DNA of 64,000 nucleotides from Alphaproteobacteria bacterium (lineage in GTDB: Bacteria; Pseudomonadota; Alphaproteobacteria; TMED109): contig JAJDYI010000062.1 in NCBI GenBank assembly GCA_022825235.1, positions 1 through 64,000 on the forward strand. Reading direction: 5' to 3'. Position 1 is the stretch's first letter, and each line of letters opens with the position of its first letter. Made by a program: the position numbers and the translations under genes. The notes under the pieces are model-generated. The model searched no databases and was not told where the DNA came from. It saw only the letters and a list, made by a program, of their open reading frames with translations. This document shows, one piece after another, positions 1 through 64,000 of this stretch.

Positions 1-12
1 ACGACCATGTAA

Positions 13-162
13 GCCGAGAGCCGAGAGCCGAGAGCCGAGAGCCGAGAGCCGAGAGCCGAGAGCCGAGAGCCGAGAGCCGAGAGCCGAGAGCCGAGAGCCG
101 AGAGCCGAGAGCCGAGAGCCGAGAGCCGAGAGCCGAGAGCCGAGCCGAGCCGAGCCGAGCCG
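13..162. repeat. Tandem 7-bp (CCGAGAG) then 5-bp (CCGAG) repeat tract
   Basis: About 18 head-to-tail copies of a 7-bp unit (GCCGAGA in this register) run from about 13 to 140. They pass directly into about five copies of a 5-bp unit (CCGAG) that ends near 162. The units have no visible imperfections except the switch in length. The tract ends about 60 bases before the start of the adhesin gene. Neither 5 nor 7 is a multiple of three, so slippage would change spacing or frame. Confidence 0.95.
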
Positions 163-223
163 TTCTTATGTCTTCACGCCGGGCGGTTTCCTCCGGCGCC
201 TCGTGCGGCGCGGGGCTGAGGCC

Positions 224-3200
224 ATGGGCCGCGCCGCGCACCGCCCGCGGGAGCGCCATTCCCGCCTGAGCTTCCCCCGCCGCCGTGCGGGTCCCGCTTC
301 CTCTTCCCTCTCTTCCCGCTCACCCCGCCGGGCGGTCTGCCCGGCGCCCGGCTTACGCGCCGCGGCCTGCCTGCTCGCGGCGGCCCTCGTGCTCCCCGGC
401 GCGTGGCTGCTCTCCGCCGGGGCGGCCGAGGCGCAGACCACCGTCAAGCTGGTGAGCACCACCGGGCAGACGGACGGCACCCCGGTCGAATTTTTCAGGT
501 TCATCAACGACCGAGCGCAGCGGTTCACCACCGGCAGTAGCGCGGGGGGCTACACGTTGAAGCGGGTCGACCTGCTGATGTCCCACAGGATCTCCAATCC
601 CACGGCGCCGGCCTACACCGTGAAGATCCACAATGTAACGTCGTCCGGTCCGGGCAGCACCGTCCTGGGGACGCTTACCAACCCGGCCTCGGTGGTCGAC
701 GGCACCAACAGCTACACGACCAGCGGCATCGATCTGGAGCCGAACACGCAGTATTACGTGGTCATCGACGTGACCGGCACGGGCGGCAATCACCACCAAA
801 TCACGAACGACGTCACGGCTGAGGACGACGAGGATTCGGGCGCATACGCGGGGTGGAGCATCGGGGACGGCAGCAGGCACCGGGGATTCGAGAGCACCGG
901 CGCGTGGACCGCCGACCCTCGCACCTGGAAAATGGACATCCGCGGCGTCGTCAAGCCCCTCCCCCCGGCCCCGAGCGGGCTGTTGAGCAACACCGGGCAG
1001 GGGACCGTTGGAGGCAACGGCTTCGGTAGCGATACTGCTCAGGCGTTCACCACCGGCAGCGACCCCGCCAAGCTGACCGGCGTGGACCTCATAATGAGGA
1101 AGGTATCGGGGAGCACGCCGGCTTACACCGTGACCATCCGGCAGGACTCCTCGGGCAGTCCCGGCAGCGTCCTGGGGACGCTGACGAACCCGGCGAGTTT
1201 GCCCGCAAGCTCTGAAAGCCGCCGATACGCGGCGCCGAGCGGCGGCATCGACCTGGAGGCCAACAAGACCTACTGGGTGATGATCGACGTCACCTCGGGG
1301 GCGAGTAACCAAACCTCTGCTGCTACGACGACCGTCGGCGCGGAGGATGCAGGCGCGCCGCCGGGGTGGAGCATCGCGAACACCCGCCTGAGTCGCGGCT
1401 GGTCCGGCACCACATGGATGAGCCAGGTTCTAGTCCTGAAGATCGCCATCCAGGGATACATCAAGAGTTCCCGGCCTACCCTGGCTCCGGCGCCGCCGAC
1501 GCTGTCGGGGACCGACGGCACGGAGCTGACGATCACCTGGAAGGCGCCGGCGGCCGTGCTGGCGCCGCCCACCGACTACGACGTGCGCTACCGGCGCAAG
1601 GGCGACACGGCCTGGACGGACCATCCGCACGACGGCACCGCGCTCACGACCACGATCACGGGGCTGCTCCAGGGCGCGAGCTGGGAGGCGCAGGTCGCGG
1701 CCAGCAACCGCGTGGGCCCCGGCCAATGGTCGGACTCGGGCTTCGGCCACACCGGCCCGGCCCGGTTGGTGAGGGCGGAGACGGCCCGGGCAGGGGGGGG
1801 AATCGTCTTCTATTACACGAAGGACCTCTCCACCTCGGTCACCGGTTCCAGATTCACAATCCTCGTGAACGGTGTTCACCGGAATGCGCTGGGCGGTACG
1901 AGCCGGAACGGCAACCAGATGGGGCTTTCCCTTGCCTCGGCTGTCCAGGCCGGCGAGACCGTCACGGCGAGCTACGCGCAGACCACTATCTCTTTTTTTA
2001 CCGACGAGGACGGCCTGAAGCCCGCCAATTTCACCAACGTATCGGTGACCAACCTGGTCGCGGCGACGGCCCCCGCGGCCCCGGCCGCGCCGTCGGTGAG
2101 CGCGGTGACGAGCTCGCGCAACCTGACGGTGAGCTGGACGGCGCCGACGAGCTCCTCGACGATCACGGACTACGACCTGCGCTACTACGCGGGGAGCTCC
2201 GACCCGGACGACGAGGAGGACTGGGTGCTTGAGCACGAGTCGAGCGGACTGACGGACCCGGGCACTTCGACCTCGGCGACTCTGTCGGGGCTCGCGGCGA
2301 GCACCGCCTACCGGGTGCAGGTGAGGGCGCAGAACGGGACCGGCAAGGGCCCGTGGTCGCCTTCGGGCACGGGCACGACGAACTCTTCGTCGGCGACGAA
2401 CACTGCGCCGTTTCCGGCGGAACTCGCAGAGCAAGACGGCGTGAAGCGATGCGGCGCGAAGAGCCAATCCGACACCAGTCCATACACAACGATCAGTTTT
2501 GCCTCCGGAAACTTCGGTGTCGCCGTGGATCCAATCACAGACACCAGCCAGTGCGGCAATGTCCTCAACCGCCGAGCGCCCATGTTCGTTGACGCCGAAA
2601 GCAACACCATGACCTTCACGGCGCAGGCGAACGACCTGCCGGACAACGTTACTCTGGGCAGCAACTCGCCCTTGGTGAGATTGGACTCAGATCGGATTTT
2701 CTTTCAGGCCGCTGCCGCGTTCAGGACGACGGACGTGCGCTTCGATGTGACGGCCACCGACGAGCACGGCGCCTCGGGCACCACCCACGTCATTGTCCGC
2801 TTGGTACCCTTCAGCAACACGAACGGCGCGCCGGTCCTGGCGAACCCGGGGCCGCGGCGCTACGCCCTGAACGCGGCGATCCAGCCTCTCGTCCTGCCCG
2901 CGGCGACCGGCGGAGATGTCTCGGGCAGCCATCTCGGGTTTACGGTGACCGCCCCCTATTACTACGCGGTGACCGGCCTGCCGCCGGGGCTCACGTTCGA
3001 CGCGGCGACGCGCACGATCTCGGGCACCCCGACCGAGGCCGGGACCTACAGGGTCACCTACACCGCCGACGACGCCGACGGCACCGCCAGCGCCGCCCGC
3101 AATCCCAATACCGTGGATGGGTCGGACACGACGGGCGTGGAATTCATCATCCAGGTCGGCAACCAGCCGGGGATCGAGCGGGTGCGGATCGTCTCGAAGC

Positions 3201-6200
3201 CGATGTTCGATGCGGACGGCGACGGCACGGCCGACACCTACATCAAGGACGCGCCGATCCACATCGACGTGGAGTTCAACGAGCCGGTGAAGGTGACCGG
3301 CGATAAGAACTTGCGGCTGCGCCTGGACCTGGGGACGGACGACGCCAACCAGGGCAACAGCCGCGAGTCGCCCACGCTGGACAGCGTGCGGCACAACGGC
3401 CAGACGCTGCGCTTCACCTACACGGTCGAGAGAAGCAACACCTGCACGGCCACGACGCAGCACGGCGACTGCGATCGTGACGGGATATGGGTGCAGTCGA
3501 ACGCGCAGGACAGGGTGGTGTTCTCACCGGGCGGCGCGACCATCGTGCACGCGGTGACGGGCGAGGAGGCGGACTATACGTACGCGCACCTGCCGACCCC
3601 GGGACCGAACGCGGGCGACCCGCTTCACAAGGTCGACGGCAGCAAAGGGGTCGGTGACGTCGGTCCGCTCCGTCAAGTGCCGACGGTGAACGGCGACACG
3701 CTGACGGTGGAGTTCTTCACGAGCGGGGCCGGGAGGAGCATGACGGAGCCAACGTCAGCGGAGCTGGACGCGCTGAGGTATGACTTCTTCGTGCGTGGCG
3801 CCGGCGGCATCGGCGCCGACGCACGCGACCACAGCCAGAGCCCGACGGCGATCACCTACTTCTCCTCGGACGTCCTCGGCACCGGGCTGACGCTGACGCT
3901 CGGCACCCCGGCGCGCGCCGGCGACACCGTCACGCTGACCTACACAGGCACGACGCTGAAGGCCAACGACGGCAAGCGGGCGCCGATGTTCCGCGGCCGG
4001 GCGGTGACCAACAACACGCCCGGCACGGCGGGTCCGATGCCGCTGCACGCCTCGGTGGCCGGTAACAAGCTGAACATGGTCTTCGGCGCGGATCTCGACA
4101 CGTCCTCGCTGCCGTCCGGCAGCGCCTTCCTGGTCGAGGCGGTCGATCTCGACGGCGACACAAGGGAGATCGCCGGCACGGGCGCCGTGACGATCGCCGA
4201 CGACAGGGTGGTCACGGTGACGCTGGCCTCGGGCATGCGCGCGGACGAGTACGCCAGCGTGTCCTACGAGAAGCCGGACACGAACCCGCTCCGGGGCTCC
4301 GCATCCGGCCCCGAGGTGCAGTCGTTCGACCGTTTCCGGATCGCGTCGGCGGAAGACGGCGTGGCGCCGACGCTGCGCGGCAGCTCGGTGGTCGAGACCG
4401 GGTCCGCGCAGTCGAAGATGGTCTTGCACTTCGACGAGGCGCTGAACATGTATTCGGTGCCGGCCGCAGGCGATTTCGCGGTGAGCGTGAGCGGGGCCGC
4501 GGCGACGGTCTCGGCGGTCGCGGTCGAGGACCGGTCCGTGGTGCTGACGCTCGCCCGGGCGGCGGCATCGGGGACGGTATTCCAGGTGACATACACGCCC
4601 GGCACGAACCGCATCCGGGACTGGGCGGGCAACGCGGCGGCCGGGTTCCGGCAGACGCTGAGCGCGGCGGCGGCCGGCAAGCCGGCACTCCAGTCGGCGA
4701 GGGCGGAGGGCGCGAAGGTCGTGCTGACGTACGACAAGCCCCTCGACCCGGCCGACACGCCGGCGGCGGATGCGTTCGTGCTCCACCTCGAGCTGCTCAA
4801 GACCGGGGGGCTGAACCAGCAGATCGGCGGCACCACTGCCTCCACCTCCCCGGCCCTGATCCACAACGACATTACCGGGATCACGGTGTCGGGGCGGACG
4901 GCGGTGCTGCACCTGCGGGACCCGGTGATGCCCTGCCAGCAGGCGTTCGAGGTGACCTACGTGAAGCCCGCAGCGTCGCCCATCCAGGGCCTCGACGGCA
5001 CCGACGCGGACGCCTTCGCGAGCCAGGAGGTGACCAACGTCCGGGCGTACCGGTGCAACAACAGCGACTGGATGAAGGGCGCCCGGGTGGGGAGCGTCAT
5101 CCTGACGGCCAAGCGGCCGTTCGCGACCGACGTGGAGCCGCAGGCGTCGTGGTTCACGGTCACGGCCTCGGGCGGGCCGGTGACGGTGACCGGGGCTGCG
5201 TACTCGGAGGACGACGAGAACGAGCTGAAGCTCTCGCTCAGCCGCGACCTGGTGCCGGGCGAGGAGGTGACGGTGAGCTACCGCCGCCCGGAGGGCGAAC
5301 GCGGGCTGTGGGACACCGACGGCAACCAGCTGGGCGACATCGAGGACCAGGCGGTCTCGAACCCGGCGCCCGGGGCTCCGCCCGCCCCGGACGCGCCGGC
5401 GGTGACGATGGCGTCCGCGACGAGCGTGAGCGTGAGCTGGACGGCGCCGGACACGACCAATCTCGAGGCGGTCACCGGCTACGACGTGCAGTACCGACGC
5501 CAGGGCGATACGGACTGGACGGACCACGAGCATGAGGGCACGGCGACCTCGACCACGATCGGCGGCCTCGCCGCCGGGGCGCGCTGGCAGGCGCGGGTGC
5601 GGGCGGTCAACCCGGACGGTTTCGGCGACTGGTCGGAGCCGGGGACCGGCCACACGGGCCCGGCCCGGCTGACGGGCGTCGCGATGCCGGCGCACGGGCA
5701 GGGGCTGGTGCTCACCTTCACCAAGGACATCGACGTCTCGGGCGTCCACACGGCCTACACGGTCATGGTCGGCGGCAATCGACGGGCGACCGCCCACGCC
5801 TCCTGGGACGGCGCCACGGTGAGCCTGGTGCTGGCGGCGCCGGTGCGCTCGGGCGAGACGGTCACGGTGGCCTACGCGCAGCCGACCGGGCGCATCATGC
5901 TGCACGACGTGGACGGCCTGGCCGTGGCGGGCTTCGGTCCCCAGGCGGTCGCCAACACGGTGGTGCGGCCGGCCAACGCCGCCGCGACGGGGGCGCCTGC
6001 GATCTCGGGCACGACCCGGGTGGGCGAGACGCTGACGGCGTCGACCGCCGGCATCGCGGACGCGAACGGGCTCACGGGCGCGGCGTACGCCTGGCAGTGG
6101 GTCGCGGGCGGCGCCGACATCGCAGGCGCCACCGGCCGGAGCTACACGCTCGCCGAGGCGGAGGCGCGCAAGCGGGTCGCGGTGCGGGTGAGCTTCACCG

Positions 6201-8479
6201 ACGACGACGGCTACCGGGAGACGCTGACGAGTGCCGCGACCGAGGCGGTGGAGCCGCTGCTGCCGCCGCTCACGGCGTCGTTCCACGGCATGCCCTCGGA
6301 GCATGACGGCCACAGGCTGTTCAGCTTCGAGCTCCGCTTCGGCGACAATTTCCCCGGTCGCTTGGACTACAAGGTGCTGCGCGACGAGGCGTTCGTGGTG
6401 ACCAACGGCAAGGTGCGCGCCGCGAAGCGGATGACGCCGGGGCAGAACCAGCGCTGGACGATCTCGGTGCGCCCGTCCTCCCACGAGGCGGTGACGGTGA
6501 GCCTGCCGGCGGGCTCGGTGACCACCGAGTCGGGCCGGACGCTGGCCGAGACCGTGACGGCGACGGTGGCCGGGCCGGCGCTGCTCGCGGTGGCGGACGC
6601 GCGGGCGAGCGAGGGGGCGGACGCGGCGGTCGCGTTCCCGGTGACGCTGAGCCGCGCGGCCTCGGGCGAGGTGACGGTGCAGTACCTGACCCGCGACGGC
6701 ACGGCGAAGGCGGGCGAGGACTACACCCATACCCGCGGCACGCTCACCTTCGCGGTGGGCGAGACCGAGAAGACGGTCTCGGTACCGATCCTCGACGACG
6801 CGCTCGACGAGGGTGAGGAGACGTTCACGCTGAAGCTCAGGAACGCGAAGGGCGCGTATATCGTCGACGGCGAGGCGACGGGGACGATCGAGAACTCGGA
6901 CCCGCTGCAGAAGATGTGGCTGTCGCGTTTCGGGCGCACGGTGGCGGACCATGTGACGTCGGCGGTCTCCGACCGTCTGGCGAACCCGTTGACGGGCGCG
7001 CAGGTGACGGTGGGCGGCCAGAGCATCGACTTGGCGGCGACCGGGGACGAGGCGCTGCTCGGGCAGACGCTGACCTCGATCGCGCAGGTCATGGGCGCCC
7101 CGGCGGGGCCGGCATCCGGGGGCGACCCCGGCTCGGGTCCGCTGGGATCGGAGCCCCTCGGTGCGGGTCCGGGCCATGCCGGGGCGGAGCCCTGGCCGGG
7201 GACGGCCCTCGGCGCGGCCGAGGCCCCGATGCTTGCCGGCGCCCCGGCGCGGTCGATCCTGGGCCGCGAGCTGCTGCGCGGGAGCGCGTTCCACCTCGCC
7301 ATGGACGGCGACGGGGCCGTGCCGGGCCTCGCGGCCTGGGGCCGGGTGACGGCGGGCGGCTTCGACGGCGAGGCGCCGTCGGACAGCGGCAGCGTGCGGA
7401 TCGACGGCGAGGTGATGACCGGCATCCTCGGCGCGGACGCCGGGTGGGATCGCGTCCTCGCTGGCCTCGCGGTCTCGGTAAGCGAGGGCGAGGGCACGTT
7501 CGACCAGCCCGGCGTCGATTCCGGCTCCATCGAGAGCACGATGACGACGGTGAGCCCGTATGCGCGGATGCACCTGGGCGAGCGCATCTCGGCCTGGGGC
7601 CTCGCGGGCGTCGGCACGGGCGACATGACCATCGTGCAGGCGGCGAACACCGCGACCGGCCAGCCCGAGCGGACGACGCGGGCCGACCTCGCGCTGCGCC
7701 TCGCGGCGCTGGGCGGCCGGGGCGCGCTGCTGGAGGCCAGCGAGAGCGGCGGGTTCGACCTCGCGCTCAAGGCGGACGCCTTCTACGCCGAGACGACGGC
7801 GGAGGCGGTCTCGGGCGAGGGCGACACGACGGCGGCGGCCAGCCGGGTGCGCCTGGCACTCGAGGGGAGCCGCGCGTTCACGATGGGCGGCGGCGTGCTG
7901 ACGCCGGGCCTGGAGCTCGGGCTGCGCCATGACGGCGGCGACGCCGAGACCGGCACGGGCGTCGAGCTCGGCGGGCGCGTGTCCTGGTCGGACGCGACCT
8001 CCGGCCTCAGCGTTGAGGCGAGCGTCCGCGCGCTGGTCGCGCACGAGGACGCGGGCTACGAGGAGTGGGGGGCGAGCGGCGCGATCCGCCTCGATCCCGG
8101 CCCGGCCGGGCGGGGCCTCGCGTTGCGCCTTGCCCCGACGTACGGGGCGCCCGCGAGCGGCGTGGAGCGGCTGTGGTCGGCGCGCGACGCGCGGGGGCTG
8201 GCGCCCACGGGCGGTGTGTTCGAGCCGGAGAGCCGGCTGGAGGGCGAGCTCGGCTACGGGGTCGCGCTGCCCGGCGGGTTCACGGGCACGCCGAACGTCG
8301 GCTTCGCGGTGTCGGGTGGGGCGCGGGATGTCCGCGTCGGCTGGCGGCTGGCTCCGGCGGGTGCCGCCGGGTTCGAGCTCAACCTCGACGCCACGCGGCG
8401 GGAGTTCGTGAACGCCGACGGGGCCGGTGCGGCGCCGGTCGAGCACGGGGTCCTGCTCCGCGGCGCGCTCCGCTGGTGA
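224..8479 (+). CDS. Giant modular adhesin with C-terminal outer-membrane beta-barrel
   Basis: About 2,751 residues. A long basic N-region and hydrophobic stretch (about 44-65) ending in AEA-Q near residue 70 look like a signal peptide. Then, in rough order: two related domains of about 160 residues (75-410) sharing 'TGQ' and 'AFTTGS' type motifs; Fn3 (about 420-510); a SwmB-like module; Fn3 (about 615-720); a cadherin-like segment; a putative Ig domain with 'GLPPGLTFDAATRTISGTP' (about 870-980); several SwmB-like repeats to about 1720; Fn3 and SwmB (about 1720-1915); an Ig-like module; and Calx-beta (about 2117-2225, 'DGTAKAGEDYTHTRGTLTF'). The last 400 residues alternate in beta-barrel fashion and end in -ALRW, as autotransporter or porin barrels do. 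It probably is a surface-displayed adhesin. ATG 224 follows GAGG; an in-frame GTG at 203 is the alternative. Whether it belongs to the mobile element or the host chromosome is unclear. Confidence 0.85.
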   Translation: MGRAAHRPRERHSRLSFPRRRAGPASSSLSSRSPRRAVCPAPGLRAAACLLAAALVLPGAWLLSAGAAEAQTTVKLVSTTGQTDGTPVEFFRFINDRAQRFTTGSSAGGYTLKRVDLLMSHRISNPTAPAYTVKIHNVTSSGPGSTVLGTLTNPASVVDGTNSYTTSGIDLEPNTQYYVVIDVTGTGGNHHQITNDVTAEDDEDSGAYAGWSIGDGSRHRGFESTGAWTADPRTWKMDIRGVVKPLPPAPSGLLSNTGQGTVGGNGFGSDTAQAFTTGSDPAKLTGVDLIMRKVSGSTPAYTVTIRQDSSGSPGSVLGTLTNPASLPASSESRRYAAPSGGIDLEANKTYWVMIDVTSGASNQTSAATTTVGAEDAGAPPGWSIANTRLSRGWSGTTWMSQVLVLKIAIQGYIKSSRPTLAPAPPTLSGTDGTELTITWKAPAAVLAPPTDYDVRYRRKGDTAWTDHPHDGTALTTTITGLLQGASWEAQVAASNRVGPGQWSDSGFGHTGPARLVRAETARAGGGIVFYYTKDLSTSVTGSRFTILVNGVHRNALGGTSRNGNQMGLSLASAVQAGETVTASYAQTTISFFTDEDGLKPANFTNVSVTNLVAATAPAAPAAPSVSAVTSSRNLTVSWTAPTSSSTITDYDLRYYAGSSDPDDEEDWVLEHESSGLTDPGTSTSATLSGLAASTAYRVQVRAQNGTGKGPWSPSGTGTTNSSSATNTAPFPAELAEQDGVKRCGAKSQSDTSPYTTISFASGNFGVAVDPITDTSQCGNVLNRRAPMFVDAESNTMTFTAQANDLPDNVTLGSNSPLVRLDSDRIFFQAAAAFRTTDVRFDVTATDEHGASGTTHVIVRLVPFSNTNGAPVLANPGPRRYALNAAIQPLVLPAATGGDVSGSHLGFTVTAPYYYAVTGLPPGLTFDAATRTISGTPTEAGTYRVTYTADDADGTASAARNPNTVDGSDTTGVEFIIQVGNQPGIERVRIVSKPMFDADGDGTADTYIKDAPIHIDVEFNEPVKVTGDKNLRLRLDLGTDDANQGNSRESPTLDSVRHNGQTLRFTYTVERSNTCTATTQHGDCDRDGIWVQSNAQDRVVFSPGGATIVHAVTGEEADYTYAHLPTPGPNAGDPLHKVDGSKGVGDVGPLRQVPTVNGDTLTVEFFTSGAGRSMTEPTSAELDALRYDFFVRGAGGIGADARDHSQSPTAITYFSSDVLGTGLTLTLGTPARAGDTVTLTYTGTTLKANDGKRAPMFRGRAVTNNTPGTAGPMPLHASVAGNKLNMVFGADLDTSSLPSGSAFLVEAVDLDGDTREIAGTGAVTIADDRVVTVTLASGMRADEYASVSYEKPDTNPLRGSASGPEVQSFDRFRIASAEDGVAPTLRGSSVVETGSAQSKMVLHFDEALNMYSVPAAGDFAVSVSGAAATVSAVAVEDRSVVLTLARAAASGTVFQVTYTPGTNRIRDWAGNAAAGFRQTLSAAAAGKPALQSARAEGAKVVLTYDKPLDPADTPAADAFVLHLELLKTGGLNQQIGGTTASTSPALIHNDITGITVSGRTAVLHLRDPVMPCQQAFEVTYVKPAASPIQGLDGTDADAFASQEVTNVRAYRCNNSDWMKGARVGSVILTAKRPFATDVEPQASWFTVTASGGPVTVTGAAYSEDDENELKLSLSRDLVPGEEVTVSYRRPEGERGLWDTDGNQLGDIEDQAVSNPAPGAPPAPDAPAVTMASATSVSVSWTAPDTTNLEAVTGYDVQYRRQGDTDWTDHEHEGTATSTTIGGLAAGARWQARVRAVNPDGFGDWSEPGTGHTGPARLTGVAMPAHGQGLVLTFTKDIDVSGVHTAYTVMVGGNRRATAHASWDGATVSLVLAAPVRSGETVTVAYAQPTGRIMLHDVDGLAVAGFGPQAVANTVVRPANAAATGAPAISGTTRVGETLTASTAGIADANGLTGAAYAWQWVAGGADIAGATGRSYTLAEAEARKRVAVRVSFTDDDGYRETLTSAATEAVEPLLPPLTASFHGMPSEHDGHRLFSFELRFGDNFPGRLDYKVLRDEAFVVTNGKVRAAKRMTPGQNQRWTISVRPSSHEAVTVSLPAGSVTTESGRTLAETVTATVAGPALLAVADARASEGADAAVAFPVTLSRAASGEVTVQYLTRDGTAKAGEDYTHTRGTLTFAVGETEKTVSVPILDDALDEGEETFTLKLRNAKGAYIVDGEATGTIENSDPLQKMWLSRFGRTVADHVTSAVSDRLANPLTGAQVTVGGQSIDLAATGDEALLGQTLTSIAQVMGAPAGPASGGDPGSGPLGSEPLGAGPGHAGAEPWPGTALGAAEAPMLAGAPARSILGRELLRGSAFHLAMDGDGAVPGLAAWGRVTAGGFDGEAPSDSGSVRIDGEVMTGILGADAGWDRVLAGLAVSVSEGEGTFDQPGVDSGSIESTMTTVSPYARMHLGERISAWGLAGVGTGDMTIVQAANTATGQPERTTRADLALRLAALGGRGALLEASESGGFDLALKADAFYAETTAEAVSGEGDTTAAASRVRLALEGSRAFTMGGGVLTPGLELGLRHDGGDAETGTGVELGGRVSWSDATSGLSVEASVRALVAHEDAGYEEWGASGAIRLDPGPAGRGLALRLAPTYGAPASGVERLWSARDARGLAPTGGVFEPESRLEGELGYGVALPGGFTGTPNVGFAVSGGARDVRVGWRLAPAGAAGFELNLDATRREFVNADGAGAAPVEHGVLLRGALRW

Positions 8480-8505
8480 CGGGGGCGGCGCCCGGCGGGA
8501 AACCG

Positions 8506-8757
8506 GTGAAGCGCCTGTCCCCGGGCGCCGGCGCCGTGACGACCGGGCCTGTCCGGTCCGACACGGCGGTGGCGCAGGCCGGCATCCGCTCCGGGAAGTC
8601 GAGGCGGGAGATCGCCGTCGACCTGTACGGGGCGGACCGGGTGGCGGCCGACAGGCATCCCGGCAGCTGGATGTGGACGAAGGTGCGGCGGCTGGTGCGG
8701 CACGCGCGGGCCGCATCGGGCGCCGGGTCGGGTGGCGCCGACGCCGGAACGTCATGA
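8506..8757 (+). CDS. Short DUF2285-like protein
   Basis: An 83-residue frame from GTG 8506. Its second half (SRREIAVDLYGADRVAADRH then a basic helix) is the DUF2285 signature seen in small DNA-associated proteins of alphaproteobacterial mobile elements. The same signature ends the next gene (about 9620-9780), so the two are homologous there. It lacks the upstream DUF6499-like part. It may be a naturally short DUF2285 protein or a truncated copy. The start is uncertain because the frame is open further upstream, overlapping the adhesin 3' end, and no clear ribosome site is visible. Confidence 0.5.
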   Translation: MKRLSPGAGAVTTGPVRSDTAVAQAGIRSGKSRREIAVDLYGADRVAADRHPGSWMWTKVRRLVRHARAASGAGSGGADAGTS

Positions 8758-9088
8758 CCGCCGGACGCGCGGCGGCCCGCGAGCTTCTCCTTTCCGGGAC
8801 CGGCGGCGTTGCCGTGCGGTCGCCGGTGTGACCAGGCGGCCGGACGGCCCTGCCCGAAGGATGGCGGCGCACCCCGCCGTCCGTGCGGGGCGCCGGCCCC
8901 TGGGGCGGGTGGGCTGACGGCGCACCGGTGACGGGGATCGGTCCGACCCAACGCGCCCGCTTGCCGCAGGGCTTTCGGTTCGCGTGGTCCCGGGGAGCCG
9001 GGGTGAGCGGACGGATGGGTGCGTGCCGGTGGCCGGGCCTGCCCGGGTGCCGACGACAGGCCACCCGGCAAGGCCGGCGGTCCGCGGG
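8758..9088. other. Gap without a supported gene
   Basis: This stretch of about 330 bases lies between the two DUF2285-type genes. Several GC-rich open frames cross it but none has a recognisable motif or a good start. I see no tRNA, terminator or clear repeat. Confidence 0.5.
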
Positions 9089-9795
9089 ATGAGCGACTGG
9101 GACCCGGTGCGGGCCTGGACCTTCATCCGGGCGTGCAAGGCCTACCGCGCGGCGTGGGGCCGGCAGCGGCCGCAGCCGGGCCTCCTCGAGCCCGCGCCGT
9201 TCGAGGTCCGGTGGCAGACGGCGGCCGACGCCGGGGCGTTGGGCTGGGGCCTCTACGCGTGGGCGAACCCCGATGCCGACGCCGGGCCGGTCTCGCCGTT
9301 CTGGGCCGGCGCCCCGATGGCCGACGGCCGGATCGAGCGGGATGCGGCGCCGCTCGCCGCGCTGGCGGCGGCCGGGGAGGCGGCGCTCGCGGGGCTCCGC
9401 GTCGGCGGGGACCTCATCCTGAAGATCGAGCGGGACGGCATGGCGGTCCAGGTCCGCATCGCGGACGACGGGCCGTTCCCGGCGGACGGCGGACTGCAGC
9501 TGGTGCGCGAGGTGGTACAGATCGAGGATCTGTGGTCAGGGGTCCCGGGCCCGCGTTCGGGGCGGGGACGGGGGACAAGGACGAGGACGAAGAACTGCTG
9601 TTCGTGCTGGCGTGCGAGGCTGAAGGCCTGTCGCAACGGGAGATCGCGGCGGCGATCTGGGGCCAGGACGAGGTCGCCAAGGAGTACTTCCCCGGCTGCT
9701 GGATGCAGTCCCGGCTCCGGCGCCGGCTGAAGCGGGCGAAGGCGATCGTGAAGCGCTACCGCGAGCTGGCGACGGACCGCGAAGAAGACGACTGA
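9089..9795 (+). pseudogene. DUF6499-DUF2285 regulator, broken across two frames
   Basis: The N-terminal part (ATG 9089, 'MSDWDPVRAWTFIRACKAYR') resembles the DUF6499 domain that normally precedes DUF2285. It continues in one frame to about residue 150 (ending near QIEDLWSG, about 9540). The matching DUF2285 C-terminus (LSQREIAAAIWGQDEVAKEY, about 9622-9680) lies in another frame that stops at 9795. The original frame carries on as arginine-rich low-complexity sequence to 9730. A one-base indel near 9535-9560 is the simplest explanation. The alternative is two overlapping genes, with the second starting at GTG 9532, which has GAGG a few bases upstream. In related elements this protein is a short DNA-binding regulator near replication or transfer genes. 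Confidence 0.6.
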
Positions 9796-10066
9796 CCCGG
9801 CGTCGGCCGGGCCGTTTCCCATCCACTGACTGACCGAATTTCCGCCCGCGGCGGCGGGTTCATCTGACCTTGCCGCCCCGGTCGACGGCCGTGCGGCGAC
9901 GGCCTGACGGCGCATGGCGGCCCCGGGCGTCCCCGGGCGGCTCCTGTGGTGTCGGGTGCCGCGGTCGAAAAACGACACTCCCCCCGCACTTCCCTTTCTG
10001 CTCCCATGACCCGCCGTGCGCCGGAATCACCCGGGCGTAGCGGACATGACTGACAAGGAGCAGGGG

Positions 10067-10294
10067 ATGACGGACGAACGAACTCGTTTTCTGAACTCGC
10101 GCCGGGCGGCCGACTACCTCGGCCTGTCCACGCGCACCCTCGACCGCCTCCGGGTGTCGGGTGACGGCCCGGTGTTCCTGAAGTTCGGCGGGCGGGTGCG
10201 CTATCTGCGCGAGGATCTCGACGCCTGGGCGCAGTCGCGGCGGCGGAAGTCGACGTCCGACGACGGCACCGCGCTCGCGGGAGTCGCCCGGTGA
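10067..10294 (+). CDS. Helix-turn-helix excisionase/AlpA-like protein
   Basis: 75 residues. 'SRRAADYLGLSTRTLDRLR' followed by 'FLKFGGRVRYLREDLDAW' is the MerR-like winged HTH_17 fold of excisionases and AlpA-type regulators. ATG 10067 is chosen because AAGGAG lies 7 bases upstream; an earlier in-frame ATG exists at 10046. The stop overlaps the GTG of the pilin gene, so it may be the first gene of the transfer operon. It could act as the element's recombination directionality factor or as a repressor of transfer genes. The matching integrase is 45 kb away at the other end. Confidence 0.8.
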   Translation: MTDERTRFLNSRRAADYLGLSTRTLDRLRVSGDGPVFLKFGGRVRYLREDLDAWAQSRRRKSTSDDGTALAGVAR

Positions 10295-10602
10295 GGGCGT
10301 CGGCCGACGCGATGCTGCGCACGGCGGTGGTGGCGGCATCGGCAGCGGTACTGGCTGCGGGCGGCATTGACGTCGCGTTCGCCACCACCGACACGACGTT
10401 CGACGCGCCGCTCACCACGGTGACGGACATGGTTTCTGGCACCGGCGGGCAGCTGGCCGCGGCGCTGGCCGTGGGCGCCGCCCTAGTCGGCTCCGTGCTC
10501 CGCTTCAACGCGATGCAGCTGATGGGTGCGGTCGGCGTGGGGGTCGCTGCCGGCGCGGGCACGGGGATCGTGACCGGCCTTGTCGGCACGGCGATCGTCT
10601 GA
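10291..10602 (+). CDS. traA: TraA/VirB2-type conjugative pilin
   Basis: 103 residues with a hydrophobic N-terminal leader (about 8-32, ending in 'GGIDVAFA'), then a short polar stretch and two further hydrophobic segments (about 54-72 and 77-100) rich in Gly and Ala. This is the layout of TrbC/VirB2/TraA pilin precursors. It is the first structural gene before traL, as in F-type systems. GTG 10291 overlaps the TGA of the HTH gene. The assignment rests on size, topology and position because pilin sequences are poorly conserved. Confidence 0.7.
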   Translation: MRASADAMLRTAVVAASAAVLAAGGIDVAFATTDTTFDAPLTTVTDMVSGTGGQLAAALAVGAALVGSVLRFNAMQLMGAVGVGVAAGAGTGIVTGLVGTAIV

Positions 10603-10609
10603 GGCGGTC

Positions 10610-10903
10610 GTGAGCGACACCCAGCGTCACGTGATCCCGCGCCGGCTCGACGACCCGGAGCGCTGGCTGTTCTGGACGGTCGATGAGGCGGCCGTGCTGA
10701 TGGGCCCGGCGCTCCTCGGCCTCGCGGCCAACGCCTTCGTTCCGGGCCTCGTGGCCGGCGTCGGCGGCTGGCTGCTCCTGCGCCGGGTCAAGCGGGGCGG
10801 CGGTGCGAACATCGCGCGTTACGCGCTCTACTGGTTTCTCCCGGACTTCGTGCTGCGGCTTCGTGCGACGCCGCCGAGCCACCTTCGCCGGTTCGTCGGG
10901 TAG
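10610..10903 (+). CDS. traL: TraL, F-type pilus assembly protein
   Basis: 97 residues. 'HVIPRRLDDPERWLFWTVDE' followed by two hydrophobic segments and the C-terminal 'YALYWFLPDFVLRLR' matches TraL of MPF-F systems, an inner-membrane protein of the pilus assembly complex (related to VirB3). GTG 10610 follows GAGG by a few bases and begins 7 bases after the pilin stop. It sits between pilin and traE, the canonical order. Confidence 0.88.
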   Translation: MSDTQRHVIPRRLDDPERWLFWTVDEAAVLMGPALLGLAANAFVPGLVAGVGGWLLLRRVKRGGGANIARYALYWFLPDFVLRLRATPPSHLRRFVG

Positions 10904-10910
10904 GGCGCCC

Positions 10911-11462
10911 GTGGACCGCGCCGTCATGGAGACTGGGCTCCGCCGCGCCCGCGACGCCCGCGTGGCGCTCTCGGCCCTCCTGGTGCTCTCGATGGTAGCC
11001 AACCTCGTCCTCGCCCTCGGCCTTGCCGGGCGCGAGGCGGTCACCGTGCTGGTGCCCGCGGTGACGGGGCCGGCCTGGGAGGTGGGCGGCGGGCGCGCCG
11101 GCGTGCGGTACCTCGAGGACATGGCGCGGACCGCGGCGGTGACGCTGCTGTCGTTGACGCCCGAGAACGCGGAGCACGTGCGCGAGGCCGCGGCGCGCCT
11201 GAGCCACCCGTCGGCGCGCGGCGCGATCAGCGCGTGGGTGGCGGCGGAGGCGCGCCGCATGGCCGGGCGCGACCTAGCGGCGGCCTTCTACCCCGAGCGC
11301 ATCGAGGCGGACGCCGACGCGCTCGCCGTCAACGTCGAAGGCGAGCTCGCGACCTGGATCGGGCGCGAGGAGTCCGCGCGCGAGGACAAGCACTACCGGC
11401 TCACGTTCCGCCTCGATGGCGGACGGATCGGCCTGGTGCGCTTCGAGGAGATGGAGAACTGA
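10911..11462 (+). CDS. traE: TraE, F-type conjugation protein (VirB5-position/TraE family)
   Basis: 183 residues with one N-terminal membrane segment (about residues 20-42) and a periplasmic domain. The layout and the C-terminal 'DKHYRLTFRLDGGRIGLVRF' fit the TraE family. It lies between traL and traK. GTG 10911 is 8 bases after the traL stop; ATG 10926 is an alternative. TGA 11460-11462 overlaps the ATG of traK. Confidence 0.85.
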   Translation: MDRAVMETGLRRARDARVALSALLVLSMVANLVLALGLAGREAVTVLVPAVTGPAWEVGGGRAGVRYLEDMARTAAVTLLSLTPENAEHVREAAARLSHPSARGAISAWVAAEARRMAGRDLAAAFYPERIEADADALAVNVEGELATWIGREESAREDKHYRLTFRLDGGRIGLVRFEEMEN

Positions 11463-12232
11463 TGATGACACACCGAAACCGAACCACACTTCCCGCCCGC
11501 CCGCCCGCGGCCATGCTTCTGGCGGCGTGCGTGGTCCTCGCGGTCCTGCCGCGATCCGCGGCTGCCATCCAGACGCTGGATGCCTCGGACCATGCCGAGC
11601 TTGAGGCGGCGGTGTCGGGCACGGGCGTCACCCGCGTGGCCCTGGCCGACGACCGCATCCGGCGGGTCATCCGGAGCCCCGGCGGGTTCGACATCGAGCA
11701 CGATGCCGCCTCGGGCGACCTCTATCTCCGTCCCGCCGAGGCGCCGGAGCCGGTGCTGGGCGGGATGTCGGGCGCCCCGCTGCCGATCACGCTGTTCCTG
11801 GGTACCGAGCGGGGCTTCACCTACCGCCTCACCCTGACCCCGGACGCGCGGCCCTCCGCACAGGTGCTGATCCGCAATGCCGCGGCCGTTGCCGAACCGA
11901 AGGCGCCGGCGGCCGCGGCGCGCGACGCCCGGGTCGCGGAACTGGTCCGGCTGGTGCGGGCTGCCGCACGTCATGAGCTTCTGCCCGGCTACGTCGTCGA
12001 GGCGCCCGCGCCGGCGCCGGCGAAGTGGCCGCCGGCGATCGAGACCTGGCGCGGGACGCGGTTCACGGCCCACATCCTGGCGGCCGGTCCGGACACCGAC
12101 GCGGGCGCGCTCGCGGAACGCTTCGGCGCCGGGGTTGCCGCGGTCTGGGTCGCCGCCCCGCAGGCCGGTAGTACCCGGGACAGCATCGCGGTCGTGGTGA
12201 CGGAGCCGCGCGGCGTGGGCGCCGCCCGGTGA
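11462..12232 (+). CDS. traK: TraK, secretin-like outer-membrane core protein
   Basis: 256 residues. An N-terminal signal peptide ('MLLAACVVLAVLPRSAAA') precedes a beta-rich domain. The 'RIRRVIRSPGGFDIEHDAAS' and 'PITLFLGTERGFTYRLTL' stretches are typical of TraK, the VirB9-like component that joins TraB and TraV in the F-type core complex. The start ATG (11462) overlaps the traE stop, and the stop overlaps the traB GTG, so translation is coupled. A second ATG follows directly at 11465. Confidence 0.88.
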   Translation: MMTHRNRTTLPARPPAAMLLAACVVLAVLPRSAAAIQTLDASDHAELEAAVSGTGVTRVALADDRIRRVIRSPGGFDIEHDAASGDLYLRPAEAPEPVLGGMSGAPLPITLFLGTERGFTYRLTLTPDARPSAQVLIRNAAAVAEPKAPAAAARDARVAELVRLVRAAARHELLPGYVVEAPAPAPAKWPPAIETWRGTRFTAHILAAGPDTDAGALAERFGAGVAAVWVAAPQAGSTRDSIAVVVTEPRGVGAAR

Positions 12233-13488
12233 GCGCTGCCGCAAACGAGGCCCGCGCGCAGGCGGTCGACGCCGATGCCGGGGGCGTACGCCGGCGCCAG
12301 CTGCTGCTCTTCGCGGTCGTCGCCGCGGCAGTCCTCGTGGCACTCGCGCTGTGGCTGGGCGCGGGCGGCGGCGGCAAGACGCCAGCAGCCACCGGCATCG
12401 ACGCCGAACTCGCGGGGCCGGACACCGCCGAGGAGGCGTGGACGCGGCGATCCGAGGCCCGGATCGGGACGATCGAGGCGCGGCTCCGCGAGATGGAGAC
12501 CGACGCGCGGCGGCTCGGCGCCGAGAACGAGCGGCTCCGCGAGAAGCTCGCCGTGGATGCGGCGGACGCGCGGTCCGTGATCGACCGCCAGGCCGCGATG
12601 ATCGAGGACCTGGAGCGGCGCGTCTCCGAGAGTCTGGCTCCGAATGCGCCCCTCGGGGACGTACCGGGGTTTCCGGGCGGGACCGTCGATCCGGGACAGG
12701 ACCACGATGGCGCGTTTTCGCTTCCCGAGCCCCTGTCGCCGCTGATCGAGACGTTCGAGCTGGACGATCCGTCGTCCGGCGCCCCGGCGATCGAGGCCTG
12801 GAAACCGCTCTCCACGTGGCTCCCTGCCGGGAGCCACGCCGAGGCGATCGTGCTCGCGGGCGTCGACGCCTCGGCCGGCATCTCCTCCCAGGGCGACCCG
12901 CGGCCGGTCCTGCTGCGCCTGATCGGGCCGGCATGGACCGCGTCCGCGGGTGGTTCTGCGCTCAGTGCCGACGTCGCGGGCTGCACCGTGACGGGGGCGG
13001 CGCACGGCGACCTCTCATCGGAGAAGGTCTACGCGCGGCTCCGGACGCTCACCTGCGCCGGGCCCGAGCCCGGGAGCGTGATCGAGACGGAGGTCGCGGG
13101 GTTCATCGCGGGCTCCGGCAAGACCGGCGTCCGTGGCCCCGTCGTGAGCCGCGAGGGGGCGCTCGTCCAGAAGGCGTTCCTCGCGGGACTGGTCTCGGGC
13201 GCCGGGCAGGGCGCCGCGCAGGCCTTCCAGCCGCAGGCCGTCGCGACCGGCGGCGGCACCGCCGCGGTCGCCAACGCGGGACTTGCCGACATCGGCCGGG
13301 CCGGGCTCGGGGCGGGCGCGGCGTCGGCCGGCCAGAAGGTGGCCGACTACCTGATCCGGCGCGCCGAGCAGTACCAGCCGGTCATCCAGCTGCGCTCGGG
13401 GACGCGCGTGAGCGTGGTGTTCCTGGAGGGTGCCCGCCTCGACGGCGGTGTCCTCGCCCAATCCGCCAACGATGGAGACGTGCAATGA
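12229..13488 (+). CDS. traB: TraB, VirB10-like core complex protein
   Basis: 419 residues. A cytoplasmic tail, one membrane segment (about 23-42), a charged coiled-coil-like stretch (about 65-130, RLREMETDARRLGAENERLR), a linker, then the VirB10/TrbI domain ('CTVTGAAHGDLSSEKVYARL' ... 'GVRGPVVSREGALVQKAFLA' ... 'LRSGTRVSVVFLEGARL'). TraB spans both membranes and links the ATPases to the outer-membrane core. The family often has a proline-rich linker; here it is short. GTG 12229 overlaps the traK stop by 4 bases. Confidence 0.92.
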   Translation: MSAAANEARAQAVDADAGGVRRRQLLLFAVVAAAVLVALALWLGAGGGGKTPAATGIDAELAGPDTAEEAWTRRSEARIGTIEARLREMETDARRLGAENERLREKLAVDAADARSVIDRQAAMIEDLERRVSESLAPNAPLGDVPGFPGGTVDPGQDHDGAFSLPEPLSPLIETFELDDPSSGAPAIEAWKPLSTWLPAGSHAEAIVLAGVDASAGISSQGDPRPVLLRLIGPAWTASAGGSALSADVAGCTVTGAAHGDLSSEKVYARLRTLTCAGPEPGSVIETEVAGFIAGSGKTGVRGPVVSREGALVQKAFLAGLVSGAGQGAAQAFQPQAVATGGGTAAVANAGLADIGRAGLGAGAASAGQKVADYLIRRAEQYQPVIQLRSGTRVSVVFLEGARLDGGVLAQSANDGDVQ

Positions 13489-14051
13489 GAAGCAACGCGA
13501 GACGACTGGCGCCGGCGCTGGCCGCCGCGTTGGCCGCGCTGACGCTGTCCGCGTGCTCCGCCACGCATGTCGGCGAATCGTGGCAGTGCCCGCTGGCCCA
13601 GGGAAGCTCCTGCACCAGCATCGCCGACGCCGATCCCGCGGTTCCGGCGAGCGCCGCCCGTGCGGCCGTCCTGTTCGGCGAGCCGCTGCACGGGGTCCGC
13701 CGGCATGTGGGCGGGGAGGCAGGGGTTGGTCTGCGCGGCACGGGCGAAGCCTGCGAGGTCGGGTGCGGCTTCTTCGGCTGGCTGAAGGAATTGTTCGGGA
13801 CTGACGCCGATGCCGATGCACCCCATCCGATACCGCCCGCAACGGCGTCATCCACAGATCTTTCCTCCGGGCAGGACGGCGAGGTGCAGTCCGCGCTGCC
13901 CGTGGCCGCGATTGCGTCGGACGAAGACCTCCGCGTCCCCGAGGTATTGGGTCGCATCTGGATCGCGCCGTTCGTGGACGCGGAAGGCATCTACCGCGAG
14001 GCCCACTGGGTGCGCGTGGTGCTGCAGCCCGCCGGTTGGAAGCTGCCGTGA
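13485..14051 (+). CDS. traV: TraV, conjugation lipoprotein
   Basis: 188 residues. The N-terminus 'ALTLSAC' is a lipobox with the lipidated Cys near residue 25. Further cysteines follow (WQCPLAQGSSC, CEVGCGF), then a C-terminal 'RIWIAPFVDAEGIYREAHWV' motif typical of TraV. TraV anchors the TraK/TraB core to the outer membrane (VirB7-like). ATG 13485 overlaps the traB stop (ATGA). Confidence 0.9.
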   Translation: MRSNARRLAPALAAALAALTLSACSATHVGESWQCPLAQGSSCTSIADADPAVPASAARAAVLFGEPLHGVRRHVGGEAGVGLRGTGEACEVGCGFFGWLKELFGTDADADAPHPIPPATASSTDLSSGQDGEVQSALPVAAIASDEDLRVPEVLGRIWIAPFVDAEGIYREAHWVRVVLQPAGWKLP

Positions 14052-16630
14052 TCGGCCGCCTGCTGGAGCTCTTCGAGGGCCCGGAGGCGCCGGCCTCCTG
14101 GACCCCGCCGCCGGTGCCGGCGGCCCTCCACCAGTTGCTCCCGTGGCGCGCCTGGGACGAGCGGAGCGAACTCTACGTCAACGCGTCGAGCATCGGCTTC
14201 GTTCTGGAAATCTCGCCCTTCGTCGACATCGACGAGGAGGTCGCGGGGGCGCTCGCGGGCACCCTCGCCGACGCGGCGCCCGAGCACTGCACCCTCCAGA
14301 TCCTGCACTGGGCGAGCCCGCGGTTTGGGGCTGCCTTCGACGCGTGGGCCGCACCCCGCGCCCGCGCGGGCGGCGTCCAGGCGCGGATCGGCGAGCGCCG
14401 GGGCGCGCTCCTGAAACCGGCCGGCTGGCGGAGGCTGCATCCCGGCGGCCCGCCCAACACGCTCTGCGACTGCCGCGTCATCATCTCGGCCTGCCTCGCG
14501 GGGCCTCCGGGCCCGGCCCCGGAAACCGCCCTCGGTGCGTTCCGGCGGGCGCTCGAAGGGACGCTCGCCTCCGCCGGGGCGTGGGTGCGCCGGCTGGAGC
14601 CCGACGCGCTCCTGGCATTGGCGGCCGAACTCACCGCACCCGACGTCCGGGGCGCGAACGACGGCGGCATCCGCCCGCCGGCCCGCCGCTGGTCGCCGCG
14701 CGATCCCCTCCACGAGCAGTGCACCGCCCCCGGCCGCGCGCTCACCGTGGCGCCCACGGGGCTCACCTTCCACCACCCCGACGGCGAGGACGTGGCCGTG
14801 CGCGTCCTCTCCGCGGTCGCCTATCCGGACGTGTGGCCGACCTGGAGGGGCAACGCGTTGATCGGCGACTTTCACAGGGATTTCCTGCAACCGGGCTGCC
14901 CGGTGCTGACGGCGCTTGTCTTCACCACCGGCGACGAGGCAGCCGGGGAGCGGGCGTTCCTGAAGAGCGCGCGGGCGACCCAGCAGGCCGGCACCGGGAT
15001 CGCGCGGTACCTGCCGGGCCTGCCGGAGAAAGCCAGGGACTGGCAAGCCGTCACGGAGCGGATCAAGGACGGCGAAAAGCTCGTGCGTGCGACGTACCTG
15101 GCGGCGGTCTACGCGCCCCTCGACGCGCTCGACGAGGCGGAGCAGGCGGTCCGCGCGATCTACCACCGGCAAGGGTGGCGGGTCACGGCCGAGCGCTACG
15201 TGCAGCTCCCGTCGTGGCTCGCGTGCCTGCCGATGGCGGCCGCGGGCGGGCTCGACGCCGACTTCGAGCGCCTGGGGCGGATGAAGTCGCTCCTCACCTC
15301 GTCGGCGGTGAACCTGGCGCCGGTCCACGGAGAGTGGCGGGGCCAGCCGGCCAGTCGGGACAACCCCCCGGCGCTGTTCCTCATCGGGCGGCGCGGCCAG
15401 CCCGCGTGCTGGTCGCCGTTCGCCAATCTCGAGGGCAACTACAACGTGGCGGTGACGGGGAAGTCGGGCTCCGGCAAGTCCGTGCTCATGCAGGAGCTGG
15501 TGACGGGCATCGTGGGCGCGGGCGGCGAGGCGGTCGTCATCGACGACGGGCGCTCGTTCCAGCACACCGCGGAGGCGCTGGGCGGCAGTTTCATCGCGTT
15601 CGGCCGCGACGCTGCGACCCTCAACCCGTTCGCGATGATCGACGCGGAGACCGCGAACCGCGACGGCGACTACAGGGAAGAGTGTTTCGCCATGCTCGCC
15701 GCTGTGGTCGGGCGCATGGCGCGGCGCCGGGGCGGTATCGACGACATCGAGGCCGCGCTCATCGACGAGGCGATCGCCGGCGCCTGGGAGGAGGCGGGGA
15801 ACGCGGCCGACCTCGGCACGGTCCGGGCCGAGCTGACGGTCCGGGGCGACCGTCGGGCGATGGACATGGCCACGGCGCTGGGCCCCTGGTGCCCGGGCGG
15901 GGCGATGGGGCGCCTGTTCGCAGGTGGCGCGGTGCCCGACCTCGATAACGCCATGACCGTGTTTGAGCTCGCGGAGCTGAAGGGCCGGGGTGACGTGCAG
16001 GGCGTGGTCCTCATGCTCGTCGTGTTCTTGGCCACGCAAAGGATGTACCACGGGCCCCGGACGCGCGCGAAAGCCATCGTGATCGACGAGGCCTGGGACC
16101 TGCTCTCCGGCGAGGACAGCAAGGCGTTCCTGGAGGGCGCCGCTCGCCGGGCCCGCAAATACCGCGGCGCGCTCATCACGGGCACGCAGTCGGTGAACGA
16201 CTACTACGCGAACCCGGCCGCGCGGGCGGCCTGGGAGAACTCGGACTGGACCGTGTTCCTGGCGCAAAAGGACGAGTCCATCGCGTTGCTGCAGCAGGAA
16301 AAGCGCATCCACTGCGACGCGGGGATGGAGCGGGCGCTGAAGTCTCTCACCACCGCGGATGGCAGATACGCGGAACTCGTGCTGCACGGACCCGACGGCT
16401 GGCGCGTCGCGCGGCTGGTGCTGGACGCCTGGTCGGTGGCGCTGTTCTCGTCGCGGGGGCCGGCGTTTGCGGCGGTCGAGCGGCTGAAGGCCGAGGGGCT
16501 CACGACGCTTGAAGCGATCGACCGGATTGCCGGCGGGGGCACGGGGGACGGCCGCTCCGGGGCGTCCAGCCGCACAGATAAGGACGAGCCGCAGGAACCC
16601 AAACCGCAGGAAGTGGGAGTACTCGCATGA
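14048..16630 (+). CDS. traC: TraC, VirB4-type ATPase of pilus assembly
   Basis: 860 residues, the usual size. The N-terminal TraC_F_IV domain is followed by a P-loop ATPase: Walker A 'GKSGSGKS' (about residue 470), Walker B 'AIVIDEAWDLL' (about 675) and 'GALITGTQSVNDYY' downstream. It powers pilus assembly at the inner membrane. GTG 14048 overlaps the traV stop (GTGA); an upstream in-frame TTG at 14036 is less likely. The stop overlaps the next gene by 4 bases. Confidence 0.95.
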   Translation: MIGRLLELFEGPEAPASWTPPPVPAALHQLLPWRAWDERSELYVNASSIGFVLEISPFVDIDEEVAGALAGTLADAAPEHCTLQILHWASPRFGAAFDAWAAPRARAGGVQARIGERRGALLKPAGWRRLHPGGPPNTLCDCRVIISACLAGPPGPAPETALGAFRRALEGTLASAGAWVRRLEPDALLALAAELTAPDVRGANDGGIRPPARRWSPRDPLHEQCTAPGRALTVAPTGLTFHHPDGEDVAVRVLSAVAYPDVWPTWRGNALIGDFHRDFLQPGCPVLTALVFTTGDEAAGERAFLKSARATQQAGTGIARYLPGLPEKARDWQAVTERIKDGEKLVRATYLAAVYAPLDALDEAEQAVRAIYHRQGWRVTAERYVQLPSWLACLPMAAAGGLDADFERLGRMKSLLTSSAVNLAPVHGEWRGQPASRDNPPALFLIGRRGQPACWSPFANLEGNYNVAVTGKSGSGKSVLMQELVTGIVGAGGEAVVIDDGRSFQHTAEALGGSFIAFGRDAATLNPFAMIDAETANRDGDYREECFAMLAAVVGRMARRRGGIDDIEAALIDEAIAGAWEEAGNAADLGTVRAELTVRGDRRAMDMATALGPWCPGGAMGRLFAGGAVPDLDNAMTVFELAELKGRGDVQGVVLMLVVFLATQRMYHGPRTRAKAIVIDEAWDLLSGEDSKAFLEGAARRARKYRGALITGTQSVNDYYANPAARAAWENSDWTVFLAQKDESIALLQQEKRIHCDAGMERALKSLTTADGRYAELVLHGPDGWRVARLVLDAWSVALFSSRGPAFAAVERLKAEGLTTLEAIDRIAGGGTGDGRSGASSRTDKDEPQEPKPQEVGVLA

Positions 16631-17268
16631 CATCGAAACCCGCCGCCGAATCATCAACCGAACAGCCGCTCGCCTGGCCGGGCGATCCCGACCAGGTCAG
16701 CGCCGCCGACATCGATTTCGAGGCGCTGGCCCATGTGCTGGCCAACACCTGCCGCCGCGGCGGGCGGATGCGCCATTACCACTCGCTGGCGGCCCATGCG
16801 GTGATCGTGAGCGAGGAAATCGAAGCGCTCGACGGCCTGCTGCCGGAGGACCGGCGCGTATTGGCGTTGCACGCGCTGCTCGCGGGCGCGGCGTCGGCGT
16901 GGCTCCGGGACCCGACTCCCGCTGCGGGCCCGCGAGGTGCGGACCGCACGGGCAAGCTCGCCACGGCGGTCGAACGCGCGCTCCGCGAGGCGGCCGGCCT
17001 CGACGCCGCGCTCGGCGAGGAGCAGGCAGAGCTGCTGCGCTTCGTCGACCGGATGGCCGCCTCGGCGGAGAGCCGCGACCTGCTCGACGGCGCCGAGTTG
17101 TCGGGCAGCGCGCTCGCATTCCCGCCGTGCCGGCGCCGCATCCGGCCACTGGCGCCGGAGCGGGCGGCGCGCATGTGGCTCGGCCGCTTCCGGGAGTTGC
17201 GCGAGATGGACGGCGGCGCGCGCGGCACCGCCGGTACCGATACCCGGACCGATGCCGCGCCGAACTGA
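16627..17268 (+). CDS. Degenerate HD-domain (YfbR-like) protein inside the tra operon
   Basis: 213 residues. 'GGRMRHYHSLAAHAVIVSEE' followed about 30 residues later by 'LALHALLAGAASAWLRDPTP' aligns by eye with the small HD phosphohydrolases found on phages and plasmids (pattern 'SVAQHSVLV ... ALLHDAAEAYLGD'). The second motif has HA where the metal-binding HD should be, so catalysis is doubtful. ATG 16627 overlaps the traC stop, and the end overlaps the start of trbI by 17 bases, so it is translated with the transfer genes. F itself has no such gene at this place. The role is unknown; a nucleotide-sensing or structural function would be a guess. Confidence 0.65.
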   Translation: MTSKPAAESSTEQPLAWPGDPDQVSAADIDFEALAHVLANTCRRGGRMRHYHSLAAHAVIVSEEIEALDGLLPEDRRVLALHALLAGAASAWLRDPTPAAGPRGADRTGKLATAVERALREAAGLDAALGEEQAELLRFVDRMAASAESRDLLDGAELSGSALAFPPCRRRIRPLAPERAARMWLGRFRELREMDGGARGTAGTDTRTDAAPN

Positions 17269-17686
17269 TCGCGGCCGGCCGGCCCTCCGCCAGGCGGGCG
17301 TCGACGTGCCGGCGCTGCTGGCCACGCTGCTGCTCGCGGCTGCGGTCTCGTCGGCGGTCGCGGTGGCCATGGTCCGCCTGACGCAGCCGGACCCGCCCCG
17401 GATCGCGAGCGTGCGCCTCGCCGAGCTGACCGCCCGGTTCGCGCTCGACGCGGCCGGTCATGACGTCTCCGAGGAGGAGGCGGCGGACGAGGCGCGGCGC
17501 TGGGCCTTGGCATTGCAGCGCGCGCTCCGCGCGGTCGCGGAGCGGCACCGCGCGGTCCTGCTGCCGGCCCGGGCCGTGGCCGAGGGTGCGCCCGACCTCA
17601 CGACGGAGGTCGAGGCGGCGCTCGCCCGGGCGCTCGAACAGCCTGCGGCGGGAGACGCGGCGGCACCGGCAGGGGCGCGGCCGTGA
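17252..17686 (+). CDS. trbI: TrbI, F-type conjugation inner-membrane protein
   Basis: About 144 residues with one N-terminal membrane segment ('ALLATLLLAAAVSSAVAVAM'), then a charged helical domain with 'VRLAELTARFALD'. The size, topology and position between traC and the traF-type peptidase/traW match TrbI of MPF-F systems, which influences pilus retraction. The start ATG lies inside the preceding gene and has no strong ribosome site, so coupling is likely. Confidence 0.75.
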   Translation: MPRRTDRGRPALRQAGVDVPALLATLLLAAAVSSAVAVAMVRLTQPDPPRIASVRLAELTARFALDAAGHDVSEEEAADEARRWALALQRALRAVAERHRAVLLPARAVAEGAPDLTTEVEAALARALEQPAAGDAAAPAGARP

Positions 17687-18207
17687 CGGCGCGCCTCCGC
17701 AACCGGGTTCTTGTCGGGATGGTCGCGTTCGCGGCGCTGTGGCTGCTCGCCGCCTCGCGGGTGCACGTCAATGCGAGCTGGTCCGACGGGGCCTGGGGGT
17801 ATCTCGCGGTCCCGATCCTGGGGGAGCCTGGTCTCGGCGACGTGGTGCTGTTCGATCCGCCAACGGGAGTCGGCGCGGACGTGCCGTACCTGAAGACGGT
17901 GCGTGGCCTGCCGGGCGCGCGTGTCGAAGTCTGGGCCGACGGTGCAGTAACGCTGGATGGCCTGGTGCTCGGGATCGCGAAGGCCGAGGCGCGCGATGGG
18001 CGGCCGCTGGAGGCCATCGCGCCGGGGGCAGTGCCGCCCGGGCACGTGTACGTGCACGGAGATCACCCGGACAGCCACGACAGCCGTTATGCGGAGATCG
18101 GGTTCGTCCCGCGCGAGCGTATCCGGGCCCGGGCGGTGGCGTTGCCGGACGTCGCCTGGCTCGGGCTCGAAGGCCCGCTGGTCCGACCGGAGAATCCCGC
18201 CCCGTGA
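17683..18207 (+). CDS. traF: TraF-type S26 signal peptidase
   Basis: 174 residues with an N-terminal membrane anchor (about 10-26). The nucleophile region 'NASWSDGAWGYL' and the lysine of 'VPYLKTVRGLPG' form the expected Ser/Lys dyad, and 'HVYVHGDHPDSHDSRYAEIG' is the conserved C-terminal box of S26 conjugation peptidases. These enzymes process the pilin or other exported transfer proteins. The symbol follows the RP4-type TraF/TrhF peptidases and is not the thioredoxin-fold TraF encoded at 21652. GTG 17683 overlaps the trbI stop. Confidence 0.85.
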   Translation: MTARLRNRVLVGMVAFAALWLLAASRVHVNASWSDGAWGYLAVPILGEPGLGDVVLFDPPTGVGADVPYLKTVRGLPGARVEVWADGAVTLDGLVLGIAKAEARDGRPLEAIAPGAVPPGHVYVHGDHPDSHDSRYAEIGFVPRERIRARAVALPDVAWLGLEGPLVRPENPAP

Positions 18208-18854
18208 GCGCCGCGTCCGCACGCAAGTTTGCCACCGCGCTCGCACTCACGTGCGCCGTCCTGCTGCAGGTGCCCGCACCTGCCAAGGACCTCGGCGTCC
18301 GCGGCGAGACCTGGGCGATCGCCGAGCCCGACCTGTTGGCGGCGCTGGAGGCCCGGCTCGTCGAACTGGAGCGCTCCGGTGCGCTGGCGGCGATCGAGGA
18401 CGAGGCGCGCGAGCGCGTCCGGGTGCGGATCGAGGCTCCGGAGCCGGTCGCCGGGATCGCACCCGCCACCGAGCACCGCACGCGCCTGGTCGATCCCTCG
18501 GTCGTGCTCGACCGCGACGTCCGGCTGCCCGACGGAACGGTGCTGGCGGCGGCGGGGACCCGCCTCAATCCACTGGCGCAGGTGCCACTGAGCCGCGACC
18601 TGCTGTTCATCGACGGTCGTCGGGACGCCGAGGTGTCCTGGGCGCTGGGGCACGTGGCGCCGGCGAAGATCGTGCTGCTCGCCGGCCGTCCCCTGGACCT
18701 CGCGCGCCGCCACGGGCGCACGTTTTTCTTCGACCAGGGCGGGCGCTTCGCCGAGCACTTCGGGCTCGCCGCGACGCCGGTCGTGGTCGAGCAGGAAGGT
18801 CTCCGCCTCCGCCTCACCGAGGTGCCGCTCCGGGGCCGGGGAGACCAGCCGTGA
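18204..18854 (+). CDS. traW: TraW, F-type pilus assembly protein
   Basis: 216 residues with a signal peptide. 'DLGVRGETWAIAEPDLLAAL' after the cleavage region is the TraW N-terminal hallmark. 'LLFIDGRRDAEVSWA' and 'FFFDQGGRFAEHFGLAATPV' are further family motifs. TraW is a periplasmic protein that works with TrbC and TraU in pilus extension. GTG 18204 overlaps the peptidase stop by 4 bases, and the stop overlaps traU. Confidence 0.93.
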   Translation: MSAASARKFATALALTCAVLLQVPAPAKDLGVRGETWAIAEPDLLAALEARLVELERSGALAAIEDEARERVRVRIEAPEPVAGIAPATEHRTRLVDPSVVLDRDVRLPDGTVLAAAGTRLNPLAQVPLSRDLLFIDGRRDAEVSWALGHVAPAKIVLLAGRPLDLARRHGRTFFFDQGGRFAEHFGLAATPVVVEQEGLRLRLTEVPLRGRGDQP

Positions 18855-19852
18855 CCCGTCGCGCGGCCGGCATGCTGGGCGTCGCGCTGCTGCTGGCGCT
18901 CGCGGCGGCCCCGGCCTCGGCGCAGACCTGCACCGGCCGGTTCGTGAACCCGATCGCCGACGTCTGCTGGCAGTGCCTGTTCCCGATCTCGATCGGGCCG
19001 ATCAGCATGGGGAGCGCCACCGGCGCGCCCGACACGCCGAACCCGTCCTCGCCGATCTGCCTCTGCGGCTCGCCGATCCCGCGCATCGGCCTCTCGGTCG
19101 GCGTCTGGGAACCGGCGCGGCTCGTCGACGTGAGCCGCACCCCGTGGTGCTTCCCGAACCTCGGCGGGCTCAGCATCGACCCCGGCTTCCACGCCGCGCG
19201 CGGGCGCACCGGCTCCTCGGGCGGCGACGGCGCGGCCGGCTCGGTCTGGCACGCCCACCTCTATATGTATCCGCTGCTCTCCTGGATCGGCGCGCTCCTC
19301 GACATGGGGTGCCTCGAGGCCGGGGGTTTCGACATCGCCTGGACCTCGGAACTCGATCCGGCCTGGCTCGACGACGAGCTGTCGTTCCTGCTCAACCCCG
19401 AGGCGGCGCTGTTCGCCCACCTGCCGGCACAGGCGGCGTGTGCCGCCGACTGCGCGGCGTCTTCAGCGGGCCTGCCGCTCGACGCGCTCTTCTGGTGCGC
19501 CGGCTGCCAGGGCGCCCAGTATCCGCTCACCGGCAACGTCGCGGCGCACGTGGGCGGCGTGCAGGCCTCGCTGCTCACCGGACAGCGCCTGCTCTACCGG
19601 CTGCACCGCGTGGGGCTCGCCTGGGGCACGTCGGGGTCGGGCGCGCTCTGTGGTCGCTACCCGATGCCGGTGATGAAGAAGAGCCAGTACCGCTGGCAGA
19701 TGACCCAGCCCGTACCCGCGACCTCGCCGCTCACCGGCTGCAACCCGACCGGACGCTCGTCGGTGCTCTGGGAGACGCTCCGCGAACTTCCGGTGGCCGG
19801 CGAGAACTTCGGCTACCTGCTCTGGCGCAAGCGCAACTGCTGCCTCCTGTGA
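18851..19852 (+). CDS. traU: TraU, cysteine-rich periplasmic mating protein
   Basis: 333 residues, normal length. A signal peptide ends in 'PASAQT'. 'CWQCLFPISIGPISMG', 'CLCGSPIPRIGLSVGVWEPA', and the many cysteines (for example 'FWCAGCQGAQYPLTG') are diagnostic of TraU, which is needed for DNA transfer and stabilises mating pairs. The C-terminus 'GYLLWRKRNCCLL' is conserved in the family. GTG 18851 overlaps the traW stop, and the stop overlaps trbC. Confidence 0.95.
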   Translation: MTRRAAGMLGVALLLALAAAPASAQTCTGRFVNPIADVCWQCLFPISIGPISMGSATGAPDTPNPSSPICLCGSPIPRIGLSVGVWEPARLVDVSRTPWCFPNLGGLSIDPGFHAARGRTGSSGGDGAAGSVWHAHLYMYPLLSWIGALLDMGCLEAGGFDIAWTSELDPAWLDDELSFLLNPEAALFAHLPAQAACAADCAASSAGLPLDALFWCAGCQGAQYPLTGNVAAHVGGVQASLLTGQRLLYRLHRVGLAWGTSGSGALCGRYPMPVMKKSQYRWQMTQPVPATSPLTGCNPTGRSSVLWETLRELPVAGENFGYLLWRKRNCCLL

Positions 19853-20583
19853 TTCGCGCCCTGCACACGCCCGCACTGCTTGCCTGCGCGCTGTTCGTCG
19901 CCGCGGGCGGGGGCCTGCTCGTGTCCGGTGTCCCGGCGTCCGCAGACGAAGCGCAGTCCGGCCACGCGGACCTGGCACGACAGCTAGCGGAGGAACTCTC
20001 CGCGGAACCCGCCGACGAATCCCTCGACGCCTGGTCGAGATCGGTGATCGAGCGGGCGCTGGAGCGCGCGGCAAGGGAAGCCGGGCCCGCATCGGACGAC
20101 GCCGTCACGCCCGCGCCGGTGTTCCGGGGCCAATTGGGAACGGACGTAGCGAACCATGCGCCAACCGCCGAGGTGCTGCTCTTCACGAGCCTCGCGGTGC
20201 CGGCCGCGAGCTGGCGCGCGGCGGCGCGGGATGCGGTCCGGATCGGCGCCCCGCTGGTGCTCCGTGGCGTGGCCGCGGGGAGCCTCCCGGCGACGGCACG
20301 GCGGATCAGGACCCGCCTCGGCGACGCGAAGGTTGGCGTCGCCATCGACCCGCGCCTGTTCCGCCTGTTCGGGATTGCGCGGGTGCCGGCGGTCGTCGTC
20401 GTGCCGGGCGGCGTGCCGCCCTGCCGGAGCCGCGGCTGCCTGGAAGACGCGCCGCCGCCCTTCGATCGCGTGACGGGGAACCTCTCGCTGGCCGCCGCGC
20501 TCGAAGCCGTCGCGGCGGAGGGCAGCGAGGGCCGCGCGGTAGCGCGGGGGTACCTGGCGACACTGATAGGAAGCTCACGATGA
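19849..20583 (+). CDS. trbC: TrbC, periplasmic pilus assembly protein
   Basis: 244 residues with a signal peptide. A thioredoxin-like alpha/beta domain ('AEVLLFTSLAVPAASWRAA' ... 'FRLFGIARVPAVVVV') matches TrbC of the F-type family, which works with TraW. The normal CxxC is absent at the first strand (AVPAAS). GTG 19849 overlaps the traU stop; the stop overlaps the traN ATG. Confidence 0.88.
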   Translation: MIRALHTPALLACALFVAAGGGLLVSGVPASADEAQSGHADLARQLAEELSAEPADESLDAWSRSVIERALERAAREAGPASDDAVTPAPVFRGQLGTDVANHAPTAEVLLFTSLAVPAASWRAAARDAVRIGAPLVLRGVAAGSLPATARRIRTRLGDAKVGVAIDPRLFRLFGIARVPAVVVVPGGVPPCRSRGCLEDAPPPFDRVTGNLSLAAALEAVAAEGSEGRAVARGYLATLIGSSR

Positions 20584-21650
20584 CAAGAAGGTGGATCGGT
20601 ACGGGCGCGGTCGTGCTGGCAGTGGCTGCGGGCGTGACTGGGACGGTCCTGGCCGAGGATCCGAAGGCGGCGGCGCGGTCGATCGGGCAGGCGGGGCTGC
20701 AGGCCGCCGGCGACGTGGCGCGCAACGCCGCGATCGCCGACGCGGTGCCCGGCTACGCCGGAACCGACCTGCCGGAGCGCCAGCTCACGGCCGACGGGAT
20801 GACGGATGCGGCGCGTGCCCGGCTCGCCGACCCCGACGATCCCGGCGGTGCGGCGGGACGCGCGGTGATCGACGGCGCGACCCTGCGCCCGGCTGTCCAG
20901 GTGCCGGCCGCCGATCCCGCCGTCGTCCGCTCCAAGGCGGTGGCGGCCACGCCGCAGGCCGCGGCGCACGGCGCGGACGGTCTGGCATCGGGGAGCGTTC
21001 AGGACTGCGCCGCCCGTCTGCAGGATGCGCAGTCGGGCGGCGCCTGCGGGTCGGTGCGCTACTGCGTGGGCGGCGGCTGCGAGACCGTGCGCCCGCAGGC
21101 GGGCGACGGCTTCGTCGACGCCGCGACGAAGCTCAACATGGTGATGGAGTTGGGCGGCGAGGAATTCGACCGGAGCAACCTTCGATTCTTCACCGGCGAT
21201 CGCCGGGCGTGCAAGATTCGTTTTGGCGGGCTCGCGAACTGCTGCACCAACTCCGGGCTGCTGGTGGGACTGGGCAACTGCAGCACCGCGGAGCGCGAGC
21301 TCGCCCGCGAGCGCCACGACGGCAACACCCGCTACCTCGGGGAGTACTGCACGCGGCGCATCCTCGGGATCTGCGTCACCCGCGAGCGGGCCTGGTGCGT
21401 GTTCGGCTCGAAGCTCGGGCGCATCTTCCAGGAGCAGGGGCGAGCCCAGCTCGGGATCGGCTGGGGGAGCTGCCGCGGGCTGACGGTGGCCGAGATCGAG
21501 GGCATCGACTTCGACTCGCTGGACCTCGGCGAGTTCACCGCCGACCTGCTGGACGGTGGCAAGGAGCCATCGGTCGCGCTCCCGGACGCGGGCGGCACGC
21601 AGACCCTCATGCGGGATCGCGTCCGCGCGTTCTACGGTCGGGGCGACTGA
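20580..21650 (+). CDS. traN: TraN-like mating pair stabilisation protein (short form)
   Basis: 356 residues with a signal peptide ending in 'VLAED'. The C-terminal half is cysteine-rich ('CKIRFGGLANCCTNSGLLVG', 'EYCTRRILGICVTRERAWCV', 'GSCRGLTVAEI') and matches the conserved TraN end. F TraN is about 600 residues, so the variable recipient-contacting region is reduced here, which may mean a different receptor. ATG 20580 overlaps the trbC stop. Confidence 0.88.
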   Translation: MTRRWIGTGAVVLAVAAGVTGTVLAEDPKAAARSIGQAGLQAAGDVARNAAIADAVPGYAGTDLPERQLTADGMTDAARARLADPDDPGGAAGRAVIDGATLRPAVQVPAADPAVVRSKAVAATPQAAAHGADGLASGSVQDCAARLQDAQSGGACGSVRYCVGGGCETVRPQAGDGFVDAATKLNMVMELGGEEFDRSNLRFFTGDRRACKIRFGGLANCCTNSGLLVGLGNCSTAERELARERHDGNTRYLGEYCTRRILGICVTRERAWCVFGSKLGRIFQEQGRAQLGIGWGSCRGLTVAEIEGIDFDSLDLGEFTADLLDGGKEPSVALPDAGGTQTLMRDRVRAFYGRGD

Positions 21651-21651
21651 G

Positions 21652-22455
21652 GTGCCGGTGGCCGCGCGACGGGCCGGCGTGCCGCTGTTCCTCGTGCTGG
21701 CCCTGGCGTCGCCGGCAGACGCCGGGGAGTGGCGCTCTTGGTGCGGCGATGAGGCCTCCGCCCCGGCGCTCGGCTGGCACTTTTACTGCGACCGGGACGA
21801 CGCTCCGGACGAGTCTCCTCCCGTGAACCCGCCGGAGATGGCGCCGTCGTCCGCGCACGCACGCATCCTGGAGATGCGCCGCGAGCTCGAGGAAGCGCGC
21901 GCCACGGCGGTCCTCGACCCGTCGCCGTCGCACGTTAGCGCATACCTCCGTCTCCAGCAGGCGGCGCTGCAGCGGTCGGCCGCGTTCTCGGACAGCTTCC
22001 GCCGCACCGTCTGGGCGACGCCGGAGCTCGACTACACGCTCCGCCGCCCGGTCGGCGCGCTCGCCAAGCAGGTCTGGTCGGACGAGCGGCGGGCCAGACG
22101 CGACGCGGCGCTGGCACGCTTAAGCGAACGCTACGGGCTCATCTACCTGGGCGATCCCGCCTGCGCGGCGTGCCGAGTGGCCGGCCCGCTGCTCCGCGCG
22201 TTCGCGCTCCGCCACGGCCTCGACGTGCTCGCGGTCTCGATGACCGGCGAGGCACTGGAGGGATGGCCCAAGGCGGTGCCCGACCAAGGCCAGACCGAAA
22301 AGCTCGGCCTCGCGGGCTTCCCGCTGCCTGCCGTCGTCCTCTTCGATACGGCGACAGAGCAGGTGCTGCCGGTGGGGTTCGGCGTCCTCGCCGAGGACGA
22401 GCTGGCGGAACGGATTTACGCGCTCACCGCCCTGGAGGTCGGCCGTGACTACTGA
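21652..22455 (+). CDS. traF: TraF, thioredoxin-fold pilus assembly protein
   Basis: 267 residues with a signal peptide (cleavage near 'PADAGEW'). 'GWHFYCDRDD' and a thioredoxin-like domain with 'YLGDPACAACRVAGPLLRAF' (a CxxC pair, CAAC) followed by 'GFPLPAVVLFDTATEQVLPV' match F-type TraF. Many TraF proteins lack the CxxC; here it is kept, so this protein may itself act as an oxidoreductase on the cysteine-rich TraU, TraN and TraH. GTG 21652 lies 1 base after the traN stop; GTG 21658 is an alternative. Confidence 0.88.
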   Translation: MPVAARRAGVPLFLVLALASPADAGEWRSWCGDEASAPALGWHFYCDRDDAPDESPPVNPPEMAPSSAHARILEMRRELEEARATAVLDPSPSHVSAYLRLQQAALQRSAAFSDSFRRTVWATPELDYTLRRPVGALAKQVWSDERRARRDAALARLSERYGLIYLGDPACAACRVAGPLLRAFALRHGLDVLAVSMTGEALEGWPKAVPDQGQTEKLGLAGFPLPAVVLFDTATEQVLPVGFGVLAEDELAERIYALTALEVGRDY

Positions 22456-23884
22456 CGCCCGACGGAAGGCCTGCATGGCGCGCACGGTTGCAGTTGCGAT
22501 CGCGGTCGCGCTGGCGTTCACGTCCCCGGCAGCGGCCGACGTGCTCTCGGAGATGCGCCGCTTCTGGTCGGGGACGGCCGTCAACACGACGGGGCCGACC
22601 GCGTTCCACGGCCAGGCGTCCGGCCACTGGACGCTGGGGAACCTGTATCTCCGCTCGCCCGTCCGTTCCGAACAGATCGCCACCGTGAACTTGCCGAGCT
22701 TCCGCGCGGGGTGCGGCGGGATCGACATGTTCGGGGGCGCGTTTTCCTTCATCAACAGCGACCAGCTGGTGGCGGCCGCCCGGGCGATCGCCCAGAACGC
22801 GACGGGTTTTGCGTTCGAATTGGCCCTCGAGACGATCAGCCCGGTCATCGCCGAGACGATGTCCAAGCTCAGGGCCCTGGCGCAGTGGATCAACAACCGG
22901 AACGTGAACTCGTGCGAGACCGCGCAGGCGCTGGTGGGCGCGGTGTGGGCCAAGAACGACCGGGCGTCGTCCGCGATCTGTGCTGCGGTTGGGACCAGCC
23001 AGGGAATCTTCTCCGACTATGCCGCCGCCCGCCACGGCTGCGGCGCCGACGGCAAGCGCCACTCGACGCTGGCTGCCGCCTCGGGCGAGATGGCCGAACA
23101 GGTCCCCGTCAACGTCAACTACGCGTGGAAGGCGGTGCGGGCGTCGACGTTCCTTTCGGCCGACACGCGCCTCGCCGAGTTCGCGATGTCGGTCTCAGGC
23201 ACGGTGATCGTGACCGCCCCGACGGCTGACGCCGATACGTCCGGCCCCCGCGTCCGGGTCCTCGAGCCGCTCGCCCTCGACCGCCGGGTCACCGAGGTGC
23301 TGATGGAGGGCGGCGGCGCGCTCCCGGTGTACGCGTGCGACACGACGGCCGCCTGCCTCAACCCGACGCTGGGGAGCGTCACGGTGCCCGCCGACCAGGG
23401 GTTCCGCGCGCGCGTGGCGGGGCTGCTCCGCGACCTGGTCACGGCCGTCCGCAACGACACCGCGCCCCCGGCCGCCGCGCTGGGCCTCGTCAATCTCACG
23501 ACGCTCCCCGTCTACCGCGTGGCCAACACTGCGGCCGCCTACCGCGGCGCCGTCGTCGACCAGGAGATCGACGCGCTGGCCGAGGCGGTCGCCCTCGATC
23601 TCCTCCAGGTCTGGATCGCCGACCTCCACCGCACGGTCGAGGAGCGCGCCGGCACGCTCGACATCGCCGACGGCGAGCAGCTTGCGCGCTGGCGCGAGGG
23701 GCTCCGCGCGAACCGCACCACGCTCGCCCGCCACCGCCACGAGGGGCTGGAACGCTTCAACACCGCGCTCGCGGTCGTGGAGAAGCTCCGCCTGATCGAA
23801 ACGGAACTGGCGGGCGCCCTCTCGGCCGATCTCCGCGCCGCGCTCGCCTTCGCCCGCGGCGGCGCGGGTGCCGGATCGCGCTGA
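22445..23884 (+). CDS. traH: TraH, F-type pilus assembly protein
   Basis: 479 residues. A signal peptide, then 'FHGQASGHWTLGNLYLRSPV' and 'AGCGGIDMFGGAFSFINSDQ', the most conserved TraH motifs, plus 'NSCETAQALVGAVWAKNDRA'. A coiled-coil-like C-terminal part follows. TraH is a periplasmic/outer-membrane protein needed for pilus extension. GTG 22445 overlaps traF by 11 bases; ATG 22475 is a possible shorter start that still keeps the signal peptide. Confidence 0.94.
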   Translation: MTTDARRKACMARTVAVAIAVALAFTSPAAADVLSEMRRFWSGTAVNTTGPTAFHGQASGHWTLGNLYLRSPVRSEQIATVNLPSFRAGCGGIDMFGGAFSFINSDQLVAAARAIAQNATGFAFELALETISPVIAETMSKLRALAQWINNRNVNSCETAQALVGAVWAKNDRASSAICAAVGTSQGIFSDYAAARHGCGADGKRHSTLAAASGEMAEQVPVNVNYAWKAVRASTFLSADTRLAEFAMSVSGTVIVTAPTADADTSGPRVRVLEPLALDRRVTEVLMEGGGALPVYACDTTAACLNPTLGSVTVPADQGFRARVAGLLRDLVTAVRNDTAPPAAALGLVNLTTLPVYRVANTAAAYRGAVVDQEIDALAEAVALDLLQVWIADLHRTVEERAGTLDIADGEQLARWREGLRANRTTLARHRHEGLERFNTALAVVEKLRLIETELAGALSADLRAALAFARGGAGAGSR

Positions 23885-23898
23885 CGCCGTACCTGTAG

Positions 23899-26760
23899 AT
23901 GTACGAGCTCTTCACGCTGGGCGGCGGGCCCTACCTGGTCGACCTGCTCAACGCGGTCGCCGCGATCACGTCGGGCGGCGCCTACGTGACGCTCGCGCAG
24001 CTCGCGGGCGCGGGCGGGGTCGCCTGGATCGTCTTCCGCACGGCCTTCGGCGGAAGCTGGCGCGACAACGCCAAGTGGATCCTCCTCTTTGTCACCGTCT
24101 GGGGCGCGATGATCGTGCCGAAGGCGACGGTGCGGGTGGTGGATCGGCTGGACCCGGCGCTCGCACCCGCGGTCGTCGCCAACGTCCCCATCGGGCTGGC
24201 GCTGTTCGCGTCGATCACGTCACAGGTCGGCGACGGCCTCACGCGCCTCACGGAGCAGGCCTTCACGCTGCCGAACGATCTTGTCTACCGCCGGCACGGG
24301 CTGATCTTCGGGGCGAGGTTGGCCGCCACCGCGACCCGCCTTGAGGTGACGGATGCGGTCTTCGCGCGCAACCTCCGGAACTTCACGCAGCAGTGCGTCT
24401 TCCACGCGCTGCTGCTGGGCCACATCTCGGCCGACGACCTCCGCGAGAGCACCGACGTCTGGAGCCTGGTCACCGCCGGGGGCTCGCCGTCGGCGGGGGC
24501 CTCGCCCGCGCGGATGTTCGAATTCTCGACGCGGCAGCCCGCGGGTGCGACGGGTGCGACGCCCGTCGACCGCGAGATCGTCACCTGCCGGGACGGTGCC
24601 GGGCGGTTGAATGCCGCCTGGGCCGCAGAGATCGCGCGCGCCGGCACGCTCTTCGGGCGGCGCATCTTTCCGGACGCCAGGACCGAGGCGCTCGCCCGCG
24701 CGGAGCTTCTGGCCGCGCTTCCGGCGGCGCACGACTTCCTGATCGGCGCGTCGCGTTCCGCCGCCGAGATCCTCCGCCAGCAGATGGTGCTGAACGCGGT
24801 GCACGACGCGGGCGAGCAGTGGGCGGCCGAGGCGGGCAACGCGGCCGCGCTCCAGACCTACACGGAGGCGCGCGCCGAGGCCCAGACCGCGGCAGCCTAC
24901 CGCGCGATCGGGCGCCAGGCCGAAACCTGGGTGCCCTTGCTCAGGATCGTCTTCGAGTGTTTGTACGTGGGCGCGTTCCCTTTGGCGGTGCTCCTGATGC
25001 TGACGCCGGCGGGGCTGCCGATCTTCAAGTCGTACGTGACGGGGCTGATCTGGCTCCAGTCGTGGGGACCGCTCTACGCGGTGCTCCATCGCATCTCGAT
25101 GGGCGAGGCGGCGGAGCGCATGCAGGCCGCCGCGATCATGCCCGGCGGCGACGTCGGCATTTCCCTCGTGGCCCAGGCTGGCATCCGGGCGGTGGCGGCG
25201 GATGTCGCCGTGATGTCTGGGTATCTCTCGATGTCGATCCCGTTCCTGGCGGCGGCCCTCGCCTACGGGCTCTCGAAGGCGACGGTGCTCGCGACTTCGG
25301 TCCTCGCGGTCGGCCAGGACGCGGCGACCTCGGCGGCGCACGAGGGCACGACCGGGAACCTCGCACTCGCCAACACGCAGTGGGACACGCACCGGTTCGC
25401 GAGCCAGGAGGGGCGGCAGCTCCGCACGTCGATGCACGTCGACACCGACCGCTACACGGGCTACGCGCCGGCGGGGGCGGGCTTCACGGTGACGCCGGAC
25501 GGCACTGCCGTGGCCGACATGGGAAGTGCCACGAGCCGCGTGCCGGCGGCGGGGGTGCGCCTGTCCGAGTCGCTCGCGGTCTCGCACGAGGAGCGGGCCG
25601 CCGAGGCGCACTCGATGGCCCGGAACTGGGACGTGCAGGCGGCGTCGGCGCGCTCGGCCGCGGCCACGGACGCCACGCAGATGGTGGAGCGGTACTCGCG
25701 GGACGTCAGCGTCGGCACGGCGCACGCGCGGGGCGTTACCGAGAGCGAGAGCGCACAGGTGCAGGCGCTGGAGTCGCATGTCGAGAAGTTGGCCGAGACC
25801 GCCGGCCTCACGAAGGACCAGGCGATGATCCTGACCGGGGAGGCGTCGATTGGCGGCGGGCTGGGCCAGGCGGTTCGCATCGGTGCCAGCGGCTCGGCCA
25901 CGTGGCGGGGGCAGACGATCGAGGCGGACGCCTGGAACCGGGCGCAGGAGTACGACCGCCAGCACGGGGTGACCGATCTCTGGTCGCGGGTGCAGGAGGC
26001 GTCCAGGCGCTACTCGACCTCGACGGGCGACGGCGAGCTTGCGAGCCTGGAGGAAAGCCTCGGCGCCAACCTCACCCGGATGGTGCGCTTCGAGGATCGC
26101 GCGGCGCTGAGCTACGGTGAATCGGAGCAGTGGTCGGAACAGGCGGCGGCGGTGCGCGCCGACGCGCAGTCGGTCGAGCGCGACTTGTCGCAGCCGTTCT
26201 TCACCTGGCTGGCGGAGCGCGCGGGCGTGGACGGGCGGCCGATCGGCGCGGGCGGAGCCATGCGCCTCGCCTCGCCGCAGAACGCGGAGGACGCCGAGGT
26301 GCTCCGCGAGCACGCGGCGGCGTTCATTGCCGAGCGGTTCGCGGCGCCGGTCGGGCCCGATCCGGCCGGGGTCGCCGGGAGGGCGGAGTTCGAAGCCTCC
26401 CGGGCCGGGTTCGGCGAGACCCACGGCCCGGCAACCTCGGCGGCGCACGCCGGCTGGGCAGGGGACGTCCGCAGCCGCGCCGCGGTGGCCGGTGCGCCCG
26501 AAGCGGGCGAGGTTGCTGCGAAGGCCGGGACCCACCGTACCGCCGCCGAGGGCGACCTCGCGCAGCGCGGGACGGTCCGCGCGTCGCGGACGGCAAGCGC
26601 GGAGGATGCGGTCCGGGACGGCCGCGCTGCGGTGGCGGCAGAGCGCGAAGGCACGTTCGGCGAGCACGCGACCGAGGGCGTGCCGTTCATCGGCGACCGG
26701 CTGGCGGGGAAGCTCTATGGGACGGCCAGGAACAGCGCTCCGGACAGGAGCAGTCCGTGA
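23899..26760 (+). CDS. traG: TraG, mating-pair stabilisation protein
   Basis: 953 residues, close to F TraG. 'MYELFTLGGGPYLVDLLNAV' opens the TraG_N domain. Several membrane segments follow (about 18-45, 55-75, 350-375, 430-470). The long C-terminal periplasmic part is rich in Ala, Glu, Ser and Arg, helical, and contains 'LAETAGLTKDQAMILTGEAS'. TraG stabilises mating pairs and is the target of entry exclusion in F. The start ATG is 14 bases after the traH stop. It is the last gene of the plus-strand pilus operon before an antisense gene. Confidence 0.93.
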   Translation: MYELFTLGGGPYLVDLLNAVAAITSGGAYVTLAQLAGAGGVAWIVFRTAFGGSWRDNAKWILLFVTVWGAMIVPKATVRVVDRLDPALAPAVVANVPIGLALFASITSQVGDGLTRLTEQAFTLPNDLVYRRHGLIFGARLAATATRLEVTDAVFARNLRNFTQQCVFHALLLGHISADDLRESTDVWSLVTAGGSPSAGASPARMFEFSTRQPAGATGATPVDREIVTCRDGAGRLNAAWAAEIARAGTLFGRRIFPDARTEALARAELLAALPAAHDFLIGASRSAAEILRQQMVLNAVHDAGEQWAAEAGNAAALQTYTEARAEAQTAAAYRAIGRQAETWVPLLRIVFECLYVGAFPLAVLLMLTPAGLPIFKSYVTGLIWLQSWGPLYAVLHRISMGEAAERMQAAAIMPGGDVGISLVAQAGIRAVAADVAVMSGYLSMSIPFLAAALAYGLSKATVLATSVLAVGQDAATSAAHEGTTGNLALANTQWDTHRFASQEGRQLRTSMHVDTDRYTGYAPAGAGFTVTPDGTAVADMGSATSRVPAAGVRLSESLAVSHEERAAEAHSMARNWDVQAASARSAAATDATQMVERYSRDVSVGTAHARGVTESESAQVQALESHVEKLAETAGLTKDQAMILTGEASIGGGLGQAVRIGASGSATWRGQTIEADAWNRAQEYDRQHGVTDLWSRVQEASRRYSTSTGDGELASLEESLGANLTRMVRFEDRAALSYGESEQWSEQAAAVRADAQSVERDLSQPFFTWLAERAGVDGRPIGAGGAMRLASPQNAEDAEVLREHAAAFIAERFAAPVGPDPAGVAGRAEFEASRAGFGETHGPATSAAHAGWAGDVRSRAAVAGAPEAGEVAAKAGTHRTAAEGDLAQRGTVRASRTASAEDAVRDGRAAVAAEREGTFGEHATEGVPFIGDRLAGKLYGTARNSAPDRSSP

Positions 26761-26768
26761 GCGTGGCC

Positions 26769-27128
26769 CTAGTAGGTGTCCCCGCGCATGAGCAGCTCGT
26801 TCTGCTCGGCAATCCGCCGGTATGCGCCGACGCCGGTGCCCGTGGCCAGGTCGAGCGTGTCGCGGTGGTGGGGCGGCTCATACGCTTCCCGGAACGCCGA
26901 CCAGTCGCCGCGGCTGAAGCCGCGCCAGAAGGCGTGCGCAATCGTGGCGACGACCGTCCAGCCGAGCGCCCCCAGCCAGACCGGCGCGAGGAGGTCCACC
27001 CCCGCGCCGAGCGGCGCTCCGATCGCCGATGTCGCGCCCGCGGCGGCGATCCCGCCGAACACGAACGCGCGTTCCCCCCACGTGAGGCGCTTGCGCGAAG
27101 AGTCTTTCTTTGTCGGTACTTTGTGCAT
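26769..27128 (-). CDS. Small membrane protein of unknown function, antisense in the tra region
   Basis: 119 residues with a basic N-terminus (MHKVPTKKDSSRKRL), two hydrophobic segments (about 22-42 and 48-67) and a polar C-terminal tail ('AFWRGFSRGDWSAFREAYE'). No family was recognised. It is convergent with traG (8 bases between stops) and divergent from ssb, leaving a 110-base intergenic region that could hold both promoters. In F the entry-exclusion gene traS, also a small membrane protein, lies directly after traG, so an exclusion role is a fair positional guess but not shown by sequence. ATG 27128 is preferred over an in-frame ATG at 27149. Confidence 0.6.
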   Translation of the reverse strand: MHKVPTKKDSSRKRLTWGERAFVFGGIAAAGATSAIGAPLGAGVDLLAPVWLGALGWTVVATIAHAFWRGFSRGDWSAFREAYEPPHHRDTLDLATGTGVGAYRRIAEQNELLMRGDTY

Positions 27129-27238
27129 AACAGCGCAGTATACAGACAAGGGGCAGGAACGGAACAGACGGGGCCTCCTTCCCGGAAGCGCCCGCCGGTT
27201 TCCGGCGTGCCAAACCCCCGCATCGAAGGAGACCTCCC

Positions 27239-27658
27239 ATGCTGAACGTCAACCGCGTCACCCTGCTCGGCCATGTCGGGCGCGATCCCGAATTCCACAG
27301 CAATGCGGGCGGCGATCGGGCCGCCCGGTTCAGCCTGGCCACCACGGAGCGCTGGAAGAACCGGGACGGGGAGCTGCAGGAGCGGACCGAGTGGCACCGC
27401 ATCATCGTGTTCGGCGGCACGGTCGAGGTGGTGGAGCGCCTGGTCCGCAAGGGCACTCCGGTCCTGGTCGAAGGCCGCCTGACGGTCCGCGAGTACACGG
27501 ACAAGGAGAACCTGCCCCGGCAGGCGACCGAGATCATCGTCGGCGGGCCTCAGGGCTTGGTGAACGTGCTCGCGCCGGGAACCGGGCGCGCGCCCGAAGC
27601 GCCGGAAGCTGGGGCCGCGGCCGCGAAACCGGACGCCCGCAGCAGCGACTGGGTCTGA
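27239..27658 (+). CDS. ssb: Single-stranded DNA-binding protein
   Basis: 139 residues, short for SSB. The OB-fold opens with 'MLNVNRVTLLGHVGRDPEFH' and continues with 'FSLATTERWKNRDGELQERT', 'EWHRIIVFGG' and 'VEGRLTVREYTDKENLPRQA'. The acidic tail is replaced by an Ala/Pro-rich end 'KPDARSSDWV'; the family normally ends in DDIPF, so contacts with host replication proteins may differ. It probably coats transferred single strands. ATG 27239 has AAGGAG 9 bases upstream. Confidence 0.93.
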   Translation: MLNVNRVTLLGHVGRDPEFHSNAGGDRAARFSLATTERWKNRDGELQERTEWHRIIVFGGTVEVVERLVRKGTPVLVEGRLTVREYTDKENLPRQATEIIVGGPQGLVNVLAPGTGRAPEAPEAGAAAAKPDARSSDWV

Positions 27659-27702
27659 CCGGACCGCCGGGCATACCCCCGCCACGTTCCTGAGCACGCA
27701 CG

Positions 27703-29718
27703 ATGCGCGGCATCGGGGGCAGCACCCTCCGGGGCGGGCAGACCGTCTTTCACGGCGTCCGGATGTGGGGGCAGCTCCTGCAGGCGGGGATGATGCTGGG
27801 GGCGCTGATCGTCGTCGCGGTGCCGGCGTGGAACCTCTGGCACACGACCACGGGCGCCGACTGGTACGCGGCCGGGATGCTGACGCTGGCGGAGGTCAAG
27901 CTCGCGATCGGCTACGACCCGCAGTCGGGCCAGGTCGTCCGCGATCCCGACGGCGTGCGCCGGGTGCTCTCGATCCAGACCATCGCCGCGTCGGCGCCGG
28001 CCGAGCGCATCCGCGAGCGGATCCTCGACGAGATCGTCCGGAGCGCGTGGCTGGGCGGCAAGGCGGGCGCCGGCGTCATCGCGCTGTTCCTTGCCTGGTT
28101 CTGGTACCGGGGCGTGCAGCTCGGGCGCAAGCACCGCGTCCGGGGCGCCGAGCTCGTGGCCGCGGCGCAGCTCCGCCGGCGCATCCGGCCGCTCCGCCGG
28201 CGCCTCCTGGAGCGCCTGCCGGGCTGGGAGCGGGACCCCGCCTGGAGCCTCGCCGGCATCCCGTTTCCGCCACGTAGCGAGACCCAGCACACGATCGTCT
28301 CGGGCACCACGGGGTCGGGGAAGACGGTGCTGATCTCCGATCTCGTCTCGCAGGTCCGCGCGAAGGGCGAGCGCTGCGTGATCTACGACAAGATGGGCTC
28401 CTACACCCGCGCGTTCTTCGACCCTGCGCGCGATGTGCTCCTCAACCCGCTGGACGCCCGGGCGCCGCGCTGGTCGCCGTTCCTCGAGGCCCGCAACCCC
28501 CGCGACTTCGACATGATGGCCGCGGCGCTCATCCCGCAGCAGCGCGACAGCGCCGACCCGTTCTGGGTGACGGCCGCGAGGCAATTGTTCTCCCACGGCG
28601 CCGCGGTCCTGGCGCGGAAGGGCGTCACGGAGAACAAGGTCCTCGTCGACCACCTCCTGAAGGCGGACCTGACGGCCTTGGCCCAGGCGATGGAGGGCAC
28701 GGTTGCGCAGTCCATTGTGGACCCCGACAACCCGCGGACGGCGCTTAGCGTGCGCGCCATGCTCACCGCCAACGTCTCGGCGCTGGAGTTCCTGCCGGAC
28801 ACCGGCACGCCGTTTTCGATCCGGGAGTGGGTGTCCGGGGAAGCCGGCGGCGGGTTCCTGATCCTGACCTCGCGGGGCGATCAGCATGCGAGCCTCCGCG
28901 GCCTGATCTCGACGTGGCTCGAGATCGCGGTCAACGCGATGCTCTCGCTCGACCAGTCCGACGACCGGCGCATCTGGGTGATCCTCGACGAGCTCCCGAC
29001 CCTGCACCAGGTGCCGTCATTGCAGCCGGGCCTGGCCGAGTCGCGCCAGTTTGGCGGTTGTTTCGTGCTCGGCGTGCAGGTCGCATCGGCGCTGCGAGAC
29101 CTCTACGGGCGCCACGCGTCGGAGACGATCTCGGGCCTCTGCGGCACGCGCGTCGTCCTCGCCGCCCCCGACCGCGACACGGCGCAGTGGTCGGCCGACA
29201 GCCTGGGCCGGAGCGAGGTCGAGGAGGTCTCCGAGAACGTCAGCTACGGCGCCAACACCATCCGCGACGGGGTCTCGCTGACGCCCAGGCGCGAGCTCCG
29301 CGCGCTGGCGCTTCCCGCAGACATCATGCGGCTCCCCAACCTGCACGGCTTCCTCAAGTTCCCGGGGCCGTACCCGGTGGCCTCGATCAGGCTCAGGCCG
29401 GTCGACCGGCCCGTCCTGGCGCCCCGGTTCGTGCCGCGCGAAGACCGGGATCCCCTGCCCGCGTCGGGTGAAGCACCCGTCCCGGCGCCGGTGGCAGACG
29501 CAGCCGACGAGCCGCCCTGGCCGGATGAGCCTGACCTCGGCGCCGCCGCGCCCGCGCCGGAAGCACCCGCTGACGAGGCAGAGACCCCGCCCGCGGACGA
29601 GGACGACGCCGGAGTCCCGGTGCCCGCCCGCCCGGCGGCTGTCCCGGAAACGGCCCCCAACGCAAGCCCGCCGGCCACCGGGCCCGCACCATCGCCCGAC
29701 GGGGGCGACTGGGCCTGA
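27703..29718 (+). CDS. traD: TraD, type IV coupling protein
   Basis: 671 residues. Two membrane segments (about 25-48 and 124-142) precede the ATPase domain. Walker A is 'IVSGTTGSGKT' (about 200-210), Walker B 'RRIWVILDELPTL' (about 422-434), with the TraD motif 'GGCFVLGVQVASALRDLYG'. The last 100 residues are Pro/Ala/Asp-rich and end in 'DGGDWA', much like the C-terminal tail through which coupling proteins contact relaxosomes. It delivers the TraI-DNA complex to the channel. It stops 1 base before the traI GTG. Confidence 0.95.
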   Translation: MRGIGGSTLRGGQTVFHGVRMWGQLLQAGMMLGALIVVAVPAWNLWHTTTGADWYAAGMLTLAEVKLAIGYDPQSGQVVRDPDGVRRVLSIQTIAASAPAERIRERILDEIVRSAWLGGKAGAGVIALFLAWFWYRGVQLGRKHRVRGAELVAAAQLRRRIRPLRRRLLERLPGWERDPAWSLAGIPFPPRSETQHTIVSGTTGSGKTVLISDLVSQVRAKGERCVIYDKMGSYTRAFFDPARDVLLNPLDARAPRWSPFLEARNPRDFDMMAAALIPQQRDSADPFWVTAARQLFSHGAAVLARKGVTENKVLVDHLLKADLTALAQAMEGTVAQSIVDPDNPRTALSVRAMLTANVSALEFLPDTGTPFSIREWVSGEAGGGFLILTSRGDQHASLRGLISTWLEIAVNAMLSLDQSDDRRIWVILDELPTLHQVPSLQPGLAESRQFGGCFVLGVQVASALRDLYGRHASETISGLCGTRVVLAAPDRDTAQWSADSLGRSEVEEVSENVSYGANTIRDGVSLTPRRELRALALPADIMRLPNLHGFLKFPGPYPVASIRLRPVDRPVLAPRFVPREDRDPLPASGEAPVPAPVADAADEPPWPDEPDLGAAAPAPEAPADEAETPPADEDDAGVPVPARPAAVPETAPNASPPATGPAPSPDGGDWA

Positions 29719-29719
29719 C

Positions 29720-32700
29720 GTGCTGTCGATCGGCGCCATCGCCTCGGCCGCGCAGGGGGCGAGCTACTACGAGAAGGACGGGTACTACGCGAAGGACGAT
29801 CCCGAACACCGGGATGCCAGCGCCTGGTTCGGGAAGGGCGCCGAGGCGCTGGGGCTCTCCGGGCCGGTCGACGCGGACACCTTCCGGGCGGTCCTCGAGG
29901 GCAGGGTGCCCGACGGGTCCGGGACGGAGCTCGGACGCCGCGGTCCGGACGGCGGGATCACGCACCGCCCGGGGCGCGACCTCACGCTCTCGGCGCCCAA
30001 GTCCGTCTCGTTCGCGGCCATCGTGGGGGGCGACGAGCGCATCGTCGGCGCCCACGACCGGGCGGTGCAGGCGACGCTCGCCTGGGTCGAGAAGAACGCC
30101 GTCGAGACCCGGTTGCGGGACCCCGGCACGGGCAGGATGGTGCGGGCGGGCGACCAGAAGGCCGTCGTCGCGACCTTCCGCCACGACACCTCGCGCAACC
30201 TCGATCCGCAGCTTCATACCCATGCGGTGCTCGCCAACATGGTCCAGGGCGCCGAGGGGAAGTGGCGGACGATGGCTAACGAGAAGCTCTACGACTCGAA
30301 GATGCTGATCGGCGCGATCTACCGGAACGAGCTCGCCGCCGGGCTCACGAGGCTTGGATACGACATCGAGAAGACGAATGCGGACGGCCGCTTCGAGATC
30401 GCCGGGGTCTCCCGCGAGGCGATCCGGGCGTTCTCGACCCGCCGCGTGGAGATCGAGGCGGCCATGGAGGCCCGCGGGCCCGGCGCATCGCCGGACAACC
30501 CCCGGCACGCCGAGCGCGCGGCGTTGATGACGCGCGCGACCAAGCGGGAGACCGACCGCGACGAGCTCCGCCACGTGTGGCTGCGGCAGGTGGCCGACCT
30601 TGGACTCGACGTCGGCGGGTTCGTCGCCGGTGCGCTTGCCCGCCGCATCGCGAAGGAGAGGGGATCGGAGCACCGCGTACGGGAGACGGCGGCGCGCGAT
30701 GCTGTCTCGCCGGAGCCAGCCGCGACGGAACCGGCGGTAAGTCCGGTTGTCGACGCGGCGACGTTGGCAGATGGGGGCGGGCGGCAAGACGGGCGGGCGG
30801 CAGCCGGGAGCCATGAGCGGGACACGCGGTTGGATGGGCCGAACGCAGTCGAACGGCCGGGCCGCGTGCCGGCCGGGGAGTCCGTACCGGCGGCGACGGG
30901 CGAGTCCCTGCACGATCATGGCGCGGCGAGCCGGGCAGTGGCGTGGGCCATGGCGCACCTGTCGGAGCGCGAGGCGGTGTTCGCACGCGCGGATCTGCTG
31001 GCCGCGGCCCTCAGTTACGCGCCGGGCACGCTCACCGTCGGGGCCGTCGAGCGCGAGGTGGCGGGGCTCGAGAAGGCGGGCGCGCTTCACGCCGTGAGCC
31101 TGCCGGGGGCCCGGGATGCGCTCGCCACCGACCGCACGGTGGGCGAGGAGCGCGAGACCATCGCGCTGATGCGCGCAGGCCACGGCCGCGGGCAGGCGCC
31201 GATGCGCCGCTGGGCCGTCCGGGAGCACCTTCACAAGGGGCCGCTCACGGCCGGCCAGAAGGACGCGGTGGCGCTGATCCTGTCGGCGAAGGACCGGGTG
31301 GTGGGGGTCCAGGGCTATGCGGGGACGGGCAAGACCACCATGCTCGATCGCGCGCGCACCCTCGCGGAGAAGAAGGGCTGGCGGATGGTGGGGCTCGCCC
31401 CCTCGGCGTCGGCGGTGAAGACGCTCGCCGCGGAGGCGGGAATCGAGTCGCAGACGCTGCAGGGGTTCCTCGCCCGGAACGCCGGCGTGTCCGCGGGGCG
31501 GCTCACGAGGAAGGGTGCGAAGGAGATGCGGGCGGCGTTCGCGAAGACCGTCCTGGTGGTCGACGAAGGGTCGCTCGCCTCGACGGTGCAGGCTCGCGAC
31601 CTCTTGCGGATCGCGGACGAGCTCCGCATTCCGCGCGTGGTGCTCGTGGGCGACGCCAGGCAGCTCGACGCGGTCGACGCGGGGAAGCCGTTCGCCCAGC
31701 TGCAGGCGGCCGGGATGCAGACGGCGGTGATGGACGAGATCATGCGCCAGCGCGACCCGGACCTGAAGGAGGCGGTCGAGGCGAGCATCAAGGGCGACGT
31801 CGCCCGTGCTTTCGGGAAGCTCGGTGCCAACGTGGCCGTGGTGCCGCGGGGCGGGATCGCGGCGGCCGTGGCCGAGCGCTGGCTGTCCCTGGCGCCCGAT
31901 GCGCGGGAGAGGACCGGGGTCATGGCGCCGAGCCATGAGCTCCGCCTCGGCATCAACGGCCATATCCGCGACCAGCTCGCGCGCGAGGGCCGCCTGCACG
32001 GGCCGGCCATGGACACCGAGAAGCTGGCCTCGAAGGGCTTCACGAGCGCCCAAAAGGCGCTCGCCGGCAACTACGCGAAGGGCGACGTCGTCGCCTTCTA
32101 CCGGGACTACAAGCGGATCGGCGTCGCGAAAGGGGATGAGCGCCGCGTGCTCGGCCGCGATGCCGGGCGCGGCGCCGTGCTGCTCGACGACGGCAGGGGC
32201 GGGACCGTCGCCTGGAAGCCGTCGCAGATCGGCGGCCTGAAGGGCGGCACCGAGGTGTACCAGTCGGAGGGGATCGAGCTCCGCGCCGGCGATCGCATCC
32301 GCTGGACGCGGAACGACGACGGGCTCGGCCTGATCAACAGCCGCACCGCCGAGGTGCTGGGCGTCGGCAACGGCCGCGTTGCGTTCCGCCTCGAGGACGG
32401 GCGGCGGCTGGAACTGGGCAGCGGCGACCCGCAGCTCCGGCATCTCGATCACGCCTGGGCGTCGACAGTGCACGCCTTCCAGGGCCGCACGGTGGACAAC
32501 GTGATCGCCGCGATGGAAGCGCGGCATAAGCATCTCACCACGCAGAAGAGCTTCTACGTCGAGATCAGCCGGGCCCGCGAGCGGGCCGAGCTGGTGACCG
32601 ACGACGCGGCGGAACTCCGCGCGCAGCTCCAGGCGGTCACCGGCGAGCGCATCGCAGCGCTCGAAGGCATCGGGGAGATGCCGCAGGCGGCCGCAACCGT

Positions 32701-32833
32701 CGCGCCGTCGCGCGAATCCGACCCGGCGAAAGGCGCCGGACGCGATGCCGCCGGGGACCGTGCCGGCACCGCGGCGGAGCCGTCACCCGGCCGGGCGCGG
32801 AGCCGGACCGCCGGGCTCGACCTGGAACGGTAG
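29720..32833 (+). CDS. traI: TraI/TrwC-type MOBF relaxase-helicase
   Basis: 1,037 residues. The N-terminal tyrosines (SYYEKDGYY, about 15-23) and the metal-binding histidines ('FRHDTSRNLDPQLHTHAVLA', about 152-172) define a MobF relaxase that nicks oriT and stays bound to the 5' end. The second half is an SF1 helicase: 'GVQGYAGTGKTTML' (Walker A, about 530), 'VLVVDEGSLA', 'VVLVGDARQLDAVDAGKPF' and 'STVHAFQGRTVDNVI' (about 915). F TraI is about 1,750 residues; this one lacks the extra C-terminal domains and is closer in size to TrwC. GTG 29720 is chosen because the relaxase fold starts there; the frame is open upstream inside traD. Confidence 0.95.
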   Translation: MLSIGAIASAAQGASYYEKDGYYAKDDPEHRDASAWFGKGAEALGLSGPVDADTFRAVLEGRVPDGSGTELGRRGPDGGITHRPGRDLTLSAPKSVSFAAIVGGDERIVGAHDRAVQATLAWVEKNAVETRLRDPGTGRMVRAGDQKAVVATFRHDTSRNLDPQLHTHAVLANMVQGAEGKWRTMANEKLYDSKMLIGAIYRNELAAGLTRLGYDIEKTNADGRFEIAGVSREAIRAFSTRRVEIEAAMEARGPGASPDNPRHAERAALMTRATKRETDRDELRHVWLRQVADLGLDVGGFVAGALARRIAKERGSEHRVRETAARDAVSPEPAATEPAVSPVVDAATLADGGGRQDGRAAAGSHERDTRLDGPNAVERPGRVPAGESVPAATGESLHDHGAASRAVAWAMAHLSEREAVFARADLLAAALSYAPGTLTVGAVEREVAGLEKAGALHAVSLPGARDALATDRTVGEERETIALMRAGHGRGQAPMRRWAVREHLHKGPLTAGQKDAVALILSAKDRVVGVQGYAGTGKTTMLDRARTLAEKKGWRMVGLAPSASAVKTLAAEAGIESQTLQGFLARNAGVSAGRLTRKGAKEMRAAFAKTVLVVDEGSLASTVQARDLLRIADELRIPRVVLVGDARQLDAVDAGKPFAQLQAAGMQTAVMDEIMRQRDPDLKEAVEASIKGDVARAFGKLGANVAVVPRGGIAAAVAERWLSLAPDARERTGVMAPSHELRLGINGHIRDQLAREGRLHGPAMDTEKLASKGFTSAQKALAGNYAKGDVVAFYRDYKRIGVAKGDERRVLGRDAGRGAVLLDDGRGGTVAWKPSQIGGLKGGTEVYQSEGIELRAGDRIRWTRNDDGLGLINSRTAEVLGVGNGRVAFRLEDGRRLELGSGDPQLRHLDHAWASTVHAFQGRTVDNVIAAMEARHKHLTTQKSFYVEISRARERAELVTDDAAELRAQLQAVTGERIAALEGIGEMPQAAATVAPSRESDPAKGAGRDAAGDRAGTAAEPSPGRARSRTAGLDLER

Positions 32834-32914
32834 GCGAATGGTGCGCAGGACCCGCGATGCCTGGCGGACAAGAGGCTCCCGCGCACGTGCAATGACCATC
32901 CTGGGAGGCGCTCC

Positions 32915-33280
32915 ATGAGCCCGGCACCACGACCGGCCGATGACGACCAGAATCCGGAGAAACAGACGCCGCGCACGATCCGGTTCCATGACCGGGACTG
33001 GGACCTGATCGAGACCTTCGCGGTCATGCGGGGCGTCACCACGTCGGAACTGATCCGCGCCACGGTGCTGACCGCGATCGGCGCGGAAACCCCGCCGCCC
33101 AATGCCCGCAGCCGGCTGATCCCGCAGATCGAGCGGATCTTCCGCTACACGCACATCCTCGTGACGGCCCTGCGGGACGAGATGCGCGAAAACGGGCGGG
33201 GCGAGCAGCTGGAAGCACTGGTCCGTGCCGCCCGCGACCTGCAGGACGAGCTCAACCAGGGGCCGGGAACCGGGCGGTAG
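32915..33280 (+). CDS. Ribbon-helix-helix mobilisation accessory protein
   Basis: 121 residues. 'RTIRFHDRDWDLIETFAVMR' followed by 'GVTTSELIRATVL' is the strand-helix-helix pattern of RHH DNA-binding proteins such as MobC-type accessories. A helical C-terminal part (about 65-115) probably mediates oligomers. It lies 81 bases after traI, with GGGAGG 6 bases upstream of ATG 32915. It likely binds near oriT or represses the relaxase genes; the function is inferred from fold and place. Confidence 0.65.
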   Translation: MSPAPRPADDDQNPEKQTPRTIRFHDRDWDLIETFAVMRGVTTSELIRATVLTAIGAETPPPNARSRLIPQIERIFRYTHILVTALRDEMRENGRGEQLEALVRAARDLQDELNQGPGTGR

Positions 33281-33359
33281 GCGTCGGTCCCGACCGGCGA
33301 AGGCGCCGTCCGCCGCGATCGCCGGCCAACGAAATCGAGAGTGCCCCGGGGGGAATGCC

Positions 33360-34130
33360 ATGCCGAGCAAGCCGTCACCGCTGATCCTGACGCCGCCTCC
33401 GGCCCCGTCCACGGCCCCGCCGGCGCGCACAACGTCGGTCTTTTCCGGGGACCGGACGGTCGAAGCCCGGCCGTTCGAGCTCCCGGAGGCCCTGGTGCCG
33501 AACACCCGGCTGCAGATGGACGGCGTCGCGTTCCTCTCGCTGCTCCCCGGCGACTGCATCCCCGTGGCGTTTTTCGACCCCCAGTACCGGGGCGTCCTCG
33601 ACAAGCTGGGCTACGGCAACGAGGGAAAGACCCGCGGTCAGCGCCGGTCCGCGCTCCGGCAGATGACCGAGGGGACCATCAGGACGTTCCTCTCGGGGCT
33701 CGACCGGGTCCTGATTCCGTCCGGCCACGTGTTCCTGTGGGTCGACAAGTTCCACCTGTGCCAGGGCGTCCGGGACTGGCTGGAGGGCACGAAGCTCGAA
33801 ATCGTCGACCTCGTCACGTGGGACAAGGGCACCTTCGGGATGGGATACCGCACCCGGCGGCGCGCCGAATACTGCCTGGTGCTCCAGAAACGGCCGCGCC
33901 GGGCGAAGGGCGTGTGGAAGATCCACACGCTTGCCGACGTCGTTCGGGAGCCGGCGGCGGGGAAACGCGGCCATCCCCACGCGAAACCCGTCGACCTCCA
34001 GGGCGAGCTCATGGCCGCCGTGAGCCATGAAGGCGACGTTGTCATCGACCCGGCGGCCGGCTCGTTCTCCGTTCTGGACGCGGCAATCAGTCGCGCACGG
34101 ACCTTCCTGGGCTGCGATCTGGAGGGTTAG
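33360..34130 (+). CDS. Beta-class DNA methyltransferase (CcrM-like order)
   Basis: 256 residues. 'VAFFDPQYRGVL' (about 70-80) is motif IV (DPPY, here DPQY), and the SAM-binding motif 'VIDPAAGSFSVLDAA' comes near the C-terminus (about 228-242). This motif order defines the beta class of N6-A/N4-C methylases. 'GHVFLWVDKFHLCQGVRDWL' and 'MGYRTRRRAEYCLVLQK' lie between. No restriction endonuclease sits next to it, so it is probably a solitary methylase that could protect transferred DNA or regulate transfer. DPQY in place of DPPY is a variant seen in many plasmid methylases. ATG 33360 follows a purine-rich GGGGGGAA stretch. Confidence 0.85.
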   Translation: MPSKPSPLILTPPPAPSTAPPARTTSVFSGDRTVEARPFELPEALVPNTRLQMDGVAFLSLLPGDCIPVAFFDPQYRGVLDKLGYGNEGKTRGQRRSALRQMTEGTIRTFLSGLDRVLIPSGHVFLWVDKFHLCQGVRDWLEGTKLEIVDLVTWDKGTFGMGYRTRRRAEYCLVLQKRPRRAKGVWKIHTLADVVREPAAGKRGHPHAKPVDLQGELMAAVSHEGDVVIDPAAGSFSVLDAAISRARTFLGCDLEG

Positions 34131-34266
34131 GCCGGTGGTCGGCGCGAGGGATGCCCGCCGGAGAAGCGTTCGGCCGGCATCGAATCGGTGCAGGTGCAAG
34201 CCGGATGGACGGCGAAATCGACGAGAATCGTTCCGGTTGCGCCCGCAGTCCGCGCACGCCGGGGAC

Positions 34267-34282
34267 GTATGCTCGAGCATAC
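34267..34282. promoter_or_regulatory. Perfect 16-bp palindrome, copy 1
   Basis: GTATGCTCGAGCATAC is fully self-complementary and occurs twice, 98 bases apart. Half-site-like sequences follow at 34289 and 34298. Two identical symmetric sites in a non-coding region suggest binding by a dimeric regulator or partition-type protein. Confidence 0.75.
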
Positions 34283-34364
34283 CGGCACGTATGCTCGCGT
34301 ATGCTCCCGGGAACATGGGACGAAAGGGTCAATAAAAACAGAGAGCTGCCGCGCACGCTCGCAT

Positions 34365-34380
34365 GTATGCTCGAGCATAC
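34365..34380. promoter_or_regulatory. Perfect 16-bp palindrome, copy 2
   Basis: Second exact copy of GTATGCTCGAGCATAC. The 98-base centre-to-centre distance is about nine helical turns, which would allow looping between bound dimers; this last point is inference. Confidence 0.75.
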
Positions 34381-34430
34381 ACTCGTTCCAACACAGGTTT
34401 GGCGGCTCGGCGCGGTGAATGGCGCCAAAA

Positions 34431-34446
34431 GTGCCCGTCAGGGCAC
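34431..34446. promoter_or_regulatory. Hairpin with 6-bp stem
   Basis: GTGCCC-GTCA-GGGCAC forms a perfect stem with a 4-base loop. It is followed by GCAAAAAG on the plus strand and by TTTT on the minus strand. It could be part of an oriT or a weak terminator for minus-strand transcription. Confidence 0.5.
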
Positions 34447-34564
34447 GCAAAAAGCGCGCATGCGCGCGCAAGCATTTTGATGCGTCGGGTGTGGGGAAAC
34501 TGCGCCTCTGGCGTAGAGAAATCGTACTGCGCCGCCGCATCCGTGAGACGCTGAAAACCTCTCA

Positions 34565-34582
34565 GCTGCAATAGCTTGCAGC
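34565..34582. promoter_or_regulatory. Hairpin with 7-bp stem
   Basis: GCTGCAA-TAGC-TTGCAGC is a perfect inverted repeat with a 4-base loop. It has no T-tract on either side, so it is not a standard terminator. It adds to the structured elements of the region. Confidence 0.5.
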
Positions 34583-34801
34583 CCGCGTGGCGTTTGAGCG
34601 CAGTGCTTCCGACCGTTCCGATTTTCGCAACCATTGCCGTTACCCGGCGTGTCCTCGGTGTTCCCCGACCACAGGACACCTGGGTCGCGCCGTGCGGGAC
34701 CGTGACGAACGGAAAGGATCGGAACATGGCAACAAGTACGAAGATCGCCGAGGCGCACGCTCACCTGCTCGACTATCACTGACCGGAACGGAGCACTGAA
34801 C

Positions 34802-35115
34802 ATGAGCGACTTGGCAAGCGATCGTGTTGGGCCGATGCTGAACCCGCCGCACCTGGGTGAACTCATCCGCGAATGCATGGACGACGAGGGCTGGAACGTG
34901 ACCGAGACGACGGCGCGGCTGGACTGTGAACGCGGAACGCTATCGCGTCTGCTGAACGGCAAGCCGGGGTGTCGGTGAACATGGCGCTGGCGCTGGAGGA
35001 GATCGGCGGGGGAACCGCCGAGCAGTGGATGTGGATGCAGGCGAGCTACAAGCTGGCGCAGGCACGGCGGGAGCGGGCCGCGACCGAACACCGAGCGCGG
35101 GAGCGGCACGCATGA
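34802..35115 (+). pseudogene. higA: Frameshifted HigA-type antitoxin
   Basis: The first frame (34802-34978) reads MSDLASDR...LNPPHLGELIREC... and then 'DCERGTLSRLLNGKPG', the HTH of HigA/VapI-type Xre antitoxins, before a premature TGA. The second frame (34969-35115) continues exactly where HigA proteins do: 'VSVNMALALEEIGGGTAEQW' then 'MWMQASYKLAQARRE'. One missing G in the run at 34966-34969 restores the whole 104-residue protein. No toxin gene stands upstream; only a tiny frame at 34726-34782 ends in -LLDYH, reminiscent of HigB C-termini. It is either a decaying antitoxin or a sequencing error. Confidence 0.8.
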
Positions 35116-35197
35116 TCGAGTCTCGCACCTGCGCGGCCGGACAGCTCCCTGGCAAGCGAGCGTGCCGACCAGTGGAGGCTCGACTGGAGTCAGACGG

Positions 35198-38100
35198 ATG
35201 ACCGGAACGACAACACGGCTGGCGGCAGCAGTGGAGGCGTACTGCGCCGATCTTGGACGGGTGCGCGCGTCGGGCGGCGCGACCGGCGAACGGTCGAGCT
35301 ACGGGCCGCTCAGCGTCCTGCTCAACGCTGTCGGCGCGGCGCTCAAGCCGAAGGTGTTTTGTGTCGGCGAGCTTGCCGACCAGGGCGCCGGCCATCCCGA
35401 CTTCGGCCTCTACACCGCCAGGCAGGTGCAGCGGGGCCGGCCTCGGAAGGGGCAGGTGCCGGAGCGCGGCGTGATCGAGGTTAAGCCGGTGGAAGACGAT
35501 GCCTGGCTCACGGCGGAGGGCGACCAGGTCAGCCGTTACTGGGGTCGCTACCGGCTGGTGCTCGTGACCAACTTGCGCGACTTCGTATTGGTGGGCGAGG
35601 ACGCCGACGGCAGGCTGGCGAAGCTTGAGACATTCCGGCTGGCTGGCAGCGCAGATGAATTCTGGCGCAAGACGGAGAAACCGCGCGCCTTCGCAGGCGA
35701 GGTCGGTGCAGGTCTCGGCGAATACCTCGCCCGTGCCCTGTCGCACCGGGCCACGCTTGCGGAGCCCAGGGACCTGGCGTGGCTGCTGGCTTCCTACGCG
35801 CGTGACGGGCTGGCACGGGTGAACGCAGCGGGCGATGCGCCGGCCCTGGCCACGGTACGGTCGGCGTTGGAAGAGGCGCTCGGCGTCCGCTTCGAGGGCG
35901 ACAAGGGTGAACGCTTCTTCCATTCGACGCTGGTGCAGACGCTGTTCTACGGCGTGTTCGCTGCGTGGGTGCTGTGGGCGCGTGGTCAGCGATCCGACGT
36001 AGGCCCGCTGTTCGAAGGTGCCCCTGCTTCCCGCCGATTCGACTGGCGGACGGCGGTATGGCACCTCCGTGCGCCGGTGCTGCGAGCCTTGTTCCAGCAG
36101 ATGTCCGACCCTGGCCGTCTGCAACCGCTGGGCCTCGTCGAAGTGCTGGACTGGACCGCCGCCGCGCTGGACCGGGTGGACCGCCCGGCATTCTTCACGC
36201 GGTTCAACGAAGGCGACGTGGTGCCGTACTTCTACGAGCCGTTTCTTGAGGCCTTCGATCCCGCCCTGCGCAAGCAGCTGGGCGTTTGGTACACGCCGGC
36301 GGAAGTCGTGCGCTACATGGTCGCCCGCGTTGACAAGGCACTGAAGGATGATCTCGAAATCCCTGACGGGTTGGCGGCTGAGAACGTCTATGTGCTCGAC
36401 CCGTGCTGCGGGACCGGCGCCTATCTGGCGGAGGTGCTGCGCCGTATCGCGGACAATCTCGAAGGGCAGGGCCTCGGTGCCCTCTCCGGTGCGCGGGTGA
36501 AACAGGCGGCCATCGAACGGGTGTTCGGTTTCGAAATTATGCCTGCACCCTTCGTCGTTGCGCATCTGCAGGTCGGGCTCACCTTGCGGGAGCTTGACGC
36601 ACCGTTGTCGGACGATGGAACCGAACGGGCCGGGGTGTTCCTGACCAATGCCCTGACCGGCTGGGAGCCAACTACCAACAAGCCGCTGCCGTTCCCTGAG
36701 CTCGAAGAGGAGCGCGACCGTGCGGAGCGCATCAAACGGGAAACACCGATCCTCGTGATCCTTGGCAACCCGCCGTACAACGGCTTCGCCGGGATGGCGG
36801 TGAACGAGGAAAGGGAACTGTCGGAGGCATACCGCTCGACAAAGCGCGTGCGCAGGCCCGAGGGGCAGGGGTTGAACGACCTCTACGTGCGCTTCTTCCG
36901 CATGGCGGAGCGGCGCATCGCGGAGAAGACTGGTCAAGGTGTCGTCTGCTTCATCTCCAACTATTCGTGGCTCGACGGCCTCTCATTCACTGGGATGCGG
37001 GAACGCTACCTGGAGGCGTTCGACACGGTGCGGATCGACTGCCTGAACGGCGACAAGTACAAGACCGGCAAGGTCGCGCCGGACGGCACGCCCGACCCCA
37101 GCATCTTCTCGACCGAGGGCGACCCGGTCGGCATCCAGGTCGGCACCGCCATTGCGACGCTGGTGCGCAAGGCGGCGCACACGCGTGCGGAGGCGGTCGA
37201 GTTCCGGCATTTGTGGGGACAGGCGAAACCCACCCAACTGATCGAGACGGCCGAGTCGGAGCCGGATGCGCTTTATGAGACTGTCGAACCCGTCCTGCCG
37301 CTCGGGCTGCCATTTGTACCAACGGCAGCGAGCGCGGACTGGTTCGACTGGCCGACGCTGCCTGATCTATTCCCGGTGTCGTTTCCGGGCGTCAAGACCA
37401 GCCGGGACGGATTTCTCGTGGATACCGACCTCGACCGGCTTCGGGCTCGGATGGACGGCTATTTCGACGCGACGTTGAGCCACGAAGAAATCGCTTCACG
37501 TTATCCTTCCGCCATGAAGACCACGGCGCGATTCGACGCGCGCGGGGTCCGCAGTGCGCTGCTGAAGCGCGGCGGGCCTGACGAGACAGGCTTTGCCAGA
37601 TTCGCCTATCGTCCGTTCGACATCCGCTGGCTCTATTGGGAGAAGGACTCGAAGCTGCTCGACGAGAAGCGTGCCGACTACCGGCCCCATGTGTTCGAAA
37701 AAAACGTCTGGATCGAGGCACGCGAGCGAGAAGCCAAGGAAGACTTTTCACGCGGAACTCTGGTTCGACATTTGGCCGACAATCTCGGCAACGGGCTTTC
37801 CAGCTATTTTCCCGCATGGCTCCGCGATGACGGCATCGGCGATGAAGACGCCGCCGCGTGCCGCCCCAACCTTTCCGCCACCGCACAGCGTTATCTCGAC
37901 CGCCTCGGCCTCGGCATCGAAGACCTGTTCCTCCACGTCCTCGCCACTCTGCATGATCCGACCTATCGCGAGGCCAATGCCGGGGCGCTTAGGATGGAAT
38001 GGCCGCGCATCCCGCTGCCGGACTGGCCGGGTGGAATGGCCGAAGGGGCGGCGGAGGATCTCTCGAAATCAGCGGCACGCGGTCGGGAGCTTGCTGCACT

Positions 38101-38578
38101 ACTCGATTCCGATGCGCTGGTTCCTGGCGTAACGCAGGCACCCCTTCGCCCGGAGATCGCCGTCATTGCCGTTCCAGCTACTGTGAATGGTCGTAACTTG
38201 GTGGACGACGATTTCGTCGTGACCGCGGGATGGGGGCATTTCGGCCAGGGCGACGCGGTCATGCCGGGCCAGGGCCGCGCCGTCGAGCGTGCCTACACGG
38301 AGGCCGAACGAGCCGTTATGGGCGAGGCGCTGCCTGCTCTCGGTAACACGACTTTCGACATTTATCTCAACGGCGAGGCATTCTGGTGCAACGTCCCCGC
38401 CGCCGTTTGGCAGTACTGCCTCGGCGGCTATCAAGTGTTAAAGAAGTGGCTCTCCTACCGCGAGAGCAACATTATTGGTCGGGCCCTCATGCCCGAGGAG
38501 GTTCAACATGCGTCGGAAGTATCGCGGCGCATATCCGCAATCATCCTGAGCATCTACCATAGCTGTAACGAAAAATGA
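35198..38578 (+). CDS. Type ISP-like restriction-modification enzyme without helicase
   Basis: 1,126 residues. The N-terminal 200 residues have a possible nuclease-like core ('GHPDFGLYTA' ... 'RGVIEVKPVEDD', a D...ExK arrangement). The gamma-class adenine methylase follows: 'YVLDPCCGTGAYLAEVL' (motif I, about 400) and 'VILGNPPYNGFAG' (motif IV, about 523). The C-terminal half resembles the Type ISP specificity domain and ends 'FDIYLNGEAFWCNVPAAVWQ', 'GGYQVLKKWLSYRES', 'LMPEEV'. The well-studied LlaBIII class carries an SF2 helicase between nuclease and methylase; none is seen here, so this is the shorter helicase-free form. ATG 35198 has GGAG 9 bases upstream; GTG 35162 is the alternative. 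It overlaps the next gene by 4 bases. Confidence 0.85.
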   Translation: MTGTTTRLAAAVEAYCADLGRVRASGGATGERSSYGPLSVLLNAVGAALKPKVFCVGELADQGAGHPDFGLYTARQVQRGRPRKGQVPERGVIEVKPVEDDAWLTAEGDQVSRYWGRYRLVLVTNLRDFVLVGEDADGRLAKLETFRLAGSADEFWRKTEKPRAFAGEVGAGLGEYLARALSHRATLAEPRDLAWLLASYARDGLARVNAAGDAPALATVRSALEEALGVRFEGDKGERFFHSTLVQTLFYGVFAAWVLWARGQRSDVGPLFEGAPASRRFDWRTAVWHLRAPVLRALFQQMSDPGRLQPLGLVEVLDWTAAALDRVDRPAFFTRFNEGDVVPYFYEPFLEAFDPALRKQLGVWYTPAEVVRYMVARVDKALKDDLEIPDGLAAENVYVLDPCCGTGAYLAEVLRRIADNLEGQGLGALSGARVKQAAIERVFGFEIMPAPFVVAHLQVGLTLRELDAPLSDDGTERAGVFLTNALTGWEPTTNKPLPFPELEEERDRAERIKRETPILVILGNPPYNGFAGMAVNEERELSEAYRSTKRVRRPEGQGLNDLYVRFFRMAERRIAEKTGQGVVCFISNYSWLDGLSFTGMRERYLEAFDTVRIDCLNGDKYKTGKVAPDGTPDPSIFSTEGDPVGIQVGTAIATLVRKAAHTRAEAVEFRHLWGQAKPTQLIETAESEPDALYETVEPVLPLGLPFVPTAASADWFDWPTLPDLFPVSFPGVKTSRDGFLVDTDLDRLRARMDGYFDATLSHEEIASRYPSAMKTTARFDARGVRSALLKRGGPDETGFARFAYRPFDIRWLYWEKDSKLLDEKRADYRPHVFEKNVWIEAREREAKEDFSRGTLVRHLADNLGNGLSSYFPAWLRDDGIGDEDAAACRPNLSATAQRYLDRLGLGIEDLFLHVLATLHDPTYREANAGALRMEWPRIPLPDWPGGMAEGAAEDLSKSAARGRELAALLDSDALVPGVTQAPLRPEIAVIAVPATVNGRNLVDDDFVVTAGWGHFGQGDAVMPGQGRAVERAYTEAERAVMGEALPALGNTTFDIYLNGEAFWCNVPAAVWQYCLGGYQVLKKWLSYRESNIIGRALMPEEVQHASEVSRRISAIILSIYHSCNEK

Positions 38579-39312
38579 ACGCATCAAACGTAAGTGACAA
38601 AAGGAAGATTATACTGTTTTTTGTGAAATTCTTCTCCAAGAAGAATTACGCATGCGAATTCATGCGGGGAAAAGTCTATGCTAATAGAATTTCCTACTTC
38701 AAGGACATTGAAGGAACGGATCATTCTGGTCGGGCTGACAGACACGAGGGTACAATTGGCTGGTTTCAGCCGAACCAGGGCAGACTCAAGATAAATGAGA
38801 TGGAAATCACGGGTGATCTTGCAGGACCAATTGAGATGCAGAGGGAATGGTTGAATTACAGAAATATGTTCTGCGTACATGCGGCCCATACAGGTGATAT
38901 AGATTTGGGTAACCTTTCTGTCCCCAACGTCGAAGACCTGAGAAGACAGTTAGAATTGTCAGAAGACTGTCTGAAACTCGGTAAATTCGCGGTTGTGATC
39001 AAGAATATACCGGAATTTGTGAAACGGATTGAGGCGGCTTCGGAACAAAAAGGTTATCGGCTGTCTCGCGGACTGGTGAAATATTATAATCCAGATACAT
39101 TTCACGGCAGTTTTTCGGACTGGGAAGCTGTTTTCAGGAAACGAGCAGAATATCAGTGGCAGCAGGAATATCGCTTCATCATCGATACTCTTGTTGTTGG
39201 AGACTGGCCAATTGTTCTTGAGATGGGCGACATACGAGACATCGCATCATGTTTCTACGCTTCGAAGATTAACGAGGAACTATTGGGCGGAGAGATTAAG
39301 TTCCTCTCGTAA
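38575..39312 (+). CDS. Unknown protein coupled to the Type ISP gene
   Basis: 245 residues from an AT-rich gene, in sharp contrast with its GC-rich neighbour. No family was named, but 'FFSKKNYACEFMRGKVYANR' followed by 'ISYFKDIEGTDHSGRADRHE' recalls a group of uncharacterised proteins found near defence genes. 'YQWQQEYRFIID' near the C-terminus is another conserved-looking motif. No membrane segment or signal peptide is seen. The start ATG overlaps the stop of the Type ISP gene (ATGA), so the two are translated together and the product may be an accessory of that system. The base composition suggests separate acquisition. Confidence 0.75.
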   Translation: MNASNVSDKRKIILFFVKFFSKKNYACEFMRGKVYANRISYFKDIEGTDHSGRADRHEGTIGWFQPNQGRLKINEMEITGDLAGPIEMQREWLNYRNMFCVHAAHTGDIDLGNLSVPNVEDLRRQLELSEDCLKLGKFAVVIKNIPEFVKRIEAASEQKGYRLSRGLVKYYNPDTFHGSFSDWEAVFRKRAEYQWQQEYRFIIDTLVVGDWPIVLEMGDIRDIASCFYASKINEELLGGEIKFLS

Positions 39313-39747
39313 GGGAACTTCATTGACGCCCCCAAAACCTTCCCCGCTGCCTCGAGAAAGTGCGCAACAGCAAGGCGGGAGTAGCCCGAGGTCGTGCCAC
39401 CGCTTCGATTCCTGAATAGCGTAACCGACCAAGAGAAGGTCTTCGCGCGCCGAGACAGCCTGACCCAATGCGATCTGGCGAAGATGATGCACCCGAAGTC
39501 TGCCCAGCTTGGCGTCCGTGCAGGCCGTCCGCCAGCAAGCGGCAACGCTGAGCATCGCTGCATGTACCGCTGCCTTCAGCACAGCGCGAACAGCAACGCA
39601 TCACGGTTGCCCGCACGGTGCAGCGCAACGATGTACGTGGGTGCGGCATGGTCGGACGCCGCCGTCCGCTGGCCGGTTTTCGCATCAAAGATGGATTGCA
39701 TCGGTTCCAACGGCTCGGCAGCGCAGATTAAGCACGTCGCTACAGCG
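39313..39747. other. Gap, probably degraded coding sequence
   Basis: About 435 bases without a convincing gene. Open frames on both strands lack motifs. Because the next segment is a decayed Type ISP C-terminus in the plus orientation, this stretch may be older remains of the same gene, but I could not align it by eye. Confidence 0.4.
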
Positions 39748-40022
39748 ACACCCGGTGACGTGCGCACAGCAATGGCTGACGCTGCGGCTGCGGTAGGTGG
39801 CGCGACACTTGACATCTAACCAATGGTGAGCCGTTCTGGCGCAATGTCATCGCCATCGTCATAACCTACCGGAACGACAGCTACCAACTTCTGACGAATT
39901 GGCTCTCGTGCCGAGTGCGCGATATCTTTAGCTGGCGTCTCATGGCAGAAGAAGTCGTAGAGGTCGCGGAACTGGTTCAGCGGATTGGTCCAACATCGGT
40001 ATGGAACATAAGCTCTCGGTAG
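39748..40022 (+). pseudogene. Remnant of a second Type ISP C-terminal domain
   Basis: Two frames joined at about 39817 read 'TAMADAAAAVGGATLDI' and then 'NGEPFWRNVIAIV', 'YQLLTNWLSCRVRDIF', 'RLMAEEVVEVAELVQRI'. They align residue for residue with the end of the intact Type ISP protein 1.4 kb upstream ('AVMGEALPALGNTTFDIYLN', 'GEAFWCNV', 'YQVLKKWLSYRESNII', 'LMPEEVQHASEVSRRI'). A frame change at the TAA near 39817 and the loss of everything upstream make it a pseudogene. The two copies differ at many positions, so this is an old or separately acquired relative and not a recent duplication. Confidence 0.75.
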
Positions 40023-41053
40023 CGCAGGCGGTGGTGGTCCCGCCGGTGTACTCGTTGGAAGTTGAATGGCCATCCAACATTGGCGCCGCGATCGCCCGTT
40101 CGGCAGAGGCCTTCAGGGCAGTTGTTGCTAAAGCCGCCCTCGTGCGCTCGGAGGAGGTCGAGCGGCTATCCAGCATCGGCGCTGCCGTGGCCCGTTCGGT
40201 GGAGGCGTCCAGGGGAGTCTTTGCTACAGCTGCCCTCGTGCGCTCGGAGGAGGTCAAGGGGCTATCCAGCATCGCCGCCGCCGCGGCCCGTTCGATGGAG
40301 GCGTCCAGAGGGGTCTTTACTACAGCTGCCCTCGCGCGCTCAGAGGAAGTCAAGCGGCTATCCAACATTGGCGCCGCCATTGCCCGGTCGGTAGAGGCAT
40401 CCGCCTTCTGTGCCGTCTCCGGCAGCGTCGTGCGCATGGGCGATGCCCGTCGGAACTCTATCGCTGCTGACGAGCGCGATGAAGCGGCCATGCGTGCCGT
40501 CCTCAATCCGGATTTGGCAGCATTTCCGCGCGCTACCTATCCTGGAGTTCTCTTCAGCACAGGATTTAGGCTGTCCATCGCGTCAGTGCCTGTGCCACAA
40601 GCAATCGAGGAACCTGATGCTGGTGCAGGGTTCAATCCACATCACTGGCAAATTCTTAATGCCTTGGAGCAGAGACTGCGGCAAGTAGTGGAGCAACGCC
40701 TGGAGGATCTTTCTGGACCAAATTGGATTAGGCAAAGAGTACCGCAGACCGTGCGCGAGCGTTGGCTGGCTCGGCAACAAGAAGACCGCGTCAGTGGAAG
40801 ATCTGTCTATGGTGAGATCCAATATGCAGATTTCATGGATTTGGCAGTAGTAATTGCAAAGAGCGACAATTGGCGTGAAGCGTTTCAGTCAATCTTTAGG
40901 GATCGAAATGAAATTGCGGTGTCACTTTGTCGACTGCACCCTGTGCGGAAGGCACTCGCACATAGCCGTCCACTTGGTCGCGCAGATGTATTGACATTGG
41001 TTGGCGAAGCGACTCGAATTTTCCATGCCTTGGGGATGAGAGTGCTGCACTAG
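40001..41053 (+). CDS. HEPN-domain protein with 32-residue tandem repeats
   Basis: 350 residues. Residues 25-136 are three full and one partial copy of a 32-residue repeat (core 'GAAVARSVEASRGVFATAAL' then RSEEVxxLS), probably a helical spacer. The C-terminal domain (about 220-350) resembles Swt1-type HEPN domains: 'WIRQRVPQTVRERWLARQ' then 'WREAFQSIFRDRNEIAVSL' and 'VRKALAHSR', whose R-x4-H is the HEPN catalytic pattern. HEPN proteins are usually RNases in defence or toxin systems. ATG 40001 overlaps the end of the ISP remnant by 22 bases. There is no strong ribosome site, so the gene may once have been coupled to that ISP gene. Confidence 0.7.
   Translation: MEHKLSVAQAVVVPPVYSLEVEWPSNIGAAIARSAEAFRAVVAKAALVRSEEVERLSSIGAAVARSVEASRGVFATAALVRSEEVKGLSSIAAAAARSMEASRGVFTTAALARSEEVKRLSNIGAAIARSVEASAFCAVSGSVVRMGDARRNSIAADERDEAAMRAVLNPDLAAFPRATYPGVLFSTGFRLSIASVPVPQAIEEPDAGAGFNPHHWQILNALEQRLRQVVEQRLEDLSGPNWIRQRVPQTVRERWLARQQEDRVSGRSVYGEIQYADFMDLAVVIAKSDNWREAFQSIFRDRNEIAVSLCRLHPVRKALAHSRPLGRADVLTLVGEATRIFHALGMRVLH
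40073..40408 (+). repeat. 96-bp tandem repeats inside the HEPN gene
   Basis: Copies at 40073-40168, 40169-40264, 40265-40360 and a partial one at 40361-40408. They are similar but not identical at DNA level (for example GCGCTCGGAGGAGGTC recurs). In-frame unit length means copy number could change without breaking the gene. Confidence 0.85.
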
Positions 41054-41078
41054 GAGATCGGATGCCGGAGTGGGATCC

Positions 41079-42029
41079 ATGTTCGCCTTAGAAAATTCAG
41101 GAGGCCGCCGAAGAGCCTCTGTTGGCGATATGGAGCTAGAAATCATCGATATTGATGAACGCGGACACGTGACAGCAGAATGTGACTACGTAGCGCTTTC
41201 CGAGGCTTCATTCGATGCATTTCCGGAGTCGTTTTCGGTGCGTGTGCATAGCTCAGATGGTTTCGGCACATTCCTGTTTCATGAGGCGGAGATTTTCAAA
41301 GAAAATAGCGGCGAAATAATAGCTGACTACATCTGCCATCAACCTAACAAATTCTGGGAAAGGACATGGGGCCTAACCACTTTCTTGGTTGCAATTAAGG
41401 ACCAAGTTACATTCTGTAATGAAGTGAGTGTCACCGATATTGAAGTAGACGATGACTTTAAGCAGTTGACGCTGAGAACAGCTCTTCAAGGGGTTTCGGC
41501 TGCGGAAGCGTTAAGGGGAGGCGCAGATAGACTGAAACATATTATCCGTGAGGCAGAAATCGCTTTGGGCGGCAAGGTGTGGAAGCCGAATTACGCTGCC
41601 AATGAGCGAGCATTTTGCGAGGAAGTCTTGGCCCCACTTCTAAGGCGGATGCAATTCATGTCCGTAAGGTATACGCAAGGCGATCGTGAGTACGGTAAAG
41701 ACTTCACCTTCTCTGAAGTGACCCCGTTCGGAGCAATGAGGCATTACGGTCTTCAAGCAAAAGCAGGGGACATAACAGGAGAGGTGAATTCCCTCATCGA
41801 CCAAATTGTGGGTCAAGCAGAAGACGCGTTCAAGATGCCATACTACGATTTGTCGTCTGCTGAGCCCCGATACATTTCGACGTTTGTCGTCGCAGCAAGT
41901 GGGCGTTTTACCGCCAACGCTCGAGAAAAGATAATTCACAAAACACCTCGTGGCCTTCACGGATCGATGCTCTTTCTGGATCGGGAATCAATCCTTGAAC
42001 TTGTGGAGAGATATTGGAAGACCGCCTGA
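41079..42029 (+). CDS. Protein with Mrr-like QxK nuclease domain
   Basis: 316 residues. The first 150 residues are beta-rich and unrecognised ('MELEIIDIDERGHVTAECDY'). The C-terminal part has 'NERAFCEEVLAPLLRRMQF', 'REYGKDFTF' and 'HYGLQAKAGD', a D...QxK pattern as in the Mrr branch of PD-(D/E)xK nucleases, so it is probably a DNA-cutting domain. The gene begins 25 bases after the HEPN gene in the same direction, and 116 bases separate it from the STAND gene. ATG 41079 is chosen; an in-frame GTG at 41070 is possible. GC content is lower than in the transfer genes. Confidence 0.68.
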   Translation: MFALENSGGRRRASVGDMELEIIDIDERGHVTAECDYVALSEASFDAFPESFSVRVHSSDGFGTFLFHEAEIFKENSGEIIADYICHQPNKFWERTWGLTTFLVAIKDQVTFCNEVSVTDIEVDDDFKQLTLRTALQGVSAAEALRGGADRLKHIIREAEIALGGKVWKPNYAANERAFCEEVLAPLLRRMQFMSVRYTQGDREYGKDFTFSEVTPFGAMRHYGLQAKAGDITGEVNSLIDQIVGQAEDAFKMPYYDLSSAEPRYISTFVVAASGRFTANAREKIIHKTPRGLHGSMLFLDRESILELVERYWKTA

Positions 42030-42145
42030 TACGAGTGTCGACAGTGCACCGCCAAGTCAAGCGCTTACGAAGATAGCAAAATGAACTACCTGCCACATCT
42101 CCCAATTCTTGAACGATCAGCACTACAGAGTGCTGGATCTTGAAC

Positions 42146-45100
42146 ATGCCAGATCGCACATCTGCCGCAGGTGGGGCTAACGCGGCACTCGACGGATTCG
42201 AGTACCAGCTAGGCGTCTCGGTGCTAGCAGCCCTACAGCTGATGCTGATTACGAAGTCGTCGACACGGATCACACTTGAACCTGCCAACGAAGAAGACCT
42301 GGAGGCTGATCTCGAACCAACCACGCCAGGCCGAGTGCAGCCTAGCGCCAATGTCGCTAAGGGCTACAAGATTGTCGTGCAGGTGAAGCTCCGTAACAGT
42401 GGGCCTTGGACGATCGAGGCCTTTAATTCACTGCTGAAACACGGCACGACTCGCGAGCCGGCCAGACACCATCTTGAGCATCCTGACACACGCTACCTGA
42501 TGATCACCAACGCTGACGCCACCGGCGTGGCTCGCAATCTGTTGGTCAACGGCCTGGAAGAGTGGCCGGAGGATAAGGTCATTCCAGCTACTCTGTCAGC
42601 GATCTTACCCCATGAACCAGAAGGTCGGATCGCGATCTGGGGCGTTCTGACCGAGCCCCTTCTGGATCTGAAGATAAACGACGTACTTAGCTCTTTGCTT
42701 CGGGTGCCCAAGAGCCGGCAGATGGAATGTCGGGAGCGCCTAAGGGACGAGGCACTTCGGCGAATGCGCGGAACGAGTCCAGGCGTGTGGACGCGCGAGG
42801 ACCTGCTGAGCGTCATCCGTGGCTGTGGAGGTTCCTTGGCCAGCGCTCCGGAGCTCGAGTCGTTCGTGCCGCCAGCGAACTATCAGGACCTGAAGGATCT
42901 ACTCCAACGCCGGAACGCTCTTGTTATCACTGGGCCGTCAGGTACAGGCAAGACCCGTACGGCGCAAGCGCTTGTCGATCTGGCGCGACATCGACCCTCA
43001 CCGCCAGAGATCATTGAGCGCAATGCCAGCCACGACCCATCGAGTACGCGAGTGCTGTCCGACACCGGTCCAAAGCTCTTCTACGTCGAGGATCCGTGGG
43101 GACAGTCCAGTCTCCGGGACGGTGCCGACGCCTGGACCGAGCAACTCCCCCGGTTGTTACGCGAGGCGCATGCCGGGCGTCAGTATGTGGTCACATCACG
43201 CACAGACATGCTCGCGCAGGCTAGGGCCGACCGGCGCCTCGATCGTTGGACGGTCGTGCTGGACGCTGATCAATACCGCGATGGTGAACTCGCAGACATT
43301 TACGACAAACGCCTCGATCTGTTGGCACCGGATCTGCAGGCCAAGGCGCTGGACTTCCGGGCGGAGGCTCTGGACGCGCTAGAAACGCCGCTCGAAGTCG
43401 ACCTGTTCCTCACCAGCTTGGCATACGGCCCGAAACCGGGTGAGGTTGATCCTGCCTTCTTCCGCCGCATTCTTGCACTGGCACATCGCGACGCTGTAGA
43501 AGACGTGGTTGTTTCCTACCTGCGGAACGAAGATCGAACCGGCGCATCAGCAGTCGTATGGGTTCTGCTAGCGGCGAGATCGCAGTTCGACCGCAGTCAG
43601 CTGGTCAACCTGAACCGTTGGCTGCGGACCGTCGATTTAGCCTTTAGCGACGGGCTCGGGAAGCTGGTGGACCGGCTCGTCGCCACGCGTCATCTCCGCC
43701 AGCCCGGCCAGATCGTTAGCTTTTCACATCCGAGCGTCCGCGCGGGCTTCGAGGTGTACGTCAAGGAGAATTGGGGTCGTAGCGAAGCTGCCCTGATATC
43801 ACTGATTTCCGCTTTGACTCAGGTCTGCGGTTCCCATCGGGACTGGGCACTCGAAACCGCAGCCCGTTCGCTACAGGCAATCGCCGATCTCATCTCCGGC
43901 ACCGAGAGTCTTGATGCGGAATTTCAAGCCGAGAGCTCCAGTCATGCGGCGATTGACGCATGGCTGGAAAAGAGCTTGGCTGATCCGCGCGCCGATTTCC
44001 GATCTGTGCTGCAACTGGCGTCCGATGTGGGCACGCAGACATCAACCCCGTCAGAACTTGCGAGTTGGTTCATCAAGGGTATCCGGCGTGGAGGTCAATG
44101 GTTCCTCGATCGTTGGGAACCGCCGACGTTCGACGATGCCTAGTATACGCGGGTCTCGGCTGATCCACGGTCTTTCACAATCGCAGATAGGTATGTTCGC
44201 GAACAATTGCCGCGGGAGCGGGACAGCGTCGGCGATGATTTTGCGAACCAACTCGATCGAATAGCGAGTGGCCTTACGCCGGCCTTTGTCGCCGCGGCGC
44301 GCAAGCTGGTCGCCTCTGGTTATGAAACTAATGTCGGCGCGGTGGCGGCCGGGGCGGTGCGGGATCTCGATCGCTATGGAGAGGTGCTTGCTGCGGCGCT
44401 CGACGAACTAGCCAGCATTTCTCGGTCGTATGAGCGGGAGGGTAGGGAGCAATTGCGCGCGATTGAGGACGGAGAATGCGATGAAGCCTATGAGGAGAGC
44501 TTTAGATGGCAGCACGAAGGTGACGGCTATTGCGCTGACGTTCTCGTTGCAGCCTATGTGAGAAAGGTCAGGTCACTCAACCACTGGCAGACACTGGCGG
44601 TACATTCCCGGGTGTCTGAGCTGGGCCGTGCATGGGCTGAGGACATTGCCCGCACGAACGGCTCGGTCACACTGGAGGAGCTTAGGGCCGTCATCGCTGC
44701 TACGCGGTCAAGCGAAGACGAAGAGCATGCTTGGGAAGCGGCCCGCCAGCATTGGCAAGCTTCGCTCGCCGCCGACCTTGAACAGCGGATCCTTTCGGTT
44801 CCGGATGACGACGGCCTGCGCGCAGCACTTATCCATTGCGCCTTGACTGCATCACCAGCCACGCTGGCCCTCTGCCTCGAGCAATCATCCTCGGCACCGG
44901 CAACTTTCGTCCACCTCCTAGTGGATATGCATGCAGCGTATCGCCAGATTTCCAGCAAGACGCGCGAGCGGCGCCTGCGGCCGCTCCTTGAGTCGATTCC
45001 GAATGCTGGCAAGGAGATATTCCGGGCTGTAGCCACCAACGACAAGCCTCCGCCCTCTGTCGGACTGTCGGCCCTATCCCTGCTGGATGAAGCTGCGGAG

Positions 45101-46126
45101 ACGGTGCCGCCCTTCGTCCTCGACAAGATCGTGCCGGTGATGATCGCCAGTGGTTCCGCCCCTTCGGCTGCCATTCGACGATGGCTCCTTGCGGCCAAGG
45201 GCCATCGACTTGCGAAGGCTGCCGTCGAAGCCGCAACTCGCATTCAGGACGACGCGCTTGTGTCGCTTGGGCTTGACCATGCGCGAGCAGACGCTCGCGA
45301 GGCGGCGCTTGTCCACCTCGCGAACTCCTCGCCAGATCCGCTGCCGCAGCAGCTTCTGGAACTGGCATCCGATCCCGGTAGCCGGGTCCGGCGCGGCTTG
45401 GTCGGCATCCTTGCAGCTCGGCCCCATCCGAACCATCAGAGCGTGCTCCTCCAATTGATCGACGACGAATGGTCCGACGCCGACTTATCTCACAATGATC
45501 CGCCTTCCTATCCGATCGCGCGTGAGGCAATAAGCGGGCTCGCTGCCTACGACAGCCTGTCGGATGAAATCGGGGAAGACTTGTTGCTTCGAGCCGAGCG
45601 CACGGATGACCGCTTGCTCGGCATCATCGCGCTCGACACTGCCGCGCGATGTTGCGGCCCAGCAATCCGCAGGAGGATATGGACCCTGTCCTTCCTCGAC
45701 CAGCCCCGTTGGGTCCGCGTCGACGCAATCGATGCCTTGAACAAGGCGGATGTCGTCGAAAGCGACATTTTGGGTGCGATCACCGGCAAACTTCTTTTGC
45801 GACTGGCGCCGCCTCTGGCCGCCTCCGCTTGCGTACTATTGTCGAATCACGGACGAGCCGACGCTGTGATTGAGGCGATGGAGCGGGTTGCGCAATCGAC
45901 GAAGAGGTGCGCTCTGCTGTTGTTAGGCGTCAATTTCCTTGCCGACCGCGACCGCCCCGCCGCCAACCGTCTGCTGGCATTGCTCGCCCCAGATCACCCT
46001 GCGCGGCGACTGCTCGAACTCGAAGATGGCGAGCAGTTGCCGAAGACGGCGCTCGACAGTTTGGGACACATCCGTATTCGAAATGCGGTCCAGCGCTGGC
46101 TCGATGATAAAATCGCCAAAGATTGA
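42146..46126 (+). pseudogene. Avs-like nuclease-STAND-HEAT protein interrupted by an in-frame TAG
   Basis: One frame of 1,327 codons is broken only by TAG at 44141-44143 (codon 666). N-terminus: 'ALDGFEYQLGVSVLAALQLM' and 'YKIVVQVKLRNSGPW' (D/E...QxK) look like a DUF4297/Cap4-type nuclease. Then a STAND NTPase: Walker A 'NALVITGPSGTGKTRTAQAL' (about 253-272) and 'PKLFYVEDPWGQSSL' (Walker B). After the stop the same frame continues as plausible protein ('DPRSFTIADRYVREQLPRER') into a helical HEAT-like C-terminus with sensor-type layout, ending at 46126. The downstream part has only a weak TTG start (44207). Known relatives are single proteins with nuclease, STAND and repeats, so this looks like a nonsense-mutated phage-sensing gene. 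Two separately translated proteins or a sequence error are alternatives. Confidence 0.72.
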
Positions 46127-46281
46127 GTCCGCCATTGTCGAGTCGGTCCGAGTGAGTGTCGCTACGACTATCGTAGATGTCGCGTGACGGGCTCAATGGG
46201 GATCAGCTGACATAACGTGACCAGTGCCACTCGATGGTCTTTCCGGCAAGAGGTCCAGCGCGCGAGCCAGTCGACTGACTA

Positions 46282-47496
46282 CTATGCAGGGCCTTGCGCA
46301 AGCAAGCGAATAACGAATCGTTCGTCCAGTTCGACTAAGTCAGGTTCAGTGCCGTTGTGCTCTCTCATGCCCCTAACGATTTTCCGGGGAATCCCCATCC
46401 CCATGTGTTCCAGATACCGATAGTCGCGCATCACGTCTTTCAATAGCTGATTTCGTGCAGATCGGGTCCCAAACCGCATACGGTCAGGCGTTATCCCATT
46501 GGGCAGCCGGCCCGGCGAGATAATCTCCAAACGGTTGCTATAGACGGCTAATTCGATATCGGTGCTTGTGAGTAGGTAATCTCGGTGAATCAGGGCGTTG
46601 ACGATGCCTTCGCGAAGGGCATCGTGGGGGTAGACCGGACGCTCCACGCGTCTTCCACCTCGTGCCTCGACCTCCATACGCGTGTTGCGTTGCACAAAAT
46701 CCAGAGCCTGCTCGACGAGACCGTTTTCAACGAAATCGTCACCTTGACTCAGCAAAGGAGTCATGGGGCCGCGAAGTGCCGTACGCTCTTGCGCGTCGTA
46801 GCCCTGGTCCGATCCGGGATAGGCGACGGCGTCTATCCCCGCATGCGGCAGAAATCGGTTCGGCGTCGCGCCGAATAACAGCATGCCACCGACCGTCACG
46901 CCTTCCTCGGTCATCACCTCGGTGTTGATGAGAAGTGACTGCCAGGCTTCCTCATCTTCGTCGTCCGGCACATCCTGCTGGCGGATATCGCCGAAGTAGT
47001 TTCGCAGACGCCTCCGGTCCAGGTTCGCGAGTGTAGCGCCCGATACGGGCCGAAGTTCGGCCCGTACGGAACCTCTTTGCTGAAACAGGCGTGCAAGTTC
47101 CTCCTGGGTTGCTTCCCTACTCTGTGTACCGACACGTATCTGATACTTGTTGGAGTTGTTGTGCCAGAGCGCATGCACGTCGTAGCCGCGAGTCACGCGG
47201 ACAACGGCAACGTCGTGATTGTCTTTGACACCCCGAACCATTTCGAAGAAGGGAATGATCGCTGGTCTGATTTTGTCGCGGCATACATTCATCACCCATT
47301 CTTCGAGGTCGGACCGCATCAGGCCCGTGATTGTTCCGTCATCTTCGACGCCAAGCAGCACCGTGCCGCCTTGAAAATTCGAGAAAGCTACGAGCTCCTT
47401 CGCGAGATTCAGCGTGCTTAGATCATCCCTCTTGAATTCCACCCCGGAATTCTCGCCGCTCGCTATGATTTCCAGCAATTCGGTGAGCGTCGTCAT
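46282..47496 (-). CDS. AlbA_2 / Schlafen-like DNA-binding ATPase
   Basis: 404 residues. 'ENSGVEFKRDDLSTLNLAKE' and 'LVAFSNFQGGTVLLGVEDDG' are the AlbA_2 (Schlafen AlbA_2) domain. The C-terminal 'LREGIVNALIHRDYLLTSTD' and 'LEIISPGRLPNGITPD' are the GHKL-like ATPase (HATPase_c_4) that usually follows, with a final winged helix. Such proteins are predicted regulators, some in defence loci. The start ATG is 3 bases after the stop of the PHP-SMC gene, so the two form a minus-strand operon. It converges with the STAND gene. Confidence 0.85.
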   Translation of the reverse strand: MTTLTELLEIIASGENSGVEFKRDDLSTLNLAKELVAFSNFQGGTVLLGVEDDGTITGLMRSDLEEWVMNVCRDKIRPAIIPFFEMVRGVKDNHDVAVVRVTRGYDVHALWHNNSNKYQIRVGTQSREATQEELARLFQQRGSVRAELRPVSGATLANLDRRRLRNYFGDIRQQDVPDDEDEEAWQSLLINTEVMTEEGVTVGGMLLFGATPNRFLPHAGIDAVAYPGSDQGYDAQERTALRGPMTPLLSQGDDFVENGLVEQALDFVQRNTRMEVEARGGRRVERPVYPHDALREGIVNALIHRDYLLTSTDIELAVYSNRLEIISPGRLPNGITPDRMRFGTRSARNQLLKDVMRDYRYLEHMGMGIPRKIVRGMREHNGTEPDLVELDERFVIRLLAQGPA

Positions 47497-47499
47497 GTC

Positions 47500-50196
47500 T
47501 CAGAACCCGTACTTGGAGCGGCGCATCTCGAACGCGGCCTTTCCGCCTTCGAGGATTTCTTCGACCAGTTCGCGCACAGGTCTGGAGTCGATGGAGGCCA
47601 TATGCTTCGGAGCGATCCGCGCTTGGCCTTCCCTGGCCTCGCCGGTCGCAGCGAGCCCGAGGATGAGTTCGGCATCGCCGAGGACCGGAATGTTGGCGTT
47701 GTGCGTCGAGAAGACGAACTGGCGGCGGCGCTTTTCCTGCCGCATGATCGGAACCACGCCCTCCGTGATGAAGCGGTTGTCAAGATCGTCTTCGGGCTGA
47801 TCGACAACCAGCGGCGCTTCCGATTCAAGCAGCAGGAGCAACAGAACGGCCGTTGCTTTTTGGCCTGTCGATAGCGCTTGAAGCGTTTGCCAATTGGTCG
47901 GTGCCCCGTCGGGAGCCGTGTTTAGTTCAATCTCTGTTGTCGCAGGTAATTCCAGCTCTTCGATACGCATGAACAGGTCTAGATCGGCTTGCGCGATCCG
48001 CTCGGCCGCACCGGACGGCAGACTGTAGTGCTTCCTGAGGGCTTCCTTGCCCTCCCGGCACCGCTGCGCAAGTTCCGGCAAAGACAGCTGGTCGAGTCCG
48101 CGCAGGCGATCTAGCGCGGCGGCAAGATTGCCGCCGACCTCGCGCAAGAGCCGTTCGAGCGGCTCACGGTTTCCGGCCATCGTGACCCTTACATGCACTC
48201 GGTCGCGGAGCTTCCGGGATACCCGCTTTGCCGCGGTCTCGACTTGCCTGTACTCGGCTGCCTTGATGTCTTCCCACTCGGCCAAGAGTTTGCGGCGCTG
48301 GGCCTCGTGCGCATCCAGATCGCGCCTGAGGCGTTCCATCTGGTCGTTCAGCGGGCGCAACTCCTCAATTTGCTGGCGAAGCTGGATGAATTCCGCGCCG
48401 TCGATCTTCGATTTCTGGAGTTCACGCAGGACTTTTTCGTAGGTTTCCTCGATTGAGGTCTTGCGCTCGTTCCAGCGTAATTTGGTCTGCGCAATCGCGT
48501 GATCGGTTTCGGCAAGAGCCTTGCCGAACTGTTCACCGAGTGTCTCCAGTTTCGTGCTTAGCGTTTTGAGGATTCCCTCGATTTCGGAAAGGATGTCGGA
48601 GTTCGGCAGCCCTTCCAGGGCCTTGCTGGTAACGAACGCTGTATCGACGGGTAGACCCTCGGTGAGTTCATTGCGGAGGGTACGGTACTGGTCAAGCCGT
48701 TCCTCCAGGTTGGCGAAGAGCCGTTCTTCACGAACGAGCAGGCTCTTTTCCTTCAGCCGTCCTTCGAGCCCGGCCTGCTGGAACCGCATTTGTGTCTCCT
48801 CGAGACCCGGTAGCGCCGCAAGTCGCTCGTCGAGGTGCTGCAGCTCACGGCGCACATCCATGATCCGGCTTCGGGAACGCTCCAGTTCCAAACATACTTG
48901 GGTTTTTCGTCCCGAAAGGGTTGGGTCCCAGTCAACGAAGCGCTCCAGTAGCAGCGTAAGTTTCTCGCGACTCTTCGTGAGTTCGGAAATTTCGTGCTGC
49001 CCGAAGACCTCCACACCCGGCATCACGTCACGTGGGGACAAGGTCAGGACTTCCCCCGCTTCGTCCTTCACCACGGGCGGATTCGGCACCGATCTTTCAA
49101 CCGTGTAGCAACGCACCGACGGCTTGTGTGACCGCACAAGCAGCGAGACCTTTGTCCCTGGTTGCAGGACGTGGCGGATCACACCCTCGTGGGCCTTCCG
49201 AGCTTCCTCGCCGAGAGGATCGAGACCGAGTGCGTAGCGTATGCTCTCGATCATCGTCGATTTGCCGGTGCCCCGTCCACCTACCAACACATTCAGGTTT
49301 TCATTGAATTGCACGGCCGTGTCGCGGAGGAACCCGCCTTCCCAGGTCATCGCAAGGAACTCGGCATGAGGTTCGGGCTTCAGATCGCTGTGTAGACGGA
49401 CCCGGGAATCCGGGTCGAGAAACGCCTGCCGGAAAGCTTCCACCGAAATGGTAGACATCTTGATGAAGCAAGAGGCGCCGTCTTTCTTCAGGTCCTCTGG
49501 GCCATTGACGTCCGAAGCGTTGAGGATCGCGGGGGGGCGGTCGCGTTTGTGCGCGGCGTCCTTGTTTCGGAGGATCGGTCCGATCCCCTCTGGCGCGTCA
49601 CCAACTGAACCCGGCAGCGCGCAGGCCAGCAGGTCGGGATGGGTCCAGACATTGACCCTCGATTGACCCGACAGCTTCCTCAGCAACCCGCCTTCGGAGG
49701 CTACATGGGCGGCAATGCATACCGCGCCCCAGCTCTTCGCGGCTTCAAGCAGCTCAATGGAATCCTTGCTGCCAGTTGGTGACGGTTGATCGGTGTCGTG
49801 AATGCCGCACTCCCCGATGAAACGCTCCAGAACTTCGTCCTTGTCGGGATCGAACAGGCACAGGAAATGAACACCGTCCTTCGTAACGGCTTCGAAACCA
49901 CTGAATGCATGGAGATTCGCATTGCGCGCAGCGCGCACGAGGCGTGCAGAGTGCTTAACGCGGTAGTGATCCGTGACCGCGATTGCCTCGATGCCGATCT
50001 CAAGGCAGGCCTCGATGATCGCCGTGTTGTATTCGTCTTCCGACTGGAAGGAGGACGCCTTCTTGTGCGTCTCAAGATAGGCGAACGGATTCACTTGCAA
50101 GGCGCAGCGGTAGAACCGCGCACCATCCGGTAACTCGAGTGCGGCTTTCATGCGATCCGAGAGCGGACGCGCCAGGCTGTTGGCCTCTGCGGTCAT
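47500..50196 (-). CDS. TrlF-type PHP phosphoesterase fused to SMC/RecF-like ATPase
   Basis: 898 residues. The N-terminal PHP-like domain has 'AIAVTDHYRVKHSARLVRAA' (about 73-92), 'VCIAAHVASEGG' and 'NVWTHPDLLACALPG'. An ABC/SMC head follows: Walker A 'LNVLVGGRGTGKSTMIES' (about 303-320), a coiled-coil region (about 425-700), the signature 'ALSTGQKATAVLLLLLLE' and Walker B 'PLVVDQPEDDLDNRF'. This is the TrlF-family architecture, predicted to couple ATP-driven DNA or RNA sensing to a PHP hydrolase. It lies upstream of and is co-oriented with the AlbA_2 gene, a pairing that suggests a two-gene defence module. Start ATG 50196 is clear from the domain start. Confidence 0.85.
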   Translation of the reverse strand: MTAEANSLARPLSDRMKAALELPDGARFYRCALQVNPFAYLETHKKASSFQSEDEYNTAIIEACLEIGIEAIAVTDHYRVKHSARLVRAARNANLHAFSGFEAVTKDGVHFLCLFDPDKDEVLERFIGECGIHDTDQPSPTGSKDSIELLEAAKSWGAVCIAAHVASEGGLLRKLSGQSRVNVWTHPDLLACALPGSVGDAPEGIGPILRNKDAAHKRDRPPAILNASDVNGPEDLKKDGASCFIKMSTISVEAFRQAFLDPDSRVRLHSDLKPEPHAEFLAMTWEGGFLRDTAVQFNENLNVLVGGRGTGKSTMIESIRYALGLDPLGEEARKAHEGVIRHVLQPGTKVSLLVRSHKPSVRCYTVERSVPNPPVVKDEAGEVLTLSPRDVMPGVEVFGQHEISELTKSREKLTLLLERFVDWDPTLSGRKTQVCLELERSRSRIMDVRRELQHLDERLAALPGLEETQMRFQQAGLEGRLKEKSLLVREERLFANLEERLDQYRTLRNELTEGLPVDTAFVTSKALEGLPNSDILSEIEGILKTLSTKLETLGEQFGKALAETDHAIAQTKLRWNERKTSIEETYEKVLRELQKSKIDGAEFIQLRQQIEELRPLNDQMERLRRDLDAHEAQRRKLLAEWEDIKAAEYRQVETAAKRVSRKLRDRVHVRVTMAGNREPLERLLREVGGNLAAALDRLRGLDQLSLPELAQRCREGKEALRKHYSLPSGAAERIAQADLDLFMRIEELELPATTEIELNTAPDGAPTNWQTLQALSTGQKATAVLLLLLLESEAPLVVDQPEDDLDNRFITEGVVPIMRQEKRRRQFVFSTHNANIPVLGDAELILGLAATGEAREGQARIAPKHMASIDSRPVRELVEEILEGGKAAFEMRRSKYGF

Positions 50197-50223
50197 CTTC
50201 GGTTCTCCGAGAGCTCAAACGTA

Positions 50224-50400
50224 TCAAACCTCATTCCTGCTCCGATTTTCTTGCTGTTCGGCGACGTATCTCTCGACCGCGTCCCGGACAACCCAAGCCA
50301 GGGACACCTTCTTCTGCCTAGCGAGCTGTTCTAGAACCTTGTAGATATCTGGTGGAAAGCTGATCGATGCACGCACGGATGCGGCGCCTTCAGGTTTCAT
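50224..50400 (-). CDS. Small ribbon-helix-helix DNA-binding protein
   Basis: 58 residues from ATG 50400. 'VRASISFPPDIYKVLEQLAR' followed by 'KKVSLAWVVRDAVERYVAEQ' is a clear CopG/RHH fold. GGGAGG lies about 10 bases upstream of this start; an in-frame ATG at 50430 would add ten residues. It sits 27 bases upstream of the PHP-SMC gene in the same direction and probably represses that operon. Confidence 0.8.
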   Translation of the reverse strand: MKPEGAASVRASISFPPDIYKVLEQLARQKKVSLAWVVRDAVERYVAEQQENRSRNEV

Positions 50401-50829
50401 GCTTTGCCTGCCTCCCTTGCGACCGTCCATAGCATGGCGGTGCCTGACACGCTCTTCACCACGTTACACCAAGTTGGTGAACGTCAATAGTCCTGGCTAG
50501 CGGTCGCTGAAGTTTCGGCGGGCCAAGGCGAGGAACCGGCTCTACGCGCGCTTCGGCCCTTCCAGAGCCTCTCATGCCGCTCAGCTGATTCTGGATGCCC
50601 GCGGGTGCGGGGCGAAGGCTGCAAGACGAAATCGTGTTCGAATCTATGCAGCGTGAGAGGGTTGCGCCGCTGCCTTGCTGGGAGCGACGCCGGAAAGAGA
50701 TGTACGGTTTGATCGCAGGGACAGCGAAATATCGCGCATGAAGGGTCAGGCGTTTGGAACAGTGTCCATAATGAAGCATGTCTGAGTACGTGGCGGAGTT
50801 GGATAAAGCAATGTGGAGGTAATCAATCC
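50401..50829. other. Gap between divergent operons
   Basis: About 430 bases that should hold the promoters for the minus-strand RHH/TrlF/AlbA_2 operon and the plus-strand HD/GHKL gene. I see no clear gene and no perfect inverted repeat. A tRNA-like stretch near 50790-50870 does not fold. Confidence 0.4.
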
Positions 50830-50925
50830 GTGGGCCGGGGTTCGACGCCGCAGGCAAGATCGGCGGTGCGGAACCATTCACTGGACGTTTTTCGGTCGCG
50901 ACGCAGCCGTCACCGGTACAAGGGC

Positions 50926-51078
50926 GTGGCCGTCATTCCGGTTGGCTATGAGTTTCGCGCACACCCAAAAGGCCTAAGAGCGCTGAAGTCTCGGACGACC
51001 GTGTCAGCCAAGTTATCAACTATTGATGCCACGGAGCGTATAAAGGCAATTGGAAGACGTTTGGAAGACTGTGAATGA
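50926..51078 (+). CDS. Small unknown protein preceding the HD/GHKL gene
   Basis: A 50-residue basic frame from GTG 50926 ('VAVIPVGYEFRAHPKGLRAL'), open upstream to GTG 50830 (82 residues). The only evidence that it is real is its end: the TGA overlaps the ATG of the next gene by 4 bases, as in a translationally coupled pair. No family was recognised and no ribosome site is obvious. Confidence 0.35.
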   Translation: MAVIPVGYEFRAHPKGLRALKSRTTVSAKLSTIDATERIKAIGRRLEDCE

Positions 51079-53678
51079 CTACCAGCGGACCTGACTTTCG
51101 TCAGACGTGGATCTGGCGCCAGGCATTTGAGACTCCTCGGTCAGACAGCACTACCGAGGAACAAGCGTATTTCAGGGAGCAGTATCTCTCTATTCGTGAT
51201 CGGTCGGCCCAACTTGTTTCACGGATTGCGACGGATATACCTGGTCTGACCGTCCACGACATCAGTCACCTCGACGCGCTTTGGGATACGGCATCCGCCG
51301 TCGCCGAAGGGGCAGTGAATGTAAATCCCCCAGAGGCGTTTGTGCTTGGTTCCAGCATCCTATTGCACGACGCAGCTATGAGTTTGGCGGCATATCCCGG
51401 CGGGCTATCAGACATTATGAAAACCACAGCGTGGAGAGATGCAACAGCACGGCTTGCGCTCGTATTGGAGGAGAGCGGCGCAGAACCGTTTGACGTTTAC
51501 AACCCATCTAAAGACGTTACTAGACAAGTGGTTCCGCAAGTTCTTCGTCAGCTTCATGCAGAGCACGCGGAGGAATTGGCTGGGCAGGCTTGGAACAATC
51601 CCGATGGTTCACTGGCCCATCTCATCGAGGATTCTGATCTCCGCACCTTCTATGGACCTACGATTGGCCAAATTGCGCACAGTCATTGGTGGTCCGTACA
51701 GAGGCTGGAGCATGAGTTCTCCGAACACCTCGGAGCCCTAGCAAATCGGACCCGCAGCCGAGTGGACCGGTTGATGCTCGCGTGTCTCTTGCGAGTGGCG
51801 GATGCCCTGCACCTCGACAGCCGACGAGCCCCGCGTTTTCTGCGGGCTATCACAGGTCCTAGCGGCGTCTCCGCCTTGCACTGGTCGTTTCAGGAGCGCT
51901 TGGCAAGACCCCACATAGAGCTGGATGCGGTGGTTTTTACGACTGGGCAGCCATTTGGCCGAGAAGACGCAGAAGCGTGGTGGCTGGCATACGACACGCT
52001 AAATGCAGCTGATCGCGAGCTGCACGATGTAGATTTGCTGTTGCAGGGCCATAGATCACAAATTCTGAAGGCGAGAAGAGTTAAGGGTGCAGGATCCCCT
52101 GAACTTCTTGCCCGATCGGTTCAAACTAGAGAGTGGCGCCCGGTCGATGCGAGACTTCAGGTTTCCGATGTTCCGCGAATAGTCAAACACCTAGGGGGAT
52201 CGAAGCTTTACGGCGATAACCCGACTGTAGCTCTTCGAGAGCTGATCCAAAATGCCGCCGACGCAGTGCAAGCCAAGCGTAAGTTCGAAAATCGATCGGA
52301 CAACTGGGGCAGAATCACGGTTGGACTCTTGTCACGGAGCAACGAGACGTGGCTCGTTGTTGAAGACGATGGGATCGGAATGTCAGAGCGCGTGTTGACT
52401 GGGCCATTGCTGGATTTCGGTTCGTCGTTCTGGCGTTCGCCACTTGCAACAGAAGAGTTCCCGGGCCTAATGGCGGCAGGAATGCGCTCGATCGGTCGAT
52501 TTGGCATCGGGTTCTTTTCGGTATTCATGCTCGGTTCGGTTGTTCGTGTTTATTCGCGGCGCAGTGACTGGGGACGGAATTCAGCTCGGTTATTGGAATT
52601 TGATGACGGTACAGGTGCAAGACCCATTTTGTCCCCCGCTCCCGACGGCCCGGTACCAATAGATGGCGGAACGCGGGTGGAAGTGAAATTGAAGACAAAG
52701 CCTCATGAGTCCGGTGGTTTGCTGGATGTTAATTCGCCCTTCGGGCCAGTGATTTCGTTGGATGCGCTAGTTGGAGCGGTGGCGCCGAATCTCGATGTAG
52801 AGGTCGTGGCAAGTTTGGAAGAGAAATTAGTGCCGGTAGTAAGGGCAGGCGATTGGTTGCAAATAGAGAACATTGATTTGTTGCATAGGCTCGACCCTGC
52901 CCTGGATCGAGCCAAAGACAGTATGGCGAGGGCGGGAAAGGCACTGATGCAGCCTATTGAGGGGCCTGCTGGTGAGCTGTTTGGCAGGGCGTTCATTTGG
53001 CCGGAGCCGTATTCTTTTTCTAAGGAAGGAGGATGGGTCACTATTTCGGGCCTACGGGCGGCGCAGATTAGTAACGTGCAAGGCGTGATGCTGGGGGAGG
53101 CAATGACGGCGGCGAGAGATACGGCTAAGCCGCTGGCCACCAAGGACGCTCTGGTCCTCTGGGCAACGAAGCAAGCAGATATTATCGGTAAGTCGGTAAA
53201 GGACGAGGAACGACAAGCACGCTCCGCCGAGGTCGTGTTGGAATGTGGAGGCGATATCGGAAATCTCAAGATAGTCAAGTGGGCGAATGAGTGGATGACA
53301 GAGCAAGAATTCGAAGACAACCTTTGCTCTTCATCTGAGTTGGCAATCAACTTTGATGGAGAATTCAGCTATGACGAGGATCAAGATAGTGTTCACCCTA
53401 GAGATTTTCGGGAGGACTTCAATATATCAGAAGATGTAGCGCTGGTGCTTAAGCACGATGGCAGTATACTCAGCATAGGGAATACTAAATGGCCTGGGTC
53501 GCTCGTTAGACGACAGAAGCCGCAATACTCGAATGTAGCAGCTTATGTAATAGACATAATTCAACGGGTATGGGGCGAGAAGGCAGATGAAGATGAAGAG
53601 GAGCGTGTGGTAGGTACTGTAGGTGGCGAAGACATTTGGCGTCGGGTGACGGTGTTTCGTATTGCGGAAGTTGAGTAG
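51075..53678 (+). CDS. HD-CE-like HD domain fused to Hsp90/GHKL ATPase
   Basis: 867 residues. N-terminal HD domain: 'LTVHDISHLDALWDTASAVA' (about 57-76), 'GSSILLHDAAMSLAAYPGG' (the HD pair, about 91-109), then 'RSRVDRLMLACLLRVADALH'. A GHKL ATPase follows: N-box 'VALRELIQNAADAVQAK' (about 377), G1 box 'VVEDDGIGMSERVL' (about 430), G2 box 'IGRFGIGFFSVFMLG' (about 470). The rest is beta-rich, like Hsp90 middle domains, with an acidic C-terminus. HD-CE/GHKL fusions are predicted conflict proteins in which the ATPase gates an HD hydrolase. All key residues are present. Lower GC than the flanking operons suggests transfer. Confidence 0.85.
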   Translation: MTTSGPDFRQTWIWRQAFETPRSDSTTEEQAYFREQYLSIRDRSAQLVSRIATDIPGLTVHDISHLDALWDTASAVAEGAVNVNPPEAFVLGSSILLHDAAMSLAAYPGGLSDIMKTTAWRDATARLALVLEESGAEPFDVYNPSKDVTRQVVPQVLRQLHAEHAEELAGQAWNNPDGSLAHLIEDSDLRTFYGPTIGQIAHSHWWSVQRLEHEFSEHLGALANRTRSRVDRLMLACLLRVADALHLDSRRAPRFLRAITGPSGVSALHWSFQERLARPHIELDAVVFTTGQPFGREDAEAWWLAYDTLNAADRELHDVDLLLQGHRSQILKARRVKGAGSPELLARSVQTREWRPVDARLQVSDVPRIVKHLGGSKLYGDNPTVALRELIQNAADAVQAKRKFENRSDNWGRITVGLLSRSNETWLVVEDDGIGMSERVLTGPLLDFGSSFWRSPLATEEFPGLMAAGMRSIGRFGIGFFSVFMLGSVVRVYSRRSDWGRNSARLLEFDDGTGARPILSPAPDGPVPIDGGTRVEVKLKTKPHESGGLLDVNSPFGPVISLDALVGAVAPNLDVEVVASLEEKLVPVVRAGDWLQIENIDLLHRLDPALDRAKDSMARAGKALMQPIEGPAGELFGRAFIWPEPYSFSKEGGWVTISGLRAAQISNVQGVMLGEAMTAARDTAKPLATKDALVLWATKQADIIGKSVKDEERQARSAEVVLECGGDIGNLKIVKWANEWMTEQEFEDNLCSSSELAINFDGEFSYDEDQDSVHPRDFREDFNISEDVALVLKHDGSILSIGNTKWPGSLVRRQKPQYSNVAAYVIDIIQRVWGEKADEDEEERVVGTVGGEDIWRRVTVFRIAEVE

Positions 53679-53775
53679 AATTGGCGTTTCGGAGTTGGTA
53701 TGGGCAAAAACGGATCGTTTCGAGAAGATCTTGGCGTAAGTCCTAATCAACCCGGGGCTTTACTAAAAAATAAAG

Positions 53776-54531
53776 TTATTCGACAATGGCAATTCGCATT
53801 CCTCGGACGATCTGAGGACTCATGGATCGCGAGTGTTTTCTCACTGAATGCGGTACAGCGCCATCTATTGATTCAATAGCGGCCCCCAATCCATTCGCTT
53901 CTTCGTCGTGTTTCAGACGACCTTGTTCAGTATCCTTCGGTTGTCCCTCCTGGTCTTGGGGATGCCCCCGCAATTTCTTATACCAAGAGGAAAATTCGCC
54001 AATGTTGATGCCATCTGCTTTACTAAGGATCATCGTTTTCGCATTTTCCATCTCATAGGTTGGGTTGATCTCGGCACGGCCGGGGTAGCAACGGATTCTC
54101 TTGCTATTGCCACCTTCAAAAATGTCATCGTTTCTCATTCTGCTGACCGGCAGTAACCATGTATCGGCAAGCAATTCCGGAACAAAATACTGCAGCTTTG
54201 CTGGCGTGGCGAAAAACGGAAAGACGTAAAATACAGCCGAAGGATGGTCTCCAGTAAGTTCCACTAAACGCGAGTGCTGTTCACGCTGGAGCGTAAACCG
54301 GTACGGTGCAGTGTCCTCTCGGTGAGGCCTATGGGCCACCGGGGCCTTGAATTGGAAGGCGAAGATTGCGGCACTTGGATTCATCTGGGCGTAGAAATCA
54401 ACTCCTTCCGCCCGTTCTTCCCGTTGGGTAAGTCCTCTGAGGTACGCTTTTGTAAGCCCCAACGTTCCACGCAGGTAATCGAGAAACTCGCTGCCCACAT
54501 TTAGTTCGAGTGATTTTTCCGAAACCCTCAT
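53776..54531 (-). CDS. Unknown protein, possible PD-(D/E)xK-like core
   Basis: 251 residues. ATG 54531 is chosen because GGAG lies 7 bases upstream; the frame is open to 54582. 'MRVSEKSLELNVGSEFLDYL' leads to 'QREERAEGVDFYAQM' and 'AAIFAFQFKAPVA', a D...QxK arrangement that could be a nuclease core. 'AVFYVFPFFATPAKLQYFVP' and 'LLADTWLLPVSRM' follow. The C-terminal 90 residues look polar and disordered. It is convergent with the HD/GHKL gene, leaving about 97 AT-rich bases between. I recognise the pattern only as a conserved hypothetical type; the nuclease reading is inference. Confidence 0.65.
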   Translation of the reverse strand: MRVSEKSLELNVGSEFLDYLRGTLGLTKAYLRGLTQREERAEGVDFYAQMNPSAAIFAFQFKAPVAHRPHREDTAPYRFTLQREQHSRLVELTGDHPSAVFYVFPFFATPAKLQYFVPELLADTWLLPVSRMRNDDIFEGGNSKRIRCYPGRAEINPTYEMENAKTMILSKADGINIGEFSSWYKKLRGHPQDQEGQPKDTEQGRLKHDEEANGLGAAIESIDGAVPHSVRKHSRSMSPQIVRGMRIAIVE

Positions 54532-54773
54532 CGAATATCTCCAGTTTCCAATAACCCGGAAGCAAATTGTCTTCCAGCGCACTCACTCTTAAGGTAATTC
54601 GATTTGATACTGCAACCATCGCAGAGGTCGACCGCTGTCAATGCGCAGCTGACACTGTTCTTGTCCCCGGAAGCCGAGTCGACTATTACGGAGAATTTTG
54701 TCACTTTTGGACTTGCCCACGCTGGGTTCTGTAGACGGCGAGGTCGGTAGCGACCGACTCAAGAAGCTCTTGA

Positions 54774-55199
54774 CTAGGAGCGTCGCTCAAAGGAGACGTA
54801 CTTGCCGTCGTAACCGATTTTGCGGGAGATGCGGCTCCGGACCGCGATTACGCGTCCGGTAGGGACTTGAGTGCTGATGCCTGCGCTGTTGGCTTGGGCA
54901 AATGAGGACGGCATAGCCTCGACATCCAGGCGCTCAAGAGCTTCAAGGGTGAGCGAGGGAAGGGGCTTCGCAGCGACAGTCTTACCGGATATTGGGGAAA
55001 GGGTGGTGCGGGCGTAGAGGCCATAGCCGATCTTGATGAGCTGACCCTTGGCGGTAAGGCATTTCAGCGCACGGCCGACCTGGTCGTAACCACCGAGATC
55101 TTCGAAGTCGCGGCGCAGGAAGACGTTAGCCTTCTTGCGCCCAACGCGCCGGGCGATGCGCTTCTCCAATGGCTGTGGCCGTGGTGATGGCATGGTCAT
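54774..55199 (-). CDS. AbiEi/DUF6088-like antitoxin or regulator, orphan
   Basis: 141 residues. A winged-helix N-terminus ('VFLRRDFEDLGGYDQVGRAL') is followed by 'GQLIKIGYGLYARTTLSPIS', the hallmark of DUF6088/AbiEi-type transcriptional regulators, then 'LPSLTLEALERLDVEAMPSS'. In Type IV toxin-antitoxin systems this protein pairs with an AbiEii nucleotidyltransferase, but no such gene is next to it (190 bases of gap to the left, integrase to the right). ATG 55199 is chosen; 55193 and 55232 are in-frame alternatives. Confidence 0.75.
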   Translation of the reverse strand: MTMPSPRPQPLEKRIARRVGRKKANVFLRRDFEDLGGYDQVGRALKCLTAKGQLIKIGYGLYARTTLSPISGKTVAAKPLPSLTLEALERLDVEAMPSSFAQANSAGISTQVPTGRVIAVRSRISRKIGYDGKYVSFERRS

Positions 55200-55403
55200 C
55201 AGTTTGCAAAAATACGACACTCGACAACGCAAAGGTATGAACTGATCGGGCTGCCGTCAACGCTTCGGGAAGAGATGCGGCTATCGTCAGCGGAATCCCG
55301 GTGGCTTCACGACTGCGTTGGGTAGAGCGGGCTGACGAACCCGGGAAGCGTCTCGTCAGAGGCGTGGGATCGAGCTTCTAGGTTGCGCGTGCGACCAACA
55401 AGG

Positions 55404-56591
55404 TCAACTGCTTGAGGCAATTTGCACTGTATCCAGGTCGTTCTCGATGCTGTCGCCGATACGCGCCGCCGACGCCTTCACGGTATCGCGGGCAAGGTGA
55501 GCGTACCGGGCAGTGGTTTGAACTTGTGTATGGCCCAGCAGCTTTCCGATCATCGGCAGGCCTTCGCCTAGTGCCAGCGCGCGCGAGGCGAAGCTGTGCC
55601 TGAGATCATGAATGCGCACGTCGTCGAGACCGGCACGTGCCCGGATACGCCGCCAAGGATGCTGAAGGTCGGTGAGATGGGAACCGGGCTTCCTGCCTGC
55701 GATCACCCAGGGATTGTCCTCTTCGCGGGGCAGTCCGGCCAGCAGTCTCACCGCCGACGGCGCCAGCGGAACCGCCCGGCCGCCCGTCTTCGTGTCGGGC
55801 AGGTTCAGTTCGCTGGCTTTGAGGTCGACGTGCTCCCAGCGCAGCTTCTGGATTTCGGAGAGCCGGCAGCCGGTGAGCATCAGCAACCGGACCGCGGCGA
55901 CCGCCGAGCGGGTTTCGGAGCCGTCCTCGAGGATGCCGTCGAGAACCTTGCCCAGGCGCCGGAACTCCTCGGCGCTCAGGAACCGCTCGCGCTTCTCCTC
56001 TCTGAACCGCTTGACGTGCAGGCAGGGGTTCGAGCCGTCGGGACGCAGCCCCCACACCTCGGCCATGTTGAACATCTTCGACAGCACGCCGAGCGTGCGG
56101 TTGGCCTGATAGGGCGTCTTGCGCATGCCGTGGTGCAGTGCGGCGATGTCGCTCCGCTGGATTTCGGTCACCTTGCGGCGGCCGATTTTGGGCTTGATGA
56201 AGAGGTCGACCGACCGCCGGTATTCATAGGCCGTGCTGGGCTTGCAATACGTGGGGACGTACTCCTCCAGGAAGCGTGCCCCGAGGGCCTTCACGGTCGC
56301 CGTCCTCCGGTCGGTGTCGCGTTGCGCCGCCGGGTCGCTACCGGACTTGGCCTCGGCAAGCAGGGCCATCGCGCGCCGGCGCGCCTCATCCGGCGGGAGT
56401 GCGGTGACGGGTCCGAGGGTCATACGGCGGAGCCGGCCGTTGGCGCGGAACTGGCTAACGAAGAATTTGCGGCCCGAGGCCCGGACGCGCAGTCCGAAAC
56501 CCGGCAGCTCGCGGTCCCAGTAGAAGCGGTCGGACCCGTCGCTCTCGATGCGGTCGACAGTGCGTTTGGTGATCTTGATCTGCGCCGGCAT
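55404..56591 (-). CDS. int: Tyrosine recombinase / integrase
   Basis: 395 residues, the P4-type layout: an N-terminal DUF4102-like arm-binding domain ('YWDRELPGFGLRVRASGRKF'), a core-binding domain, and the catalytic domain with Arg in 'LLMLTGCRLSEIQKLRW', Lys in 'LPDTKTGGRAVPL', H-x-x-R in 'IHDLRHSFASRAL', His in 'LLGHTQVQTTARYAH' and the Tyr in ARYAHL. All catalytic residues are present. It begins 217 bases inside the tRNA-derived attachment site and reads away from it, as element integrases do. It probably integrates and, with the HTH protein at 10067, excises the element. Confidence 0.95.
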   Translation of the reverse strand: MPAQIKITKRTVDRIESDGSDRFYWDRELPGFGLRVRASGRKFFVSQFRANGRLRRMTLGPVTALPPDEARRRAMALLAEAKSGSDPAAQRDTDRRTATVKALGARFLEEYVPTYCKPSTAYEYRRSVDLFIKPKIGRRKVTEIQRSDIAALHHGMRKTPYQANRTLGVLSKMFNMAEVWGLRPDGSNPCLHVKRFREEKRERFLSAEEFRRLGKVLDGILEDGSETRSAVAAVRLLMLTGCRLSEIQKLRWEHVDLKASELNLPDTKTGGRAVPLAPSAVRLLAGLPREEDNPWVIAGRKPGSHLTDLQHPWRRIRARAGLDDVRIHDLRHSFASRALALGEGLPMIGKLLGHTQVQTTARYAHLARDTVKASAARIGDSIENDLDTVQIASSS

Positions 56592-56635
56592 GGCGTCTCC
56601 CGTGTCTATCGTCGTCGGGGGTCATGATATCACGC

Positions 56636-56666
56636 TGGGAATCACATGGGAATCACTGGGAATCAA
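56636..56666. repeat. Three 10-bp direct repeats, candidate integrase arm sites
   Basis: TGGGAATCAC at 56636-56645 and 56647-56656, and TGGGAATCAA at 56657-56666. They lie in the 217-base gap between the integrase start and the tRNA-derived core. Spacing of 11 and 10 bases puts them on one face of the helix. Integrase arm sites or autoregulatory sites are both plausible. Confidence 0.65.
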
Positions 56667-56808
56667 ATTTGTGGTCACGCGAGTGTCCAACCGGCGGCGG
56701 GAGTCGTTCGCGGGGACACTTATAACATGTTGCTTTAGCTATTTATTGTCGAAATCGGACGGAGATTGACGAAACGCAGCGGGATATGGCGAAGGCATCC
56801 TAGGCAAA

Positions 56809-56852
56809 CTCATAACCTGAAGGTCGTAGGTTCAAATCCTACCCCCGCAACC
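56809..56852 (+). other. tRNA 3' fragment, probable attR core
   Basis: From the anticodon loop CTCATAA (CAT anticodon) onward the sequence reads like an initiator tRNA-Met: variable region AAGGTCG, a 5-bp T-stem GTAGG/CCTAC around TTCAAAT, and CCCCCGCAACC at the end. Upstream of the loop the D-arm and anticodon stem do not fold (GCAAA faces CCTGA), so this is a 3' fragment and not a working tRNA. An element inserted in a tRNA regenerates the whole gene at one end and leaves such a fragment at the other. The intact copy is not in this window. Confidence 0.8.
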
Positions 56853-56860
56853 GATGAGGA

Positions 56861-56898
56861 CGCCGCTAAGTCAACAGCTTAGCGGCGTTTTCTTTTTT
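56861..56898 (+). terminator. Rho-independent terminator after the tRNA fragment
   Basis: A perfect 10-bp stem CGCCGCTAAG/CTTAGCGGCG with a 7-base loop is followed by TTTTCTTTTTT. It starts 8 bases after the tRNA 3' end, so it is probably the original terminator of the disrupted host tRNA gene. This places host DNA to the right. Confidence 0.93.
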
Positions 56899-57341
56899 CT
56901 GGCAATGCCCCCCGAAAGGGTTTCGGAATGCATTCGGAACGGGATTTGGGAGCATTCCGGGCTACTCCGGACACTTTCTGACCACGAAGTCGCAACACGC
57001 CGCCCTGCGCCGGCTGCTCGACTGGATCGCCGCCGCGCCGTCGCCGCCCGAACACTTTGGCGGATCGATGCACTGAGCCGGAGAAGGCTATCATTCCCCG
57101 ATCGCGCCGCTCCAGCCGGGGGGACCGTCAGCGCGGTGCCGAGATGGCGCACAGACTTGCGAAAAGGACGATGCCGCTCGGGGGAACACGCTTGCCCATT
57201 GTTCATTCGTCAACTCGCGTCTCGCCGCTCCCTTCGTCGCAATCGAGTAGCGTGCCGCTCCATTCCGCGCGTCATCCGGTAGCCTGTTTCCAGCAGGGTT
57301 GCCCAGTCGTTTTCTGATCGTCCGGGTCGGCTCAGCCCTCC
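56899..57341. other. Gap without a supported gene
   Basis: About 440 bases right of the element. One frame ends 'HAALRRLLDWIAAAPSPPEH' before a stop at about 57076, which could be the tail of a truncated protein, but I cannot name it. The rest shows no motif. Confidence 0.4.
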
Positions 57342-58154
57342 TTACCGACCGGCCGCCCAAGTCACCGAACCCGACCCAATGTCGCCGGCAACCGGCGCGC
57401 AACCGTCGGCGCGCTGAAGAACAAAGAACGTGTAGCCCGCCTCGTCGCAAAAGCGTCGGACGACGTCGATTTCCTTTCGAATATCCTCGCGCGCTTTCAG
57501 CACGTCCGCATCGGCGCTTCCCGCAAGTTCAGCCATGCGCGCCTCCAGCGGGACGTAGTAGGCCTCGTGCGCATTCCTCGGCAGCCGGAAGCTGCAGACG
57601 ACCCGGTAGCCGGCGGCTTCCGCGCGCGAAGGGATCTCCGCTTCGGACGCCATGTCCGGATATTCGCCCGCCCAGAACGCGCGGGCTTCTTCCGGAAGGT
57701 CGCCGGTCCACCGAACGAAGTCGCTGAACGCTAGGCAACCGCCCGCACGAAGCCAGGGCCGCCACATGACGAGCGCCCGCTCCATGCCCACGACGTAGAT
57801 GGAACCTTCGGCCCAGATCAGGTCGATTCTCCCCGCGGCAACATCGATCTTCGCCATGTCCCCGCACATCGCATGGACGCGTTCCGCAAGGCCTGACTTG
57901 CGGGCGCGTTCGGCGATCCGCTCGACGAAGGGCTCATGGATCTCGACCGCCGTAATGCGCGCATCCGGAAGCGCCTGCGCCAGGGTGAAGGTCGTCCGTC
58001 CGTGGCCGGCACCCAGGTCCAGTACTCGTCGAAGGGTATCGCGGCAAGGCACCGCATCCAGAGCGCGCAGCGTGGAAGCGTCGTTTCCCGGAGCGCCTTG
58101 CGACAGCGGCCCGAATATCTCGTACATGACGTCGTCTATCGACACGACGCCCAT
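57342..58154 (-). CDS. Class I SAM-dependent methyltransferase
   Basis: About 270 residues. '[20 protein letters not shown]' is SAM motif I, '[16 protein letters not shown]' motif II, and '[16 protein letters not shown]' with '[16 protein letters not shown]' fit small-molecule methylases of the Methyltransf_11/25 type. The substrate cannot be read. The frame is open to 58199; ATG 58154 and ATG 58127 ([14 protein letters not shown]) are the likely starts. It begins near the end of the decayed recD2 gene, with a short overlap if 58154 is right. Confidence 0.82.
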
Positions 58155-58939
58155 CCAGCCACCGCGGCTTCGGCTCCGTCCGTTGCTCCGGCCAGCCACT
58201 GATCCAGTTTCGACCAGCGCCGGCGTCCCGAGGCATTGCGCACCGCGATGGCGGCCGCCTTCATCTGGTTCACCAGCACCACCAGCCGCTTGCCCCGCCT
58301 GACCTCGGCATAGAGCAGGTTTCGCTTCAGCGTCGCGTAGTGCCGGGTCAGGAGCGGGATCACCACGGCGGGGTATTCCGAGACCTGGCTCTTGTGTACC
58401 GTCGCGGCGTAGGCCGGCACCAGCGCATCGAGCCCACCGAAGCCGTAGGCGAGGTCGCGCCCCTCGAGCCGGGCGACAAGCTCGCCCGCTTCCGACTCCA
58501 CCTCCGGGACAAGGCCGATGTCGCCGTTGTAGATCATCTTCTCGTAGTCGTTCTCGATCTGCATTACCTTGTCGCCCGGCGCGTACGTCCAGCCGAAGCG
58601 CCGCGGGATGCGGGTCTTCACCAGTTTGAGGATCCTGGCCACTGCTGTCTCCGGATCCCTGGCCGGCACGAAGTAGAAGTCACTGTCACCCTTGGGCGTA
58701 GAGAGATCCGGGATTGCACCCCGGTTGATGCCGTGGGCCACGGTCATGATCCGGCTTTTGGCCGCCTGGTTGAACACCTCGGTGAGCCGCGACACCGGCA
58801 CCGTACCCGAGGCGATGATGTCTGCCAGCAACTGGCCCGGCCCGACCGAGGGCAGCTGGTCGACATCACCCAGGGTTGCCGCGGGAAGGGCGTCGAAGAC
58901 CTGCGTTCGGCCCCGCGCGGAAGGTGCCCACGCAGCGCC
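58136..58939 (-). pseudogene. recD2: Truncated, decayed RecD2-type helicase
   Basis: The frame from 58939 reads '[20 protein letters not shown]' (motif III region), '[19 protein letters not shown]', '[20 protein letters not shown]', '[20 protein letters not shown]' and '[20 protein letters not shown]', all RecD2 C-terminal signatures. The first two thirds of the protein are missing. About 50 residues between 'RIPRRFG' and 'WTYAPGD' are deleted, apparently between two RFG repeats. Two conserved motifs are altered: KSQG to KSQV, and YTGVTRGK to YAEVRRGK, which removes helicase motif VI residues. It cannot be an active helicase. Confidence 0.82.
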
Positions 58940-59335
58940 TTAATGGCTGCTTGTCACCCGTCCCGAGACACCGGGCGGGGTGAACGATGCGTCCGGACGA
59001 ACGGGACGGCGGCCCGGCTACCGGGGCCATCATCCGGGCGACGCCCGGCGAACGACGAGGCCCCGGCGGACATCCGGGTTCCTCCCTGTCTTCCCTTCCT
59101 GGACATTTGCAGCCCGCGTTACGGACGCACGGTGCAGCCGAGGACCAACCCGTCGACGATCAATTTCGGGACGTCCCTGCCACCTTTGCAGGATCACCAC
59201 ACGATCCGCAAACCGGAATCGAAAAATGAAGCCGGGAAGGCCGTTCAAACCTGGTGTCATTGACCGGGATACCCGCACAGACACCCGCTGAATGGGTGAC
59301 CCGGCTTCACGAAACCAGTTGCGTTGAGAATCTCC
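58940..59335. other. Gap without a supported gene
   Basis: About 400 bases between the recD2 remnant and the DUF4268 gene. No frame has a recognisable motif. The missing 5' part of recD2 is not here, so a deletion removed it. Confidence 0.4.
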
Positions 59336-60475
59336 CTACTCGCCGGGCGCCATGTCAGCCTGGGACTTCAACTGCGGATTCAGGCGTGCCAGCGGCTCCG
59401 AGAACGCCTGCTCCAGGTTGACAATGTGCCTGCACAGCCAGTCGATCATCGCCGGCCAGCTCTCGTCGTTAAATCCCTCGTACGGGTGCGAATAGCAGAT
59501 TCGACTCGCCTTTTTCTCGTCCAGCCGCAGCCATTGGAGTTCCGCGCCAAACCGCTCCTCGATCTCCTGCCTCTCCCCTTCGAGCCGATCGAAGATCCAT
59601 TTGTTGTCGTCTTTTTGGGACCTTTGCAGGTTAAGCTCAACCCGCGCCTCGTTCTTCAAGAAGATCAGGTTGTACGCGCAACCGGACACACCGGTGCCGC
59701 TGGCCAGCCAGTGGTCCCTGGACGGACTGATGTTCTCGTACCGCTTCACGCCGCGCCCGCGAAGTTCCTCCAGTGTCATCGTCCAGAACGCCCGCCGCAT
59801 CTCTTGGCGGCGCTGCTGGGTGCCTTGCGCCGACTGCTCCTCCGATTCCTTCGCCGCCATGCCGATCATGTAGTCCGCAGCCTCGGGCGTCGGGATGATC
59901 TGCTGCAAGTCGATCAGAAGTTCCTCACCGAAGCTGAAAGGCACGATTCGGAAGCACTGCGCCCGGACCCCGTGCCCGATGAGCCAGAGCACTGTCGCCG
60001 TGACCTCCTTGCGGAAGTTTGCCGCAACCAGTATCAGCCGCTGTTCATTGCCTGCGTTCAGCGCCGTGTCGTCGAGGTCTTCGACGTCAAGGAAGTCACA
60101 CAGGTTCCGCACCGCATTTTCGCTGTTCCCCCGCCGGTCGAGATACCTCTGGTAGATCTCGACGATCTCCGTCTTCTTCAGGCTGGAGCAATAGGCGACA
60201 TACTTGAGCGCTTGCCACACGACGTCCCGGCCTGAATCGTCACGCTTGTTCTCGATGACCACCAGCCGGCGCTCCTTGTCGATCGCCAGCAGATCGAGAC
60301 GCTCCCTGGTGTCCGCGAATCCGTCGAATTCCTTCTGGATGATCAGAAGATCCTCGCCGAGCGCCTCCGGCGTTTGCACGAGCCACTCCTGAAGGTGGGC
60401 CCGCTCCTGCAGCTTGAGGTCGTCGAAGCGCCGTTCTTCAAGCCGGACGAGGCGATTCTCCCGCACCTTGAACAT
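59336..60475 (-). CDS. DUF4268 / NucS-like nuclease-domain protein
   Basis: 379 residues. 'LVQTPEALGEDLLIIQKEFD', 'RERLDLLAIDKERRLVVIEN' and 'KRDDSGRDVVWQALKYVAYC' are a complete PD-(D/E)xK core (D-L-L, then ENK), typical of proteins annotated as DUF4268 or endonuclease NucS-like. The C-terminal part ('KDDNKWIFDRLEGERQEIEE', 'YEGFNDESWPAMIDWLCRHI') is the DUF4268 domain itself. ATG 60475 follows GGGAGG by 8 bases; the frame is open to 60598. It stands alone, so it may be a solitary restriction-like or repair nuclease. Confidence 0.85.
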   Translation of the reverse strand: MFKVRENRLVRLEERRFDDLKLQERAHLQEWLVQTPEALGEDLLIIQKEFDGFADTRERLDLLAIDKERRLVVIENKRDDSGRDVVWQALKYVAYCSSLKKTEIVEIYQRYLDRRGNSENAVRNLCDFLDVEDLDDTALNAGNEQRLILVAANFRKEVTATVLWLIGHGVRAQCFRIVPFSFGEELLIDLQQIIPTPEAADYMIGMAAKESEEQSAQGTQQRRQEMRRAFWTMTLEELRGRGVKRYENISPSRDHWLASGTGVSGCAYNLIFLKNEARVELNLQRSQKDDNKWIFDRLEGERQEIEERFGAELQWLRLDEKKASRICYSHPYEGFNDESWPAMIDWLCRHIVNLEQAFSEPLARLNPQLKSQADMAPGE

Positions 60476-61430
60476 CCGAGCGCCCTCCCGCATTCCGCCA
60501 ATCGGCGGCCTATCCCTCGTGCCAGACAATGATGAGCCAGGGCCGACCGAGCCTCGTCGGTGCCGCCGCAATCCCGCGGCGGCGTGCATCCACGCCACCG
60601 CGCTCTTTCTCCAGGCGCACCGTGCGCGGCCGGATCCCCCAGTATTGTAGGGGAAGTGCGGCGCACGGTTTCCGGCGCACCAACGAACCGCCCGATTTCC
60701 CGGCTGAAGGCGTCGCGGCCTTTCCCTGCAACGGTTTCACTGGCAGCCCGGCCGAAAAGGCGGGGCGAGGGCACTTGGCGTCCCGGTCATGATCATGCGC
60801 ACAACGTGAACCTCAACGCCCTGGTGCATTGCGCCGCTCGGACGCCTACTGCAGGCGATCCGCCGGTCAGATGTTTCAACCCAGCCAGAGCAGCGTTGTT
60901 CGCCGTATAGACAGGATGATTACTGTGGTCGCGCGGTTCCTGCTGTCTGCACTTCTTCCGCTCGCGCTCTGGTGGCTGGTGAGCCAGGAGAGTCGGGCGA
61001 GATGACTTCCTGCTTCCGGATTCGCTTGGTGGCACGGAGTTCGAAGCGGCCACTCGCTCCCCAGGCGAATCAGGGCATTGCCGAACCCGGGTTCTTGCGC
61101 TGTCATGCCATTGTCGTCGGCCCGTTCGCCCATCGCAGGCATTGGCGTGTCCGGCGGCAGCGGCGGCGCCAACACTGTCAATTTCCCGCGACGATCCGAC
61201 CGAATAGTCCTCGGGCAGACGGCGCCGTGCGTTGGGTCGTACCGGAGGCCTCCGCCGGTCACGTGGTCAGGCCAGGGGTCGTCCTGTAGTCAGTGATTGC
61301 CCAAGCGCAGCTGGATTGCACCCCAGGCATCCTCGTGAGGTCTTCTCTGCCGATCTTGAGCGCAATGCCCCCGGGTTCGCCGCCTGAGTTCCATGATCTA
61401 TCCCTGAAGCAGAAGCAGGCGACGAATGCA
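60476..61430. other. Long gap without a supported gene
   Basis: About 950 bases. Several open frames cross it but none shows motifs, and both strands are interrupted in the frames that continue from the neighbours. A 29-codon hydrophobic frame at 60916-61005 (MITVVARFLLSALLPLALWW...) follows a weak AGGA-type site and might be a small membrane peptide; support is thin. No tRNA or strong terminator was seen. Confidence 0.4.
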
Positions 61431-62789
61431 CTAATCGGCTGGAGCGGGATCAGGCCACCTGTCTCCGGCCTTGATGCCGGACCAGCCTCGCAGAGACGCC
61501 GCGAAGAGCCTGCCGATCTCCCCCTGATCCTCGACGATGGCCGCGAAACCCTCGAAGTCGATACAGTCCATGCCTTCCACTGCCGTCGGGAGAACGTGGA
61601 TCACCTCGATGTCGGGAAGGGCGGACGGGATCTCGATGCGATCGATGCATTCGTACACGCCTTGCGGAGAACCGTAGATCCGGTCTTCGAGTCCCGTGGG
61701 CAGGATCATCAGGTCCAGCTCGGCGACAGCCTTCAGAAGGTGGAAGTACTTGCGGCGCGCCCGGCGGTTCTTCGCCTTTGCCATCGACCTGATGTCGCAG
61801 AGCAACGCTGCCATGCCCCTGTCCACTGCGCGGTTCAGGTAATGCTCCTGGACATGCCGAAGCGAGTTCATGTCGGTCTTCAATTCGACAAGGAATGCAT
61901 GGCCTCGGTCGCGGGACACCGCAAAAAAGTCGGCCTTGTCGGAGCGCTTGGTGTCGCGCTGGCCAAGTGGGAACTCCGGAATGAGAAGCGAGTCGACGAC
62001 AATCTCACGTGGCGCCAGATGCCGGTCAAGCGCGGCCGGCAGGAACAGCCCGAACATGGCGTCCGCTCTGGGTTCGAGGCGATAAGAAGGCAGGTGCCGC
62101 CAGCGGTCGAGAAGGTCGAGTAGAGCGGCCATGTCGGGGCTGGTCATGGTTCGGCGGCCTCGTGGCGAACCAGTGCGTCGCCCCCGAACGCTATGCCCGA
62201 TGGCGGTCCGTCGGGACACAGATTTCGGTCGGGCGGACGCTGCGGTATTCAGTTCCGCCAGCGTAGCGATGGACTGCTCGCAGATTTCAAGCCATTTGGC
62301 GTGGCCACCGAGTTGGGCAAAGTCGAAACCCTGGCCGTCTAGCTCGCGTAGATCGATCTTCAGGGGTGCGGTCGTCAGGTCTACTTCGAGCGTCTGTCGG
62401 TAGTCCCCTCGTGCCTCCCATTTCGGGTCCGCCACACCGTGCGCGTAGGCGCATCGCACCATATAGACGAGCGTACGCAGCCTGACCGCGCTGTCTTGGG
62501 AGAACGGATCCGGGCGGATGCCGGCAATGTCCCAAGCTTTGTTGAGGGCCAGGGCAGAACCGGCCGTCGCCAACAAAACGGCAACGTTCGCGGCTCGAAC
62601 AATTTCCTCCTGTGTGCTGAAGCGCCCGGCAGGGAATCTCAGGCTCCCCTGCTCCAGCCGGACGAATTGATTTGTGTCGAAATCTGCCGGATCGACATTG
62701 CCGATCTCGCAGTACGAGAGCAATTTGATAGCGAATTCGACCTGGAGAAAGCCGATGCGGACGTCGGCAAGCGCGTCATCAAGTGTCAC
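61431..62789 (-). CDS. HEPN-like domain joined to PD-(D/E)xK nuclease-like domain
   Basis: 452 residues from GTG 62789, which has GGAGG 10 bases upstream. The first 190 residues are helical and contain 'RTLVYMVRCAYAHGVADPKW', whose R-CAYA-H is the HEPN R-x4-H pattern. A basic, low-complexity linker (about 197-217, 'GHSVRGRRTGSPRGRR') leads to 'MTSPDMAALLDLLDRWRHLP', then 'SDKADFFAVSRDRGHAFLVE' and LKTD, a D...ExK nuclease core. The linker suggests that two neighbouring genes were fused; a separate start at ATG 62147 for the second half is possible. Either form looks like a defence or toxin protein. Confidence 0.65.
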   Translation of the reverse strand: MTLDDALADVRIGFLQVEFAIKLLSYCEIGNVDPADFDTNQFVRLEQGSLRFPAGRFSTQEEIVRAANVAVLLATAGSALALNKAWDIAGIRPDPFSQDSAVRLRTLVYMVRCAYAHGVADPKWEARGDYRQTLEVDLTTAPLKIDLRELDGQGFDFAQLGGHAKWLEICEQSIATLAELNTAASARPKSVSRRTAIGHSVRGRRTGSPRGRRTMTSPDMAALLDLLDRWRHLPSYRLEPRADAMFGLFLPAALDRHLAPREIVVDSLLIPEFPLGQRDTKRSDKADFFAVSRDRGHAFLVELKTDMNSLRHVQEHYLNRAVDRGMAALLCDIRSMAKAKNRRARRKYFHLLKAVAELDLMILPTGLEDRIYGSPQGVYECIDRIEIPSALPDIEVIHVLPTAVEGMDCIDFEGFAAIVEDQGEIGRLFAASLRGWSGIKAGDRWPDPAPAD

Positions 62790-63064
62790 GGCTGACAATC
62801 CTCCTGTACCGCGTGCAATCTGCAGGCGCCGCGATTGGCGGGATGGTGGCATATAGCAAAGTGGGCGGAGTGGCGTTGTAGCGGCGCTACGGGATGCCGG
62901 GCGCGCCGACGAGTTCCATCAACGCGCGCAGTTTGGTCAGGTCAGGCCGCGCCCGAGGAACTGGATACCGACCGCCGCCAGGAATGCCCCGGCACCTGTT
63001 GTGGACAGAAGTCGAGCCGCTGCCGGCGGCGGATTACGCCGCGGTCGGCCACACCCGCGCCGTC

Positions 63065-63745
63065 TCACGCCTTCCTCAGCACCCAGACGACCTTGCCGAC
63101 CATGTGCACGTCCTGGGCGGGGACGGCGTAGGGTTCGTAGACCGGGTTCGCGGAGATCAGCCGGAGTTCGGCGGGATCGCTGCCGCTGACGGCCTCGACC
63201 CGCTTGACAACCAGCCCGAGCCCGTCCCACAGCACGGCCATCTCGCCCGTCGCCGGCACGCGGCGCGAGACGTCCACGATGAGCCGGTCGCCCTCGCCGA
63301 CCAAGGGCTCCATGGAGTCGCCACGGGCCCGGAGGATGCGGAGGTTGTCAGGGGCAGCCCCACCCTCGTGGCGCAGCATGGCCTCGGGCATGCTCCAGCG
63401 CGCGATCTCCGGCGGCTCTCCTTCGGTGATGGCGCCGCCGCCGGCCGCGGCTGCCACCTCTACCTCCGAAACCATCGCCAGTGGCGCGCCGGCTCGGGCC
63501 GGTGACCTGTCGGCCGGAACTTCCGGCCCGACCGGCTCGGCCGGCCACAGGTCGGCGGGCGAGCAGCCGAGCATGCCGGCCAGCACCTCGCGGTCATTTC
63601 GGCAAAGGGTCGCGGGCGAGCCCCGCGTGAGGAACTGCTGGAGGTAGCTCGCGTTCCTCCCCATGGCGAGCGAGGCCGCCCGCATGGCGATCCCGTTCTG
63701 GCGCAGCAGATGCCGCACCGTCTCCCGCACCGGGTCACGCGTCAT
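63065..63745 (-). CDS. S24-type (CI/LexA-like) repressor
   Basis: 226 residues. N-terminal HTH ('VRHLLRQNGIAMRAASLAMG' then 'RNASYLQQFLTRGSP'), a linker, then a peptidase S24 domain: 'ILRARGDSMEPLVGEGDRLI' holds the catalytic Ser and 'GEMAVLWDGLGLVVKRVE' the Lys. Self-cleavage after DNA damage is expected for the family. ATG 63745 has GGGAG 8 bases upstream; the frame is open to 63871. It is divergent from a gene at 63837, a switch layout typical of prophages and mobile elements. Confidence 0.88.
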   Translation of the reverse strand: MTRDPVRETVRHLLRQNGIAMRAASLAMGRNASYLQQFLTRGSPATLCRNDREVLAGMLGCSPADLWPAEPVGPEVPADRSPARAGAPLAMVSEVEVAAAAGGGAITEGEPPEIARWSMPEAMLRHEGGAAPDNLRILRARGDSMEPLVGEGDRLIVDVSRRVPATGEMAVLWDGLGLVVKRVEAVSGSDPAELRLISANPVYEPYAVPAQDVHMVGKVVWVLRKA

Positions 63746-63836
63746 CGAGGTTCTCCCGTCGTGTCGTATCGACTGTAGGATATTTTCTTTCGATTTCCTT
63801 TGCAAGTCCGGGTTGTTCTCAATATGTTCCCTCGCC
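63746..63836. promoter_or_regulatory. Divergent promoter/operator region
   Basis: 91 bases between the S24 repressor and the plus-strand gene. It is AT-rich relative to its surroundings (TATTTTCTTTCGATTTCCTT near 63781) and probably holds both promoters and operator sites for the repressor. No perfect palindrome was found by eye. Confidence 0.55.
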
Positions 63837-64000
63837 ATGACAAATCTCGCCTCATTCCTGCACGACGCCATGGAGGACTGGATGGCTCGCCAGGCCGTGA
63901 GCGGACGCCGCTTCGGCGAGGTCGCGATCGGCGATCCGTGCCTCGTGGCGGAACTGCGCCGCGGCCGCTCGCTCCGTCTCCGGACCGCGGACCGGCTGCT
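63837..64000 (+). CDS. Partial small regulatory-type protein, runs off the window
   Basis: The first 54 residues are visible: 'MTNLASFLHDAMEDWMARQA' then 'RRFGEVAIGDPCLVAELRRG', followed by RSLRLRTADRLL. This pattern (FGxxAxGDPxLVxxLRxGR) is familiar from short HTH-like proteins opposite S24 repressors in alphaproteobacterial prophages and islands. It probably acts like a Cro or accessory regulator. The 3' end is missing. Confidence 0.65.
   Translation, partial: MTNLASFLHDAMEDWMARQAVSGRRFGEVAIGDPCLVAELRRGRSLRLRTADRL

Follow-up and report, generated by a model that had tools for sequence, protein, structure and literature searches.

Three consecutive genes on a contig of an alphaproteobacterium of the TMED109 lineage (JAJDYI010000062.1, positions 1 to 64,000; this 64,000-nucleotide stretch is referred to below as the window) raise the question of whether they work together as one defence system. 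A first-pass annotation of the window saw in them a candidate undescribed defence cluster made of an RNase-like HEPN protein, an Mrr-like QxK protein and an Avs-like sensor, and allowed for two possibilities, a single system or neighbours in a hotspot. Our results favour the second. The three genes are very likely anti-phage genes acquired independently of one another and gathered at a cargo hotspot next to an F-type conjugative backbone, not one system, with roles of the kind proposed below for each part. No named anti-phage system with the HEPN-QxK-STAND set was found in the literature searched, at the level of titles and the beginnings of abstracts.

Three genes within a cargo region

The layout first described for 40001-46126 was borne out: the HEPN gene is followed by the QxK gene and then by the STAND gene, consecutively and all on the plus strand. 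The identities given to them (HEPN, QxK-type protein, nuclease-like STAND protein) also stand. The features referred to in the text are the following.

39424-39759, minus strand: degenerate tyrosine integrase directly upstream of the HEPN gene (tblastn with a sibling integrase, E 8e-14; internal stops)
40001-41053, plus strand: Swt1-like HEPN protein, 350 aa (Pfam and PADLOC profiles, motif, predicted structure)
40046-40429, plus strand: 96-bp tandem repeat, 3.5-4 copies, encoding 32-aa units in the HEPN N-terminus (repeat in the sequence)
41070-42029, plus strand: QxK (Mrr-like PD-(D/E)xK) protein, 319 aa from GTG (Mrr_cat-like C-terminus, shared motif)
42146-44140, plus strand: first part of the STAND gene, an N-terminal region with an acidic motif and QxK, then an nSTAND3 NTPase (profile, alignment)
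44141-44143, plus strand: in-frame TAG interrupting the STAND gene (reading frame compared with relatives)
44144-46126, plus strand: second part of the STAND gene, same frame, weak HEAT match (profile, alignment)
55404-56591, minus strand: intact tyrosine integrase at the far end of the cargo (Phage_integrase, E 4.5e-23)

The HEPN and QxK genes are separated by 16 nt, or by 25 nt if counted to the ATG at 41079. This short gap, together with the lack of a plus-strand terminator-like site in our scan of the interval, means that the two could be co-transcribed. The STAND gene, which starts at 42140 or, more likely, at the ATG at 42146 and ends at 46126, follows QxK after 110-116 nt. Promoter-like sites numbered five, against 2.2 (sd 1.4) in shuffled sequences, an excess too weak to use; one of the five (41907-41935, plus strand) precedes the STAND gene and is a weak signal.

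The surroundings present the picture of a cargo hotspot. Genes for TraH, TraG_N, a TrwB/TraD-type coupling protein and a TrwC relaxase, characteristic of F-type conjugation, lie at 22-33 kb, and GC content is 67-79% in the first 33 kb and 49-63% at 38-55 kb. Between the two integrases, in addition to the three genes, are encoded a Schlafen/AlbA-HATPase protein, a TrlF-family ATPase (497.6 bits; cutoff 350) and an HD-CE/Hsp90-like protein. The relaxase/methyltransferase part of the backbone has copies in the same genome (C12, 29753-34494, 85%) and in the sibling genome G422 (C46, 29675-33243, 81%). Both copies then continue into other genes, and integrase pieces are the only matches to the window cargo there. 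Across six siblings, the region 35.2-46.5 kb is matched only in pieces of up to ~390 nt. Defence genes would thus have been collected at this site, probably carried in by the integrases.

The STAND gene and its in-frame stop

The NTPase of the STAND protein matched nSTAND3 (E 6.5e-17) and, over residues 239-362, the PADLOC candidate PDC-S73 (E 1.1e-5). No profile matched the N-terminal region, where all six aligned N-termini carry EPxx(E/D)ED(L/I)E ... QxK; this motif suggests that the region is a nuclease. A sequence search of the PDB with 42146-44140 returned no match. The HEAT part of the original description is less firm: HEAT_2 matched the second half at E 0.024, below the cutoff, and three relatives carry the annotation 'HEAT repeat domain-containing protein'. 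The order of effector, STAND NTPase and helical C-terminus is that of Avs proteins, and nSTAND3 is reported for Avs5 (PMC12931631). Avs5 has a Sir2-like N-terminus, whereas that of the window protein is QxK nuclease-like. The window gene also differs from Avs by its internal stop, and neither of its halves matched a PADLOC Avs model at E<=1. We propose an Avs-like sensor-nuclease, with the nuclease role suggested by the motif and the window copy probably out of action.

The two STAND ORFs constitute one frame divided by a single TAG, and the protein aligns with its relatives along its length. At 10 of 13 loci the gene of the relative is a single unbroken frame of 1320-1446 aa. The remaining three are truncated or split: 337 aa are left in L059 and 309 aa in L060, and in L056 IS3 and IS66 transposase genes lie between the two halves. 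Owing to its internal stop, the window copy is probably inactive. To judge from the sequence, the stop may have arisen recently, may be an assembly error or may be read through. The latter two cases, in which the gene would be active, are compatible with independently acquired cargo, and we give them a minor though appreciable chance. The second half runs for 639 aa without a further stop. Compared with five relatives, identity is 0.32-0.50 ahead of the first stop and 0.25-0.40 beyond it, and the ratio of the latter to the former (0.73-0.80) falls inside the range found among five full-length relatives (0.63-0.83), so the second half is not visibly decayed. Against an active gene speak the broken copies at 3 of 13 loci elsewhere in the family, which make a real loss plausible.

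The HEPN protein and its N-terminal region

The HEPN domain (approximately residues 213-345) was recognized by Pfam HEPN_Swt1 (PF18731; E 5.2e-9, 36.8 bits, cutoff 27.5) and by PADLOC PDC-M34B (E 1.5e-14, residues 216-330). Both R316 and H321 of the R-x4-H motif are invariant in nine of nine aligned sequences (the window copy and eight relatives). AlphaFold run on this nine-sequence alignment gave pLDDT ~92 at residues 211-340 and 30-46 over most of the rest, with long low-confidence helices ahead of the domain. In the structure comparison (VIA), the model was closest to AbiF bound to ncRNA (Z 8.8, 3.3 A, 140 residues aligned), followed by yeast Swt1 (Z 8.3, 2.9 A, 110 aligned) and Csm6' (Z 8.1, 3.0 A, 95 aligned). 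HEPN appears in the titles of seven of the top 20 rows, and several of the others are HEPN proteins too. Since Z values under ~13 are common for helical bundles and Foldseek with the whole model returned nothing at E<=0.001, the fold assignment leans also on the profile and the motif. The sole PDB match by sequence, using the HEPN alignment, was ribosomal protein uL29 (E 0.38). At its cutoffs, Pfam gave no sign of an ATPase, TM or REase domain fused to the protein.

AbiF, Swt1, AbiA and MtlR (3c8g) are all HEPN proteins, and the Abi2/Swt1 group has been described from R-M operons, according to PMC3710099. The window protein is like the Swt1-like group in its above-cutoff domain, its R-x4-H motif and its structural neighbours AbiF and yeast Swt1, and differs in its helical N-terminus, which in 5 of 16 proteins of the family has tandem repeats whose unit length depends on the lineage. 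As to PDC-M34, a name not found in the literature searched, the window protein matches the M34B component, and M34A is not among the matches listed for nine island proteins (PADLOC); judging from the candidate's name, the M34A partner would be a defining part of it. Control by an upstream ncRNA, as in AbiF, was considered, given that AbiF with its ncRNA heads the structure comparison, and rejected: at 33000-57000 all Rfam families stayed below their gathering scores, and the upstream gap is occupied by the integrase remnant. Such control is also disfavoured by three relatives (L028, L029 and L030) whose HEPN ORF and the recombinase-like ORF upstream of it share 4 nt.

The nearest relative (L022) shares 71% over the C-terminal 150 aa. 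For residues 158-350 this pair gave NG86 dN 0.175 and dS 1.68, the latter near saturation, and a dN/dS of ~0.10 for the domain that averages both lineages. Judged by dN/dS for HEPN and by full-length matches for STAND, these two genes exceed chance ORFs; for QxK, with its partial match, the support for a real gene is weaker.

The N-terminal region is the variable part of the HEPN family. Tandem repeats of differing unit length were detected in the N-termini of 5 of 16 proteins (L021 is absent from this set), with the best self-match exceeding all 100 shuffles. The units are 32 aa in L022, as in the window copy, 14 aa in L023, 12 aa in L024 and 38 aa in L006. For the other 11 proteins the best self-match was tied with or below the best shuffle, and a further seven (50 shuffles) showed no repeats. 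The window protein also lacks a segment of ~60-75 aa directly before the HEPN domain that eight of eight aligned relatives have; a broader alignment partly fills the missing stretch with repeat residues, so its exact length depends on the alignment.

This shortening could be read as a sign that the genes are decaying, with HEPN a non-functional copy and STAND a pseudogene, a view that the STAND stop and the dead upstream integrase would also fit. Against it, HEPN and QxK both have open frames, the R-x4-H motif of HEPN is preserved and the HEPN domain has the low dN/dS given above, with its averaging over two lineages and near-saturated dS. We therefore regard general decay as rather unlikely; it too would be compatible with independent acquisition. 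Under independent acquisition, HEPN would most likely be a solo R-x4-H RNase that, upon infection, cuts RNA and thereby causes growth arrest or abortive infection, and its variable helical N-terminus would serve as a sensing or oligomerising arm. If the N-terminus is such a fast-changing sensing or spacing arm, its role is directly testable through its repeats.

The QxK protein and the neighbourhoods of relatives

The ATG at 41079, with a Shine-Dalgarno-like GGAG 8 nt upstream, seems a likelier start of the QxK gene than the GTG at 41070. Over residues 183-289 Pfam Mrr_cat scored 18.8 bits (E 0.0018), slightly short of its cutoff of 21, and the GKD...QxK motif is common to the protein and six distant relatives. 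Relatives turned up in 37 plasmid records and, within a phylum sample, in 4 of 397 other genomes; their alignment is confined to approximately residues 176-316, and in the six examined the N-termini differ from that of the window protein. The first-pass annotation had spoken of an unknown N-terminal domain and, indeed, the N-terminal half was matched by no family in profile searches. Searches with its 167 aa gave no match in a class sample of 384 other genomes or in plasmids at E 1, nor did searches with the whole protein in 27 other genomes from the order, in phages or, using peptide patterns, in viral contigs. By these searches, the N-terminal ~165 aa are an orphan within the collections covered. 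Structure prediction from the single sequence gave pLDDT 32 and was set aside, and the PDB search by sequence gave no match. The protein resembles Mrr and other type IV restriction endonucleases in its Mrr_cat-like C-terminus with GKD...QxK; it differs in scoring below the Pfam cutoff and in its unmatched N-terminus, which is also unlike those of its own C-terminal relatives. Judging from the C-terminal motif, it most likely works by itself as an Mrr/type IV-like DNase that has a recognition domain of its own.

To see whether the three genes keep company elsewhere, partners were sought in the loci of relatives by phmmer and tblastn (E 1e-3). HEPN relatives came from 20 plasmid records and 12 genome loci. 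The 25 HEPN loci analysed comprise all 12 genome-contig loci (two peptide patterns) and 13 of the plasmid records; H34, H35, H38, H40, H48, H49 and H50 are outside the counts. Two pairs of loci are near-duplicates (L028/L029 and L011/L061), and some flanks are short (downstream, 0 nt in L033, 861 nt in L032 and 1222 nt in L011; upstream, 54 nt in L024). The 13 STAND loci are 12 of 15 plasmid records (without H59, H62 and H65) and one genome locus (G155). For QxK, where the searches gave no whole-protein relative, the neighbourhood was judged via C-terminal-domain relatives only, at six loci (2 of 37 plasmid records and four genome loci of 2.3-3.4 kb each).

None of the 25 HEPN loci contains QxK or STAND, none of the 13 STAND loci contains HEPN or QxK, and none of the six QxK-like loci, four of which are just ~2-3.4 kb long, contains HEPN or STAND. 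Among the listed plasmid records (20 HEPN, 15 STAND, 37 QxK-like), only NZ_CP048816 has two of the families, and there the HEPN gene, near 89 kb, is ~58 kb away from the STAND gene, near 29-31 kb. The rest of the window fares similarly: 10 of 11 other genes at 33-57 kb had no match at E 1e-5 in the 25 HEPN loci and L013, and the eleventh, the integrase, had one distant match (L062, E 8.4e-9). L013, a locus of 3,243 nt in the sibling G422 that lies outside the 25, has a weak partial HEPN match (39% over 83 aa, E 4.8e-4) and no match to other window genes. Viral carriage of HEPN and QxK was considered and rejected, as the viral contigs and phages searched held no relatives of either; of 40 pattern matches in viral contigs none was an HEPN relative, and phage records had none.

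Could HEPN and QxK nevertheless form a pair, a rare or young two-gene operon of an RNase and a DNase, with STAND an unrelated neighbour? The 16-25 nt gap on a common strand, the GGAG before the ATG at 41079 and the absence of a plus-strand terminator-like site between the genes are what such an operon would show. Moreover, none of the other genomes searched contained the QxK N-terminus, so the QxK counts leave room for the pair. However, the next gene in L022, the closest HEPN relative, differs from that in the window, and a detectable QxK relative is missing from all 25 HEPN loci. We consider the operon quite improbable, and very improbable in its fuller form, in which a recently assembled defence operon would join an RNase whose N-terminus evolves by tandem duplication to a DNase with an unprecedented recognition domain.

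A single multi-effector system of all three genes, triggered by the STAND sensor, is extremely improbable: adjacency and a common strand speak for it, but HEPN and QxK are both absent at 13 of 13 STAND-relative loci, the window STAND is interrupted and a gap of 110-116 nt precedes it. The first-pass annotation had itself named genes lying apart in most genomes as grounds for dropping the single system, and this is what the loci examined show, with no partner at 25 HEPN and 13 STAND loci (the six QxK-like loci speak for the C-terminal-domain relatives). The suspected new system is thus most likely a hotspot assembly of independently acquired genes, a reading that spares a misleading claim at the level of the cluster; the parts still merit testing singly. 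The cluster as such is ordinary, with two modest curiosities: the HEPN arm varies in repeat length, and the QxK N-terminus is an orphan.

Other defence genes do occur near HEPN relatives, and they vary: Olokun OloA/OloB in L022, Avs2 in L010 and Shedu in L019. At other loci, such as L064 and L066, no annotated defence gene is close by. The recurrent neighbours, neither of them QxK or STAND, are recombinase-like ORFs (7 of 19 loci) and dcm-like methyltransferases (6 of 19). A recombinase directly adjoins HEPN in 9 of 25 loci. Those of the serine type, assigned by blastp clustering except in L006, are found in L006, where the recombinase is annotated and 83 nt away, in L027, as an 81-aa piece, in L028-L030 (the 4-nt overlaps) and in L031, where the spacing is approximate because HEPN there is a partial match. 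Those of the tyrosine type adjoin HEPN in L011, L061 and L062.

Surroundings and N-terminal repeats of the HEPN gene

The Swt1-like HEPN gene of the window is separated from the type IIG restriction-modification gene and its partner at 38575 by the remnant of a tyrosine integrase. The features concerned are:

35162-39312, type IIG restriction-modification protein and a 245-aa gene, which overlap by 4 nt
39424-39759, minus strand, tyrosine-integrase remnant, degenerate, with internal stops
40046-40429, tandem repeat in the HEPN N-terminus

For the 245-aa gene (38575-39312), searches of Pfam, PADLOC and NCBIfam at E<=1 returned zero matches. N-terminal tandem repeats are present in 5 of the 16 Swt1-like HEPN proteins, and the repeat unit differs among them: 32 aa in the window copy, 32 in L022, 14 in L023, 12 in L024 and 38 in L006 (L-numbers denote loci with relatives).

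At the loci of HEPN relatives, a serine-recombinase ORF (L006, L027-L031) or a tyrosine-recombinase ORF (L011, L061, L062) directly adjoins the relative, the ORF in L027 being a short piece and the adjacency in L031 approximate. The two genes overlap by 4 nt in L028-L030 and L062. A dcm-like cytosine methyltransferase ORF is present in 6/19 HEPN loci (L006, L007, L021, L022, L030 and L031); it adjoins HEPN in L006, L007 and L030.

Recurrent backbone and broken STAND relatives

The relaxase/methyltransferase backbone of the window (29675-34494) was found again in contig C12 of the same genome (G000) and in contig C46 of the sibling genome G422. The genes that follow it differ between copies, both inside the same genome and in the sibling.

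Among 13 loci with a relative of the STAND gene, three (L056, L059 and L060) have a truncated or split copy; the two halves in L056 are separated by IS3 and IS66 genes.

Other cargo genes

Further cargo of the window comprises:

46282-47496, Schlafen/AlbA-HATPase gene, adjoining the TrlF-family gene
47500-50196, minus strand, TrlF-family AAA-like ATPase (NCBIfam)
51075-53678, HD-CE and Hsp90-like ATPase domains in one 867-aa protein

The TrlF-family ATPase scored 497.6 bits against an NCBIfam cutoff of 350.

Follow-up and report, generated by a model that had tools for sequence, protein, structure and literature searches.

A presumed single-chain STAND defence gene of an integrative conjugative element, probably inactivated in recent time by one nonsense mutation

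Proteins of the Avs type combine, in a single chain, an N-terminal effector, a STAND NTPase and a C-terminal repeat sensor. Avs5 has an nSTAND3 NTPase, its conserved aromatic residues bridge the NTPase and the repeats, and deletion of its last predicted C-terminal repeat helices abolished immunity (PMC12931631). Defence genes are gained and lost at high rates (PMC5379612), so that a broken sensor gene is in itself an ordinary finding. Here, we describe a gene in a window of 64,000 nucleotides (the whole stretch that was analysed, from contig JAJDYI010000062.1 of the alphaproteobacterial assembly GCA_022825235.1) whose intact relatives follow the Avs plan, and whose own chain ends at an in-frame TAG. 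It is most probably a single-chain STAND defence gene, carried by an integrative conjugative element and recently inactivated by one nonsense mutation; both the defence function and its loss in the TAG-bearing gene are what we infer.

The frame at 42146-46126 on the forward strand comprises 1326 codons and in translation has a single internal stop, with 665 residues before the TAG at 44141-44143, 660 residues after it and a terminal TGA at 46124-46126 (Table 1). A profile of the family spans this frame from positions 5 to 1328 of 1329 and counts one TAG inside, and in tblastn with the frame read through, 73% identical proteins cover residues 2-1326 without a break. The two halves are therefore one gene, and a chance open frame is ruled out. 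An earlier note made from the sequence alone had proposed that the coding frame runs on through the TAG, from an NTPase into a HEAT-like part, and both points are borne out, the domains in outline, with an nSTAND3 domain before the stop and a half made up of helices behind it. The intact relatives begin close to the start point of the window gene, and the codons after the TAG are probably untranslated.

Table 1. Features of the window and broken copies of the family; positions are those of the window unless another sequence is named.
Feature	Position	Strand	Basis or remark
F-type conjugation genes: TraC, TrbC, TraG, TraD, TraI relaxase	14036..32833	+	
Defence cargo island	35162..53678	.	
HEPN-Swt1 protein	40001-41053		
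Mrr-like protein	41070-42029		
Product of translation up to the TAG (665 residues), comprising nuclease-like N-terminus, nSTAND3 NTPase and helical part	42146..44143	+	
Probable Cap4/DUF4297-like PD-(D/E)XK nuclease domain, residues about 10-140	42173..42565	+	LmuA profile, weak Cap4_nuclease, invariant columns
nSTAND3 NTPase domain, residues 240-390	42863..43315	+	PF20720 E 6.5e-17; AAA+/STAND folds over 234-443
Helical part after the NTPase, residues 395-665; putative winged helix and first helical repeats	43328..44140	+	model
In-frame TAG at a near-invariant tryptophan column (12/13 relatives)	44141..44143	+	
Remainder after the TAG, 660 codons, HEAT-like solenoid, presumed sensor	44144..46126	+	structure model, Foldseek
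AlbA_2/HATPase_c_4 gene	46282-47496		
TrlF-family PHP-AAA ATPase	47500-50196		
HD-CE and HSP90-like ATPase protein	51075-53678		
Tyrosine integrase	55404-56591	minus	
L010			homology stops after residue 456
L017 (Agrobacterium)			IS cluster between residues 720 and 735; C part still downstream
L019, L020			frame lost within NTPase
L021 (R. leguminosarum OyaliB)	4808-6926 (own sequence)		residues 65-698 lost; 98% identical to intact L015
L074			frame break near residues 573-607
L075, L023, L071, L072, L073			remnants

The first 140 residues are probably a Cap4-like nuclease, a call made with reserve on sequence grounds. The invariant residues E45, E50, D51, E53, Q79 and K81 are all kept in the window protein, and the LmuA nuclease profile matches 12 of the 14 family members (best E 1.8e-5), while Cap4_nuclease matches weakly and below cut-off in two relatives only (E 0.027 and 0.049). 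PF20720 is present in all 14 members and scores 62.1 bits in the window against a curated cut-off of 27.2, covering profile positions 1-153 of 155. The P-loop GPSGTGKT at 42932-42955 (G263 to T270) has its invariant positions intact, and the further NTPase motifs EDPWG (residues 315-319) and TSR (350-352) follow. The model of the N half, for which alignments without plasmid-collection sequences were used as for the other model, is poor (pLDDT 57, mostly below 30 in the nuclease region); its match to AAA+ and STAND folds over the NTPase part is thus a lead only, as are AVAST5 and Avs4 at ranks 2 and 3 of a Foldseek search that gave no match at E <= 0.001. Residues 450 to 640 are modelled as helices with pLDDT mostly 75-92.

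The C half is modelled far better (mb903d68cbe18, pLDDT 87.4) and is all-helical, with about 40 helices forming a superhelix of antiparallel pairs as expected of a HEAT solenoid. Pfam HEAT_2 is found in 6 of the 14 members, the top Foldseek matches are HEAT/karyopherin proteins (E 3e-4, low TM-scores), and the closest solved folds are the PP2A scaffold, transportin 3 and CAND1. This solenoid is presumed to be the sensor, and the TAG lies at the junction between it and the nSTAND3 NTPase module.

Relatives were sought with the frame read through, in plasmid records and in species genomes, and 13 full-length ones were aligned (L003-L009 from seven genomes, L011-L016 from six plasmids); three further full-length relatives are present in genomes. 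In all 13, a single open frame of about 1330 codons crosses the TAG point without a stop. Identity to the window protein is 73% for L003, L004 and L006, then 66, 57 and 56%, and 28-45% for the others. The column of the TAG holds tryptophan in 12 of the 13 and aspartate in one, and none of them has a stop at this site. The pattern is that of a nonsense pseudogene, uninterrupted in the relatives and continuing in the same frame, and of the possibilities raised in the earlier note it supports the inactivated sensor. The opposite outcome named there, homologues that normally exist as two proteins with a boundary at this point, was looked for and did not appear: all full-length relatives found here are single-chain. 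The family is rare, with one of 385 genomes in the class sample and two of 398 in the phylum sample, counts in which the genome of the window itself is included. Phage records gave no family match and viral contigs no relative, so that the family is not phage-borne in those collections. The Bradyrhizobium genome that carries L008 has a second, divergent and intact family copy (L076, G413:C44:12569-16510).

The lesion seems to be young. No further stop occurs in the 660 codons after the TAG, no indel column relative to L003, L004 and L006 falls in the core of either half, and where six close relatives show no variation, the window gene departs from them at 6.7% of columns in the N half and just as often in the C half. 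The C/N ratio of dN is about 1.3-1.6 in pairs with the window against 1.5-3.8 in intact pairs and is therefore not raised, which argues against relaxed selection on the C half. Had the C half evolved without constraint over the full length of the window's branch, at a neutral distance of 0.3-0.6, about 18-35 extra stops would be expected, and 0 are seen; from stops alone, the unconstrained share of that branch is at most about 9-17%, an approximate bound like the other age bounds since the synonymous distances are rough and near or partly saturated. Without a further stop, indel or sign of relaxation, the lesion is recent. It counts somewhat against a broken gene that the other large genes of the defence island appear intact, with decay thus not general. 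That other large genes of the window are open without stops speaks against the rival reading of an intact gene whose TAG stems from faulty sequencing or assembly, from polymorphism within the strain or from a minor variant of the culture. Such an artefact is unlikely, and a real lesion is plausible given that copies elsewhere in the family have been broken independently, although the TAG is the only lesion in 1326 otherwise conserved codons and the interrupted gene is present as a single copy in a draft genome of 87 contigs.

Conservation of the second half would also be expected if programmed or suppressed readthrough yielded a little full-length protein past the TAG and thereby kept a costly sensor low, but a recent mutation accounts for it too. 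TAG is an ordinary terminator in the window, ending 6 of the 18 genes chosen for the count of stop codons, the relaxase among them. The earlier note had suggested a search for suppressor tRNAs; none of 42 tRNA family matches in the genome (a 96% complete draft, in which a tRNA may have been missed) has a CUA anticodon, and tRNA-Trp is encoded once. As the relatives, too, lack a stop at this position, the readthrough option of that note is disfavoured, and we consider it highly improbable. If the gene were naturally divided into two cooperating proteins, the second begun by re-initiation behind the TAG, this would agree with a stop at a module boundary and with the R. leguminosarum copy L021, in which a separate frame encodes the C half. 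However, L021 is a deletion derivative that matches the intact L015 at 98% identity but lacks residues 65-698, no two-gene form of the family was found, and none of the in-frame start candidates after the TAG has a ribosome-binding site before the TTG at 44453, which lies far into the solenoid; the chance of such a split is very small. With TAG in normal use, no CUA tRNA and no good restart, suppression and deliberate splitting are both unlikely. Given the uninterrupted relatives, the likeliest reading is a defence gene of the ordinary kind that broke not long ago, and not a novel mode of decoding.

Breakage recurs in this family. Among 31 distinct loci examined, 19 have full-length frames (L003-L009, L011-L016, L018, L022, L024, L076-L078) and 12, the window included, are broken or fragments; judged from their sequences, the copies are broken independently and by different lesions (Table 1). 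Lost frames occur in Sphingomonas and R. leguminosarum, and the internal deletion that separates L021 from L015 is very recent. Among plasmid records, 9/19 are nearly complete for this family against 42/49 for the neighbouring TrlF-family gene, used as control (Fisher p 0.003; 0.015 without two duplicates). A higher breakage rate than that of the control is suggestive only, as hosts, sampling and completeness criteria differ, and the comparison rests on one control gene, a second having had too few records. The high broken share and the variety of lesions suggest that the intact gene is costly or soon dispensable. The earlier note also considered a gene kept off at a cost, with which the frequency of broken copies agrees, but this looks the same as plain loss. 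It is very unlikely that the TAG serves, under selection, as a reversible or leaky off-switch for a costly immune sensor; if true, the family would persist partly as silent alleles able to come back in the population once phages do.

The F-type conjugation genes with their TraI/TrwC relaxase and the tyrosine integrase place the island on an integrative conjugative element, and the sensor gene is part of its defence cargo. The island encodes a type ISP restriction enzyme, HEPN-Swt1, an Mrr-like protein, the sensor, an AlbA_2/HATPase protein, a TrlF-family ATPase and an HD-CE/HATPase protein. None of nine window neighbours recurs beside the relatives, the exception being a 95-residue TrlF-like piece upstream of two of them; without a recurring neighbour no multi-gene system is evident, and the gene seems to travel on its own. 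In its N-terminal half, the HEPN-Swt1 protein carries several repeats of about 34 residues that resemble one another, and its gene adjoins that of the Mrr-like protein, possibly as a two-gene system. The TrlF-family ATPase gene, with relatives common on enterobacterial plasmids, stands beside the AlbA_2/HATPase_c_4 gene and is convergent with the sensor gene. The HD-CE and HSP90-like ATPase protein has only three plasmid relatives at E 1e-30, one of them a 75% identical remnant in Rhizobium.

The intact protein most likely works as Avs proteins do: its C-terminal solenoid would bind a phage product, the NTPase would then oligomerise, and the N-terminal nuclease would cut DNA and stop the infected cell; a single nonsense mutation at the junction of NTPase and sensor would recently have disabled this gene. 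A literature search found no experimental defence test of this family. The 665-residue product keeps its nuclease-like and NTPase motifs but has lost the sensor; most likely nothing can trigger it any longer, which would leave it inert. These retained motifs, and L017 as a truncated copy of similar extent, would also fit a shortened nuclease-NTPase protein with a function of its own, for example a constitutive or dominant-negative form. L017 was cut by an IS cluster, though, with its C part still downstream, and the recent origin of the TAG leaves no time for selection on a short form to show; we regard such a function as barely credible. As a gene probably lost through one nonsense mutation, the locus offers a roughly dated case of immune-sensor loss, mildly interesting as one instance of a recurrent process, and with proper controls the share of broken copies would allow genome data to be used to measure what STAND sensors cost. 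It also adds a little-described single-chain family of nuclease-like, nSTAND3 and HEAT parts that is spread singly among proteobacterial genomes and plasmids.

The earlier note's label of an Avs-type protein holds for the domain plan and not for membership, since the window protein matches none of the curated Avs models (AVAST types 1-5); one of the 14 members matches Avs4, weakly (E 0.0016-0.003). Avs5 (AVAST type 5, SIR2-nSTAND3-repeat) shares PF20720, the single chain, an N-terminal effector and C-terminal helical repeats, but has a SIR2 N-terminus where the window protein is nuclease-like, and a TPR/Sel1 sensor in place of the long HEAT-like solenoid. Avs2-Avs4 (nuclease-STAND-TPR) resemble it in the nuclease-like N-terminus, the STAND NTPase and the long helical C-terminus, and Avs3 (8dgc) aligns with the weak N model over residues 6-657 (VIA-align, Z 9.0, rmsd 23.2, 448 aligned), yet their models give no sequence match to the window protein. 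The PADLOC candidate PDC-S73 is alike in the NTPase region in 13 of the 14 members (best 1.3e-8), with the match in the window protein limited to profile positions 172-294 of 752. LmuA of Lamassu and the Cap4 nuclease share the N-terminal E..EED....QVK pattern and weak profile matches, whereas here the domain is fused to a STAND NTPase and neither an LmuB partner nor a cyclase is seen. From ordinary broken genes of defence islands the window gene differs in nothing essential, and its product is best read as Avs-like in plan while fitting no named Avs type.
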